Assembly (NCBI GenBank): GCA_028715015.1
Contig: JAQTLF010000002.1
Location: 23,851-60,665, forward strand
DNA from: Candidatus Moraniibacteriota bacterium
Lineage (GTDB): Bacteria > Patescibacteriota > Minisyncoccia > Moranbacterales > GWC2-37-73
Reading direction: 5' to 3'
DNA: 36,815 bases
Shown here: one piece after another, positions 1-36,815 of the stretch
How positions within the stretch are numbered: position 1 is the stretch's first letter
Layout of the letters: each line of letters starts with the position of its first letter
Position numbers and translations under genes: made by a program
Notes under the pieces: generated by a model
Told to the model about the DNA's origin: nothing
Databases searched by the model: none
What the model saw: the letters and a program-made list of their open reading frames with translations, nothing else

Positions 1-7
1 ATTGTCA

Positions 8-1153
8 CTATTTGAAAAGACCATACACAAGCTTGGACAAATGAACCGCCCTCTTATCGACATACACATAGACCAGATAGGACACCAGAAAGATAAGAGC
101 GATAGAAAGTGCAAAGGCGATCAAAAATGCTGCCGCATATGGCAAGTGCTGCACCAATTTCAAAAAAACAAAACTGGAAAATGAGCCCAGAATGATGAAA
201 TGCAAAAGATACATGGCAAATGAAATCTCACCCAAAAATATCAGATATTTCAACGAGAATATTCTTTGCATTTTTCTGGACTCCAGCAAAACCAAAATGA
301 CAAAAAATGCGCCGATCACGTGATAGAGCACGGCTGAATTTGCCAAATATGATTTTTCCATGAACGCATACATGGTTCCATCCACGCCACGTCCCGAAGG
401 ATAAGACCCCAGAAACAATCCGAACAAAAGCAATGCCGTGCGGATGAGCTTGTTTTTGTCATATTTTCTGATGAACAATTTTTGGTGTGCCATCAGATCA
501 CTCAAAAGCATGCCCAAGATGAATGCCAAATAATATGTCTGAAAAAGAAAAATGATGGCGATGGCATAGGCCCAATATCTTTTTTCTATTTTTCCAAAGA
601 AAGCCAGAAATCCAAACACGATGAAAGATCCGATAAATTCATAGGCAATCGACCAAAGCGTCACATTGTAGTCAAAAACACTGGAAAAAAAGGCGCCCAC
701 AAATGTTTGCCTGACGGCATCCAAAAAATTGGGATTGAAACGCCAAAATTCTCCTAACCAATTTGAACCGGAAACAAGCGCTGCCTGCTGATTATAAAAA
801 AGCGAAAATTTCATCAAGATGTAGGCGCAAAAAACTGAAAACGCGACTGGCACAACCAACCGCACATATCTTTTGATGGCACTTTCCTTGATGATCGCGT
901 GGTCTTTCTGCAGAAAAAATTTGTGGCTGAGCACGAAACCGCTCATCACGAAAAAAATGCAGACAGCAAAGTTTCCGCTGTACAGCAGATTCAGAATTGA
1001 TCCGGATGCGAACACTTCCTCACCCATCTTCAGATGCGTCCGCGTGTTGGAACCCAAAAACAAAGCCGGATAGAATGCATAGACAAAATGATGGAACACA
1101 ACCACAAAAGCCGCCAGGCCGCGAAGCCCGTCAAGATATTGAATTTTTCGCAT
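8..1153 (-). CDS. acyltransferase 3 family membrane protein
   Basis: A 381-residue multi-pass protein that opens with the acyltransferase-3 signature YLDGLRGLAAFVVVFHHF (about residues 6-23), including the paired histidines near residue 21 expected to act in acyl transfer. About ten hydrophobic segments follow, as in OafA/NodX-type enzymes that O-acylate polysaccharide or wall glycans at the membrane. The length is normal and the ATG and TAG are both inside the window. An SGNH hydrolase lies 110 bases upstream on the same strand, a pairing common in O-acetylation modules. The substrate cannot be told from the sequence. Confidence 0.9.
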   Translation of the reverse strand: MRKIQYLDGLRGLAAFVVVFHHFVYAFYPALFLGSNTRTHLKMGEEVFASGSILNLLYSGNFAVCIFFVMSGFVLSHKFFLQKDHAIIKESAIKRYVRLVVPVAFSVFCAYILMKFSLFYNQQAALVSGSNWLGEFWRFNPNFLDAVRQTFVGAFFSSVFDYNVTLWSIAYEFIGSFIVFGFLAFFGKIEKRYWAYAIAIIFLFQTYYLAFILGMLLSDLMAHQKLFIRKYDKNKLIRTALLLFGLFLGSYPSGRGVDGTMYAFMEKSYLANSAVLYHVIGAFFVILVLLESRKMQRIFSLKYLIFLGEISFAMYLLHFIILGSFSSFVFLKLVQHLPYAAAFLIAFALSIALIFLVSYLVYVYVDKRAVHLSKLVYGLFK

Positions 1154-1263
1154 ACTATGGAAACTTAAGTTTTGAATTTATATTTAGAAGACCACTGAAA
1201 ATAATACTCCGCATTTCACAGATACGCAAAGCGTTCCAGCGGAATTTCACTGCGACTGCCGCA

Positions 1264-1995
1264 TCAGTCAAGATATTGGCTGATCAATTTTTTCCAAACG
1301 ATATAGCCGGCTGCAATTGGGTGCACGCCATCGTTGGCATATTTCGGATACAGTTTGTTGTCAGCCCCGCAAAAAGAAGGATAGAGATCAATAAAAACAA
1401 TTTTGTTGCCATCGGCCAACAACCGCAATTTGTCATTGAGGCTGATGATTTTTTTGGCCTCGACTGTGCCGATTTTCGAAAGACCGTTGTTGATCGGCAG
1501 CACGCTTTGGACATAAATCGTCGTGCCTGGCAATTGCGATCTTATCCGGCTTAAAATCGTTTCGTAGTTTGCCAAAACATGTTCCACATCCTTGCCTCTC
1601 AACAAGTCATTGATGCCGATCATCAAAAACAACTTCTGCGGCTTGGAAACCAAGGCCTGATCCAACCTCAACAGAACATCGTCCGTGGTGTTGCCAGAAA
1701 TTCCGGCATTGGTAATGAAAGAAACTCCGAACAATTTGTTCCAATCCTCATGTTCCGTGATGCTGTCGCCCAAAAACACCACCGACTTGGGAATTTTGAT
1801 TTCCGTTTTTCCCATGGCTGCCAAAGATTGTTGTTCCGCCTCCCTGCTTTCAAAATCAGTTTGCATTTTTTTGTTCTGGAACAAAATCAAAGATCCCAAA
1901 GCCATCGCCACCATCAAAACAATCCCGATGGCAATTTCCGATCTGATGTTTTTGTTTGTTTTTTTCTTGGAAGATTTTTTGTTTTCCTGTTTCAT
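1264..1995 (-). CDS. membrane-anchored SGNH/GDSL hydrolase
   Basis: 243 residues. A lysine-rich start and one hydrophobic segment (about residues 21-40) suggest an N-terminal anchor with the catalytic domain outside the cell. All SGNH blocks are visible: VVFLGDSITE (Ser nucleophile), NAGISGNTTDD (Gly), MIGINDLLRGKD (Asn), and NDGVHPIAAGY near the C-terminus (catalytic Asp and His). Such proteins are esterases that remove or move O-acyl groups on glycans or lipids. It lies just upstream of the acyltransferase gene on the same strand, so the two may act on one surface polymer, which is inference. Confidence 0.9.
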   Translation of the reverse strand: MKQENKKSSKKKTNKNIRSEIAIGIVLMVAMALGSLILFQNKKMQTDFESREAEQQSLAAMGKTEIKIPKSVVFLGDSITEHEDWNKLFGVSFITNAGISGNTTDDVLLRLDQALVSKPQKLFLMIGINDLLRGKDVEHVLANYETILSRIRSQLPGTTIYVQSVLPINNGLSKIGTVEAKKIISLNDKLRLLADGNKIVFIDLYPSFCGADNKLYPKYANDGVHPIAAGYIVWKKLISQYLD

Positions 1996-2058
1996 CTTTT
2001 GATTATATCACAAATTCAAAAAATAAATTCCAAAGAAAAAGGCAAGGAATTGTATTTT

Positions 2059-2421
2059 TTATTTTTTCAACTTTTTATACCAACCAACTCCCAAAGGAAG
2101 AATGAATGTCAAAACATAATACAAATAAACATCCAACTTATAATAGCCGTCTGCTGGTTTTAACGCTTTAACGATAAACAAATAATCAAAAACAATGGCA
2201 ACGATTGTCCAAACAATCGCCAAGGAAAAATAATGTTGCACTGATTGGTCTTTGATCTTTTTGAACAAAACCCAAATTGTGATGATTGTGCCAATAGGCA
2301 TGATAAACCAGCCAATGAGAGATGCTGGCACAATTGCGAAAAACAGCATACCCAAAACATAGCCAACGAGCCAAAGAATTATCCCCAAACCCAAGGTGTC
2401 TTTCAAAAATTGTTTGTTCAT
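2059..2421 (-). CDS. small four-helix membrane protein, unknown function
   Basis: 120 residues with four predicted hydrophobic helices (about residues 12-30, 36-53, 66-85, 98-115) joined by short loops and ending in a basic WYKKLKK tail. I recognise no enzyme motif. It starts at an ATG and lies between the SGNH hydrolase and the EamA-type transporter on the same strand. Proteins of this size and shape are common in Patescibacteria. The function is unknown, and an inner-membrane location is the only safe statement. Confidence 0.7.
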   Translation of the reverse strand: MNKQFLKDTLGLGIILWLVGYVLGMLFFAIVPASLIGWFIMPIGTIITIWVLFKKIKDQSVQHYFSLAIVWTIVAIVFDYLFIVKALKPADGYYKLDVYLYYVLTFILPLGVGWYKKLKK

Positions 2422-2505
2422 GTTTTTTAAATTTAATTTTATATATCAGTTATAACATGTAGCCTGCTGTTCTTTCTGGACATCTTAAATAAACAGCAAG
2501 CCAGT

Positions 2506-3381
2506 TTATTTAATAACAAGCAGCATGGTTCCGCCTAAAATTATGATACTGGCAATGATTTTCCTCGCGATACCATCTTCTGCGAAAAATTTTTTTCCAG
2601 CAAAAACATGAAACAATGAAGACAACTTATAGACAGCCACGACCAAGCCCATGCTGGTGGCAACTTGAATCGCAGAAGCATACATGTAGCGATGAGAAAC
2701 TGTCAAAATTGATATCAAAAAAATTATTTTCCATGACTGCTTAATGTCGACTTTCAGCTCCCTTATCAAGCTCCTCTTGGATAGAAAGAAAATTATATAG
2801 TTTAATGCTATAAAGATTTGAATGAAAATAAGATATGACAGCGGATTGATTTTATATCGGAAAAGAATAACCCTATCGAACATTGCCGACACGCCACCGA
2901 CCAATAAATATAATACTATATAAAAAATATATTTCCCTCTTCCCTTGCGAAATATACCATCACCCAATCGGAAATTTTTTAATTCCAAAAATATCATGCC
3001 GCCAACTATCAAAAATATGCCAACCAACTGCATAGTTGTCATTCTTTCACCCAAAAATGCGTACGCAAAAAGAGTAACAATCAACGGCAACAAAGCAAGA
3101 ATCGGCGCTGATTCGCTCAACTGATTGTGTTTTATGGTTTTGAAAGCAAGAAACGAAGCAGCTGCGGACGGAAGTGATGCCAAAAATATCAAACCAAGCA
3201 TAAAAAGAGTTATCTGTGATAAATCAGCCACAAATAAAAATGGTGAAAGCGCAATGGCATTGCCAAAAGCAAACATAGCCGCAAATTCCAATGAGTGCGC
3301 TTTGACAAGTGTTTTCTTTTCAATAATAGTTTCAATTACTATAAAAAATACCGCCGTAATTGTCAGAAAAAACCATGTCAT
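2506..3381 (-). CDS. EamA/DMT-superfamily transporter
   Basis: 291 residues with about ten hydrophobic helices arranged as two halves of five, the layout of the drug/metabolite transporter superfamily. The stretch AFLGERMTTMQLVGIFLIVG (about residues 109-128) is the conserved glycine-rich end of an EamA repeat, and the C-terminal half repeats the pattern. Family members export amino acids, nucleotides or drugs, and the substrate here is not predictable. The start is an ATG at the end of an AT-rich stretch without a clear ribosome-binding site. Confidence 0.85.
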   Translation of the reverse strand: MTWFFLTITAVFFIVIETIIEKKTLVKAHSLEFAAMFAFGNAIALSPFLFVADLSQITLFMLGLIFLASLPSAAASFLAFKTIKHNQLSESAPILALLPLIVTLFAYAFLGERMTTMQLVGIFLIVGGMIFLELKNFRLGDGIFRKGRGKYIFYIVLYLLVGGVSAMFDRVILFRYKINPLSYLIFIQIFIALNYIIFFLSKRSLIRELKVDIKQSWKIIFLISILTVSHRYMYASAIQVATSMGLVVAVYKLSSLFHVFAGKKFFAEDGIARKIIASIIILGGTMLLVIK

Positions 3382-3565
3382 AATTTTTTGTTGTTATAAT
3401 AATTTTTTTATTTTATCATTTGCCACAACTATAAGCAAAAATAGACCCACCGGCAGGCAGGAAACTTTAGATTGGACAAGTTTCAAGATTCATTTAAAAT
3501 GCCTATATGCCGACTATTGCCAAGTTAAAAAATATTTGCTAAACTGATTTTGTTGCTTGAAAGGG

Positions 3566-3585
3566 CAATATTTTCGAAAATATTG
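3566..3585. repeat. 20-bp perfect palindrome upstream of tRNA-Asn
   Basis: CAATATTTTCGAAAATATTG is a perfect 10+10 palindrome ending 7 bases before the tRNA gene. It overlaps the position where a -10 box would lie (TATTGA at 3581-3586, with TTGAAA 18 bases upstream at 3557-3562). It could be an operator or a recombinase binding site. No function is shown by the sequence alone. Confidence 0.5.
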
Positions 3586-3592
3586 AATATAT

Positions 3593-3664
3593 TCCGGCGT
3601 AGCGCAGCGGTAGCGCAGTTGACTGTTAATCAATTGGTCGTAGGTTCGAATCCTACCGCCGGAG
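3593..3664 (+). tRNA. trnN: tRNA-Asn (anticodon GTT)
   Basis: A full cloverleaf can be drawn. The acceptor stem TCCGGCG pairs with CGCCGGA, the D-stem is GCGC/GCGC, the anticodon loop CTGTTAA gives anticodon GTT, and the T-arm is GTAGG-TTCGAAT-CCTAC. The discriminator is G at 3664, followed by CAG, so a 3' CCA is not encoded. The serine recombinase gene ends 64 bases downstream, making this tRNA the apparent edge of the accessory block. Confidence 0.95.
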
Positions 3665-3675
3665 CAGAACTGGAG

Positions 3676-3706
3676 AACTAGAGTATAAAAGCTCTAGTTT
3701 TTCTTT
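3676..3706 (+). terminator. rho-independent terminator of tRNA-Asn
   Basis: AACTAGAG (3676-3683) pairs perfectly with CTCTAGTT (3692-3699) around an eight-base loop and runs into a T-rich tail. It sits 12 bases after the tRNA and faces the convergent recombinase gene. Confidence 0.75.
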
Positions 3707-3727
3707 ATCTTCGGGCAAATTCGTAGG

Positions 3728-5257
3728 TTAGAACCGCTTGAATATTGTCTTTATCTCAGAAGAGATTTTTTCAAGGCCTACTAACTTATTATTGGCTTCA
3801 ATATTGAGTTTTTTCTCAGAAAGTGAGAGGTTCGAACCAATCGCCTTGAATATCTCTTTTCGCTTTTCTTCGTCGCCATCCTTGAATTTTTCTAGTGCAT
3901 CTTGGGCGAATGCAAGCCATTCCTTGGCTTCTTCAAGTTGATCTATCCAGTTGGTTGAATTGCTCTCAGAAGCGTCCAAACTTGCTCTAAGGCGTGATTT
4001 TTCTTGGGATATGGTATCTTTCTTGGTAATGAACTCGCCCTCGCTTAGCTCGCCATTTATTCGCATATCTAGGAGTCTATCTAACTTTTTGTCACACGCT
4101 TCGAATTCCTTTTTGTGATCCTCGAGCGATTGTTTCTTTTCTTCAATTTCATCTCTGTTTTCTTCTCTCAATTTTTTAATTGCCCATTCCAAGAAAGTTG
4201 GATGAATCTTTATTTTATTGAGAACTATTATAATTTCTTCTTCAAACTTCTTTTCTTCGACCACTTTTTGATCACATTTTGGATCTAGTCGATGACTGCA
4301 ATGATAGTAGATGTAATAATGGGTGTTTCCATTCTGACATTTTTTAATTTTGTGTTCAGCCACAACTGATGCTCCGCATATTCCGCATCGTGTTGCTCCA
4401 GTATATTTGAAACTATATTTCCGTGGTCTGGTCGTGCCTCGTCTGCCCAATATTAATTGGGTTTTTTCAAATTCCGCTTGAGAGATCATTGGCTCATGCT
4501 TTCCTTTATGCCATTGTCCGCTATCAGATGGAAATTCATACCAGCCATAGTAGAAAGGGTTATTCATCATTGCATACCATGAGCTAATGGAAACTTTTTG
4601 ACCATGCTTGTTTGTAAATTTCCAATCGCTAGTTCCTTTTCTATATGCTTCCGGGGGAGTGAGCTTTCCTGAAGCTACCATCTTCAGCATTTTTTGAATC
4701 GTTTCAAATCTTTCAGGGTCTTTTTCAATTTCCTTTTCACCTTTTAGCTTGATGGGATTGTGTTTGTATCCTAGTGGCGATCCATTAGGATACCAACCTC
4801 GCTCTGCTTTGTTTCGTAGCCCTCGCTTTGTGTCAGTGCTTAAGTCTCGAATGAATTGATTTGCCATTCCTTGCTCTACAGCCATCACTAGAACATTATC
4901 TTCAGGGTAATAACTTCTTCCGAATGTAAAAATATGTTTTATCATCTTACCCTGTAGCATCCAACTTATCGTACCGCTATCTACAGGATTTCTAGACAGG
5001 CGATTAAGTTTCCAACAAAGTATTCCATCAGCTTCGCCCCGTTTTATTTTTTCAAACATTTCGTTAAAAACTATCCTCCCAGGCTCTTTGGCTGATTTGG
5101 ATTCATGCATAATTTCAGATATATTCAACCCGTTTTCTTCTGCGAGTCTTTTTAACTCTTCTATTTGTGAGTCGATTGATGCCATTTGTCGATCCTCACT
5201 TTCGGATGATTTTCTTGCATAGAGGATGTATTTATTTGCCTTTACTTCGTGGTTCAT
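3728..5257 (-). CDS. large serine recombinase (site-specific integrase)
   Basis: 509 residues. The N-terminal resolvase domain (about 8-150) carries YARKSS with the catalytic serine near residue 17, the IDSQIEEL block, and CWKLNRLSRNP. A recombinase domain follows (about 155-260, with GSPLGYKHNP and SSWYAMMNNPFYYGW). A zinc ribbon comes next with CGICGASV and a later cysteine in SHRLDPKC. The C-terminal coiled coil is charged (about 345-460). This is the layout of integrases that insert phages and integrative elements. It is the last gene of a minus-strand set that begins with the 46-aa protein at 6485, and it abuts tRNA-Asn. The start is an ATG; there is no clear Shine-Dalgarno motif. Confidence 0.93.
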   Translation of the reverse strand: MNHEVKANKYILYARKSSESEDRQMASIDSQIEELKRLAEENGLNISEIMHESKSAKEPGRIVFNEMFEKIKRGEADGILCWKLNRLSRNPVDSGTISWMLQGKMIKHIFTFGRSYYPEDNVLVMAVEQGMANQFIRDLSTDTKRGLRNKAERGWYPNGSPLGYKHNPIKLKGEKEIEKDPERFETIQKMLKMVASGKLTPPEAYRKGTSDWKFTNKHGQKVSISSWYAMMNNPFYYGWYEFPSDSGQWHKGKHEPMISQAEFEKTQLILGRRGTTRPRKYSFKYTGATRCGICGASVVAEHKIKKCQNGNTHYYIYYHCSHRLDPKCDQKVVEEKKFEEEIIIVLNKIKIHPTFLEWAIKKLREENRDEIEEKKQSLEDHKKEFEACDKKLDRLLDMRINGELSEGEFITKKDTISQEKSRLRASLDASESNSTNWIDQLEEAKEWLAFAQDALEKFKDGDEEKRKEIFKAIGSNLSLSEKKLNIEANNKLVGLEKISSEIKTIFKRF

Positions 5258-5333
5258 TGTTTTTATATTAATTGATTAGTTTCTTCAACAAACATCATAC
5301 TCTAAAACGTTACTAAAGCTAGTGGATAAAAAG

Positions 5334-5819
5334 CTACATTTCATACCAGTTAACATCCTCATTAGTGTTGCTTTTGCTGTGCTTCTTTTCTTCTTTTTCC
5401 TCTTCATCGTCATCAAACATGTCCATTATGAGGCTTGGCTTTTTAATTTCAAGTTCCTTTTTTTCTTTGAATCGTTCGGGTTCCATCCTTTCAAGCCACC
5501 ATGCTCCAGCCCTCCAATCTTTCAGCATTCCTACTTTTATGCTCTTGTGAGCGAGCTTGTGGGTTTCTAATTTCGCAGTCTCCAATCGTTCGCAAAACCC
5601 GCAAAACTTTTTCTTGTGTCGTATGATCGTATCCTCGCTAATTCCCACATAACTACAGGCTTTAGATTGGCTCATCCCATCTGAAAGAAGTCTTATGAGA
5701 GCTTCTTCTTTTTCCTTTGTTATTACATAAGGACGACCGATATTGTTGATAGATTTTTTTACTTTATTTTTCATACATATTTTTTGAGAGGAATAATTTT
5801 GAAAAAAATTGTTTGCCAT
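5334..5819 (-). CDS. homeodomain-like DNA-binding protein, terminase small subunit-like
   Basis: About 161 residues from the ATG at 5819; an ATG at 5774 giving 146 residues is equally possible, and the conserved part starts after both. GRPYVITKEKEEALIRLLSD plus MSQSKACSYVGISEDTIIRH form a helix-turn-helix of the kind seen in small terminase subunits and element-encoded regulators. The sequence ...DWRAGAWWLERMEPERF after it is a hallmark of these terminase-like proteins. The C-terminus is acidic (MFDDDEEEKEE). It lies between the recombinase and the winged-helix gene, and four ACAGAGA repeats sit directly upstream. DNA binding is well supported, while a packaging role is only suggested, since no large terminase is present here. 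Confidence 0.7.
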   Translation of the reverse strand: MANNFFQNYSSQKICMKNKVKKSINNIGRPYVITKEKEEALIRLLSDGMSQSKACSYVGISEDTIIRHKKKFCGFCERLETAKLETHKLAHKSIKVGMLKDWRAGAWWLERMEPERFKEKKELEIKKPSLIMDMFDDDEEEKEEKKHSKSNTNEDVNWYEM

Positions 5820-5832
5820 CTGCAAGATGAAA

Positions 5833-5877
5833 TCTCTGTTAGTATTCTCTGTATTAGTCTCTGTTGTTTATCTCTGT
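5833..5877. repeat. four iteron-like direct repeats TCTCTGT
   Basis: TCTCTGT occurs at 5833, 5846, 5858 and 5871, with spacings of 13, 12 and 13 bases. On the minus strand they read ACAGAGA and lie between the winged-helix replication-type gene (ends 5923) and the start of the homeodomain-like gene. The near-helical spacing suggests cooperative binding of one protein, as in plasmid iterons or operators. Confidence 0.7.
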
Positions 5878-5922
5878 AATATTGTGCAGGTTATGGTAAT
5901 TAGTTTTACCGAATCCTACATC

Positions 5923-6342
5923 TTACATGTCATAATCCGCATATGATTTTCCAAATCCATCATTTTGAGTGCGTACATATCCATCTATTTCTTTTTCATT
6001 GTGAGCAACTTCTTGTAACATTTGTACGAGCTTATCAGTGTTTAAATAGAAGCGTCTTTTCGGTGGTATACCCCTGGCTTTGACAGTTAATACATTTAAT
6101 TTTTCCCATTTTTTGATTGCAGTTTGCTGTTCTGATCTGGTCAAACAAGTTTCCTCCTTGAATTGCTCAATTGTTTTGTAAACATAATCCTTATTGTGAC
6201 CCTTGCCCCACCAGTAGAGTAATTGCGACATTAATAATCCAGCAGTTGCACTCCCTGCAATTCTGGCTAAGTCAGGATTAAATGCTATGGGTTTTGTGCC
6301 CAAGCTTTTTAGTAGTAGACTGTTAACATTTTCTTTGGCCAT
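5923..6342 (-). CDS. winged-helix replication-type protein
   Basis: 139 residues. The sequence FNPDLARIAGSATAGLLMSQ, then LLYWWGKGHNKDYVYKTIEQF, then LTRSEQQTAIKKWEKL and a Y-L-N strand near the end matches the winged-helix N-terminal domain found in phage replisome organisers and small plasmid Rep proteins. It binds DNA, probably in replication of the mobile element or its control. The gene starts three bases after the stop of the 46-aa gene and so is likely co-transcribed with it. The C-terminal tail is short and charged, so this is only the DNA-binding half of longer relatives. Confidence 0.7.
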   Translation of the reverse strand: MAKENVNSLLLKSLGTKPIAFNPDLARIAGSATAGLLMSQLLYWWGKGHNKDYVYKTIEQFKEETCLTRSEQQTAIKKWEKLNVLTVKARGIPPKRRFYLNTDKLVQMLQEVAHNEKEIDGYVRTQNDGFGKSYADYDM

Positions 6343-6344
6343 AA

Positions 6345-6485
6345 TTATTTTTTTGGTTTATAAACTGCAGTGAGTAGTCTTAGTAGTGTCTCACTGTATT
6401 CAATGGCTTCCTGATCAGAAATAACAACCCCAAATGTTTGGAGGTATAATTCTTTGAATTCTTTTAATTGATCTTGAGAAAGCAT
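6345..6485 (-). CDS. 46-residue conserved small protein of mobile elements
   Basis: This short frame translates as MLSQDQLKEFKELYLQTFGV then VISDQEAIEYSETLLRLLTA and VYKPKK. The pattern LS-QL-EFK-LY---FGV-IS--EA-E-A--LL-L---VY is one I recognise as a recurring small protein beside replication and recombinase genes of bacterial plasmids and elements. Its function is unknown. The stop lies three bases before the ATG of the winged-helix gene, which supports a real operon. The ATG has no strong ribosome-binding site, only CAAG before it. Confidence 0.75.
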   Translation of the reverse strand: MLSQDQLKEFKELYLQTFGVVISDQEAIEYSETLLRLLTAVYKPKK

Positions 6486-6514
6486 CTTGAATATTTCATA
6501 CTCAAAAATGACAA

Positions 6515-6539
6515 AAGCCAGCAGATAAACTGCTGGCTT
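6515..6539. other. 10-bp perfect stem-loop upstream of the 46-aa gene
   Basis: AAGCCAGCAG (6515-6524) pairs with CTGCTGGCTT (6530-6539) around a five-base loop. On the minus strand it lies about 30 bases upstream of the 46-aa gene's ATG, in its probable leader. No T-run follows on either strand, so simple termination is unlikely. Ten of its bases can pair instead with 6579-6588. Confidence 0.6.
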
Positions 6540-6561
6540 GTATGAAAATTGGCAAATAAAA

Positions 6562-6614
6562 AAACCAAAACAACAAACAGCAGTTTATTTAACTGACATT
6601 CATTGTTTTGGTTT
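6562..6614. repeat. 12-bp inverted repeat enclosing a small hairpin
   Basis: AAACCAAAACAA (6562-6573) is perfectly complementary to TTGTTTTGGTTT (6603-6614). Inside, CAGTT (6581-6585) pairs with AACTG (6591-6595). It may form a stem with an inner hairpin, as RNA or single-stranded DNA. No gene lies between 6486 and 6970 apart from these structures and the putative RNA at 6792. Confidence 0.6.
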
Positions 6615-6735
6615 CATTCCCTAAGTGGTAAGAATCCAAATCCTTCCCAATGACCTTCCGAGTCATAACTACAACACAACCTTTTGAGTATGTGACGCAG
6701 TTGAGTTTTTAAATTACATCTTTATTATAAATAAT

Positions 6736-6747
6736 TAGTTCGAACTA
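6736..6747. promoter_or_regulatory. 12-bp palindrome TAGTTCGAACTA, possible operator
   Basis: A perfect palindrome lies 10 bases upstream of the -35 box of the putative RNA promoter. It has the size and position of a regulator binding site. The binding protein is unknown. Confidence 0.4.
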
Positions 6748-6756
6748 GTCAAATGG

Positions 6757-6785
6757 TTGTATTTAAAGCAATTTGATGGTATTTT
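6757..6785 (+). promoter_or_regulatory. sigma70-type promoter for the structured RNA
   Basis: TTGTAT (6757-6762), a 17-base spacer and TATTTT (6780-6785) make a fair sigma70 promoter. The expected start near 6792 coincides with the first base of the long closing helix of the structured region, which is what an independent RNA gene would show. Confidence 0.5.
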
Positions 6786-6791
6786 ATATGT

Positions 6792-6967
6792 GATACCACA
6801 AGTTAATAAATACTGAGGCAAAACCCTGGGTTTTTTGTCCTATCACGCCCTTTAGCGGGCGGCTCGATGCACATGATAGGACACCTCGGTGTTTCTTGAC
6901 TTGTGGTATCCGTCGGGTCGTCCACTCAAGCGGAACCACTCGGCGACTTAATTATTAAGTCGTTTTT
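6792..6967 (+). ncRNA. putative structured non-coding or leader RNA, about 176 nt
   Basis: Nested helices are all perfect or nearly so. P1 is GATACCACAAGT (6792-6803) with ACTTGTGGTATC (6899-6910). P2 is ACTGAGG (6812-6818) with CCTCGGT (6884-6890), one wobble. P3 is TGTCCTATCA (6836-6845) with TGATAGGACA (6874-6883). P4 is CGCCC (6846-6850) with GGGCG (6857-6861). AAAACCC and GGGTTTT (6820-6834) form a further small palindrome. P3 and P4 are contiguous on the 5' side, and P3 abuts P2 on the 3' side. After P1 comes a 33-base segment with CCACTC twice, then terminator hairpin CGACTTAAT/ATTAAGTCG (6944-6962) and five Ts. I match it to no known RNA family. The ATG of a 2-TM protein lies three bases after the T-run, so it could be a cis-acting leader instead. 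A single-strand replication origin or transfer site is another option. Confidence 0.65.
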
Positions 6968-6970
6968 ATT

Positions 6971-7291
6971 ATGGAAAATCATCCAACAAAAACACAGCCT
7001 CAAGATGGCTCACATCTTGAAAATAAATGGTGGTTTAGAGTTGCTAAGGTGGTATATGTTTTTTTATACCTATTTTTTGCAATAGGAGTTATCGCTTCAG
7101 GAATAGATAATTTCTTCACCTACGAAGTTAGTACTGGATCAGTTATCTATACTCCAGTATTTGCCTTCGCCAATGTTTTAATAGTTGTCATTATTGGATT
7201 TGTTGTAATCAAAGCAATAAAAATAATATTCTTTTATACATCCATTGCTCAGAGGCCAAATTGGAAAAAAGAATTGACCAACATATTTTAA
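6971..7291 (+). CDS. small two-helix membrane protein behind the structured RNA
   Basis: 106 residues: a hydrophilic N-terminus (1-25), helix one (about 26-46, YVFLYLFFAIGVIASGI), a short outside segment, helix two (about 61-84, VFAFANVLIVVIIGFVVIKAI) and a basic C-terminus. No family is recognised. The ATG at 6971 follows the terminator T-run with only three bases between and no ribosome-binding site, so expression would need readthrough or leaderless initiation. A short spacer separates it from the methyltransferase gene on the same strand. Options include an RNA-controlled membrane effector or an unrelated cargo gene. Confidence 0.6.
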   Translation: MENHPTKTQPQDGSHLENKWWFRVAKVVYVFLYLFFAIGVIASGIDNFFTYEVSTGSVIYTPVFAFANVLIVVIIGFVVIKAIKIIFFYTSIAQRPNWKKELTNIF

Positions 7292-7344
7292 TCTGGCTCT
7301 TGTAACACTTAGAAAATTCTTCATTACTTACAATAAGACCTACT

Positions 7345-7376
7345 AGTTTACACAATTTACAGAAATATGCTATCCT
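7345..7376 (+). promoter_or_regulatory. probable promoter of the methyltransferase gene
   Basis: TTTACA near 7345 and TATCCT near 7371, about 18 bases apart, end only six bases before the methyltransferase ATG. The transcript would be nearly leaderless, which fits the lack of a Shine-Dalgarno motif. Confidence 0.4.
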
Positions 7377-7382
7377 ATAAAT

Positions 7383-9371
7383 ATGAACGATGCATATTTT
7401 GGAAATAAAAAGATTTGTATAACGCAAAGACGTTATCTTGGCTCTAAAACTAAGCTACTATCATTTATAGATAGTATACTTGAAGGTGAGAATATAGAGT
7501 TTAATTCTTTCGCTGATATTTTTGCTGGAACTGGCACTGTTGCCAATCATTTTTATAATCGCTCTAAAATTATAGTGAATGATATTTTAGATTCAAATTC
7601 TCATGTCTACACAGCGTTTTTTGGTAAGGACATAATCAGGGAACAAAAACTGAAAGAACGACTAAAACATTATAATGACATTGAAATCAAAGAATATGAT
7701 GAAAATTATTTTTCAAAAAACTTTTCAAACACCTATTTTGACGCAGAAAATGCTAAAAAAATAGGAATCATTAGGGATGATATTGAAAAATTATTTGAAG
7801 AAAAAATAATTACCAATAGAGAAAAATCTTATTTACTAACATCTCTGATTTACGCACTTGATAGAATTGCCAATACAGTTGGCCATTATGATGCATACAG
7901 AAAAATCGACATTCCAACTAAAAAACTATTTTTACTGCCTCTTGATATAGCAAACTCTCGCTACTCTGCCGAAATCTACAAAGATGACGCTAATGAGCTG
8001 GTAAAAAAAATAAAAGCAGATGTTGTCTATATTGACCCACCATATAATTCTAGGCAATATTCAGATTCTTATCACTTATTAGAAAATATCGCTACTTGGA
8101 AAAAGGAAACAGTTTTTGGTGTTGCCAAAAAAATTGATCGCTCGCACATCAAAAGCGAGTACAACATGAAATCTGCAGGTGTTGCCTTTGGCGACTTAAT
8201 AGACAATATTAATGCGAAATATATCCTTGTTTCCTATAATGATATGGGGACTTCGGGTAATGCTCGCTCACAATCACGTATCAGTGACCATGAGATTTTG
8301 TCGTCGTTAAAACGGCGAGGCGAGGTAAAAGTCTTTGAGACAAACTTCAAACAATTCACTACTGGAAAATCGAGCAAGGATGATCTAAAAGAACGCATAT
8401 TTCTGTGTAAGGTAGACATTGTCTCAAGAAACAATAAGGCGATAATTGCCTCAAAAAACAATCCTGTTCAAGCTGGCTTTGTAAAATCACCCCTTAACTA
8501 CACTGGTGGAAAACATAAACTTTTACCCCAAATAACAAAGTTATTTCCAGTTGATATAAAAACTTTTTATGATGTATTTTCTGGCGGTGCGAATGTCGGA
8601 ATTAACGCTACGGCTAAAAATATAATCTGTATTGAAAAAAATCGTTATGTAGTAAATCTGTTGAAGTTAATACAAAATGATAATTTTGAAGATTTGAATC
8701 AAAAAGTGATCGACATTATAGATGAATTTGGTTTAAGCCAGAGTTACATAAAAGGCTACGACCATTATAATGTGGATAGTTCGTCAGGTCTTGGTCAACA
8801 CAATAAAGACGCTTTTCTAAAACTTCGCAGTGAGTTTAATAAAGAAAAAACAAGAATTGATTTATTGTTGGTGCTTGTTTTGTATTCTTTCAATAACCAA
8901 ATTAGATTCAATTCAAATGGCGATTTTAATTTACCAGTTGGAAAACGGGATTATAATGGTAGCTCAAGGAGAAATGTTGCGGCTTTCAGCCAAGTATCAA
9001 ATGAGAAAAAAATAGCATTTAAAAGTTGTGATTTTCGTGATGTTGAAAAAATGTCATTAATGAAAGATGATTTTGTGTATTTAGATCCACCATATTTACT
9101 GGGTCTTGCTAGTTATAATGAAAAGGGAGGCTGGACAGAAAAAGACGAGAAGGATCTATATTTACTCTTAACCAGACTGGATAAGAAAGGAATTAGGTTT
9201 GCTTTATCAAATGTCTTAGAGCATAAAGGCAAAACCAATGCAATAATGAAAAACTGGGCAAAAAAGCATAGTTATAAGGTTCATAAACTAAACTATGACT
9301 ACAAAAATTCAAATTATCACTCCACTGCAAAAAATAATAAAACCATAGAGGTTCTTATTACAAATTACTAA
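7383..9371 (+). CDS. fused double D12-class adenine-N6 DNA methyltransferase
   Basis: 662 residues made of two complete D12-class (Dam-like) methyltransferases in tandem. Domain one has YLGSKTKLL (motif X), FADIFAGTGTVA (about 43-54, SAM binding) and DPPY at 218-221. Domain two has NYTGGKHKLL, FYDVFSGGANVG (about 395-406) and DPPY at 568-571. Each half methylates adenine. A tandem pair is the known solution for an asymmetric Type IIS site whose strands differ (M.FokI is the classic example). The AlwI-type nuclease starts 21 bases downstream. The ATG is preceded by an AT-rich leader with no ribosome-binding site. Confidence 0.93.
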   Translation: MNDAYFGNKKICITQRRYLGSKTKLLSFIDSILEGENIEFNSFADIFAGTGTVANHFYNRSKIIVNDILDSNSHVYTAFFGKDIIREQKLKERLKHYNDIEIKEYDENYFSKNFSNTYFDAENAKKIGIIRDDIEKLFEEKIITNREKSYLLTSLIYALDRIANTVGHYDAYRKIDIPTKKLFLLPLDIANSRYSAEIYKDDANELVKKIKADVVYIDPPYNSRQYSDSYHLLENIATWKKETVFGVAKKIDRSHIKSEYNMKSAGVAFGDLIDNINAKYILVSYNDMGTSGNARSQSRISDHEILSSLKRRGEVKVFETNFKQFTTGKSSKDDLKERIFLCKVDIVSRNNKAIIASKNNPVQAGFVKSPLNYTGGKHKLLPQITKLFPVDIKTFYDVFSGGANVGINATAKNIICIEKNRYVVNLLKLIQNDNFEDLNQKVIDIIDEFGLSQSYIKGYDHYNVDSSSGLGQHNKDAFLKLRSEFNKEKTRIDLLLVLVLYSFNNQIRFNSNGDFNLPVGKRDYNGSSRRNVAAFSQVSNEKKIAFKSCDFRDVEKMSLMKDDFVYLDPPYLLGLASYNEKGGWTEKDEKDLYLLLTRLDKKGIRFALSNVLEHKGKTNAIMKNWAKKHSYKVHKLNYDYKNSNYHSTAKNNKTIEVLITNY

Positions 9372-9392
9372 TTTTTGTGGCATAATGAAATT

Positions 9393-11204
9393 ATGTTAAA
9401 AGCATGGTCAATTACAACAACTGTTAGAAACCCAGAACGTCTGCGTGATTTTTTGGTCGCCTTAAAACCCCTTGAAAATAAGACCTGGGACGATGCTAAC
9501 CAGGAAAATTATCAAAAACTTTTGATTAAAAACCGTTTGTATGGTTTCGGTAATACGCAATTTTATAATGGACTAACCTCGGATATTGTAAAATTGATAA
9601 ATGATACCGATAGAGAGATTGATGACAACACAATAGATGAGATCATAAAGTTAAAGAACTATACGGAATTTGCAATGCGTGGTCGTCAATCAATAAACCC
9701 TCTTACAAAATTTGGTTTTGTAGTTATAGATAATGGTGCAGTTAAAATAACCGAGCTCGGAAAGAAACTTATAGCTAGCGAAAAAGATGCTGGTGATGTA
9801 TTTCTAAAATCGTTTATAAAATGGCAGATACCAAACCCAGCTAGTAATGATTTTCCCGATGAAGGTAATTACGATGTTGTGCCTTTTGTTGCAACTCTTA
9901 AGTTAATAAGCGAAGTTAATAGAATTGAAACTGAGAAAGGAAATAATGCAGTTGGAATTAGTAAGCGAGAGTTTTCGCTATTTGCTCCGTCATTAGTTAA
10001 ATACGTAGATATTGAAAATTACGCAGAGCAAATTGTTAAGTTACGAGCCTTACAAAAAGGAAAAACAAAACAAGAACGAAAAGAAATTCGAGATAATTAT
10101 CGCAAACAATTTTCAACAAACTTTTTGGGTACAAGTAATCAAGTCGCAATCAATAAGTTACTCAAAAACCTGAAAGATTATGGAGATAATGCAATTAGAT
10201 ATTTCCGTCTGACAAAGTTTATTCGTATTCGTGGTAATGGTTTTTATATTGATTTGGAGCCAAATCGCCACACTGAGACGGAGGCGTTATTTGAAAGCGA
10301 ATTCTATAAGTCAAAACATTTTGCCGATAAAGATGAGTATGTTGCTTATATGTCTAATGATAGTTTACCTGTATTGCCTTGGCAAACAAAAGATAAGTTA
10401 TCTAAAATCGCTAGTAATGTTTATAACGACGTAATTGAATTGCAGAATAATCTTGGTTTGACGGCCGAAAGCAAAAAAGACATATCTGAAATGTCTGAAA
10501 ATGATTTAACATCATACATTAAGAATTTACGAGAAATACGCAAAGAAGTACAAGAAAAAGACAATCACATCAAAGCTCAACCAGTCTCATCAATTACTCA
10601 ATATATTGAGCAATTAGAAAACATTTTTGATCTTGAAAATCGTGCTTTAATGCTTGAATATCTTTCAACAATGGGGCTTCATGCTTTAAATGATGCAAAA
10701 GAAATTAAGCCAAATTATCCAGTCGGCGATGATAACGAACCGACGTCAACTGCTCCTGGTGGTATGGCTGATATTGAGTGTTTTTACAATAACTTTAATA
10801 TGATCTGTGAAGTTACAATGCTGAATGGTCGCGATCAATGGTTTAATGAGGGACAACCAGTTATGAGACATCTGCGTGATTTTGAAAATTCACACGACAA
10901 TGCTTACTGTATTTTCATTGCACCAACGATTCATACCGATAGTGCCGAAACTTTCCATATCGCCAACACAGTTGGCTATAAAGGCAGTAAACAGAAAATT
11001 GCACCGCTTACGATAAAGCAATTTGTTGAATTGCTAAAAACACTTAAACAAATGCGTGAGGCGAACAAAAAGTTTACACATGATAATTTGAAAATTTTAA
11101 TTAACGATATTGCTGATAGTGCCAATAGTATTAGTAACTCCGATGACTGGGTTGCAAATACACAAAATATCGTTAATTCTTGGGCTGTTAGTTTAGTAAA
11201 TTAG
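9393..11204 (+). CDS. AlwI-family Type IIS restriction endonuclease
   Basis: 603 residues from the ATG at 9393; the frame is open a little further upstream but only from a TTG. The start LKAWSITTTVRNPERLRDFL is the typical N-terminus of the AlwI family (AlwI, PleI, MlyI, nicking BstNBI), which cut a few bases outside GGATC or GAGTC. The catalytic PD-(D/E)XK core is visible late in the protein as GGMADIECF with D460, then CEVTML with E473 and T475 in the lysine position, as known for this family. The target of this copy cannot be read from sequence. It forms an RM operon with the fused methyltransferase and ends at a strong terminator. Confidence 0.92.
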   Translation: MLKAWSITTTVRNPERLRDFLVALKPLENKTWDDANQENYQKLLIKNRLYGFGNTQFYNGLTSDIVKLINDTDREIDDNTIDEIIKLKNYTEFAMRGRQSINPLTKFGFVVIDNGAVKITELGKKLIASEKDAGDVFLKSFIKWQIPNPASNDFPDEGNYDVVPFVATLKLISEVNRIETEKGNNAVGISKREFSLFAPSLVKYVDIENYAEQIVKLRALQKGKTKQERKEIRDNYRKQFSTNFLGTSNQVAINKLLKNLKDYGDNAIRYFRLTKFIRIRGNGFYIDLEPNRHTETEALFESEFYKSKHFADKDEYVAYMSNDSLPVLPWQTKDKLSKIASNVYNDVIELQNNLGLTAESKKDISEMSENDLTSYIKNLREIRKEVQEKDNHIKAQPVSSITQYIEQLENIFDLENRALMLEYLSTMGLHALNDAKEIKPNYPVGDDNEPTSTAPGGMADIECFYNNFNMICEVTMLNGRDQWFNEGQPVMRHLRDFENSHDNAYCIFIAPTIHTDSAETFHIANTVGYKGSKQKIAPLTIKQFVELLKTLKQMREANKKFTHDNLKILINDIADSANSISNSDDWVANTQNIVNSWAVSLVN

Positions 11205-11230
11205 TAACCCCCCCCATGTCTTTTATGGAT

Positions 11231-11258
11231 AAAATGGCTCTTGTTTGAGCCATTTTTT
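11231..11258 (+). terminator. rho-independent terminator of the RM operon
   Basis: AAAATGGCTC (11231-11240) and GAGCCATTTT (11247-11256) form a 10-bp stem with a six-base loop ending in Ts. A run of eight Cs (11208-11215) lies between the nuclease stop and this hairpin. Confidence 0.9.
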
Positions 11259-11278
11259 GTATGCAAGCATTTTTGGTG

Positions 11279-11307
11279 TTGACAAAATAATTAAACGTTG
11301 ATAATAT
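11279..11307 (+). promoter_or_regulatory. consensus sigma70 promoter of the XRE-protease operon
   Basis: TTGACA (11279-11284), exactly 17 bases, TAATAT (11302-11307). This is the strongest promoter seen in the window. It places transcription start near 11313 and so rules out an earlier translation start for the XRE gene. Confidence 0.85.
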
Positions 11308-11336
11308 TAAGAAACAGTAATAATAAAAACAACTTT

Positions 11337-11663
11337 ATGCAAAATGACTTTGGTAAAAAAATAAAGGAATTACGAGAAAGCCATTTTCCAGGCATAAGTC
11401 TTAGAAATGTTGGCGAGCAGATACGTCCCAAAAGTAATTATTTTACATATCTTAGTAGGGTTGAAGCGGGAGTTATTAAGCCATCTAGAAAATTTTTATC
11501 TCAAATAAAGGATGAGTATCAACTAGATGACGATGAGTACAAGTCCTTGGTGTTGATCTACACTGCAACAGAAATAATGGATGGGTGGGCTGAATTTGAT
11601 GATACTGAAAAGAAAGATATGGTGGCACAACTTTTTAGGAAAATAAAGAAAGATAACAAATAA
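11337..11663 (+). CDS. XRE-family helix-turn-helix regulator
   Basis: 108 residues from the ATG at 11337. The segment DFGKKIKELRESHFPGISLR followed by NVGEQIRPKSNYFTYLSRVE and AGVIKPSR is an XRE/Cro-type helix-turn-helix (about residues 4-60). The rest is acidic and helical. It is followed four bases later by an ImmA/IrrE-type protease gene. In ICEBs1 and several phages such a pair holds the element silent until the protease removes the repressor, and some toxin-antitoxin loci share the layout. It probably represses its own consensus promoter. Confidence 0.85.
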   Translation: MQNDFGKKIKELRESHFPGISLRNVGEQIRPKSNYFTYLSRVEAGVIKPSRKFLSQIKDEYQLDDDEYKSLVLIYTATEIMDGWAEFDDTEKKDMVAQLFRKIKKDNK

Positions 11664-11667
11664 TAAT

Positions 11668-12354
11668 ATGCCACGATTACGTCTGCATAAAAATTGGAAT
11701 CCGCTCGAGGAAATTTATGATCTCACTAAAAAAGAGATTGAATTTCAAGTTATGCAAGATCTACAAAAGTATAATCAATATTTTCTTCAAAGATACGGCA
11801 GGTCAGTATCGGACGATTTTGATGTAGATAATTTTGTGGCAGAAAACTGGGGCTTTGAAATTGTTTTTGATTCATTGGATCAAACAGAAGGAGAAGAGAT
11901 TTTAGGATGTCTTAAACCAAGAGATAAAAAAATTATAGTAGATGCGGATCAGTGTAAAACACAAGCAAGAATAAATTTCACGATTGCACACGAGGCGGGT
12001 CATTTATCACTGCATGCTTCAATGATGCGTTTGGAAAATGGCAAAGTAGTTGATTGGAGAGATAAGCCAATCCAGCCACAATTTGCTAATCCAGAAAAAG
12101 AAAAAACTTTAGATGCTAATCAGCAAAAAATGGAACGTCAAGCCAATAGATATGCAGGTATTCTTCTCGCACCAACCCACAAAGTTTTCAGTGTGTTGGC
12201 ACAGATGAAGATCATAAATGATAATCAACAAACTGAATCACTGGATTTATCTAAACACGCTCAATTTTTAATGGATAAATTTGGTATGTCTAGACAAGCG
12301 TTGGAAATTAGATTGTCAGATTTAAAAGTTAGCGTTTTGAATAAAAAATACTGA
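11668..12354 (+). CDS. ImmA/IrrE-family metallopeptidase
   Basis: 228 residues. FTIAHEAGHLSLH (around residue 110) is the HExxH zinc site of the ImmA/IrrE (DUF955) family, and ERQANRYAGILLAP supplies the downstream glutamate region. The C-terminal part AQFLMDKFGMSRQALEIRL is the usual helix-turn-helix-like end. Relatives cleave XRE repressors after DNA damage or other signals. It starts four bases after the XRE stop, so the two are translated as a unit. Confidence 0.9.
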   Translation: MPRLRLHKNWNPLEEIYDLTKKEIEFQVMQDLQKYNQYFLQRYGRSVSDDFDVDNFVAENWGFEIVFDSLDQTEGEEILGCLKPRDKKIIVDADQCKTQARINFTIAHEAGHLSLHASMMRLENGKVVDWRDKPIQPQFANPEKEKTLDANQQKMERQANRYAGILLAPTHKVFSVLAQMKIINDNQQTESLDLSKHAQFLMDKFGMSRQALEIRLSDLKVSVLNKKY

Positions 12355-12550
12355 TTGAGTAAAAAGAAAAACCATCTTTTGAAGATGATTTCTCTGGGTA
12401 CTTAATCTGTGATTTAGCAAAGAAGATCTTTTATTGCAAATACTTTAACGAGGAGTTTTGCAACAAATTTTGGTCGATTTCTTTAGCTGATTCTTATGTA
12501 ATCTCAGTTTAGCAGGTCAAGTCCATTTAATCAACCCTAAACATAATTCT
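12355..12550. other. intergenic region with weak hairpin
   Basis: No open frame of interest was seen in this stretch. An imperfect stem ACCATCTT-ttg-AAGATGAT lies just after the protease gene and is followed by TTTCT, a weak terminator candidate. The rest is AT-rich leader of the 40-aa gene, without a promoter I can support. Confidence 0.4.
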
Positions 12551-12673
12551 ATGCCAAAGACAAAGACAGTTGTAAAAATTGGGAGAAGTGCTAAAAACGG
12601 CCGTTTTATGACAGTCGCAAAAGCAAAAAAGGATCCCAAGCACACAACAGTAGAAACGATTAAGAAGAAATAA
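12551..12673 (+). CDS. 40-residue basic small protein
   Basis: This short frame reads MPKTKTVVKIGRSAKNGRFM then TVAKAKKDPKHTTVETIKKK. The core KIGRSAKNGRFMTVAKAKKDP-HTTVETIKK resembles a recurring family of very small basic proteins (pattern VGRSAKTGRFV---A--P-TTVTET) that I have seen as uncharacterised neighbours in bacterial genomes. It is followed within nine bases by a strong terminator, which supports a separate transcribed gene. The charge suggests nucleic-acid binding. The function is unknown. Confidence 0.75.
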   Translation: MPKTKTVVKIGRSAKNGRFMTVAKAKKDPKHTTVETIKKK

Positions 12674-12681
12674 TACATTGG

Positions 12682-12710
12682 GGCGGCTGATTTGCAATAG
12701 GCCGCCTTTT
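12682..12710 (+). terminator. rho-independent terminator after the 40-aa gene
   Basis: GGCGGC (12682-12687) pairs with GCCGCC (12701-12706), followed by TTTT. It separates the 40-aa gene from the nuclease operon and argues against any start of the next gene before 12710. Confidence 0.85.
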
Positions 12711-12731
12711 AATTATAAAAATAGGACATGT

Positions 12732-13982
12732 ATGTTTTACAGAACAAAACCGCAGATATCATCGTATTATCAAAAGACACTCGAAAATATAAAAGAGAAA
12801 ATTCTTAGAGAATCAGACAATTTTATAATTGGGACAGATACCAAGGAACTGTCAGAGTTTTATTTGCAAGACCTTCCTCATCATATTCAGTTTGATGATG
12901 AGCGAGGAGAAGAACTTGAACACAAGAAGGAGTTGCGTCGGATAGAAGCACATAAAAGAGAGGAATTTTATCGCAATGAGGGGGCTATTAATTTTGAATA
13001 TGAGAGTGTGATAATCAGTATGTATTTTTTGCCCAATGATAATGTTCAAATGATTAGCGAATATATTCCATCTACCAGATCAATGAGTTGGACGCCAGAG
13101 GAAGTTAATTGGTATCGTGACCATGTTTCTTTTGGTATCGATATTAAAGGTTATGGTATAAATTTGGATGAAAACGGGATAAAAAATGCTATACAGTGGC
13201 AAAAAGACAGAATTTCAGAACGAATAAATAGCGTGAATGGTGATATTACTCAAGGTAACGAAATGCTTAAAACACAAATACCTAAATTTATTGAGGAAAG
13301 GAAGAGGAAGCTCTCAGAGGATAAAGATAAAATAGATGCTCTTATTAAAACGATAAATATTCCACTTAAAAAGAAAGAATCAGAGGCCGTGAAAAGAGTT
13401 CAATTGGACACGAAGCCATTGATAAAAAAGATTCGTCCAAATCCATCTTTGCCGGAAGTATATGAACTAGACAGAGAAAAAGTTGTTGATATTATTTCAA
13501 TAATAGACAATCAAGGAAGACAATTTGAAAAAACTCCAGACACATACAAAACTATTGGAGAAGAAGGATTAAGGAATGTACTACTTGTTAGTCTCAATAC
13601 GGTTTTTGAGGGAAAGGCTACTGGCGAAACATTTTCCAATAAAGGAAAAACCGATATTTATCTTTGTATAGACAAGGGAAATATCTTAGTTTGTGAATGT
13701 AAAATTTGGGGAGGAAAGGAATTATACAATGAAACAATCGATCAATTGCTTGGGTATCTCACATGGCGTCAGAACTATGGAATCATAATAACATTTGTTA
13801 AGCAAGTTAATTTTTCAAAAGTTATAGAACAAATTCCTGACATTGTAAAATCTCACAGTTCATATACGAGGGGTTATCTTCAAAAAGACACTACACACTT
13901 CATTTCTCACCACAAATTAAATGGGGATGATATTAAAGATGTCGAGATTCATCATCTCTTTTATAATCTTTACTTCGAATAA
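12732..13982 (+). CDS. PD-(D/E)XK nuclease-domain protein, putative defence nuclease
   Basis: 416 residues from the ATG at 12732, which has AGGA five bases upstream. The frame is open earlier, but only from a TTG inside the preceding terminator. The N-terminal half is helical and charged (about 30-230), with a coiled-coil-like stretch at 155-215. The C-terminal half holds a restriction-like core: EEGLRN with a glutamate near 277, then KGKTDIYL with D308, then VCECKIW with E322 and K324, then IDQLLGYLTWR. I recognise this block, including GKATGETF--KGKTDI, from a widespread uncharacterised nuclease family. The next gene follows after 25 bases on the same strand, so the two are probably one operon. 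A defence role is inference from context. Confidence 0.8.
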   Translation: MFYRTKPQISSYYQKTLENIKEKILRESDNFIIGTDTKELSEFYLQDLPHHIQFDDERGEELEHKKELRRIEAHKREEFYRNEGAINFEYESVIISMYFLPNDNVQMISEYIPSTRSMSWTPEEVNWYRDHVSFGIDIKGYGINLDENGIKNAIQWQKDRISERINSVNGDITQGNEMLKTQIPKFIEERKRKLSEDKDKIDALIKTINIPLKKKESEAVKRVQLDTKPLIKKIRPNPSLPEVYELDREKVVDIISIIDNQGRQFEKTPDTYKTIGEEGLRNVLLVSLNTVFEGKATGETFSNKGKTDIYLCIDKGNILVCECKIWGGKELYNETIDQLLGYLTWRQNYGIIITFVKQVNFSKVIEQIPDIVKSHSSYTRGYLQKDTTHFISHHKLNGDDIKDVEIHHLFYNLYFE

Positions 13983-14007
13983 AGCCATAATTAAATTGCA
14001 AAATAAC

Positions 14008-15369
14008 ATGTCTTTAATAAGAAAAAACCAACCAGAAATAACACGACCTGAGTTTTTTATTGAGGTGTGCATGAAAGGTTCAGCAGACCTTAGAAAAATT
14101 TTGAAAATTGATGAAAGTCAATACAATTTTATTCATCATAGAGGAGTCACTAAATCTCAAAGCTATTTTCTCTATAGTGCTATGAATGAAGTTGAAAAAG
14201 CAGGTATATCAATTATGCAGGCCGAGGAGTTTATTGGTAATGATGGAAAAGAGATTGATGAAAACGATCGTCTCACTAAGAACATTATCCAATCGATACA
14301 GGATGAGCAGTTTTTAAAAATCAGGAAAATGACTGAGTTATTAACGGAGCTTGTACTTTTTTCGAAAATAAATACGGATGTCTATTACAGACACTATATG
14401 TTGATTAAAGAGCTGAAGTCGTTAAAGGACACAATAAAAAATGCTAAGAATGCCTATGGTTGCCACATTCAAAATTATCAGAAGCAATTGGAAGATATAA
14501 TGCAAGAAATAAGTAGCCTCGAAACATCTCCTGTAGATATTAGTAAGTGTTGGTATTTAGCAAATGGAAAAAAGGGGCGTGTAACTGGCATTAAAGGTGT
14601 GCTCAGCTCATTCGAAGAAAGAATTAATACTGCTTTTGGGATTGCTAATCCAAATCAAATAATCGCACTTGGAACTTCATTTGAGGAGGGCTATGGTAAT
14701 TTTAGCAATGCTGTTCATTTCAATGCTGTTGTTGGTGCACATGTTTCGAATGTGTCATTACAGGGAATTAGGGCTAACATGAGTGGAATGGGAATACTTG
14801 CCGCAAATATAATTATTCAAGCCCGTATTTTATTTGGAGATCGTAGAAGAAGTGGCTATGCATCTTTTCTTTCTAAGATATTTAGAAATAGCAATCAGGC
14901 AGAAGTTGCATTAAATAAACATACTAAACCAAATATTCAAAAAGGTGACTTTGTTAATGCTCAAGGTGAATTAGCTGAGGTACTTAAAATAATGAAAGGA
15001 AAATATGGTTTTAGATCTTTTCGTGTCCGATTTTTATTAAAAGAAGATACGGAGGTTGCTGGAAAGGGAGATAGGAAAACAGTATGGACACATAAAAATC
15101 CAGAATTCGAAGAATATCCCGCAATGTGGGTAAGAAAGCTTTATAGTCGGAAAGAAATTTTAGATTCCATAAAGAAGGAAATTTTAAAACATGATTCTAA
15201 TGCGAACATAAGAACTCAAAAATTAGTTCCCTTTATAAGAAAGTCAGTTATTCATATGTGGGAAAATGTTGGCCTCAAGGAAAGCGTGCATGGCAAAAAA
15301 GAACAGGCCTTGGAAAAGGTTGAACAAGAAAGAGAAAGAATTAGAAGGAGCATTAATTCTGTTTCATAA
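14008..15369 (+). CDS. uncharacterised 453-residue partner of the nuclease
   Basis: 453 residues from the ATG at 14008; the open frame extends upstream into the nuclease gene. I do not recognise a family. Residues about 1-180 are helical and charged with coiled-coil character. The centre (about 195-290) has SFEERINTAFGIANP and FEEGYGNFSNAVHFNAVVGA, loosely like the histidine-containing helix of DUF5677-type proteins. A small beta domain follows (about 311-365; KGDFVNAQGELAEVLKI, YGFRSFRVRFLL), possibly SH3-like. The C-terminus is a basic helix. No membrane segment is seen. IS30 lies just behind the stop, which looks intact. Confidence 0.75.
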   Translation: MSLIRKNQPEITRPEFFIEVCMKGSADLRKILKIDESQYNFIHHRGVTKSQSYFLYSAMNEVEKAGISIMQAEEFIGNDGKEIDENDRLTKNIIQSIQDEQFLKIRKMTELLTELVLFSKINTDVYYRHYMLIKELKSLKDTIKNAKNAYGCHIQNYQKQLEDIMQEISSLETSPVDISKCWYLANGKKGRVTGIKGVLSSFEERINTAFGIANPNQIIALGTSFEEGYGNFSNAVHFNAVVGAHVSNVSLQGIRANMSGMGILAANIIIQARILFGDRRRSGYASFLSKIFRNSNQAEVALNKHTKPNIQKGDFVNAQGELAEVLKIMKGKYGFRSFRVRFLLKEDTEVAGKGDRKTVWTHKNPEFEEYPAMWVRKLYSRKEILDSIKKEILKHDSNANIRTQKLVPFIRKSVIHMWENVGLKESVHGKKEQALEKVEQERERIRRSINSVS

Positions 15370-15379
15370 GTTTAATTTT

Positions 15380-16440
15380 GTGAGGTTCGCATTAGTTCTA
15401 ACTCGCGGCTACATTCTAGCCTGAACTGCAATTTTGCCCTCTACAAATACCTCATAGGGAGTTAAATAGCCAAGTCTTTTTCGTGGGCAGTTGTTGATTA
15501 AATCTGCAGCCGCATCCACGATTTCTTGAGTAAGTATAGCAAACATACTTTTCTTAGGGAAGAACTGTCTAAGCAGTCCATTGGTATTTTCATTGGTACC
15601 TCGTTCCCAGCTATGGTATGGGTAAGCAAAATATATTTTCATATCCGTTTCTCTCTCGATGATTTCATGTTCTGAAAATTCTGTTCCGTTATCATAGGTA
15701 ATCGTATGTTTTTTGTCTTCAGAAATATTTTTAAATCTTTCAACTGCTTTTTCTTTTACAGAAGAAGCAGTTTTTCTTTTTAAAAGATCTGCCAAAAGAA
15801 ATCCGCTCTTTCTTTCTACATGGGTTAGGATTCCTGTAGTTTTTTCTCCACCTACAATCGTGTCACCCTCCCAATCTCCAATTCTTTCTCGCTTGTCTAC
15901 AATTTCCCCGCGCGTGTCTATACGCTTCTTTTTGGCTTCCTCACGTGCTTTCTCCCTATCTTTGGTTCCATGTCGTCTTCTGTATTTTCCTTTCTTCTGT
16001 CTTAAAAATTTTCTCCATTCTTTTTTCTCCTCATAAATGAATTGGTAGATTGTTTCATGGCAAATGATTAATCCAAAATCTTTTCGAAGCCTACCTGCAA
16101 TCTGTTCTGGTGACCAAAATTCTTTAGTTAACTTTTCTTCAACATAATTACAAATCTCTTCATCAACAAAAAGTTTCTTGGTTTTTCTTTTTGCAATCCT
16201 CCTTCTTCTCATAGCCAAGGAATGTGCTTTTTGAGGTTCATATTCACCCTTGTTGTTTCTGGTTAATTCTCTGCTAATTGTTGATGGATCAACTTCTAAC
16301 TGCAGTGCGATATCTTTCCGTATTAGCCCTGCTTTAAGGAGGGCTGCTAGGCTAATTCTTTTGCCTAGTGTAAGCTGGTTATGGGACATCTTGTTTTAAG
16401 TTAATGTTTAGTTGCTCGACACAACTATTTTAACTCAAAA
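15380..16440. mobile_element. IS30-family insertion sequence (approximate limits)
   Basis: The limits are approximate. Flanks of the transposase show no clean terminal repeat by eye; the nearest candidates are around 15385-15405 and 16415-16440, with only a few matching bases. The element lies between the 453-aa gene and the 112-aa gene and disrupts neither visibly. Confidence 0.5.
15409..16389 (-). CDS. IS30-family transposase
   Basis: 326 residues, the full IS30 length. An N-terminal helix-turn-helix (QLTLGKRISLAALLKAG, then IALQLEVDPSTISRELTRN) is followed by the rve/DDE core: GDWEGDTIVG with D176, TYDNGTEF with D233, and NENTNGLLRQFFPK with E267. CPRKRLGYLTPYEVF closes the domain. It appears intact and potentially active. 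Confidence 0.95.
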   Translation of the reverse strand: MSHNQLTLGKRISLAALLKAGLIRKDIALQLEVDPSTISRELTRNNKGEYEPQKAHSLAMRRRRIAKRKTKKLFVDEEICNYVEEKLTKEFWSPEQIAGRLRKDFGLIICHETIYQFIYEEKKEWRKFLRQKKGKYRRRHGTKDREKAREEAKKKRIDTRGEIVDKRERIGDWEGDTIVGGEKTTGILTHVERKSGFLLADLLKRKTASSVKEKAVERFKNISEDKKHTITYDNGTEFSEHEIIERETDMKIYFAYPYHSWERGTNENTNGLLRQFFPKKSMFAILTQEIVDAAADLINNCPRKRLGYLTPYEVFVEGKIAVQARM

Positions 16441-16501
16441 ACGAGGTGTTCTTTTGTTTTAAGGGAAATTGCAATTCAGATTAGAATTTGACGCGGAGCA
16501 C

Positions 16502-16530
16502 TTGACAGATAGCACTTAATGTGCTATTTT
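16502..16530 (+). promoter_or_regulatory. promoter with a hairpin between -35 and -10
   Basis: TTGACA (16502-16507), a 17-base spacer and TATTTT (16525-16530). Inside the spacer, ATAGCAC (16509-16515) pairs with GTGCTAT (16521-16527), which overlaps the -10 box. The dyad may be an operator. The same bases also look like a small terminator, since five Ts follow, so either reading is possible. Confidence 0.5.
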
Positions 16531-16576
16531 TGTTTGTTGTTTGAAATACATCAAAAACACGGAGGATAAGACCACC

Positions 16577-16915
16577 ATGAGAAATCCACAAATTGGGGAA
16601 CGGACTGAACGAGGACAGCGCGTTGTTGTTGGCACAAGTGGTTATGGAGTTAGCGAAGGTACGGCCACGCAAATTACATTGCCAAGTGGTAAATTCATGT
16701 ATGTCGGTGTAAGTTCTTTGATAGAAAATTCTGCCAAGAAAAGAGGGTTGGAATGCAAAGTCGTGAGATATTTTGGCGCATGCATCTATGCCAATATTAA
16801 CGACAGAGCATATGACAAATTTCCAATTCAGATCGATGAGGTAAATGTGGCAGAATTTATAGACAAAATTGCCACAAAAGAAGAGTGTGATCAGTTCCAT
16901 TCGCAATTGCGATAA
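16577..16915 (+). CDS. uncharacterised 112-residue protein
   Basis: 112 residues from the ATG at 16577, chosen because GGAGG lies 11 bases upstream, one of the few good ribosome-binding sites in the window. The N-terminal half is small-residue rich with beta character (RGQRVVVGTSGYGVSEG, ITLPSGKFMYVGVSS). The C-terminal half is mixed helix/strand. No motif is recognised. It has its own promoter and a strong terminator, so it is a single-gene unit between the IS30 element and the rpoD gene. It may be the last gene of the accessory block or a backbone gene. Confidence 0.65.
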   Translation: MRNPQIGERTERGQRVVVGTSGYGVSEGTATQITLPSGKFMYVGVSSLIENSAKKRGLECKVVRYFGACIYANINDRAYDKFPIQIDEVNVAEFIDKIATKEECDQFHSQLR

Positions 16916-16918
16916 TAG

Positions 16919-16972
16919 CCCACCAGTAGAAAACAGAAATCCATCTGTGCTGCTAGGTGGGTTTTTGTTTTT
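16919..16972 (+). terminator. rho-independent terminator of the 112-aa gene
   Basis: CCCACC (16919-16924) pairs with GGTGGG (16956-16961), with inner pairs AGTAG/CTGCT and ACAGA/TCTGT, then TTTTTGTTTTT. Confidence 0.9.
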
Positions 16973-17030
16973 ATAGAAATGCTGTTCTAACTTAATCGAT
17001 GAGCAGGAGCCATGAAGTTTATAACAAATA

Positions 17031-17053
17031 AAAAGCACTGCGTGTGCTTTTTT
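17031..17053. terminator. bidirectional hairpin with A and T tracts
   Basis: AAAAGCAC, five bases, GTGCTTTTTTT. A-run and T-run on opposite sides allow termination on either strand between the 112-aa gene and rpoD. Confidence 0.7.
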
Positions 17054-17057
17054 TGAT

Positions 17058-17085
17058 ATCAAAAAGCGCCCAAAATGGGCGCTTT
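17058..17085 (-). terminator. rho-independent terminator of rpoD
   Basis: On the minus strand AAAGCGCCCA and TGGGCGCTTT (17063-17085) form a 10-bp stem with a three-base loop followed by TT. It lies about 20 bases after the rpoD stop. Confidence 0.85.
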
Positions 17086-17104
17086 GAGGAATTTTGGAAA
17101 AAAC

Positions 17105-18571
17105 CTAGTAGTCTTTGAGTTTTCCGATTGATTTGTGCTGGCGGATTTTGTCGAGCGCTTTGGCTTCAATTTGACGGATGCGCTCTCGGGTCACTCCGAA
17201 TTCCTTGCCCACTTCTTCCAAGGTGTGCGTCACGCCATCTTCCAAACCGAAACGTATTTTGAGAATTTTTTGTTCGCGTGGAGTCAATTCGCGCAAAACT
17301 TCGCCCACATGATTTTTGAGAAGTTTTCTTGAGGCAACTTGATGAGGCATTACTGTTTCGGTGTCTTCAATGAAATCTCCAAGCACGCTGTCGTCATCGC
17401 TGTCACCCACCGATGTTTCCAAAGAAACAGTTTCTTGGGAAATTTTTTGGATGTGACGGATTTTGTCCACTTCCAAATTCATTTCAGCTGCAATTTCTTC
17501 AGGCAATGGTTCGCGTCCCAATTCTTGCACGAGTCTTCTGGTGATCTGCGTATATTTATTGATCGTTTCAACCATGTGCACCGGAATGCGGATCGTTCGA
17601 GATTGGTCAGCCAAGGCGCGAGTGATCGCTTGGCGGATCCACCAAGTGGCATAGGTTGAAAATTTGTATCCTTTGCGATAGTCGAATTTTTCCACAGCGC
17701 GGAAAAGCCCGATGTTTCCTTCTTGGATCAAATCAAGCAAAGAAAGATTGTGCGAACGACCGACATATTTTTTGGCGATGCTGACAACCAAACGAAGATT
17801 GGCTTCGGTCAATTTCTGCTTGGCAGCCAAGTCACCTTTTTCATTGGCTTTGGCTAGTTTCACTTCCTCTTCTGATTTGAGAAGCGGCACACGTCCGATT
17901 TCGCGAAGATACATCTGCACCAAATCAGATGAACTGTCTTCGATTCCTTCAGAAAGAAGCGAGTCGGCATTTTTGTCTTTTTTGCTTTTTTCATAGACTT
18001 CGGCTTCCTTGTCGGAATCGATCTTGAGCATGTCATCGGAAATGACAACTTTCACACCAGCTGTTTCCAGCTGTTCATAGAGATTTTCCAATTCATCAAG
18101 CTCTTCTTCAACTTCAGGAATGAGATGGATAATCTCATCTTCAGTCACAAAACCGCGTTGTTTTCCACGGGCAATAAGTTCGGCGATGACATCCGTTTTT
18201 TCGATCACTTCTTCTTGTTTGGCCGCTTCATTTTTTTTCTTGGGAGCAACAGCTGGCTTGGCTTTCGCTTTGACGGCTTCCTTGTTTGAGATTTTTTTCG
18301 GAGCTTCCTTGGTTTTTTTGGTTACAAGTTTTTTGGGTGCCACAGCTTTCTTTGGCGCAACTTTTTTCTGAGCAGCCTTTTTCGGTTGGACTTTTTTGAC
18401 AATTTTCTGATTTTTTTTCTGCACGATTTTTTTTACCTTAATTGTTTTAACGATTTTTTTGGGTTTTTTGGTCAAAGTCTTTTTCACTGTTTTGGCGGCC
18501 TTTTTTGCCACGTGAGCGATGACCTTTTTTAAAGATGACTTCGTTGCCTGCTTTTTTTGCATTTTTTTCAT
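17105..18571 (-). CDS. rpoD: primary sigma factor RpoD with lysine-rich N-terminal tail
   Basis: 488 residues from the ATG at 18571; an ATG at 18562 is possible too. The first 120 or so residues are almost only Lys, Ala, Val, Pro and Thr (for example [19 protein letters not shown]), resembling histone H1 tails. A short region-1.1-like segment follows (about 128-175), then the sigma70 core: [15 protein letters not shown] (1.2), [20 protein letters not shown] and [14 protein letters not shown] (2), [14 protein letters not shown] (3), and [20 protein letters not shown] (4.2). It sits downstream of dnaG, as in the macromolecular-synthesis operon. The tail is odd: DNA-binding or intrinsically disordered, function unknown. 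Confidence 0.95.
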
Positions 18572-18638
18572 AAACACGAATTGATTCCACTTGAGCACGT
18601 GCCAAGTAAAAAGATTATAAAAAGTGAATATAGCATTT

Positions 18639-18698
18639 GCCTTAGTAGGCCAAGGAGGCCCGGAGTCCATTTGGGAAATATTTTTTCTAAATGGACTC
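18639..18698. other. dnaG-rpoD intergenic double hairpin
   Basis: GAGTCCATTT (18663-18672) pairs perfectly with AAATGGACTC (18689-18698). Beside it GCCTT (18639-18643) can pair with AAGG-GGC ending near 18660, with a bulge. No T-run follows on the minus strand, so this may process or stabilise the dnaG-rpoD mRNA rather than stop it. Confidence 0.55.
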
Positions 18699-18737
18699 TT
18701 AATAAAACATCAAAAACCGGGCGAACCCAGCTTTTGT

Positions 18738-20519
18738 CTATTGATTCATTTCTTGAGAAAGCTTTGTGAACTCGCTCATAAGTTTGGCGAGGGTCTCTTT
18801 GTCCCCTTTTTGTTCAGCATTCTCGATTTGCTTGATGATATCATGAAGTCTTTCTTTTTGCAATTCCCTGACATATTGGGCAATATAACTGCCGACAAGA
18901 TCTTGCAATTCTTGCTGAGAATATTCCACCACGGCGTCTTGAGTGAAAAGGTATTTTGAATTGAAATACAGCTTGCGCAGCCTCTCGATGGCGCGTTCGT
19001 CGTCAATCATGGCCAGCAAGCCGTCGAAAGAAAAATTTGCAGCTTGTCCGTTTTTCAAAACAAATTGCACCAAAGAATCTTTGGCCCAGTCCATGTCGAT
19101 TTCCTTTTCAGCGGTTTGTTTCCAAATCTTGGCGTCGCTCAAAACAAGGCCAACCAGGGAATCCCTGACGATGTCGCTGCGTTTTTGAAATGATGACTGT
19201 TCAAATTCGATCGGCGCTTTGGGTTGTTCAGGCAAGACATTGGGAAGGGCGTTTTTCAGCATGTCAGTGATGACTTTTTCTTCCACATCAACTTCATGGG
19301 CGATTTTTTTTATCCAATGTGATTTTTCAATCTGGCTTTCGATATTAGCCGCATGTGCCAAAACTTCTTTGGCTATGTGCATTTTTCCTTCAGCTGTTTT
19401 CTTGTCATATTTTTTCAAAGCTTCATTGAAAAAATATTCCATGGCCAGCACTGATTTTTTCACAGCTTCCAATAATAGTTGGGGGTCTTTTTGCACCACA
19501 TCAGAGGCATCTTTGCCATCGGTGAGTGTCACGATTTTCACATTGACTCCTTTTTGCAAACAAAGGTCGGCGCTTTTTTGAGCTGCCTGTTGACCGGCAC
19601 TGTCCATGTCAAAAAGCATGGCCATGTTTTCCGTGTAGCGCTTCAGCATGACGATCTGTTCTCCTGTCAAAGCCGTTCCTGAAACTGCCACCGCATTTGC
19701 AAGTCCCGCCTGATGTGAAGCGATGACATCCATATTGCCTTCCACCAAAAGCACATAATTTTTTCTTTTGATCTCGCTTTTAGCCAAGGAAATTCCATAG
19801 AGAGCTTTGCTTTTGTGATATACGATCGTCTCAGGAGTGTTGATATATTTGGCTTGCGACTCGTCTCCGCCTGGAGCCACTCTCGCGCTATAGCCGATGA
19901 CTGCTCCCATGATGTCCTGGATCGGAAACATGATGCGGTCACGGAATCTGTCATACGTTCCGCTGCCATTTTCTTTTTTGACCAACAGTCCTGTCTTTTC
20001 AATTTCATCCAGTGAAAATCCTCTTTCCAGCAAAAATTTCAAAATGTTGTCCCAACCAGTTGGAGCAAAACCCAAACGGAATGATTGGATGCTTTCATCG
20101 GTGAGTCCTCGCCCGCGCAAATATGGCAACACTTTGTCCTTGCCGATACCTTTCCAAAGTTGTGTTTCATAAAACTTGGTTGCAAATTCCAAGGCCTCCA
20201 TGATTCTTTTTTTGTTGCCTGATTCTTCGGATTTGTATTCTTCCAATTGGACTCCGGCTTTTTCCGCCAAAATTTTCAAAACCTCGCGGAATTCCAAACT
20301 TTCAATTTCTTGCACAAAAGTGAAAACATCGCCGCCTTTGGTGCAACCGAAACAATGAAAAATCTGTTTTTCTTCATTGACCATGAATGACGGGCTTTTT
20401 TCATGATGAAAAGGACAGAGCCCCTTCCAATGGGATCCTGACTTGGTAAGTCTCACATACTCGCCCACCACATCCACGATGTTCAGGCGAGATTTTATTT
20501 CTTCGACGTTATTGTTCAT
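18738..20519 (-). CDS. dnaG: DNA primase
   Basis: 593 residues from the ATG at 20519 (upstream codons are open but not conserved). Domain order is normal. The CHC2 zinc finger (about 33-60) shows CPFHHEKSP and IFHCFGCTKGGDVF. The catalytic core follows with RFRDRIMFPI, then the TOPRIM domain (KNYVLLVEGNMDVI with its glutamate, later LLFDMDSAGQQAA with the Asp pair). The C-terminal helical part binds the helicase. It makes RNA primers at the replication fork. rpoD follows on the same strand after about 165 bases. Confidence 0.96.
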   Translation of the reverse strand: MNNNVEEIKSRLNIVDVVGEYVRLTKSGSHWKGLCPFHHEKSPSFMVNEEKQIFHCFGCTKGGDVFTFVQEIESLEFREVLKILAEKAGVQLEEYKSEESGNKKRIMEALEFATKFYETQLWKGIGKDKVLPYLRGRGLTDESIQSFRLGFAPTGWDNILKFLLERGFSLDEIEKTGLLVKKENGSGTYDRFRDRIMFPIQDIMGAVIGYSARVAPGGDESQAKYINTPETIVYHKSKALYGISLAKSEIKRKNYVLLVEGNMDVIASHQAGLANAVAVSGTALTGEQIVMLKRYTENMAMLFDMDSAGQQAAQKSADLCLQKGVNVKIVTLTDGKDASDVVQKDPQLLLEAVKKSVLAMEYFFNEALKKYDKKTAEGKMHIAKEVLAHAANIESQIEKSHWIKKIAHEVDVEEKVITDMLKNALPNVLPEQPKAPIEFEQSSFQKRSDIVRDSLVGLVLSDAKIWKQTAEKEIDMDWAKDSLVQFVLKNGQAANFSFDGLLAMIDDERAIERLRKLYFNSKYLFTQDAVVEYSQQELQDLVGSYIAQYVRELQKERLHDIIKQIENAEQKGDKETLAKLMSEFTKLSQEMNQ

Positions 20520-20570
20520 TATCTTCACACTAAAGAACTTTGGACAAAAAGGCAAATATGTTTTAAAAAT

Positions 20571-20660
20571 TGGCGGAGGGGAGAGGATTCGAACCTCCGA
20601 TACCGTTTCCAGTATGCCACCTTTCCAAGGTGGTGCACTCGACCACTATGCGACCCCTCC
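20571..20660 (-). tRNA. trnS: tRNA-Ser (anticodon GGA), CCA encoded
   Basis: On the minus strand the acceptor GGAGGGG pairs with CCCCTCC, the anticodon arm CCACC-TTGGAAA-GGTGG gives GGA, and there is a long variable arm (ATACTG-GAAA-CGGTAT) typical of tRNA-Ser. The T-arm is GGAGGTTCGAATCCTC. The 3' end reads GCCA, so CCA is encoded, unlike the tRNA-Asn in this window. Confidence 0.95.
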
Positions 20661-20750
20661 AAATCATATAGCATGCATCATGTAGCATATAACAAGAATT
20701 TGATTTCTTGAATTTTATGTTACATGTTTTATGCTATATGTTGTATGATT
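20661..20750. repeat. AT-rich intergenic inverted-repeat pair
   Basis: CATATAGCAT...ATGTAGCATATAAC on the left is roughly mirrored by GTTACATG...ATGCTATATG on the right, between pyk and tRNA-Ser. It belongs to the class of short degenerate repeats scattered through this genome. Confidence 0.5.
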
Positions 20751-22214
20751 TTATATTTCCTTTATTCCGATCAATTGCATCTGTTCTCCATCGGGAGTTC
20801 TTCCAAGGATCAAAACGATCTTGTCTCCACTGAGCAATGTTCCATTTTTCTTGGCCTCTTCAATCAACCAATCAACATCTTCCCTGAAAACACCGCCTTT
20901 GTCATAGAGTTTAGCTTGGATTCCCCACACCAATGAAAGTTGATTATACGTCTTTTCGTTGTGTGTGACAACCAATATCGGCTGATCGGGACGGAAATGT
21001 GAAAACAGACGAGCTGTGAAACCGCTGGCCGAACCAAGAACGATCGCCTTGGCATTGCTTCCTTTGGCAAGTTCATAGGCGCTGCCGATCACTCTTTTGA
21101 AATCTCCGCTGTCATTCAAAGCCAGCAAATAGTTGACGTCATCGAATGGTGAGGCTTCCGTGTTTTCAATGATGTCTTTCATGGCACGCACACTTTCAAT
21201 TGGATATTTCCCACTGGCTGATTCGCCTGAAAGCATCACCGCATCGGCATGATCGACAACCGCGTTGGTCACATCTGAAACTTCAGCTCTGGTCGGACGA
21301 GGATTCACAATCATCGAATCAAGCATCTGGGTGGCCACAATCACAGGCTTCATGGCACTCAAACTTTTTTTCACAATTTCTTTTTGCAAAATCGCCACCA
21401 TGGTTCCTTCAATTTCAATTCCCAAATCTCCGCGAGCAACCATCACCGCATCGGTGTGCTGCAAAATGTCATCGAGATTTTTGATGGCTTCCTTGCGTTC
21501 GATTTTTGCAATTATCTGCGGCAGATTGTCCTCCCTACCAAGAATTTTTTTCATGCGACCTCGCAAATCCTCGATGTTTGCTCCACTTCCCACAAAAGAC
21601 ATGGCCACAAAATCAACATTTTGGCCAAGCACGAATTCCAAATCTTGCTGGTCTTTTTCAGTGATCGGATCAATATGCAAATCAGCATCAGGAATGTTGA
21701 CACCTTTGTGATTTTTCACCGTTCCGCCATCAACAACTTCGCACAGCAAAACGCCACCATTTTTTTCTTTCACCACCACTTTCATCAAACCATCCTCAAT
21801 CAAAATCTCATTGCCCACTTCCACATCATCAACAATATTTGACACGTCGAGAAGAATTTTTTTTGCATTTAAAATTTCGTCATTTGATATTGATTTCAAA
21901 TTTAAAATTTCAAATTTAAAATTAGGTGCTTTTGCCACATCACTAATCGTTATGACTTCACCTTTGCTAATTTCCACCGGCTCCACAACCACTGTCCTTA
22001 TCCTTGGTCCTTGCAAATCAGCCAAAATTCCCACAGAAACATTCATTTCTGCTGACAATTCGCGGATAATCTTGATGACATTGCCATGCCATTCATGCGA
22101 GCCATGCGAAAAATTGAGCCGGGCCACATTCATGCCATTTTCAATCAAGGCCTTCAAAACTTCTTTACTATCCGAAACCAATCCCAGGGTGGCTACAATT
22201 TTTGTTTTCTTCAT
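20751..22214 (-). CDS. pyk: pyruvate kinase
   Basis: 487 residues. TKIVATLGLVSDSKEVLKAL and MNVARLNFSHGSHEWH open the A domain. The active-site region shows IIAKIERKEAIKNLDDIL and AVMVARGDLGIEI, then KPVIVATQMLDSMIVNPRPT. It catalyses the last ATP-yielding step of glycolysis (PEP + ADP to pyruvate + ATP). The lid (B domain) carries an unusual stretch, FKFEILNLKSISNDEILN, about 18 residues beyond the normal length; its DNA is an AT-rich repeat of the intergenic type. The C domain is complete. Confidence 0.95.
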   Translation of the reverse strand: MKKTKIVATLGLVSDSKEVLKALIENGMNVARLNFSHGSHEWHGNVIKIIRELSAEMNVSVGILADLQGPRIRTVVVEPVEISKGEVITISDVAKAPNFKFEILNLKSISNDEILNAKKILLDVSNIVDDVEVGNEILIEDGLMKVVVKEKNGGVLLCEVVDGGTVKNHKGVNIPDADLHIDPITEKDQQDLEFVLGQNVDFVAMSFVGSGANIEDLRGRMKKILGREDNLPQIIAKIERKEAIKNLDDILQHTDAVMVARGDLGIEIEGTMVAILQKEIVKKSLSAMKPVIVATQMLDSMIVNPRPTRAEVSDVTNAVVDHADAVMLSGESASGKYPIESVRAMKDIIENTEASPFDDVNYLLALNDSGDFKRVIGSAYELAKGSNAKAIVLGSASGFTARLFSHFRPDQPILVVTHNEKTYNQLSLVWGIQAKLYDKGGVFREDVDWLIEEAKKNGTLLSGDKIVLILGRTPDGEQMQLIGIKEI

Positions 22215-22236
22215 AATAAAAATTCTTATAACTAGT

Positions 22237-22420
22237 TACTAATTTAGGCTTTTTGTGAGCCTGTTTTCTTTTGAGGCCATCCGCAGCGAGAGCGAGGACG
22301 AGCAAGCAGTCATAGTTCCTGACTGCGAAGCGTGCCGAGAAAGGAAATAGGCGAAACAAAAAAGTATCGACAATATCCAGATATTGCCCTTTATTTCCTA
22401 TTAATATTGCCACAAGAAAC
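22237..22420. repeat. intergenic repeat-rich segment upstream of pyk
   Basis: It contains GCAGTCA-tagttcc-TGACTGC, a 7-bp hairpin, and CAATATC-cag-ATATTG. The GC-rich core (CGCAGCGAGAGCGAGGACGAG) differs from its surroundings and looks like a dispersed repeat. A possible 89-residue frame across it is not convincing. Confidence 0.5.
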
Positions 22421-22454
22421 AAAAACAGGCAACCCACCCAGGCTGTCTGTTTTT
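22421..22454 (-). terminator. terminator after the 4-TM protein gene
   Basis: On the minus strand AAAAACAG pairs with CTGTTTTT (22421-22454) around an 18-base inner region, giving a T-tailed stem shortly after the gene's stop at 22475. Confidence 0.6.
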
Positions 22455-22474
22455 CTATTTTTGAAATTCGAAGC

Positions 22475-22993
22475 TTAATTTTTGTACAAATCTTTCATTT
22501 GGAACAAGACATACCAGCCAATGATCGCACCGATGACACCGCCAACAATTCCACTGATGGAAAGAATACTACCCACCAAACTCACGATGCTGGCATAAAA
22601 AAGCAATCTCCAAGCGCCTCTGGTGCGCTTGAAAAGTCCTGGCACAGCCATGACTTCCATGACAAGCACGACAACTGAAACAATCAATGAAATCAGCACG
22701 CCCAATCCCCAGCCATGACCATAGGCATAGCCGCCCATCATGGCAAATGGTGCAAAAACAGCCGACAGTCCCAGTGCCAGAAAAATGGCTGGCAAAGCCA
22801 ACACTGCAAAAATTATGATCAGATATGGCGACACATTGGCAATAAATTCCTTCAGACCAATCGGCAAAGCAAATGGAGCTTTTTTGACCATGTATTCATC
22901 GAGCATAGATTCTAACTGGGCAATCATCCCCTTGATGTCGGCTTGTTTTCCGCCCGACTCCTCTTGTTTTTTTGTGTCTTCTTCCATACCCAT
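22475..22993 (-). CDS. multi-pass membrane protein, unknown
   Basis: 172 residues from the ATG at 22993; the frame is open slightly further but only from TTG. The cytosolic N-terminus (1-50) is charged. Hydrophobic segments then lie at about 53-80, 86-112, 127-145 and 147-165, rich in Gly and Ile. No known motif is visible. It sits upstream of pyk on the same strand, but the terminator between them argues for separate transcripts. Function unknown. Confidence 0.7.
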   Translation of the reverse strand: MGMEEDTKKQEESGGKQADIKGMIAQLESMLDEYMVKKAPFALPIGLKEFIANVSPYLIIIFAVLALPAIFLALGLSAVFAPFAMMGGYAYGHGWGLGVLISLIVSVVVLVMEVMAVPGLFKRTRGAWRLLFYASIVSLVGSILSISGIVGGVIGAIIGWYVLFQMKDLYKN

Positions 22994-23103
22994 TGGCAGA
23001 AATCCCAATGAGCCCGGCTCAAAAGAAATTTCTTCATTAAAATTTAATTAACGCTTAATCATATACTACATTTGTTTTGCATATATATTACGAACCCCAG
23101 CTA

Positions 23104-23132
23104 TTTACATTTTATCCATATTGATGTATAGT
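23104..23132 (+). promoter_or_regulatory. sigma70 promoter of the L,D-transpeptidase gene
   Basis: TTTACA (23104-23109), exactly 17 bases, TATAGT (23127-23132). A perfect dyad AATATTG-T-CAATATT (23150-23164) lies in the leader, five bases before the ribosome-binding site, and could be a regulator site. Confidence 0.7.
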
Positions 23133-23168
23133 GTAAAGTCGTTGTTCCTAATATTGTCAATATTCCAT

Positions 23169-23175
23169 GGAGGTG
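23169..23175 (+). promoter_or_regulatory. strong ribosome-binding site
   Basis: GGAGGTG four bases before the ATG at 23180. Such good sites are rare in this window, suggesting high expression of the transpeptidase. Confidence 0.8.
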
Positions 23176-23179
23176 TGAG

Positions 23180-23887
23180 ATGAAAAAAATGCTTTTGGTT
23201 TTGACAATGGTCGCAGCATATGTTTTTTCACCATCAATAAGCAACTCTGCAACAGCAACTGGGAACGATTCATCCAAACAAGAATCAAAGATAAACAATG
23301 ATGAATCCTTGCTCGATGAGCTTGCGCCTGATGGAGATGAAATACAGCTCAGCGCTGTGGATGTCATTGAAATCGGCGTGGAAAGCAAGCAGATCAGAGT
23401 TTTGCAAAACGCTGGAGAAGGTTTTGTCATCAAAACCTACAGCGCAGCAACTGCTTCACCAAAAAACACCAAGGGATTGCCTTTTGACCGCAAAGGTCAC
23501 GTAACCAGGATTGTTTTCAACCCAACTTGGACTCCCACTGAAAACATCCAGAAGGAAAACGTGGCCAAAACTGGAAAGAGACTTAAAAAAACTTTTTTGC
23601 CAGGCGAAGACAATCCATTAGGAAAGGCCAAGATTTTTATTTCATATGAAAATGGACCCAATGACCTTGGCATCCATGATACCAACATACAAAAAAGTGT
23701 TGGCAAACGTGTCAGTCATGGCTGCAATCGCATGTATACTGAGGATATGATTGAGTTGGCCAGCCTTATTTTGGGACAAAATGATTTTGATGCCGAAGAA
23801 ATCGTGCGCCTGGCCAAAGAAAATCCCAAAAAAACATTGGTTATAAACATCGCCAATGGCCCCGATGTTTATTACCGAAAAAAATAA
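23180..23887 (+). CDS. secreted L,D-transpeptidase (YkuD-like)
   Basis: 235 residues. A typical signal peptide (MKKMLLVLTMVAAYVFSPS, cut near residue 24) leads to an acidic linker and then the YkuD fold (about 60-230). The active-site region is GIHDTNIQKSVGKRVSHGCN, with H166, H180 and catalytic C182, then R184. The usual SHGC-[IV]-R has Asn at 183 here. Such enzymes cross-link peptidoglycan stem peptides by a 3-3 bond or attach proteins to the wall, outside the cell. A good promoter and terminator mark a single-gene unit. Confidence 0.9.
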   Translation: MKKMLLVLTMVAAYVFSPSISNSATATGNDSSKQESKINNDESLLDELAPDGDEIQLSAVDVIEIGVESKQIRVLQNAGEGFVIKTYSAATASPKNTKGLPFDRKGHVTRIVFNPTWTPTENIQKENVAKTGKRLKKTFLPGEDNPLGKAKIFISYENGPNDLGIHDTNIQKSVGKRVSHGCNRMYTEDMIELASLILGQNDFDAEEIVRLAKENPKKTLVINIANGPDVYYRKK

Positions 23888-23909
23888 CCTTGGTCTCGCA
23901 ATAAAAACG

Positions 23910-23939
23910 AAGGGAGTGCTACAACTAGCATTCCCTTTT
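23910..23939. terminator. terminator between convergent genes
   Basis: AAGGGAGTGCTA (23910-23921) pairs with TAGCATTCCCTT (23926-23937), with one G-T wobble, followed by TT on the plus strand. It lies between the transpeptidase and the convergent DUF4258-like gene. Confidence 0.85.
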
Positions 23940-24450
23940 AAATTATCTCTTCAATTTCTCTCAAAATGTCTTCGGGGATCGGATTGCTTTTGGGACTCAC
24001 TCCAGGATAGCGCCAAGCCGAAATGATAATCAGCTTTTTAGGCATTAGCTTTCTTAGCTTTTTAGCTTTTTCTTCGCCAAGATTTTCTATATTTTTTATT
24101 ATCTCATTTTGTTTGGTGTTTGCATCTTGTTTCTTGAAATTTGCTCGTCCGTCGCGGAGTTGATACATCACCCATATTTCCTGATTCCACGACTCAACAG
24201 GCTTGCCCGCCGTAGCTTCAGCAGAAGCGAAGGAGGGTCTGCCCCATTTCGGTTTGACTGGTCCTTTTTTGATGCTTCCTACTGGCAGCATCACCGCCAC
24301 CGTGTTTTCCACAATTCCAGTTTCAATCCTCTTGGGATTTCTGATCACGCCCAAAACTTTCTGCTCGCTAAGACCATAATAGTGCATCTTTTCAGACACA
24401 TGCGCCGTCCATTGATATTTGTCAGAGTTTTTCGGTGTTTTCCATTGCAT
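23938..24450 (-). CDS. DUF4258/BrnT-like protein with repeat insertion
   Basis: 170 residues. The opening YQWTAHVSEKMHYYGLSEQK and VLGVIRNPKRIETG resemble the DUF4258/BrnT-like toxin fold (H-ekM---gis---V---i-nP). Residues about 70-85 read GRPSFASAEATAGKP, whose DNA (around 24198-24240) is a GC-rich near-palindrome that looks inserted in frame. A second low-complexity stretch, EEKAKKLRKLMPKK, comes from a run of AGCTTTTT-type repeats (24040-24076). The C-terminus KLIIISAWRYPG is conserved-looking. A toxin-like RNase role is possible but unproven, and no obvious antitoxin gene adjoins it. Confidence 0.6.
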   Translation of the reverse strand: MQWKTPKNSDKYQWTAHVSEKMHYYGLSEQKVLGVIRNPKRIETGIVENTVAVMLPVGSIKKGPVKPKWGRPSFASAEATAGKPVESWNQEIWVMYQLRDGRANFKKQDANTKQNEIIKNIENLGEEKAKKLRKLMPKKLIIISAWRYPGVSPKSNPIPEDILREIEEII

Positions 24451-24488
24451 GTAAGGTTTTCTTCAATAGTTTGGGTTTACGTTTATTT

Positions 24489-24677
24489 TCAACCTTTTAA
24501 TAACTTTTTGTTTTGCGGAAATGTCACTAAGTGCATATCAACAAAATTGAAACTATTCATAAAGAACCACTCCATTGGATCAAGTAGTTTTTTACAAAGT
24601 GGACACATATGATCAACATTACCAATTTGAATAGCATTTTTATAATCATGCATACATATCAACTTTTTATTTTTCAT
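24489..24677 (-). CDS. small cysteine/histidine protein coupled to dinD
   Basis: 62 residues with MHDYKNAIQIGNVDHMCPLC, giving a CxxC motif preceded by histidines, perhaps a small zinc site. The ATG at 24677 lies inside the end of dinD, overlapping by 11 bases, so translation is probably coupled. No family is recognised. Only one CxxC pair is present, so zinc binding is a guess. Confidence 0.55.
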   Translation of the reverse strand: MKNKKLICMHDYKNAIQIGNVDHMCPLCKKLLDPMEWFFMNSFNFVDMHLVTFPQNKKLLKG

Positions 24678-25491
24678 ATTCGTTTTTTGCTAAGATAATT
24701 TTTTTATCCTTAACTTTCTTAATCCGTGTTTTCGCTTTGCAAATTCCATCTGCAACTGGCAATTCCTCAGGCATTGTGCCTCCCAATTCTTCTATTGTTT
24801 TTCTAACTTTTTGTCCAACTGCATAGTGCGTCAAGTTTGCATTCATCTCACCTCTTATCTTTTCTCTGCGCAATTTTGCATCCGCTTGCGTGGCGCGAAA
24901 CAAATTTGCTGCCAGTTCCTCACTTCCCATATGATCAAGTATTTTTTGAGATTTTTTTAATCCCTTCTTTTCATGAATATCATTTGCATCTAGTCCGCCA
25001 TACAAACCCTTGTACCCATAATTTTGAAATTTGCCATAATTTTCCACGCCAGCATTCTCAGCAGCTTCGGCCAATGAAGTATTGTGCTTACTTATATCAT
25101 CACGCAGATTTAATCTCTTACTATCTTCAATGAGTTGATCAGTTTTTTCCTGTCGTCTTGTTTGAATTGCAAAATATGTTTGCCCTAAGGCAACAACTTC
25201 TTTTGCTGGATCAGAATTTTGGATAATAAGATAGCAAGCATAACGCGACAAATATATTGTTTCTATTAATCTTTCAGCTCCTGAGCCTAGACTAACCATT
25301 TCGTTGACATCAACGAAATGGTTGTGGATAACTTGACCACTATTCTTACAAGCCTCTTTCGCTTTATTAATAACTAGCAAAAAGTTACGATAATCCACAT
25401 ATTCCAAAACCTTTGCCAAATCGCGAGATGACCAAAATTCACTCTGATATTCATTCATCCTCTTTATTTCTTCAAAAATAGTACTGCGCAT
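24667..25491 (-). CDS. dinD: DinD-family DNA-damage-inducible protein
   Basis: 274 residues that follow E. coli DinD closely along their whole length. These include FEEIKRMNEYQSEFWSSRDL, LSRYACYLIIQN, VVALGQTYFAIQTRRQE, YKGLYGGLDANDIHEKKGLK, KILDHMGSEELAANLFRATQ and a C-terminal VRKTIEELGGTMPEELP. The N-terminal part is a BRO-N-type domain. DinD is SOS-induced in E. coli and inhibits RecA filaments in vitro. The start at 25491 is preferred because it keeps FEEIK. The promoter ahead holds a dyad, but I see no E. coli-type LexA box. Confidence 0.92.
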   Translation of the reverse strand: MRSTIFEEIKRMNEYQSEFWSSRDLAKVLEYVDYRNFLLVINKAKEACKNSGQVIHNHFVDVNEMVSLGSGAERLIETIYLSRYACYLIIQNSDPAKEVVALGQTYFAIQTRRQEKTDQLIEDSKRLNLRDDISKHNTSLAEAAENAGVENYGKFQNYGYKGLYGGLDANDIHEKKGLKKSQKILDHMGSEELAANLFRATQADAKLRREKIRGEMNANLTHYAVGQKVRKTIEELGGTMPEELPVADGICKAKTRIKKVKDKKIILAKNEYEK

Positions 25492-25503
25492 ATTTTTATT
25501 TTT

Positions 25504-25548
25504 AGTGACTTATACTGATATATTATCACTATAATAAAAAGACGTCAA
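25504..25548 (-). promoter_or_regulatory. promoter of the dinD operon with dyad
   Basis: On the minus strand TTGACG (25543-25548), 17 bases, TAATAT (25520-25525). AGTGA and TCACT (25504-25508, 25526-25530) form a dyad across the -10 box, which a repressor could occupy. Confidence 0.7.
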
Positions 25549-25623
25549 ACATATATTTGCTTTCCGCCTTTTTTATTTTATATTCAAATTTTCTAATAAG
25601 CTAAGAAGCTAAGGCCTGATAAA

Positions 25624-26520
25624 CTATTTGATATCCATTCCTCTCAGCCTTGCGATTCTCTCTTCCATGGGCGGATGGGTGGAAAAAAGTTTGGAAATTT
25701 TGTTTCCTTTGAAAGGATTGGCAATGAAAAGATGGGCAGTGGCGCGATTGGCAGCTTCGAGAGGTTCCTGATCGGTGGAAATTTTTTCCAAAGCTCTGGC
25801 CAATCCTTCGGGATAGCGGGTGAGCAAGGCGCCATCGGCATCAGCCAAAAATTCCCGCTTGCGAGAGATTGCCAATTGCATCATCATGGCTGCAATCGGG
25901 GCAATAATGGACAAAAGAAGACCCACAATCATCATGATCATGCCAAAACTGCTATTGTTGTCTTCGTCATTATCTCTTCCGCCAAAAATTGACCACGTAC
26001 GAAACCAATCAGCCATCAAAGCCACGAATCCGACCAAAACGACAACCACCGTCGAAAGCAGAATGTCGCGATTGCCGATGTGTGAAAGTTCATGCGCAAT
26101 CACGCCTTCCAGCTCAATTTTCTCCAATTTGTCCAAAAGTCCAGTGGTCACGCAAATGACGCCATGCTCAGGATCTCGCCCAGTAGCAAAGGCATTTGGC
26201 GCGCTGTCTTCGATGATATATATTTTTGGCGCCGGGAGTCCGGCAGTTATGCACAGGTTTTCCACAAGGTGGTATAACTCACGGGCATTGTCATGGGTGA
26301 CCTCTTTGGCGCTGCTCATGGCCAAAACAATCTTGTCACTCCACCAATATGAGCCAAAACTCATCACGATTGAAAAAATCACTGCCACATACAGAATATT
26401 GCTGTTTCCCATGGCCCCGGCAAAAACATAGCCCACTCCAATGACAAAAAGCAAAAAACCTGTGATATACACCCAGGTCAGCCGCGTATTTTTGTCTGCT
26501 TGATCGTATAAAGTCGCCAT
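25624..26520 (-). CDS. htpX: HtpX-type membrane zinc metalloprotease
   Basis: 298 residues. Two N-terminal helices (15-37, 43-60) precede the M48 catalytic part with EGVIAHELSHIGNRD (H143, E144, H147). SRKREFLADADGALLTRYPE supplies the third zinc ligand. Two more helices lie between (about 155-172, 192-217), and STHPPMEERIARL ends the protein. HtpX degrades damaged membrane proteins. lemA lies upstream on the same strand, with a four-helix-bundle gene in between; htpX-lemA pairs are common. Confidence 0.95.
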   Translation of the reverse strand: MATLYDQADKNTRLTWVYITGFLLFVIGVGYVFAGAMGNSNILYVAVIFSIVMSFGSYWWSDKIVLAMSSAKEVTHDNARELYHLVENLCITAGLPAPKIYIIEDSAPNAFATGRDPEHGVICVTTGLLDKLEKIELEGVIAHELSHIGNRDILLSTVVVVLVGFVALMADWFRTWSIFGGRDNDEDNNSSFGMIMMIVGLLLSIIAPIAAMMMQLAISRKREFLADADGALLTRYPEGLARALEKISTDQEPLEAANRATAHLFIANPFKGNKISKLFSTHPPMEERIARLRGMDIK

Positions 26521-26554
26521 AAATGTTCTATGTGTTATAAGTGTTCTTTGTGTT

Positions 26555-26932
26555 CTATTTACTGATTGTTTTTGTCAAAAATTTATCCAAAGCAATTAAT
26601 TTGAAATACAATTCTTGAATTATTTTTTGACTTTTTTCGTGCTCCTCTTTTGTGATATATTCTTGTCTGAGTGAAATTTCCAGACAAGTCATCGTTTCCA
26701 TTAAGGAGCCAAGTGCTATTCGCACAAAGGATGCAAAATCCTTTTTAGTTCTTTTAGCACTTCCCTCTGCAATATTAAGAGGAACCGAAACAGCTGCTCT
26801 TCTTATTTGAGACACAAGTGAAAATTTTTCTTCACTCGGAAATTTTTTTGTAATTGCATAAATAAAATCAACCAAACTCATTCCAAGCTGCCAAACATCT
26901 AGACGATAAAAACCGAACTCAATTTTTTGCAT
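26555..26932 (-). CDS. four-helix-bundle protein (23S rRNA IVS-type family)
   Basis: 125 residues from the ATG at 26932; three codons further upstream only a TTG is available. YRLDVWQLGMSLVDFIYAIT, FPSEEKFSLVSQIRRAAVSV and PLNIAEGSAKRTKKDFASF are the hallmarks of the four-helix-bundle family first seen as the protein coded in 23S rRNA intervening sequences. Its role is unknown, and it is often found as a mobile-looking solo gene. Here it splits the htpX-lemA pair. Confidence 0.92.
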   Translation of the reverse strand: MQKIEFGFYRLDVWQLGMSLVDFIYAITKKFPSEEKFSLVSQIRRAAVSVPLNIAEGSAKRTKKDFASFVRIALGSLMETMTCLEISLRQEYITKEEHEKSQKIIQELYFKLIALDKFLTKTISK

Positions 26933-26983
26933 AGCATTCAAGCTAATTTATAACAATTACAACAATTACATCGCTTAGAACCC

Positions 26984-27526
26984 TTAGAACTTTACTTCCA
27001 CGTTTTCTCTTTCACTTTCTTCGGCGGCGAAAAATTCGCGTTTGGCAAAGCCAAGCATGTTGGCAAAAATGTTCGTTGGGAAAACTTGGATCTTGGTGTT
27101 GAAATCGCGAACATTGCCGTTGTAGAATCTGCGTGAAGCTTGGATTTTGTCTTCAGTGTCGGTCAATTCCCTTTGGAGTTCCAAGAAGTTTTGATTGGCT
27201 TTCAGGTCAGGATAGTTTTCACTGACAGCAAACAATGATTTCAATGTTCCGCTCAAGGCATTTTCTGTTTGTTCCTTTTCAGCTGTGGTTCCGGCATTCA
27301 TGGCAGCAGTGCGGGCAGCTGTCACTCTTTCGAACAATTCTTTTTCATGGGTGGCATATCCCTTCACAGTGTTGACCAGATTAGGAATCAAGTCATGTCT
27401 TCTTTTCAATTGCACATCAATGTCACTCCAAGCTTCGTCCACACGGTTTTTGAGGGTGATTAACCCGTTGTACATTCCCACCAAAACCAAGGCGAGCACA
27501 ACAATGACGATTAGTCCGATTATCAT
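26984..27526 (-). CDS. lemA: LemA family protein
   Basis: 180 residues. One N-terminal helix (1-18) anchors a cytosolic or periplasmic helical bundle. YNGLITLKNRVDEAWSDIDV and QLKRRHDLIPNLVNTVKGYA are family signatures, followed by TDTEDKIQASRRFYNGNVRD and FPTNIFANMLGF. Its function is not well understood; it often pairs with HtpX, as here. Confidence 0.95.
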   Translation of the reverse strand: MIIGLIVIVVLALVLVGMYNGLITLKNRVDEAWSDIDVQLKRRHDLIPNLVNTVKGYATHEKELFERVTAARTAAMNAGTTAEKEQTENALSGTLKSLFAVSENYPDLKANQNFLELQRELTDTEDKIQASRRFYNGNVRDFNTKIQVFPTNIFANMLGFAKREFFAAEESERENVEVKF

Positions 27527-27739
27527 AAAAGTTTTTATGCCTACCGATGTTGTGGGTTTTCCACCACGCCAGAGACAAAATTAGATTATCTTCATTATAC
27601 ACCAACAGCCCGCTTTGAAAAAGAGAACTGTCTGCAAAACTAATACGCGTTTTTGATGCAAATATTTCCCAAAGATCAATTCAGAAAAAATATGCTATAC
27701 TTATATTGAAGCTTATCAATTAATTTTAACTGAAAAAAT

Positions 27740-28183
27740 ATGTTGGAATTCATTTCTCCTTATGCGGTCTTTCTTATTCCGATCATAGTTGGAATAATCG
27801 TCCAAGCCATCAAGTTTACCATCTATAGCATCAAACACGGTTTTGACATCCGCTATGCATTCACCCATGGTCACATGCCAAGCGCCCACACCGCCTTGGC
27901 AATTTCATTGGTGACTTCAGTGGGATTCTATGAGGGCATCAGTGACGCATCATTTGCCATCGCCATCGTGTTGGCTTTCATCATCATTGACGATGCCACC
28001 AGGCTTCGCATGCATCTGGGAGACCAAGGACGCTATCTCAACATGCTCATCGAACAACTCAATATCAATGAACAGCAATACCCACGCCTCAAAGAACGCA
28101 TGGGTCATCGGGTCAGCGAAGTCATTGTCGGCGGAATTGTCGGCTTCGCACTGACAGCCCTTTTGATAAGACTTCTTGCTTAA
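27740..28183 (+). CDS. divergent PAP2 family (DUF212) membrane protein
   Basis: 147 residues. THGHMPSAHTALAISL holds the PSxH motif of the phosphatase/haloperoxidase-like fold. DDATRLRMHLGDQGRYLNML and MGHRVSEVIVGGIVGF match the rest of the family (DUF212, as YuiD). Helices lie at about 8-30, 50-70, 76-92 and 128-146. A lipid-phosphate phosphatase role is assumed for the family. It is one of few plus-strand genes in the backbone here. Confidence 0.9.
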   Translation: MLEFISPYAVFLIPIIVGIIVQAIKFTIYSIKHGFDIRYAFTHGHMPSAHTALAISLVTSVGFYEGISDASFAIAIVLAFIIIDDATRLRMHLGDQGRYLNMLIEQLNINEQQYPRLKERMGHRVSEVIVGGIVGFALTALLIRLLA

Positions 28184-28337
28184 ACTAAAAACAACATCAA
28201 AATAAAAACAACAAACAAAAATCCAAATGACAAAATCCAAATTTCCAATAAATGACTCACCAAATGTCTAAAAACTTTTAGGCTTTGAGGTTTTAGATTT
28301 TGTTTGATATTGGAAATTGAGATTTGAGATTTTTTGG
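28184..28337. repeat. intergenic A/T-repeat segment
   Basis: Short units such as AAATCCAAAT/AATTTCCAAT and TTGGAAATTGAGATTTGAGATT recur on both strands between the convergent DUF212 and murE-like genes. It looks like a degenerate dispersed repeat, with no open frame. Confidence 0.5.
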
Positions 28338-29714
28338 TTATTGTTTCTTGTTTCTTGTGTCTTGCAAAACTTTTAGTTCTTCTTCAATCACCTGGCGATC
28401 ATTCCAAGGGATTTTTTTGTCGCCGACAACCATGGATTCGAAATTGCCCATGCCAGTGACGCAGACGATGTCGTCAGGATTTGCCAATTGAAGCGCCTTG
28501 TTGATCGCCTCTCGCCTATCAATAATGGCAAAAAGATTTTCTTCTTCAGTTTTGTTTTTGATGCCAGCTTTGATTTCATCAATAATTGTTTGGGGTTTTT
28601 CATGATACGGTTCGTCATTGGTCAAAATGACAATGTCGGCCTGTTTTGCCACGATTTCTCCCATAATGGGACGTTTTCCTTTGTCACGATCGCCGCAAGA
28701 TCCAAAAACTGCGATGATTTTGGCAGTCGGCTTTTTGATCTCACTTAAGAGTTTGTATAGTCTTTCCAGGGCATTTGGAGTCAAGGCGAAATCAACCAGG
28801 ATATTGACCCCTATTTCGTTTTCTATGGCCTCCATTCGCCCCGGCACGCCCTTTATTTTCGAAAGAGCATAACTTGCCTGTTCCAAATCAATGCCCTCTC
28901 CAAGAGCCACACAAACGGCTGCAAGCGCATTTTCGACATTGAAAATTCCAGGCAAATTCAAGGTGAATTGTGCCTGCCCGGCCAGGGAATTTTGAACCTT
29001 GAATTTTGAAAAATTTATTCCCAATTCAACATCTTTTGCATAAACATATTGCAATCGGTCATCAGTCAGCGGCAATCGTGTTTCCTTGGTTGAATATGCA
29101 ATTTTTTTATCAACATTGAAATTCAAAAATTCTTTCGGATCATCCATGTCAGCATTAACAATGATGACTGATGACTTATGACTGATGACTTTTGTTTGTT
29201 TTGCCACCATTGCAAAAAGTTTCCCCTTCGCTTCCCTATATTTTTCCATCGTCTTATGATAGTCCAAATGTTCGCGTGTCACGTTGGTAATGACGGCCAC
29301 GTCAAATGCAACGCCCCAGACGCGATGCTGATCCAAAGAATGCGAAGATGTTTCCAAAACCAAATATTCGCAGCCAGCCTTAACCGCTTTTTTGATGAAT
29401 CTTTGCAAGGCAAAAGCCGATTCCGTGGTGAAATGCGAAAGATTTTTTTCTTCGACGCCATTGATCCTGAAGTTTATGGTCGAAGCCATGGCCACTTTCC
29501 GTGCCACGTGATCACCAGATTTTATGGGGTTTCCAGTTTCCTGCAAAATTTCTGCAATCATCTGCACGGTCGTGGTTTTGCCGTCAGTTCCAGTAACCCC
29601 GATGACTCTCAACTTTCTCGATGGAAAACCGAAGATGACATTGGCCGCAATCGCTTGCGCCAGGTGATAGAGATTTTTGAGAGATTGAGGAAAGAGAGAT
29701 TTGATAAAATGCAT
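28338..29714 (-). CDS. murE: MurE-like Mur ligase lacking the N-terminal domain
   Basis: 458 residues. VIGVTGTDGKTTT (37-49) is the ATP-binding loop. FTTESAFALQRF and VLETSSHSLDQHRV follow, then TNVTREHLDYHKT and the C-terminal VFGSCGDRDKGKRPIMGE. The usual MurE substrate motif DNPR is replaced by TNDEPYHEKP. The N-terminal UDP-MurNAc domain of about 90 residues is missing, as in some CPR ligases, and the sequence begins with a hydrophobic helix. It should add an amino acid to UDP-MurNAc-peptide in wall synthesis, but which one is unclear. Two low-complexity stretches (KVISHKSSVIIV, NFSKFKVQNSLAGQ) coincide with DNA repeats. Confidence 0.85.
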   Translation of the reverse strand: MHFIKSLFPQSLKNLYHLAQAIAANVIFGFPSRKLRVIGVTGTDGKTTTVQMIAEILQETGNPIKSGDHVARKVAMASTINFRINGVEEKNLSHFTTESAFALQRFIKKAVKAGCEYLVLETSSHSLDQHRVWGVAFDVAVITNVTREHLDYHKTMEKYREAKGKLFAMVAKQTKVISHKSSVIIVNADMDDPKEFLNFNVDKKIAYSTKETRLPLTDDRLQYVYAKDVELGINFSKFKVQNSLAGQAQFTLNLPGIFNVENALAAVCVALGEGIDLEQASYALSKIKGVPGRMEAIENEIGVNILVDFALTPNALERLYKLLSEIKKPTAKIIAVFGSCGDRDKGKRPIMGEIVAKQADIVILTNDEPYHEKPQTIIDEIKAGIKNKTEEENLFAIIDRREAINKALQLANPDDIVCVTGMGNFESMVVGDKKIPWNDRQVIEEELKVLQDTRNKKQ

Positions 29715-29818
29715 AATTTTAAGTTTTAATTTTGAAGTTTTAAGTTTTAAATCAAATCCTAATTTATTAAATTTTAAATTTAAAACTCATTTCAAACTTA
29801 AAATTTAAAACTAAAAAC
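29715..29818. repeat. AT-rich intergenic repeat (TTTTAAGTTTTAA units)
   Basis: The units AATTTTAAGTTTTAA, AAATTTTAAATTTAAAA and AAACTTAAAATTTAAAAC repeat imperfectly in both directions. The same kind of sequence appears inside pyk and the murE-like gene. Confidence 0.55.
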
Positions 29819-30856
29819 TTATCTGCGTATTCTGACTGCAAAACTTTTTGCTGCCTGTAAACCTCGATATACCCAGTATTTACGCGGGTTTATGATGATA
29901 TCATGGCTTCCTGGAAACACGACGGGCTTTGTTTTGGGAGAAAATCCCAGTTTGAAAGTCGTGATCCCCTCCCATGTATTCTTACTATTGACTGCTGACC
30001 ATTGACCATTGACGGTTTTCACTCCTCCAAAATCATATTTGGTGCACCCCATTTCTTTGGCATCCAAAATGGCTTGCCATTGCAACGAGAACGGCGCCAT
30101 CAAATTGCGATGCAGATTGCCGGAAGCGCCATGCAGATATGTGGCCGTATCGCCAAAGAACAAAACCAGATTGGCCGCAATTATTTTGCCGTCATATTCC
30201 GCCACATAGATCCGCAGCATGTCACTGGGCAATGTTTCTATCATCTTGCGATAATATTCATCGGGATGAGCGGTGATGCCGTGGCGCGCTGCCATTTTGC
30301 TTGTAAGTCTCAAAAATTCATCGACATATTCATTTTTTTCTGAGTCGATGCCTGATGTCTGATGACTGATGACTTTTATTCCCTTCTTTTGTGCGAGACC
30401 AATATTATATCTCGTCTTCGGTTTCATCTCGCACAGCAGATTTTCAGCCGTTTTTGAAATGTCCAACACGAAAACTTCTTTGGGTTGCATGTCATGCGGC
30501 GCTCTTATTATTTTGTAATCAGTCCGCCTTTGGCGGATTACTCCCAAACTTTCTCGGATAAAATCCAATGAACGCGAATCTTTTGGCTCAATCCGAATCC
30601 AACCCGCACTTTCCTTCTTTGCCAAATCGATCAGTTCTTGCATCCTTGATTTTTGTTCCATGTTCCATGCTCCATGTTCCATGACCGGCCCACGAGGACA
30701 ATAGAAATACTTTCCCACCATTGGCAACTCGTGCTCAACAATGCTGGCTGAAAAAACCTCATTTTCAACAAAATGAGTCTTTCTGCCCACGCTTTCCTGA
30801 AACCTGCGCCAATTGGCGGACTGCAAGAATTCTGAATTTTTGGCTTTATTTTCCAT
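29819..30856 (-). CDS. FemX/FemAB-type peptidoglycan bridge aminoacyltransferase
   Basis: 345 residues of two GNAT-like halves. SANWRRFQESVGRKTHFVEN opens the family. FVLDISKTAENLLCEMKPKT then RYNIGLAQKKGIKV, TAHPDEYYRKMIETLPSDML, IYVAEYDGKIIAANLVLFFG and TYLHGASGNLHRNLMAPFSL are FemABX signatures. Such enzymes use aminoacyl-tRNA to build lipid II side chains. Four short segments (MEHGAWNMEQ; GVIRQRRTDY; ISHQTSGIDS; VNGQWSAVNSK) are coded by DNA that is repetitive or palindromic, and look like in-frame additions at loops. Confidence 0.88.
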   Translation of the reverse strand: MENKAKNSEFLQSANWRRFQESVGRKTHFVENEVFSASIVEHELPMVGKYFYCPRGPVMEHGAWNMEQKSRMQELIDLAKKESAGWIRIEPKDSRSLDFIRESLGVIRQRRTDYKIIRAPHDMQPKEVFVLDISKTAENLLCEMKPKTRYNIGLAQKKGIKVISHQTSGIDSEKNEYVDEFLRLTSKMAARHGITAHPDEYYRKMIETLPSDMLRIYVAEYDGKIIAANLVLFFGDTATYLHGASGNLHRNLMAPFSLQWQAILDAKEMGCTKYDFGGVKTVNGQWSAVNSKNTWEGITTFKLGFSPKTKPVVFPGSHDIIINPRKYWVYRGLQAAKSFAVRIRR

Positions 30857-30886
30857 ATCTGGATTATATCAGGAAATTTAGGAAAA

Positions 30887-30919
30887 CAAAAAGAGTAAAT
30901 TTTTAAAGAAAATTTACTC
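30887..30919 (-). terminator. terminator of the pilin-like gene
   Basis: On the minus strand GAGTAAATTTT and AAAATTTACTC (30893-30919) form a perfect 11-bp stem with a five-base loop, followed by TTTTTGTTTT. Confidence 0.9.
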
Positions 30920-30955
30920 CTCCGTAAGGCTTATCAGAAAAAAATAATATATTTA

Positions 30956-31714
30956 TCACCAAGGGGATTGCGAACCAAAATTACTCCAATTTGTATTATT
31001 AAAATCACTATTATACCTACACACTGAAGCCGTTCCAGACATTGAATCAGTTTTGCAACAAAAAAGACCTCCATTGTTATAAGCACAAGCAATATTATAT
31101 CTTCCCGAGGTGCCTGCTGACCATGGGCTACCAATATCGCTCCATGATGAGTTACCATCACGTGAAGCTTTGCAGTTTGTTGCTCCAGTGTTTTGATTTA
31201 TTTTACAACAGGCCAATGGTGAGTTTGTAGTTAATGTGCAAGTAGTTTGATAGACATCCGCACCTGTTGCCGCCACTGCCACATTTACGGCGCGGACAGT
31301 ATTTTTGTATGTTCCGATTGATTTTATGTTGCGAACATCACTTACTTTAGCAGAAGAACAATCAATCTGGTTTCCGGCTTCATTAAAAAATGTGAGTTCG
31401 TATGATGAGCCATCTGGCCCAGCGGCTGCATTTCCAGAAGAAAACTTAACCCCATTGCAACTACCCAATGCAACAGCTATGGTATCAGTTGCATTAGCAG
31501 CGCCCAGTTTTTTCAAAGCCAACTGCACGCCGCTGTCAGCTGTCTGCAATGATTGCATGGAAAATTCCGTTCCACTGGCACTCTTTTTTCCAATGATCGT
31601 GGCCACTGAAAGAGAAGATGCGATGGCCAACATCATGGCCAAGATGATCAATGAATATGCCAACACCGAACCCCTGTATTTTTTGCCCAAAGCAACAATT
31701 TTTTGTTTGCTCAT
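30956..31714 (-). CDS. PilX-like pilin-type protein with two Cys-rich repeats
   Basis: 252 residues. A short basic leader precedes a long hydrophobic helix (about 14-45, GSVLAYSLIILAMMLAIASS), then SMQSLQTADSGVQLALKKL, the usual PilX/pseudopilin pattern. The C-terminal part has two copies of a cysteine unit: SPLACCKINQNTGATNCKA--WSDIGSPW (about 165-197) and GGLFCCKTDSMSGTASVCRY--WSNFGSQSPW (about 214-252). The protein is expected to be exposed and part of a type IV pilus-like assembly. The CC pairs may form disulfides. It has a terminator of its own. No other pilus gene is in the window. Confidence 0.7.
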   Translation of the reverse strand: MSKQKIVALGKKYRGSVLAYSLIILAMMLAIASSLSVATIIGKKSASGTEFSMQSLQTADSGVQLALKKLGAANATDTIAVALGSCNGVKFSSGNAAAGPDGSSYELTFFNEAGNQIDCSSAKVSDVRNIKSIGTYKNTVRAVNVAVAATGADVYQTTCTLTTNSPLACCKINQNTGATNCKASRDGNSSWSDIGSPWSAGTSGRYNIACAYNNGGLFCCKTDSMSGTASVCRYNSDFNNTNWSNFGSQSPW

Positions 31715-31762
31715 TTTTTTGTTTTATATGTTTTAAAAGTGTTTAAATTATACCACACTTTT

Positions 31763-32335
31763 TTACTTTCTTCCCAAACTTTTGAGTGCCAGTTTGACAC
31801 GCTCGCCAACATCCTTGATGTCAGACGGAATCAATTTTAGCGCTTCGCGGGATTCACTGACTGAATATCCCATGGCTACCAAGGCTTCAAAAGCATCGGA
31901 ATCACTTTCGAGTTGGGCTTTTTCGCCCAGCGGCATGTCTTTGATTTTGTTTTTGAGTTCCAAAATGACACGTTGGGCGATTTTTTTGCCAACACCGGAA
32001 ACCCTGGTCAGAATTGAAGGATCCTCATTGAGCACAGCCATGCCGATGGTTTTTGGATCAGCAATGGCCAAAATTCCCATCGCAGCTTTGGGCCCGATTC
32101 CTGAAATGGAAATGAGCAATTCGAACATTTCAAGTTCCGCGATGTCCACAAATCCATAAAGAGCCAAAGTGTCTTCGCGCACATAGGTGTGAGTGTAGAG
32201 TTCAATGTTCGTTTTGCCGGCAATGGTTCCAAAGGTGTGCAAAGTGACAAAAACTTTGTAGCCGATTCCGTTGACATCGACAATCGCGTAGTTGTCATGC
32301 AACAGATCTATCTTTCCTGTTAATTTTGCAATCAT
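31763..32335 (-). CDS. ruvA: Holliday junction helicase subunit RuvA
   Basis: 190 residues from the ATG at 32335 (MIAKLTGKI); the frame is open further upstream, but the family starts here. The OB fold (1-63, NYAIVDVNGIGYKVFV) is followed by two helix-hairpin-helix motifs (LISISGIGPKAAMGILA; LTRVSGVGKKIAQRVI), then an acidic linker and domain III (FEALVAMGYSVSESREALK) that contacts RuvB. It acts in branch migration at recombination junctions. ruvB and ruvC are not adjacent. Confidence 0.95.
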   Translation of the reverse strand: MIAKLTGKIDLLHDNYAIVDVNGIGYKVFVTLHTFGTIAGKTNIELYTHTYVREDTLALYGFVDIAELEMFELLISISGIGPKAAMGILAIADPKTIGMAVLNEDPSILTRVSGVGKKIAQRVILELKNKIKDMPLGEKAQLESDSDAFEALVAMGYSVSESREALKLIPSDIKDVGERVKLALKSLGRK

Positions 32336-32462
32336 AAAAAATGTTTTAATTGATATATTTGTTCTAATGTTGTATTTGTTTTTTGATAAGTTGTTGCCTT
32401 TTCTTGTGAGCAAGTTCAGAATTTCATTTGGAACAATTTATCACACACAACGACTAAGACTT

Positions 32463-34814
32463 TTAAATCGCTGGCGCAGGCGTTGGAACAATAGCTGGAG
32501 CTGGTGCAGGCGCTGGAGTCGGTTCCGGAGTCGGTTCAGGTTTTGGATCATTGGCTGAGAAATATTCTGATTTGCAATCCTGAGTCGGAGGAGCATTCAA
32601 TTTTTTGAGATCTCTGAAAGTTTTGTTGTCCTTGTTGTCCTTGAGCCAATTTTGCACACCCTTTTCCCAATTTTTGTATTGGGGATCGCTTGTCGGATCT
32701 TTGGGATAGTCACCTCGCGGATCATCTTTGTTTACATAATACAAGATGTCATGCACATCTCCGAACGTCACCGTGTCTTTGGCATCCGATGGACATGAAT
32801 CATTGGCCAAGCAATAGTCACCTTTGTTTTTGCCTTTGTCCATTTGGCAAACTTTGATGTCCTGGGTGTTGTAATCACCATTGAGCACTGCTTTGCCGGC
32901 ATCTTCTTTTTCATATTTGGGAAATTGTTCCACGGAGTAATTTTTCAAAGCCTGGTCCATGAAGGCGCGCCAAATCGGAGCTGCAACCACGATGCCGTCT
33001 GCCCCAGTTTTCATGGATGAATTGTCATTGTTGCCAGCCCAAACACCGGCCACCAAAGATGGCGTGAAGCCCATGGCCCAACCATCACGGAATTCATTGG
33101 TTGTTCCTGTTTTGGCAGCCACCGGACGATCCGTGAATTTGAACGGATTGTTTTCTCCGAATGTCGGCGCCCTGAAATCATTGGTGGACATGATATAGTC
33201 CAACATGCCGACATATTTTTCATCAATGATGCGCTGTCCGTCAGTTTGTTTGTATTGTTCCAAAATGCTGCCATCTTTATCTTCAACTTTCATGATCACA
33301 GTCTTGTCCCTGTGCACTCCGCCTGCAGCCAAAGCTCCATAAGCATTGACATGGTCGATCAATTTCACTTCTCCTCCGCCAAGCACCAAAGAAAGTCCAT
33401 AGCGATCAGGTTGATTGAGACCTGTGATTCCCAAACCTTTGGCCAGACCAATCGAATCTTTCACGCCAGCCAAATACAATGTTTTTACAGCCGGAATGTT
33501 GAGCGACATGGCCAAAGCATTTTTCATTTGCAAAGGACCATGGAATTTTCCATCATAATTTTGCGGAGAATAGTCAGGTTGTCCTGAATCGCTGTTGAAA
33601 TTGGTGGGCACATCAAACAGCAATGTTTCCGGAGTATAACCTTTGGAAAAAGCTTCCAGATATACATATGGCTTGAAAGATGAACCTGGCTGCCTGTTGG
33701 CATTGGCCACATTCACTTGCCCATCGATTGATTTGTCAAAATAATTTTTCGATCCGACCATCGCCAAAATTTGTCCGGTCTTTGGATCAGCTGCAACCAA
33801 GGCTGCATTGGATGCTTTGTTGGCAGCATTTTTGGATGCTCCATCAGTCACTGCCTTTTCAGCAGCTTGTTGCATGTCCCAATTCAAAGTCGTGTATACT
33901 TTCAAACCTCCCTGCTCAACTGCTTGTTCACCATATTTTGATACTAAATAATCTTTCACATACATCACAAAATGTGGAGCGGAAATGTTGTCCTGCTTCG
34001 GAGTGATTTCTGCCAAAATGTTCACATTTTTGGCTTCATCTGCTTGTTCTTGGGTGATATATCCCTGATCAGCCATCTTTTGCAAGGCTGAACTTTTTCT
34101 GCCCACCAATGCGTCAGTGTGTGAACCGAAAGGAGAATAATATGTCGGAGCGTTCGGCAACGATGCCAAAAGGGCAGCTTCGGGAAGCGTCAGGTCTTTG
34201 GCTGATTTGGAAAAGAATGTTTGCGAAGCTGCTTCGATTCCATAGGCGCTTGACCCATAGGGAATCTCATTGAGATACATGCTCAAAATCTCATCTTTGG
34301 AATAACGCTGTTCGATTTCAATCGACAAAATGAGTTCTTTTATTTTTCGAGTCAAAGTTTTTTCCGAAGTCAGCAATGATTGCTTGACCAATTGCTGCGT
34401 GATTGTCGATCCTCCTTGGGCTGCGCCTCCTTTGATGACATCTTTGAGCGCAGAGCGGATGATGGATGTTATCACGACTCCATGATGCGTATAAAAACCC
34501 TGGTCTTCCAAAGCGATGGTGGCATATTTCACATTGTCTGGGATCTGGCTCAAAGGAACAATGGTTCTTTTTTCATCGCCATGGACATCATACAATAGAT
34601 GCTCCCCTGTGCGGTCATAGATCTTTGTCGATTGTGGAACAACCCTGGTGTTCACATCAGTTGGACTTGGCAGATCTTTGGCAAAATAAATAAAAAGTCC
34701 GGCCACGAACAAAAATCCCGCGCCGCAAAGATACAGGAAAATTTTTCCAGCCAATTTCCATCTGTCCTTGGCGGAAATGCTTCTGAAATTTTTTGAAATG
34801 AATATTGGTTTCAT
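32463..34814 (-). CDS. class A penicillin-binding protein (PBP1A-type)
   Basis: 783 residues. A short cytosolic start and a membrane helix (about 24-45) lead to the GT51 transglycosylase domain, with the catalytic glutamate E103 in ALEDQGFYTHHG and GGSTITQQLVKQ. The transpeptidase domain has the serine site at S378-K381 (GSSFKPYVY), SLN at 437-439 and KTGT at 568-571. The protein ends in a Pro/Ala tail (PEPTPEPTPAPAPAP), perhaps a wall-spanning or disordered end. It polymerises and cross-links peptidoglycan outside the membrane. Complete at both ends. Confidence 0.96.
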   Translation of the reverse strand: MKPIFISKNFRSISAKDRWKLAGKIFLYLCGAGFLFVAGLFIYFAKDLPSPTDVNTRVVPQSTKIYDRTGEHLLYDVHGDEKRTIVPLSQIPDNVKYATIALEDQGFYTHHGVVITSIIRSALKDVIKGGAAQGGSTITQQLVKQSLLTSEKTLTRKIKELILSIEIEQRYSKDEILSMYLNEIPYGSSAYGIEAASQTFFSKSAKDLTLPEAALLASLPNAPTYYSPFGSHTDALVGRKSSALQKMADQGYITQEQADEAKNVNILAEITPKQDNISAPHFVMYVKDYLVSKYGEQAVEQGGLKVYTTLNWDMQQAAEKAVTDGASKNAANKASNAALVAADPKTGQILAMVGSKNYFDKSIDGQVNVANANRQPGSSFKPYVYLEAFSKGYTPETLLFDVPTNFNSDSGQPDYSPQNYDGKFHGPLQMKNALAMSLNIPAVKTLYLAGVKDSIGLAKGLGITGLNQPDRYGLSLVLGGGEVKLIDHVNAYGALAAGGVHRDKTVIMKVEDKDGSILEQYKQTDGQRIIDEKYVGMLDYIMSTNDFRAPTFGENNPFKFTDRPVAAKTGTTNEFRDGWAMGFTPSLVAGVWAGNNDNSSMKTGADGIVVAAPIWRAFMDQALKNYSVEQFPKYEKEDAGKAVLNGDYNTQDIKVCQMDKGKNKGDYCLANDSCPSDAKDTVTFGDVHDILYYVNKDDPRGDYPKDPTSDPQYKNWEKGVQNWLKDNKDNKTFRDLKKLNAPPTQDCKSEYFSANDPKPEPTPEPTPAPAPAPAIVPTPAPAI

Positions 34815-34843
34815 ATATTGAAGATTATTTAAAGAAAAGTTTT

Positions 34844-35025
34844 AGGGCCTGCTGCAAAATCTCATGTCTAGATAAAATGTTCTAATTTCGAGCGAAAACC
34901 TTGAAAAGTAAGGAGGGCTATTCGAAATAACCCGACGAGCTTTGAGAGGTTTGCAGCCGGAATTAGGACATTTTAGCAGACAAGTTTGTATTTTTTGTTA
35001 GCGTTGAGATTTTGTGGCAGGCCCT
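34844..35025. repeat. 182-bp nested palindromic element (MITE-like)
   Basis: The outer arms are AGGGCCTGCTGCAAAATCTC plus A (34844-34864) and its near-complement TGAGATTTTGTGGCAGGCCC plus T (35005-35025), with two differences in 21. The inner arms TAAAATGTTCTAATT (34873-34887) and AATTAGGACATTTTA (34961-34975) differ once. Further inside, GGG-TATT-cga-AATA-CCC forms a small hairpin. This fills most of the 308-base gap between the PBP gene and the DUF1704 gene, with no open frame. Clear flanking target duplications were not seen. Confidence 0.7.
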
Positions 35026-35122
35026 CAAAAAAACCCAACCTCAAATATATTATATGCTTACAGAGCTTTTTTTCAAAGCTGCTAAAGTATACACCAATAG
35101 GAGATTTTATCAAGAGTTTTCC

Positions 35123-36445
35123 CTATTCAATATCATCTCCCGTTATGGCCAGCTGTTGAAGTATCCAAGCGTGTCTAGGATTAACAGCGTCATATTTACC
35201 AATTGAAAATTTTGAACTATTTTCAAAATTTCCCTTTACAACCATCCAAGTATCTATGTTTCCCTCCCTGTACACAATATCTCGAGTCAAGCATGCCCCC
35301 TTAGTGTTGCAAGTTGTTCCTCTGAATGTTCTGACACATCTGTTCCAAGCGCTATTTTTTGCGTCTTCCCAAGACTTGGCTATATCTTTATTTTTGGAAT
35401 TTATAAAATAATAATCGCGCAATATATTGAAAACGTCCCTAAAATCACGCTTTTCACCATCAAGGCCGACAGCCAATGAAATTGCAAAATGCCCATCAAA
35501 TCCAGCAAAATCATCAGCTCCTCCCAGACTTTGTTCAGCAAAAGTTGAAATTCCTTCCTCTCCATTGAGATATCTATCCAATCCCAAACCCAATAATTTC
35601 AATTTACTACGTTCTCCATCTTCTCGCCTTGCAACATGTGTTCCTATTTCATGTGCAATCAATTCACCAAGTCGTGATGATGTCATTTTTCTTTTTTCCG
35701 GCACCTTAACTTGTTTCTTTTCCTGACTGACGGATATGGCTTTTATATTTTCATTTATAACAACTTCCCATCCCTCAATCCCAAGTTCATCCAAAGCTAC
35801 TTCAAATTCCTTTCTTATCTCCTCAGCATTGAATTTTTTTTCTTCCACAAAAGGATACTCCAATATTCTTTTTTTAACAGGTAATATTTCATTATTTATG
35901 CCTGATTTTTCCGTATCAATATTGTTTATCAAATCTTTCAATCTTCTAATGGCAAAAAGCACTCTGACATCGTCTGAGTTATTTTTTTCTTCAATCAAAT
36001 TTTTGATGTTTTCCAAATCGTATTGGAAAATTTGTTTGTCAGGTATCCCATATATAAACGCACTATATCTTGCCACTTTTTTATCACTGCCATCAAGCGT
36101 TGCTTTCATCATTCTGAGTTGAGCAATTTTTTCATTTAATTTCCAAATATAAGCACTTCTTACCACATCATTTGTTTCATGTTCCAAAATATCCCGCTTG
36201 AGAGCGAACAGTTCTTGCTCTTTATTTGCAAAATCAAATTTCTCAAGCTTAGGATAATCCAAAACTGGATTTCTTATTTCCTCAGCTAAAAATATTTGTT
36301 TTTGCTCGTCACGCTTTTTCTTTTCTCCTTCAAAATATTCATAATCCTGAAAAGAGCCGATTTTTTCAAATCGTCCATACCATTGCTCATCGACTGCCTT
36401 GACTTCCTTTTCTTGTGAAGATTGTGCTGAAATTTCAAAACTCAT
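35123..36445 (-). CDS. DUF1704 (MATCAP-like) zinc peptidase
   Basis: 440 residues. LGELIAHEIGTHVARREDGE (HExxH at 265-269, with a further H at 270) is the zinc site and NGEEGISTFAEQ (about 294-305) carries the third ligand. LLGLGLDRYL and the later TFRGTTCNTKGACLTRDIVY-EG are DUF1704 signatures. The family includes the eukaryotic microtubule tyrosine carboxypeptidase MATCAP; bacterial members are of unknown substrate. The N-terminal 200 residues are helical. The GNAT gene lies 14 bases upstream on the same strand, so they form an operon. Confidence 0.85.
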   Translation of the reverse strand: MSFEISAQSSQEKEVKAVDEQWYGRFEKIGSFQDYEYFEGEKKKRDEQKQIFLAEEIRNPVLDYPKLEKFDFANKEQELFALKRDILEHETNDVVRSAYIWKLNEKIAQLRMMKATLDGSDKKVARYSAFIYGIPDKQIFQYDLENIKNLIEEKNNSDDVRVLFAIRRLKDLINNIDTEKSGINNEILPVKKRILEYPFVEEKKFNAEEIRKEFEVALDELGIEGWEVVINENIKAISVSQEKKQVKVPEKRKMTSSRLGELIAHEIGTHVARREDGERSKLKLLGLGLDRYLNGEEGISTFAEQSLGGADDFAGFDGHFAISLAVGLDGEKRDFRDVFNILRDYYFINSKNKDIAKSWEDAKNSAWNRCVRTFRGTTCNTKGACLTRDIVYREGNIDTWMVVKGNFENSSKFSIGKYDAVNPRHAWILQQLAITGDDIE

Positions 36446-36458
36446 ACAAATTTGATTC

Positions 36459-36815
36459 CTAATGATTTGTTTTCATTATATCATCTCTTGAGATTTCCAT
36501 GTAATGTTTTTTCTCGCCATTTTTGTATTTTCCACAGACGCAATGTTTTTCAAAACCCAATTTTTCATAAAAATTTTGCAAATTATTCGAATCACGAAAA
36601 TGCAACTCGATTTTAAGATTTTCTTCCCGTGTAAAAACTTTTTTCATGAACATTTCTGCCAGCTTTTTGGCTAGGCCCTGGCCTCTCAAATCATCACCGA
36701 CCAACAAAGCGCTCAGTGTCACACAATTTTTTGTGACTTTGTTTTTTCTGCCGATTATCATTCCGCCTATTTCATTTTCTTTCTCAACAACAAGACAAAT
36801 GCCCTTGTTTTTTTC
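36459..36815 (-). CDS. GNAT-family N-acetyltransferase, cut by the window edge
   Basis: The gene enters from beyond the right edge; 118 residues are present, with no start inside. In-frame codons upstream of an internal ATG continue to the edge (KGICLVVEKENEIGGMIIGR), forming the beta strands before the acetyl-CoA site. LLVGDDLRGQGLAKKLAEMF is the GNAT pyrophosphate-binding motif (R/Q-x-x-G-x-G/A), and NLQNFYEKLGFEKHC the C-terminal signature. The substrate is unknown. It is probably co-transcribed with the DUF1704 gene. Confidence 0.88.
   Translation of the reverse strand, partial: EKNKGICLVVEKENEIGGMIIGRKNKVTKNCVTLSALLVGDDLRGQGLAKKLAEMFMKKVFTREENLKIELHFRDSNNLQNFYEKLGFEKHCVCGKYKNGEKKHYMEISRDDIMKTNH

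What the first reader, a model, noticed from the sequence alone, without database searches (positions are those of the whole stretch)
6757..6967. Putative new structured RNA with own promoter and terminator, three bases before a 2-TM protein gene
The region holds a perfect 12-bp closing helix (6792-6803 with 6899-6910), a 7-bp helix, a perfect 10-bp helix contiguous with a 5-bp hairpin, an added AAAACCC/GGGTTTT palindrome, a 3' segment with CCACTC twice, and a T-tailed hairpin. The predicted start site coincides with the first base of the closing helix. The layout resembles a compact ncRNA or a riboswitch-like leader whose terminator ends at the ATG of a small membrane protein. I recognise no known family.
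Basis: partly seen in the sequence, partly recalled or inferred. Interest (0 to 1): 0.78.

Follow-up and report, generated by a model that had tools for sequence, protein, structure and literature searches.

The report
Pseudoknot leader RNA of CPR elements
This is a real, previously uncatalogued folded RNA that sits directly in front of genes of mobile DNA elements in ultra-small Patescibacteria (often in front of the gene for the DNA-inserting recombinase), and its conserved long-range pairing suggests it is an RNA switch that holds those genes off.

Summary
Window 6792-6967 is a promoter-driven RNA (z = -9.2) with homologues in at least 24 other loci across Patescibacteria, and none of it matches Rfam. 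P1, P2 and P4 are supported by many compensatory changes. It is a 13-bp (11-13 bp across the family) long-range pseudoknot, P6, between the P4 loop (6857-6869) and the segment just 3' of P1 (6911-6923). P6 is present in all 25 members aligned, although the search model did not contain it. G-U pairs far outnumber A-C mismatches, so the structure is RNA on the + strand, not a DNA palindrome. In Candidatus Moranbacteria the RNA lies between the large-serine-recombinase module and a variable cargo. The ATG of an unrelated protein starts 0-10 nt after the T tract in 14 of 15 loci. In seven loci from other lineages, and in a second copy in one Moranbacteria element, it lies directly upstream of the serine recombinase gene itself. 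Best explanation: a cis-acting attenuator or riboswitch-like leader in which pseudoknot formation favours termination. Family, structure and leader position are shown; the switching mechanism and signal are inferred.

The parts
6724..6752 (-). Divergent promoter of the leftward module (TTGACT-17-TATAAT), back to back with the RNA's promoter
   Evidence: Consensus scan, 11 of 12 matches
6757..6785 (+). Promoter of the RNA: TTGTAT, 17-nt spacer, TATTTT
   Evidence: Aligned upstream regions of 14 homologues show TTGnnn or TTTACT, an exact 17-nt spacer, and TAnnTT in 13 of 14
6792..6805 (+). P1, 5' strand (pairs with 6897-6910)
   Evidence: 10 of 14 pairs with changes on both sides, 97% paired in 14 sequences; 13 of 14 in 25 sequences
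6808..6817 (+). P2, 5' strand (pairs with 6885-6894)
   Evidence: 8 of 10 pairs covary
6820..6833 (+). P3, variable small hairpin AAAACCC/GGGTTTT at the three-way junction (different sequence elsewhere, absent in several members)
   Evidence: Sequence and homologue folds
6836..6845 (+). P4, 5' strand (pairs with 6874-6883)
   Evidence: 8 of 10 pairs covary, 98.6% paired
6847..6860 (+). P4 tip hairpin GCCC-UUUAGC-GGGC; mutually exclusive with P6
   Evidence: 88.6% paired; overlaps the P6 strand
6857..6869 (+). P6 (pseudoknot), 5' strand GGGCGGCTCGATG in the P4 loop; may extend 5' to 6850 (CUUUAG with CUCAAG 6925-6930)
   Evidence: 97.8% paired, covariation reached by 0 of 500 shuffles on an alignment whose model lacked P6; 25 of 25 members; extension
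6897..6910 (+). P1, 3' strand
6911..6923 (+). P6 (pseudoknot), 3' strand CGTCGGGTCGTCC, immediately 3' of P1
6911..6945 (+). P5, local alternative hairpin CGTCGGG/CTCGGCG (6911-6917 with 6939-6945), excludes P6 and takes two bases of the terminator stem
   Evidence: 96.9% paired, 2 of 7 pairs with changes on both sides; energies
6944..6967 (+). Intrinsic terminator-like hairpin CGACTTAA-TTA-TTAAGTCG plus T5
   Evidence: Terminator scan (2 found against 0.2 expected in shuffles); near-invariant in 14 homologues
6971..7291 (+). 106-aa two-TM protein whose ATG begins 3 nt after the T tract (first cargo gene)
   Evidence: start-codon spacing across loci; no Pfam match
7383..11204 (+). Cargo: two-domain D12 DNA methyltransferase (7383-9371) and AlwI-type restriction endonuclease (9375-11204)
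   Evidence: Pfam and PADLOC
3728..5257 (-). Large serine recombinase of the element
   Evidence: Pfam Resolvase, Recombinase, Zn_ribbon_recom
3593..3665 (+). tRNA-Asn at the element boundary; homology to sister genomes ends at its 3' end (3666)

Best explanation
A new family of cis-acting leader RNAs carried by large-serine-recombinase integrative elements of Patescibacteria. Shown by sequence: own conserved promoter; P1, P2 and P4 around a three-way junction; an 11-13-bp pseudoknot P6 between the P4 loop and the strand immediately 3' of P1; then either a short T tract (recombinase-type leaders) or an added hairpin terminator (Moranbacteria cargo-type leaders); then the start codon of the controlled gene. 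Inferred: P6 is the switching helix. When it forms, transcription stops: P6 next to the T tract itself resembles a terminator stem, and in the window's type P6 holds the strand that would otherwise form P5 and compete for the base of the terminator. When a signal (metabolite, element protein or antisense RNA) keeps the P4 loop from pairing, polymerase reads through and the recombinase or cargo gene is made. The signal is unknown. The switch may act on translation as well, because the start codon abuts the hairpin.
For: Fold z = -9.2. Homologues found by CM in 15 of 131 genomes of the order and in other orders and classes. Covariation for P1/P2/P4/P5/terminator: 33 of 52 pairs in 14 sequences; for P1/P2/P4 28 of 31 in 25, 0 of 500 shuffles. 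P6 covariation: 0 of 500 shuffles with 97.8% paired, and 31 double-change cells against 7.8 expected in 25 members found with a model lacking P6. One member (L036) has matching one-base deletions on both strands. Own duplexes average -21.2 kcal/mol against -14.5 for mismatched partners. G-U far exceeds A-C. Promoter spacing is constant at 17. ATG lies 0-10 nt after the T tract in 14 of 15 loci against a 3.7% base rate. Eight RNAs, seven in other lineages plus a second copy in L029, directly precede a serine recombinase ATG, with a TTT to TTTTT tract after P6.
Against: No transcript, termination or reporter data exist. A classic antiterminator (6915-6922 with the terminator 5' arm) is complementary but shows no covariation, and P5 overlaps the terminator stem by only about two bases, so P5 and the terminator can largely coexist. 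The T tracts after P6 in recombinase-type leaders are short (3-5 T). Two members (L081, L082) do not lead a gene but face convergent ones, and L037 lacks a recombinase nearby. Start-codon spacing may partly be inherited with the leader rather than selected anew at each locus.
Confidence: 0.55

Rival explanations
1. Stand-alone trans-acting small RNA of the elements. P6 or the hairpin is its 3' end, and downstream genes are close only because the elements are compact.
For: Own promoter and terminator; L081 and L082 end in TGTCCCTTTTTT and face convergent genes whose ends lie within about 11 nt of the RNA's 3' end; L057 ends P6-TTTTTG with the next ATG about 40 nt on.
Against: ATG abuts the T tract in 14 of 15 loci, and all eight recombinase-linked copies sit just before the recombinase ATG, several with a Shine-Dalgarno-like AGGA or GGAG between. 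Downstream genes then have no room for a separate promoter.
Confidence: 0.2
2. Translational switch: P6 forms upstream of the ribosome-binding site and activates or blocks initiation, controlled by a competing antisense RNA, as in the repZ leader of plasmid ColIb-P9.
For: P6 3' strand lies roughly 15-30 nt before the recombinase ATG, with an SD between in several members. [quoted passage not shown]
Against: No antisense promoter inside the RNA was found in the window. The Moranbacteria type has a terminator hairpin between P6 and the ATG and no SD there.
Confidence: 0.18
3. The RNA is a cofactor or guide of the serine recombinase, comparable to the bridge RNA of IS110 elements.
For: Tight link to serine recombinase elements that use many different tRNA genes.
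Against: Longest match between RNA and the integration end is within the shuffled range in all 8 loci tested (the longest, 10 nt in L059, is low-complexity and reached by 7% of shuffles). Large serine recombinases are known to work as proteins alone (own knowledge). In Moranbacteria the RNA is usually far from the recombinase.
Confidence: 0.03
4. DNA-level feature (recombination, nick or origin hairpin) rather than RNA.
For: Long inverted repeats on a mobile element.
Against: G-U kept and A-C avoided on one strand: 80 against 14 in P1-P5 and terminator, 68 against 6 in P6. The promoter and terminator have the matching polarity.
Confidence: 0.02

Closest known systems
Transcription-attenuating riboswitches and leader attenuators
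   Same: 5' leader with own promoter, junction-type fold with a pseudoknot, mutually exclusive 3' helices, intrinsic terminator just before the gene
   Different: No ligand known; the controlled genes are a recombinase or variable mobile-element cargo, not a pathway; no Rfam match
repZ leader pseudoknot of IncI plasmid ColIb-P9
   Same: Loop of a stem-loop pairs with a strand upstream of the start region of a mobile-element gene
   Different: Much longer pseudoknot (11-13 bp), three-way-junction fold, integrase or cargo gene instead of replication initiator, no antisense RNA seen
Bridge RNA of IS110-family elements
   Same: Structured RNA linked to a site-specific recombinase gene
   Different: Large serine recombinase, not a DEDD recombinase; no excess matches between RNA and integration site
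Structured RNA families of Rfam 15
   Same: Size and complexity are typical of catalogued leader RNAs
   Different: No member matches any of the 4227 families

Membership tests
Any Rfam 15 family | Covariance-model score above gathering threshold | tested here: not met
   No match for the window region or any homologous RNA
Riboswitch | Conserved structured domain in the 5' leader of the regulated gene | tested here: met
Riboswitch | Expression platform with mutually exclusive helices | tested here: inconclusive
   P6 excludes P4 tip and P5, but P5 and the terminator largely coexist and the antiterminator lacks covariation
Riboswitch | Direct binding of a small-molecule ligand | not testable with these tools
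   Needs in-line probing or SHAPE with ligands
Intrinsic terminator | Stem followed by T tract | tested here: met
   6942-6967 in the window; near-invariant in homologues
repZ-type antisense-controlled pseudoknot leader | Pseudoknot strand just upstream of the start region | tested here: met
   Recombinase-type members
repZ-type antisense-controlled pseudoknot leader | Antisense RNA against the loop | tested here: inconclusive
   No antisense promoter-like site inside the RNA in the window scan; no transcript data
IS110 bridge RNA | DEDD recombinase | tested here: not met
   Resolvase/Recombinase/Zn-ribbon serine recombinases
IS110 bridge RNA | Loops complementary to target and donor DNA | tested here: not met
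   (ungapped matches only)

The most novel reading that the evidence does not exclude
A phylum-wide RNA switch of Patescibacteria mobile elements in which a long-range pseudoknot is itself the stem of an intrinsic terminator: pseudoknot formation stops transcription into the integrase gene, so element excision and integration are gated by an RNA fold. Moranbacteria elements have re-used the same domain to gate swappable cargo genes.
Probability: 0.3. Interest if true: 0.85.

Novelty: new variant of a known kind. Interest (0 to 1): 0.72.

Why it matters
To my knowledge almost nothing is known about RNA-based gene control in Patescibacteria (CPR) or about how the large serine recombinases of their mobile elements are kept silent. 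This gives a defined RNA family, with a structure supported by covariation, sitting exactly at that control point, and a clear experiment: break and restore P6 and measure readthrough into the integrase. It also gives a handle (a covariance model) for finding these elements.

Tried and rejected
Weak CM matches in G028 (L042) and G377 (L045) and pattern matches L050 (Gammaproteobacteria MAG), L054 (Acidobacteria MAG) and L056 (inside a large phage ORF in IMG/VR) were rejected as chance after CM scoring and reading. Pairing of the P1 3' strand (TTGAGTG) with the CACTCAAG segment looked attractive but has little covariation above control; the same segment pairs better with the P4 loop as a P6 extension. 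A formal antiterminator helix has no covariation. The tip hairpin and P5, which dominate the MFE fold, are better read as alternatives to P6. RNA-guided recombination was tested by matching RNA to integration ends, with no signal. No copies by BLAST in phages or plasmids, nor by pattern in IMG/VR. The target of the leader is not a fixed 2-TM protein. Literature searches found no report of this RNA.

Full report
WHAT IS THERE. The window is part of a 1.06-Mb genome; public records of homologous loci include Candidatus Moranbacteria and other Patescibacteria MAGs. The + strand of 6780-6970 folds to -82.1 kcal/mol against -45.4 +/- 4.0 for 200 dinucleotide shuffles, z = -9.2. No Rfam 15 family matches, even at permissive thresholds.

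HOMOLOGUES. BLAST in the family found four further copies in three genomes. A covariance model from five sequences (R1) found the RNA in 15 of 131 genomes of the order, one of them a weak match later rejected. A second model (R2) again gave 15, dropping that one and adding G103. The distribution is patchy and some genomes have two copies, as expected of mobile DNA. A third model restricted to the P1-P2-P4 domain (R3) found it in other orders and classes of the phylum. It was not found in phage or plasmid records or by pattern in IMG/VR, at the sensitivity of those searches.

STRUCTURE. On 14 sequences, 95.4% of cells in 52 pairs are standard pairs and 33 pairs change on both sides; 0 of 500 shuffles and no slid register come near. 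On 25 sequences, 28 of 31 pairs change on both sides. G-U pairs outnumber A-C mismatches 80 to 14, so selection acts on RNA of the + strand.

THE PSEUDOKNOT. A scan for further complementary, covarying column blocks revealed a 13-bp helix, P6, between the 3' half of the P4 loop (6857-6869) and the strand immediately 3' of P1 (6911-6923). It is 97.8% paired and its covariation exceeds all 500 shuffles, although the alignment had been fitted to a structure without it. L036 has the same one-base deletion on both strands and L039 and L028 have compensatory changes. In the distant members, also found without P6 in the model, the sequence of both strands changes yet pairing stays: L078 GGGCAGCATGG/CCATGCTGTCC, L029 second copy GGGGCAGTGTG/CACACTGTCCC, L077 GGGGCGGTCTG/CAGACCGTCCC. 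Own duplexes average -21.2 kcal/mol against -14.5 for partners swapped between members. Counts on 25 sequences: 31 double-change cells against 7.8 expected. The strand columns were in R3 as primary sequence, which favours conserved sequence but cannot create compensatory changes. In the Moranbacteria type P6 may extend by CUUUAG/CUCAAG. P6 excludes the P4 tip hairpin and the local hairpin P5 that dominate the MFE fold.

CONTEXT. Upstream lies a promoter with a fixed 17-nt spacer, kept in the homologues, back to back with a divergent promoter. In Moranbacteria the leftward module contains a large serine recombinase in 11 of the 14 main loci (cluster; Pfam for the window), and also in the divergent member L057/L060. 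The rightward genes differ from locus to locus: here a two-TM protein, a D12 methyltransferase and an AlwI-type endonuclease. In 14 of 15 loci an ATG of an open frame of at least 63 aa begins 0-10 nt after the T tract; the base rate is 3.7%. This is strong evidence for a leader, though spacing may partly be inherited with the RNA. In seven loci from other lineages (L074-L080) and in a second copy in one Moranbacteria element (L029 281-402), the RNA directly precedes the ATG of a large serine recombinase, with P6 followed by 3-5 T and, in several members, AGGA or GGAG. Tested members are confirmed serine recombinases by Pfam. These recombinase genes run into, or close to, different tRNA genes. 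In the window, homology to sister genomes ends at the 3' end of tRNA-Asn, which lies next to rpoD in those sisters.

MECHANISM. Shown: a conserved RNA with own promoter, a pseudoknot, a terminator-like 3' end and a gene starting right after it. Inferred: P6 formation favours termination. In recombinase-type members and L057, P6 is itself a GC-rich helix followed by T residues. In the window's type P6 removes the strand that otherwise forms P5, which takes about two base pairs from the foot of the terminator; with that strand masked the terminator stem is longer in the predicted folds. A textbook antiterminator is complementary but does not covary, so this step is weak. A translational switch like repZ of ColIb-P9 (PMC8383071) remains open. 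A guide function for the recombinase has no support. The ligand or signal is unknown.

NOVELTY. The kind (structured leader or attenuator) is known; this family, its pseudoknot architecture and its link to serine recombinase elements were not found in Rfam or in the literature searched. Subscription papers and preprints were not searchable.

Noticed in passing
L023:1707-1955(-) (same place as L041, genome G080): A group I intron (RF00028, 76.8 bits) lies immediately upstream of a tRNA-Asn-like 3' end, directly next to a truncated copy of the RNA; it looks like a tRNA-Asn gene interrupted by a group I intron.
   Followed up: partly
window 3533-17104: Sister genomes have rpoD about 65 bp from tRNA-Asn; here the element lies between them and the tRNA is inverted relative to rpoD, suggesting insertion plus inversion.
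   Followed up: partly
L085, L086, L090 (recombinase 3' ends): The 3' end of the serine recombinase gene overlaps the tRNA gene on the opposite strand (tRNA-Arg, tRNA-Asn, tRNA-Lys), i.e. a family of tRNA-targeting serine recombinases with many specificities.
   Followed up: partly
L083 and L084: Two divergent members of the RNA (L081, L082) end about 11 nt from, or just inside, the 3' ends of convergent genes: a DpnI-like restriction gene and a reverse transcriptase-like gene (names from reading the sequence); these members do not lead a gene.
   Followed up: no
L029:281-402(-) and 4134-4339(+): One element carries two copies of the RNA, one before its recombinase and one before its cargo, with different pseudoknot sequences.
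   Followed up: partly
window 15409-16389 (-): Integrase-core (rve) transposase-like gene with HTH near the right side of the element.
   Followed up: no

Follow-up and report, generated by a model that had tools for sequence, protein, structure and literature searches.

The stretch of DNA analyzed here (36,815 nucleotides, called the window throughout) contains two neighboring genes, which raise the question of whether they form a new two-gene anti-phage system. In the preliminary description a nuclease gene (12732-13982) and the gene directly behind it (14008-15369, called gene 2 in the following) had been proposed to encode an undescribed defense system, in which the nuclease acts together with a dedicated partner.

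Results

The two genes and their genomic island

Both open reading frames and the gap of 25 bases between them were confirmed, and both genes are on the forward strand. Full-length homologs at about 20-32% identity demonstrate that both are real genes. The nuclease has 416 amino acids when it is read from its ATG, and the mechanically derived frame opens at a TTG at position 12678 (434 aa). Gene 2 encodes 453 amino acids, and its mechanical frame opens at 13921. A terminator-like site was searched for between the two genes, and none was found.

The gene order is serine recombinase, AlwI-type restriction-modification (RM) system, pair of helix-turn-helix (HTH) and M78 peptidase genes, nuclease, and gene 2. 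A tRNA-Asn gene (gtt, 3593-3665, forward strand) adjoins the gene of a large serine recombinase on the reverse strand (3728-5257; Pfam Resolvase, E 8.5e-20, Zn_ribbon_recom, and Recombinase), which is the probable integrase of the island. The following genes are on the forward strand. The RM system consists of a two-domain D12-class adenine methyltransferase (7383-9371; MethyltransfD12, 4e-61; PADLOC MTase_II, 2.7e-170) and an AlwI-type restriction endonuclease (9375-11204; RE_AlwI, 3.6e-88; PADLOC REase_II, 2.9e-126), and thus both components that define an AlwI-type RM system were found. Next is a gene for a small HTH protein, probably a repressor, with an uncertain TTG start (11298-11663). 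No model matched it above the cut-off, HTH_31 of Pfam was below it (E 0.017), and the only PADLOC match was HTH_VI (E 0.013). It ends 4 bases 5' of the gene for an ImmA/IrrE-like, CapP-like M78 metallopeptidase with an HEAGH motif (11668-12354; Peptidase_M78, 4.5e-9; PADLOC capP, 1.6e-16). The RM system and the regulator pair upstream of the nuclease had both been recognized earlier from the sequence. Peptidase and nuclease genes are 377 bases apart, and a separate promoter could be located within these bases. They also contain a possible 40-aa reading frame (12551-12673, forward strand), of which the membership in the operon is uncertain; its product is basic, contains IGRSAKNGRF, and had no match in PADLOC. 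Directly 3' of gene 2, on the opposite strand, is a transposase gene (15409-16389; HTH_32, HTH_38, and rve), which we take to be IS30-like from its domain content, and which may have trimmed the end of the island.

The island is located between tRNA-Asn and rpoD, and the same site is empty in two genomes of the same genus. In these relatives (G612 and G397), tRNA-Asn lies near rpoD, at a distance of about 115-125 bases, in contrast to about 13.4 kb in the window. The GC content is 30-35% at 7-15 kb, compared to 36-45% to the right of 17 kb. The tRNA-Asn segment (window 3533-3666) is inverted relative to rpoD when it is compared to the same-genus loci L031 (4401-4528) and L032 (16402-16526), and, thus, a simple insertion cannot account for everything. 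The inversion represents either an event at or after the insertion of the island or an assembly fault. Because of the inverted tRNA-Asn and the IS30-like element, the island borders are not pinned down, and a search for flanking direct repeats, which would mark an attachment site, revealed no clear one. Taken together, this is probably a mobile defense island with the serine recombinase as its integrase.

The nuclease belongs to the candidate family PDC-S54

The nuclease matched the PADLOC family PDC-S54 (PDLC05036) with an E-value of 1.8e-76, and the match covered positions 10-407 of the 410 profile positions and residues 24-432 of the 434-aa frame. The nuclease is, therefore, already a candidate in a defense database, and the earlier view that it represents an undescribed system had to be given up. 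PADLOC contains Shedu models, and a match to a Shedu-type profile was also considered; PDC-S54 was the sole report at E 1 or better. Neither Pfam nor NCBIfam contained a matching family, and a literature search for the name PDC-S54 found nothing.

Twelve sequences were aligned, i.e., the nuclease of the window, three from Patescibacteria, and eight from viral contigs. The residues E277, D308, E322, C323, K324, and Q338 were invariant in all twelve, including the complete core that had been read from the window sequence alone (E277, D308, E322-C-K324). An AlphaFold2 model based on the twelve rows (mean pLDDT 75.1, pTM 0.44) predicted an N-terminal helical and alpha/beta part, a long helix (147-208), and a linker of low confidence (212-243), followed by a C-terminal domain that is confident from about residue 248 onward. 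The long helical N-terminus of the preliminary description was thus retained with respect to the long helix, but the rest is modeled as three short helices and an alpha/beta part. In the C-terminal domain the model has, in this order, a helix (277-292), two strands (308-313 and 317-325), a second helix (329-342), and a further strand (349-356). E277 is located in the first of these helices, and two neighboring strands carry D308 and E322/K324.

A Foldseek search with the model returned nothing at E 0.001 or better. When the Foldseek candidates were aligned with residues of about 245-416 using VIA-align, BamHI was at the top (Z 8.0, rmsd 3.6, 130 aligned residues), together with OkrAI (Z 8.0, rmsd 4.0, 138 residues), and BglII, McrC, Can2, NucC, and HamA had lower ranks; most of the top rows were PD-(D/E)XK nucleases. 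A Z of 8 is modest according to the note of the tool, and, therefore, the fold assignment is mainly based on the motif together with the profile match and the element order. For the N-terminal part no fold was named, and the list for the whole model was taken up by the C-terminal domain. Judged from the conserved residues and the model, 12732-13982 encodes a PD-(D/E)XK nuclease with its core, a restriction-endonuclease-like predicted fold, and the alpha-beta-beta-beta-alpha-beta order.

Distribution and neighbors of the nuclease

Full-length homologs of the nuclease with about 20-28% identity were found in Patescibacteria and on viral contigs, and matches with partial coverage on plasmids of several other phyla. 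PDC-S54 was present in 5 of 286 genomes of the phylum, one of which had only half of the gene, and was absent from all 14 control genomes. A tblastn search of 72,556 plasmid and 50,697 phage records detected it in 23 and 2 of them, respectively, and a pattern scan yielded eight viral-contig loci.

The nuclease gene was often found beside RM genes. At L047 (137-6741), a viral contig, genes for HsdM, HsdS, and HsdR are followed at once by the PDC-S54 nuclease gene; a type II methyltransferase gene is close to the nuclease gene at L046, and a gene matching type III methyltransferases is in the same gene row at L015. At L016 (12630-17664) the ATG of the nuclease directly follows the stop codon of a type III Res gene, and a gene for a PDC-M41A protein is next; this tight row may be more suitable for a test than the window itself. 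At L018 (9107-9676) the PDC-S54 gene is reduced to its N-terminal half, and a cytosine methyltransferase gene is about 1.5 kb away. No defense match was seen beside the nuclease at L017, which was inspected by reading, or at L040, L043, and L045, for which a single neighbor each was scanned. Seven annotated plasmid loci out of the 20 listed were inspected; one had a methyltransferase gene nearby, a second had NACHT and PIN genes, and a third had a toxin-antitoxin pair, and the remaining ones had no defense company by annotation. According to an excerpt of PMC12988326, the PDC families of PADLOC derive from guilt by embedding and most are without experiments, and, thus, the proximity of the nuclease to RM genes may be partly circular.

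Gene 2 represents an undescribed family in Patescibacteria

For gene 2 no family was found above the cut-off in Pfam, NCBIfam, PADLOC, or PHROGs, in agreement with the first assessment. Five other relatives with 27-32% identity were detected, all of them full length and all from Patescibacteria (G236, CAJYIP010000003.1, G646, G672, and G735). The six proteins represent about four independent lineages, because those of L013 and L014 are 82% identical and those of L033 and L034 70%. Full-length genes were present in 2 of 286 genomes of the phylum, only in the window's own genome among 383 of its class, in 4 of 392 from the class to which G236 belongs, and in 2 of 379 in a second draw from the phylum, and these draws overlap. 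Short matches were dropped. These were G270 and G279, two of four matches in the 286 genomes, which covered about 94-105 residues of the query with E-values of 7.1e-4 and 5.9e-5 (one of them had two stops), and G302 from the 383 genomes (84 columns, E 6.0e-4, one stop). Gene 2 was absent from two further genomes of the window's genus, and no match was found on plasmids, phages, or viral contigs. Its wider occurrence is probably undercounted, because the single contig scan was performed with two short peptide patterns.

An AlphaFold2 model of gene 2 based on the six rows (pLDDT 71.4, pTM 0.64) predicted a region of ten helices that extends to residue 306, then strands in the range 315-379, and a helical tail. 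The small beta domain suggested earlier was thus recovered in the model (about 315-379); it appears SH3/KOW-like, and small beta domains of this type are often involved in binding nucleic acids or proteins. In the alignment 63 positions were invariant in all six rows. Residues 14-310 contain 45 of them, of which 28 are D, E, K, R, H, N, Q, S, T, Y, or W, and 15 are charged or His; the conserved set includes E61, E63, K64, R88, D99, E100, R106, K107, E110, H129, E135, and H237. For proteins with only about 30% identity this set is unusually conserved, and the number of invariant charges suggests that the helical domain is not just a scaffold but contains a pocket, which may be catalytic or bind a ligand.

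In the fold search with gene 2, neither the PDB nor the viral structures gave a match at E 0.001 or better. The VIA list was filled by GPCR helix bundles with Z up to 9.9, which is common for helical models according to the note of the tool. Viral fold matches with a high probability had E-values of about 0.2-1; they concern small proteins (one BAH domain, one DUF1653) and are regarded as a lead only.

Several candidate assignments were rejected. DUF5677 (PF18928) reached at best 14.8 bits against a cut-off of 27.1, and hhalign gave a probability of 0.1%. A weak match was seen in one of the six proteins (that of L035, E 0.031, residues 131-233), DUF5677 against the nuclease profile scored similarly low as a control, and a literature search for DUF5677 found nothing related. 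HEPN toxins have the motif R-x4-6-H, and an invariant motif of this type was not seen when the six-row alignment was read. Pfam BLOC1_2 (E 0.003) and TraD_N (E 0.074) matched below the cut-off, in the long helical region, and in one of the six members each, and were, therefore, taken as coiled-coil noise.

Gene 2 recurs near serine recombinases

A serine recombinase gene was found near gene 2 at five of the six loci. In four of the five gene-2 genomes a PF07508 recombinase gene is less than 10 kb away, and this is also the case at L013; at L034 the nearest one is about 37 kb away on the same contig (G646). The five genomes together contain 16 PF07508 recombinase genes, and a random spot would be that close with a frequency of about 4-8% per genome (hand calculation), so that four of five is far above chance. 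The recombinase genes abut or overlap tRNA genes at L013 (Gly), L014 (Gly), L033 (Asp), and L035 (Arg), and their last codons may be derived from the target tRNA.

RM or Avs2 genes were near gene 2 at four of the six loci, with a different system each time. In addition to the window, these are L014, with type III Mod and Res and an AAA ATPase, L034, with HsdR of type I just 5' of gene 2, and L013 (5718-9797), with a 1359-aa Avs2 STAND NTPase (E 8.3e-274) in a serine-recombinase element of Patescibacteria. At L033 and L035 no PADLOC match was found among the four and two neighbors scanned, respectively. Each of the five gene-2 genomes has 5 to 11 genes for ResIII-type helicases alone, and many of these are housekeeping genes. 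An enrichment of gene 2 near defense genes is likely, judged from the raw count of four of six.

Pairing of the two genes and alternative explanations

Profiles of both families were run over the loci L001-L055. Gene 2 was found at six places and the nuclease at 21, including the N-terminal half in G209 (L009/L018), and the two occurred together in the window only. The nuclease was thus without gene 2 at 20 of 21 loci, and gene 2 without the nuclease at five of six; the flanks of the loci varied in length between about 0.2 kb, where a contig ended, and 10 kb or more, and distant pairing is therefore less well tested. PDC-S54 was found anywhere in only one of the five gene-2 genomes, which is that of the window. 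A preponderance of gene 2 without the nuclease had been named beforehand as the outcome that would refute the proposal, and this is what was found. With these numbers the idea of a dedicated pair fails, and a new two-gene system is not supported. The common strand, the short gap, the lack of a terminator-like site between the genes, and the position of both in a defense island would all fit a true two-gene anti-phage system. Yet their joint occurrence is confined to a single locus, and nuclease relatives reached plasmids of several phyla, whereas gene 2 had no match on plasmids or phages. We regard a two-gene system as very unlikely.

What gene 2 does on its own can be read in several ways. 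It is possible, as a tentative proposal, that it is a new standalone anti-phage or RM-assisting protein, which so far was found only in Patescibacteria, is moved by tRNA-associated serine recombinases, and combines a pocket-like helical domain with a beta domain. Somewhat unlikely is a role as an accessory of the mobile element in excision, replication, or maintenance instead of in defense. The recombinase within 10 kb at five of six loci argues for this role, as do L033 and L035, which lack PADLOC matches among the neighbors scanned and carry a frame that by reading looks like a replication initiator or a primase/helicase (no Pfam match above the cut-off). However, gene 2 follows HsdR at L034, with the recombinase far away, and in the window and at L014 it is located on the RM side, about 9 kb from the recombinase. 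Gene 2 adjoins RM systems of three types (IIS, III, and I), which would also be consistent with a helper of RM, i.e., a regulator, a modulator, or an anti-restriction factor, in place of a standalone effector. This is unlikely, because Avs2 is the only defense match among the scanned neighbors at L013, and the neighbors scanned at L033 and L035 had none.

Discussion

The explanation that we favor, with modest confidence, is an island moved by a serine recombinase that combines an RM layer with a second, regulator-controlled layer containing two interchangeable cargo genes. The island would have brought a layered defense set into a Patescibacteria genome, with the AlwI-type RM system as the first layer. 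By analogy with CapH/CapP, the M78 peptidase would be activated by ssDNA and would cut the HTH repressor, and this cleavage would free the downstream operon of two separate effectors. The nuclease would cleave DNA through its C-terminal PD-(D/E)XK domain, controlled by the N-terminal and long-helix part, and gene 2, with its predicted helical part and small SH3/KOW-like beta domain, would act alone or as a helper. The two would be interchangeable cargo and not subunits of one machine. From the layout of RM system, HTH gene, M78 peptidase gene, and effector genes, we propose that DNA damage would trigger the release of the nuclease and of gene 2 after the first-line restriction has either failed or cut incoming DNA; this presumes that the two genes are co-transcribed and induced by DNA damage, that the nuclease cleaves DNA, and that the two proteins have an anti-phage role.

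What is new at this locus is the undescribed family of gene 2 within a known kind of island, while the nuclease is a known candidate. An excerpt of PMC12259885 reports that groundwater Patescibacteria (CPR) have few defense systems per genome, although their density per megabase is high. Should gene 2 be an effector, it would represent a lineage-specific family with a conserved pocket, accessible to tests in a laboratory host. The order of RM system, HTH/M78 pair, and nuclease would carry the reported idea of a damage-responsive switch from RM to a second line into a reduced genome. If gene 2 is only an accessory of the element, the locus would be an ordinary defense island.

Comparison with known systems

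As in other AlwI-type IIS RM systems, a double-domain methyltransferase gene is followed by an RE_AlwI endonuclease gene, and the RM system of the window is an ordinary member of this type. PDC-S54 is a single-gene candidate, which the nuclease matches over its full length; here it is found in an island with an RM system and an HTH/M78 pair, and gene 2 is behind it. DUF5677 shares with gene 2 the helical pattern that had prompted the comparison, but the profile score remained below the threshold. A further parallel concerns the regulator pair. In the accessible parts of PMC13373217 and PMC10233336, CapP is described as an ssDNA-activated protease that cleaves the repressor CapH and thereby releases the adjoining immune operon, and the former also states that in 88 of 443 cases an analogous regulator pair, CapK/CapS, directly follows an R-M system. 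The HTH gene and the M78 peptidase gene of the window, 4 bases apart, are likewise located between an RM system and the nuclease operon, and the peptidase is of the CapP kind by its capP and Peptidase_M78 matches. The HTH protein had no capH match in PADLOC. The order of RM system, HTH gene, M78 peptidase gene, and effector genes matches the published layout, as far as it is given in these parts.
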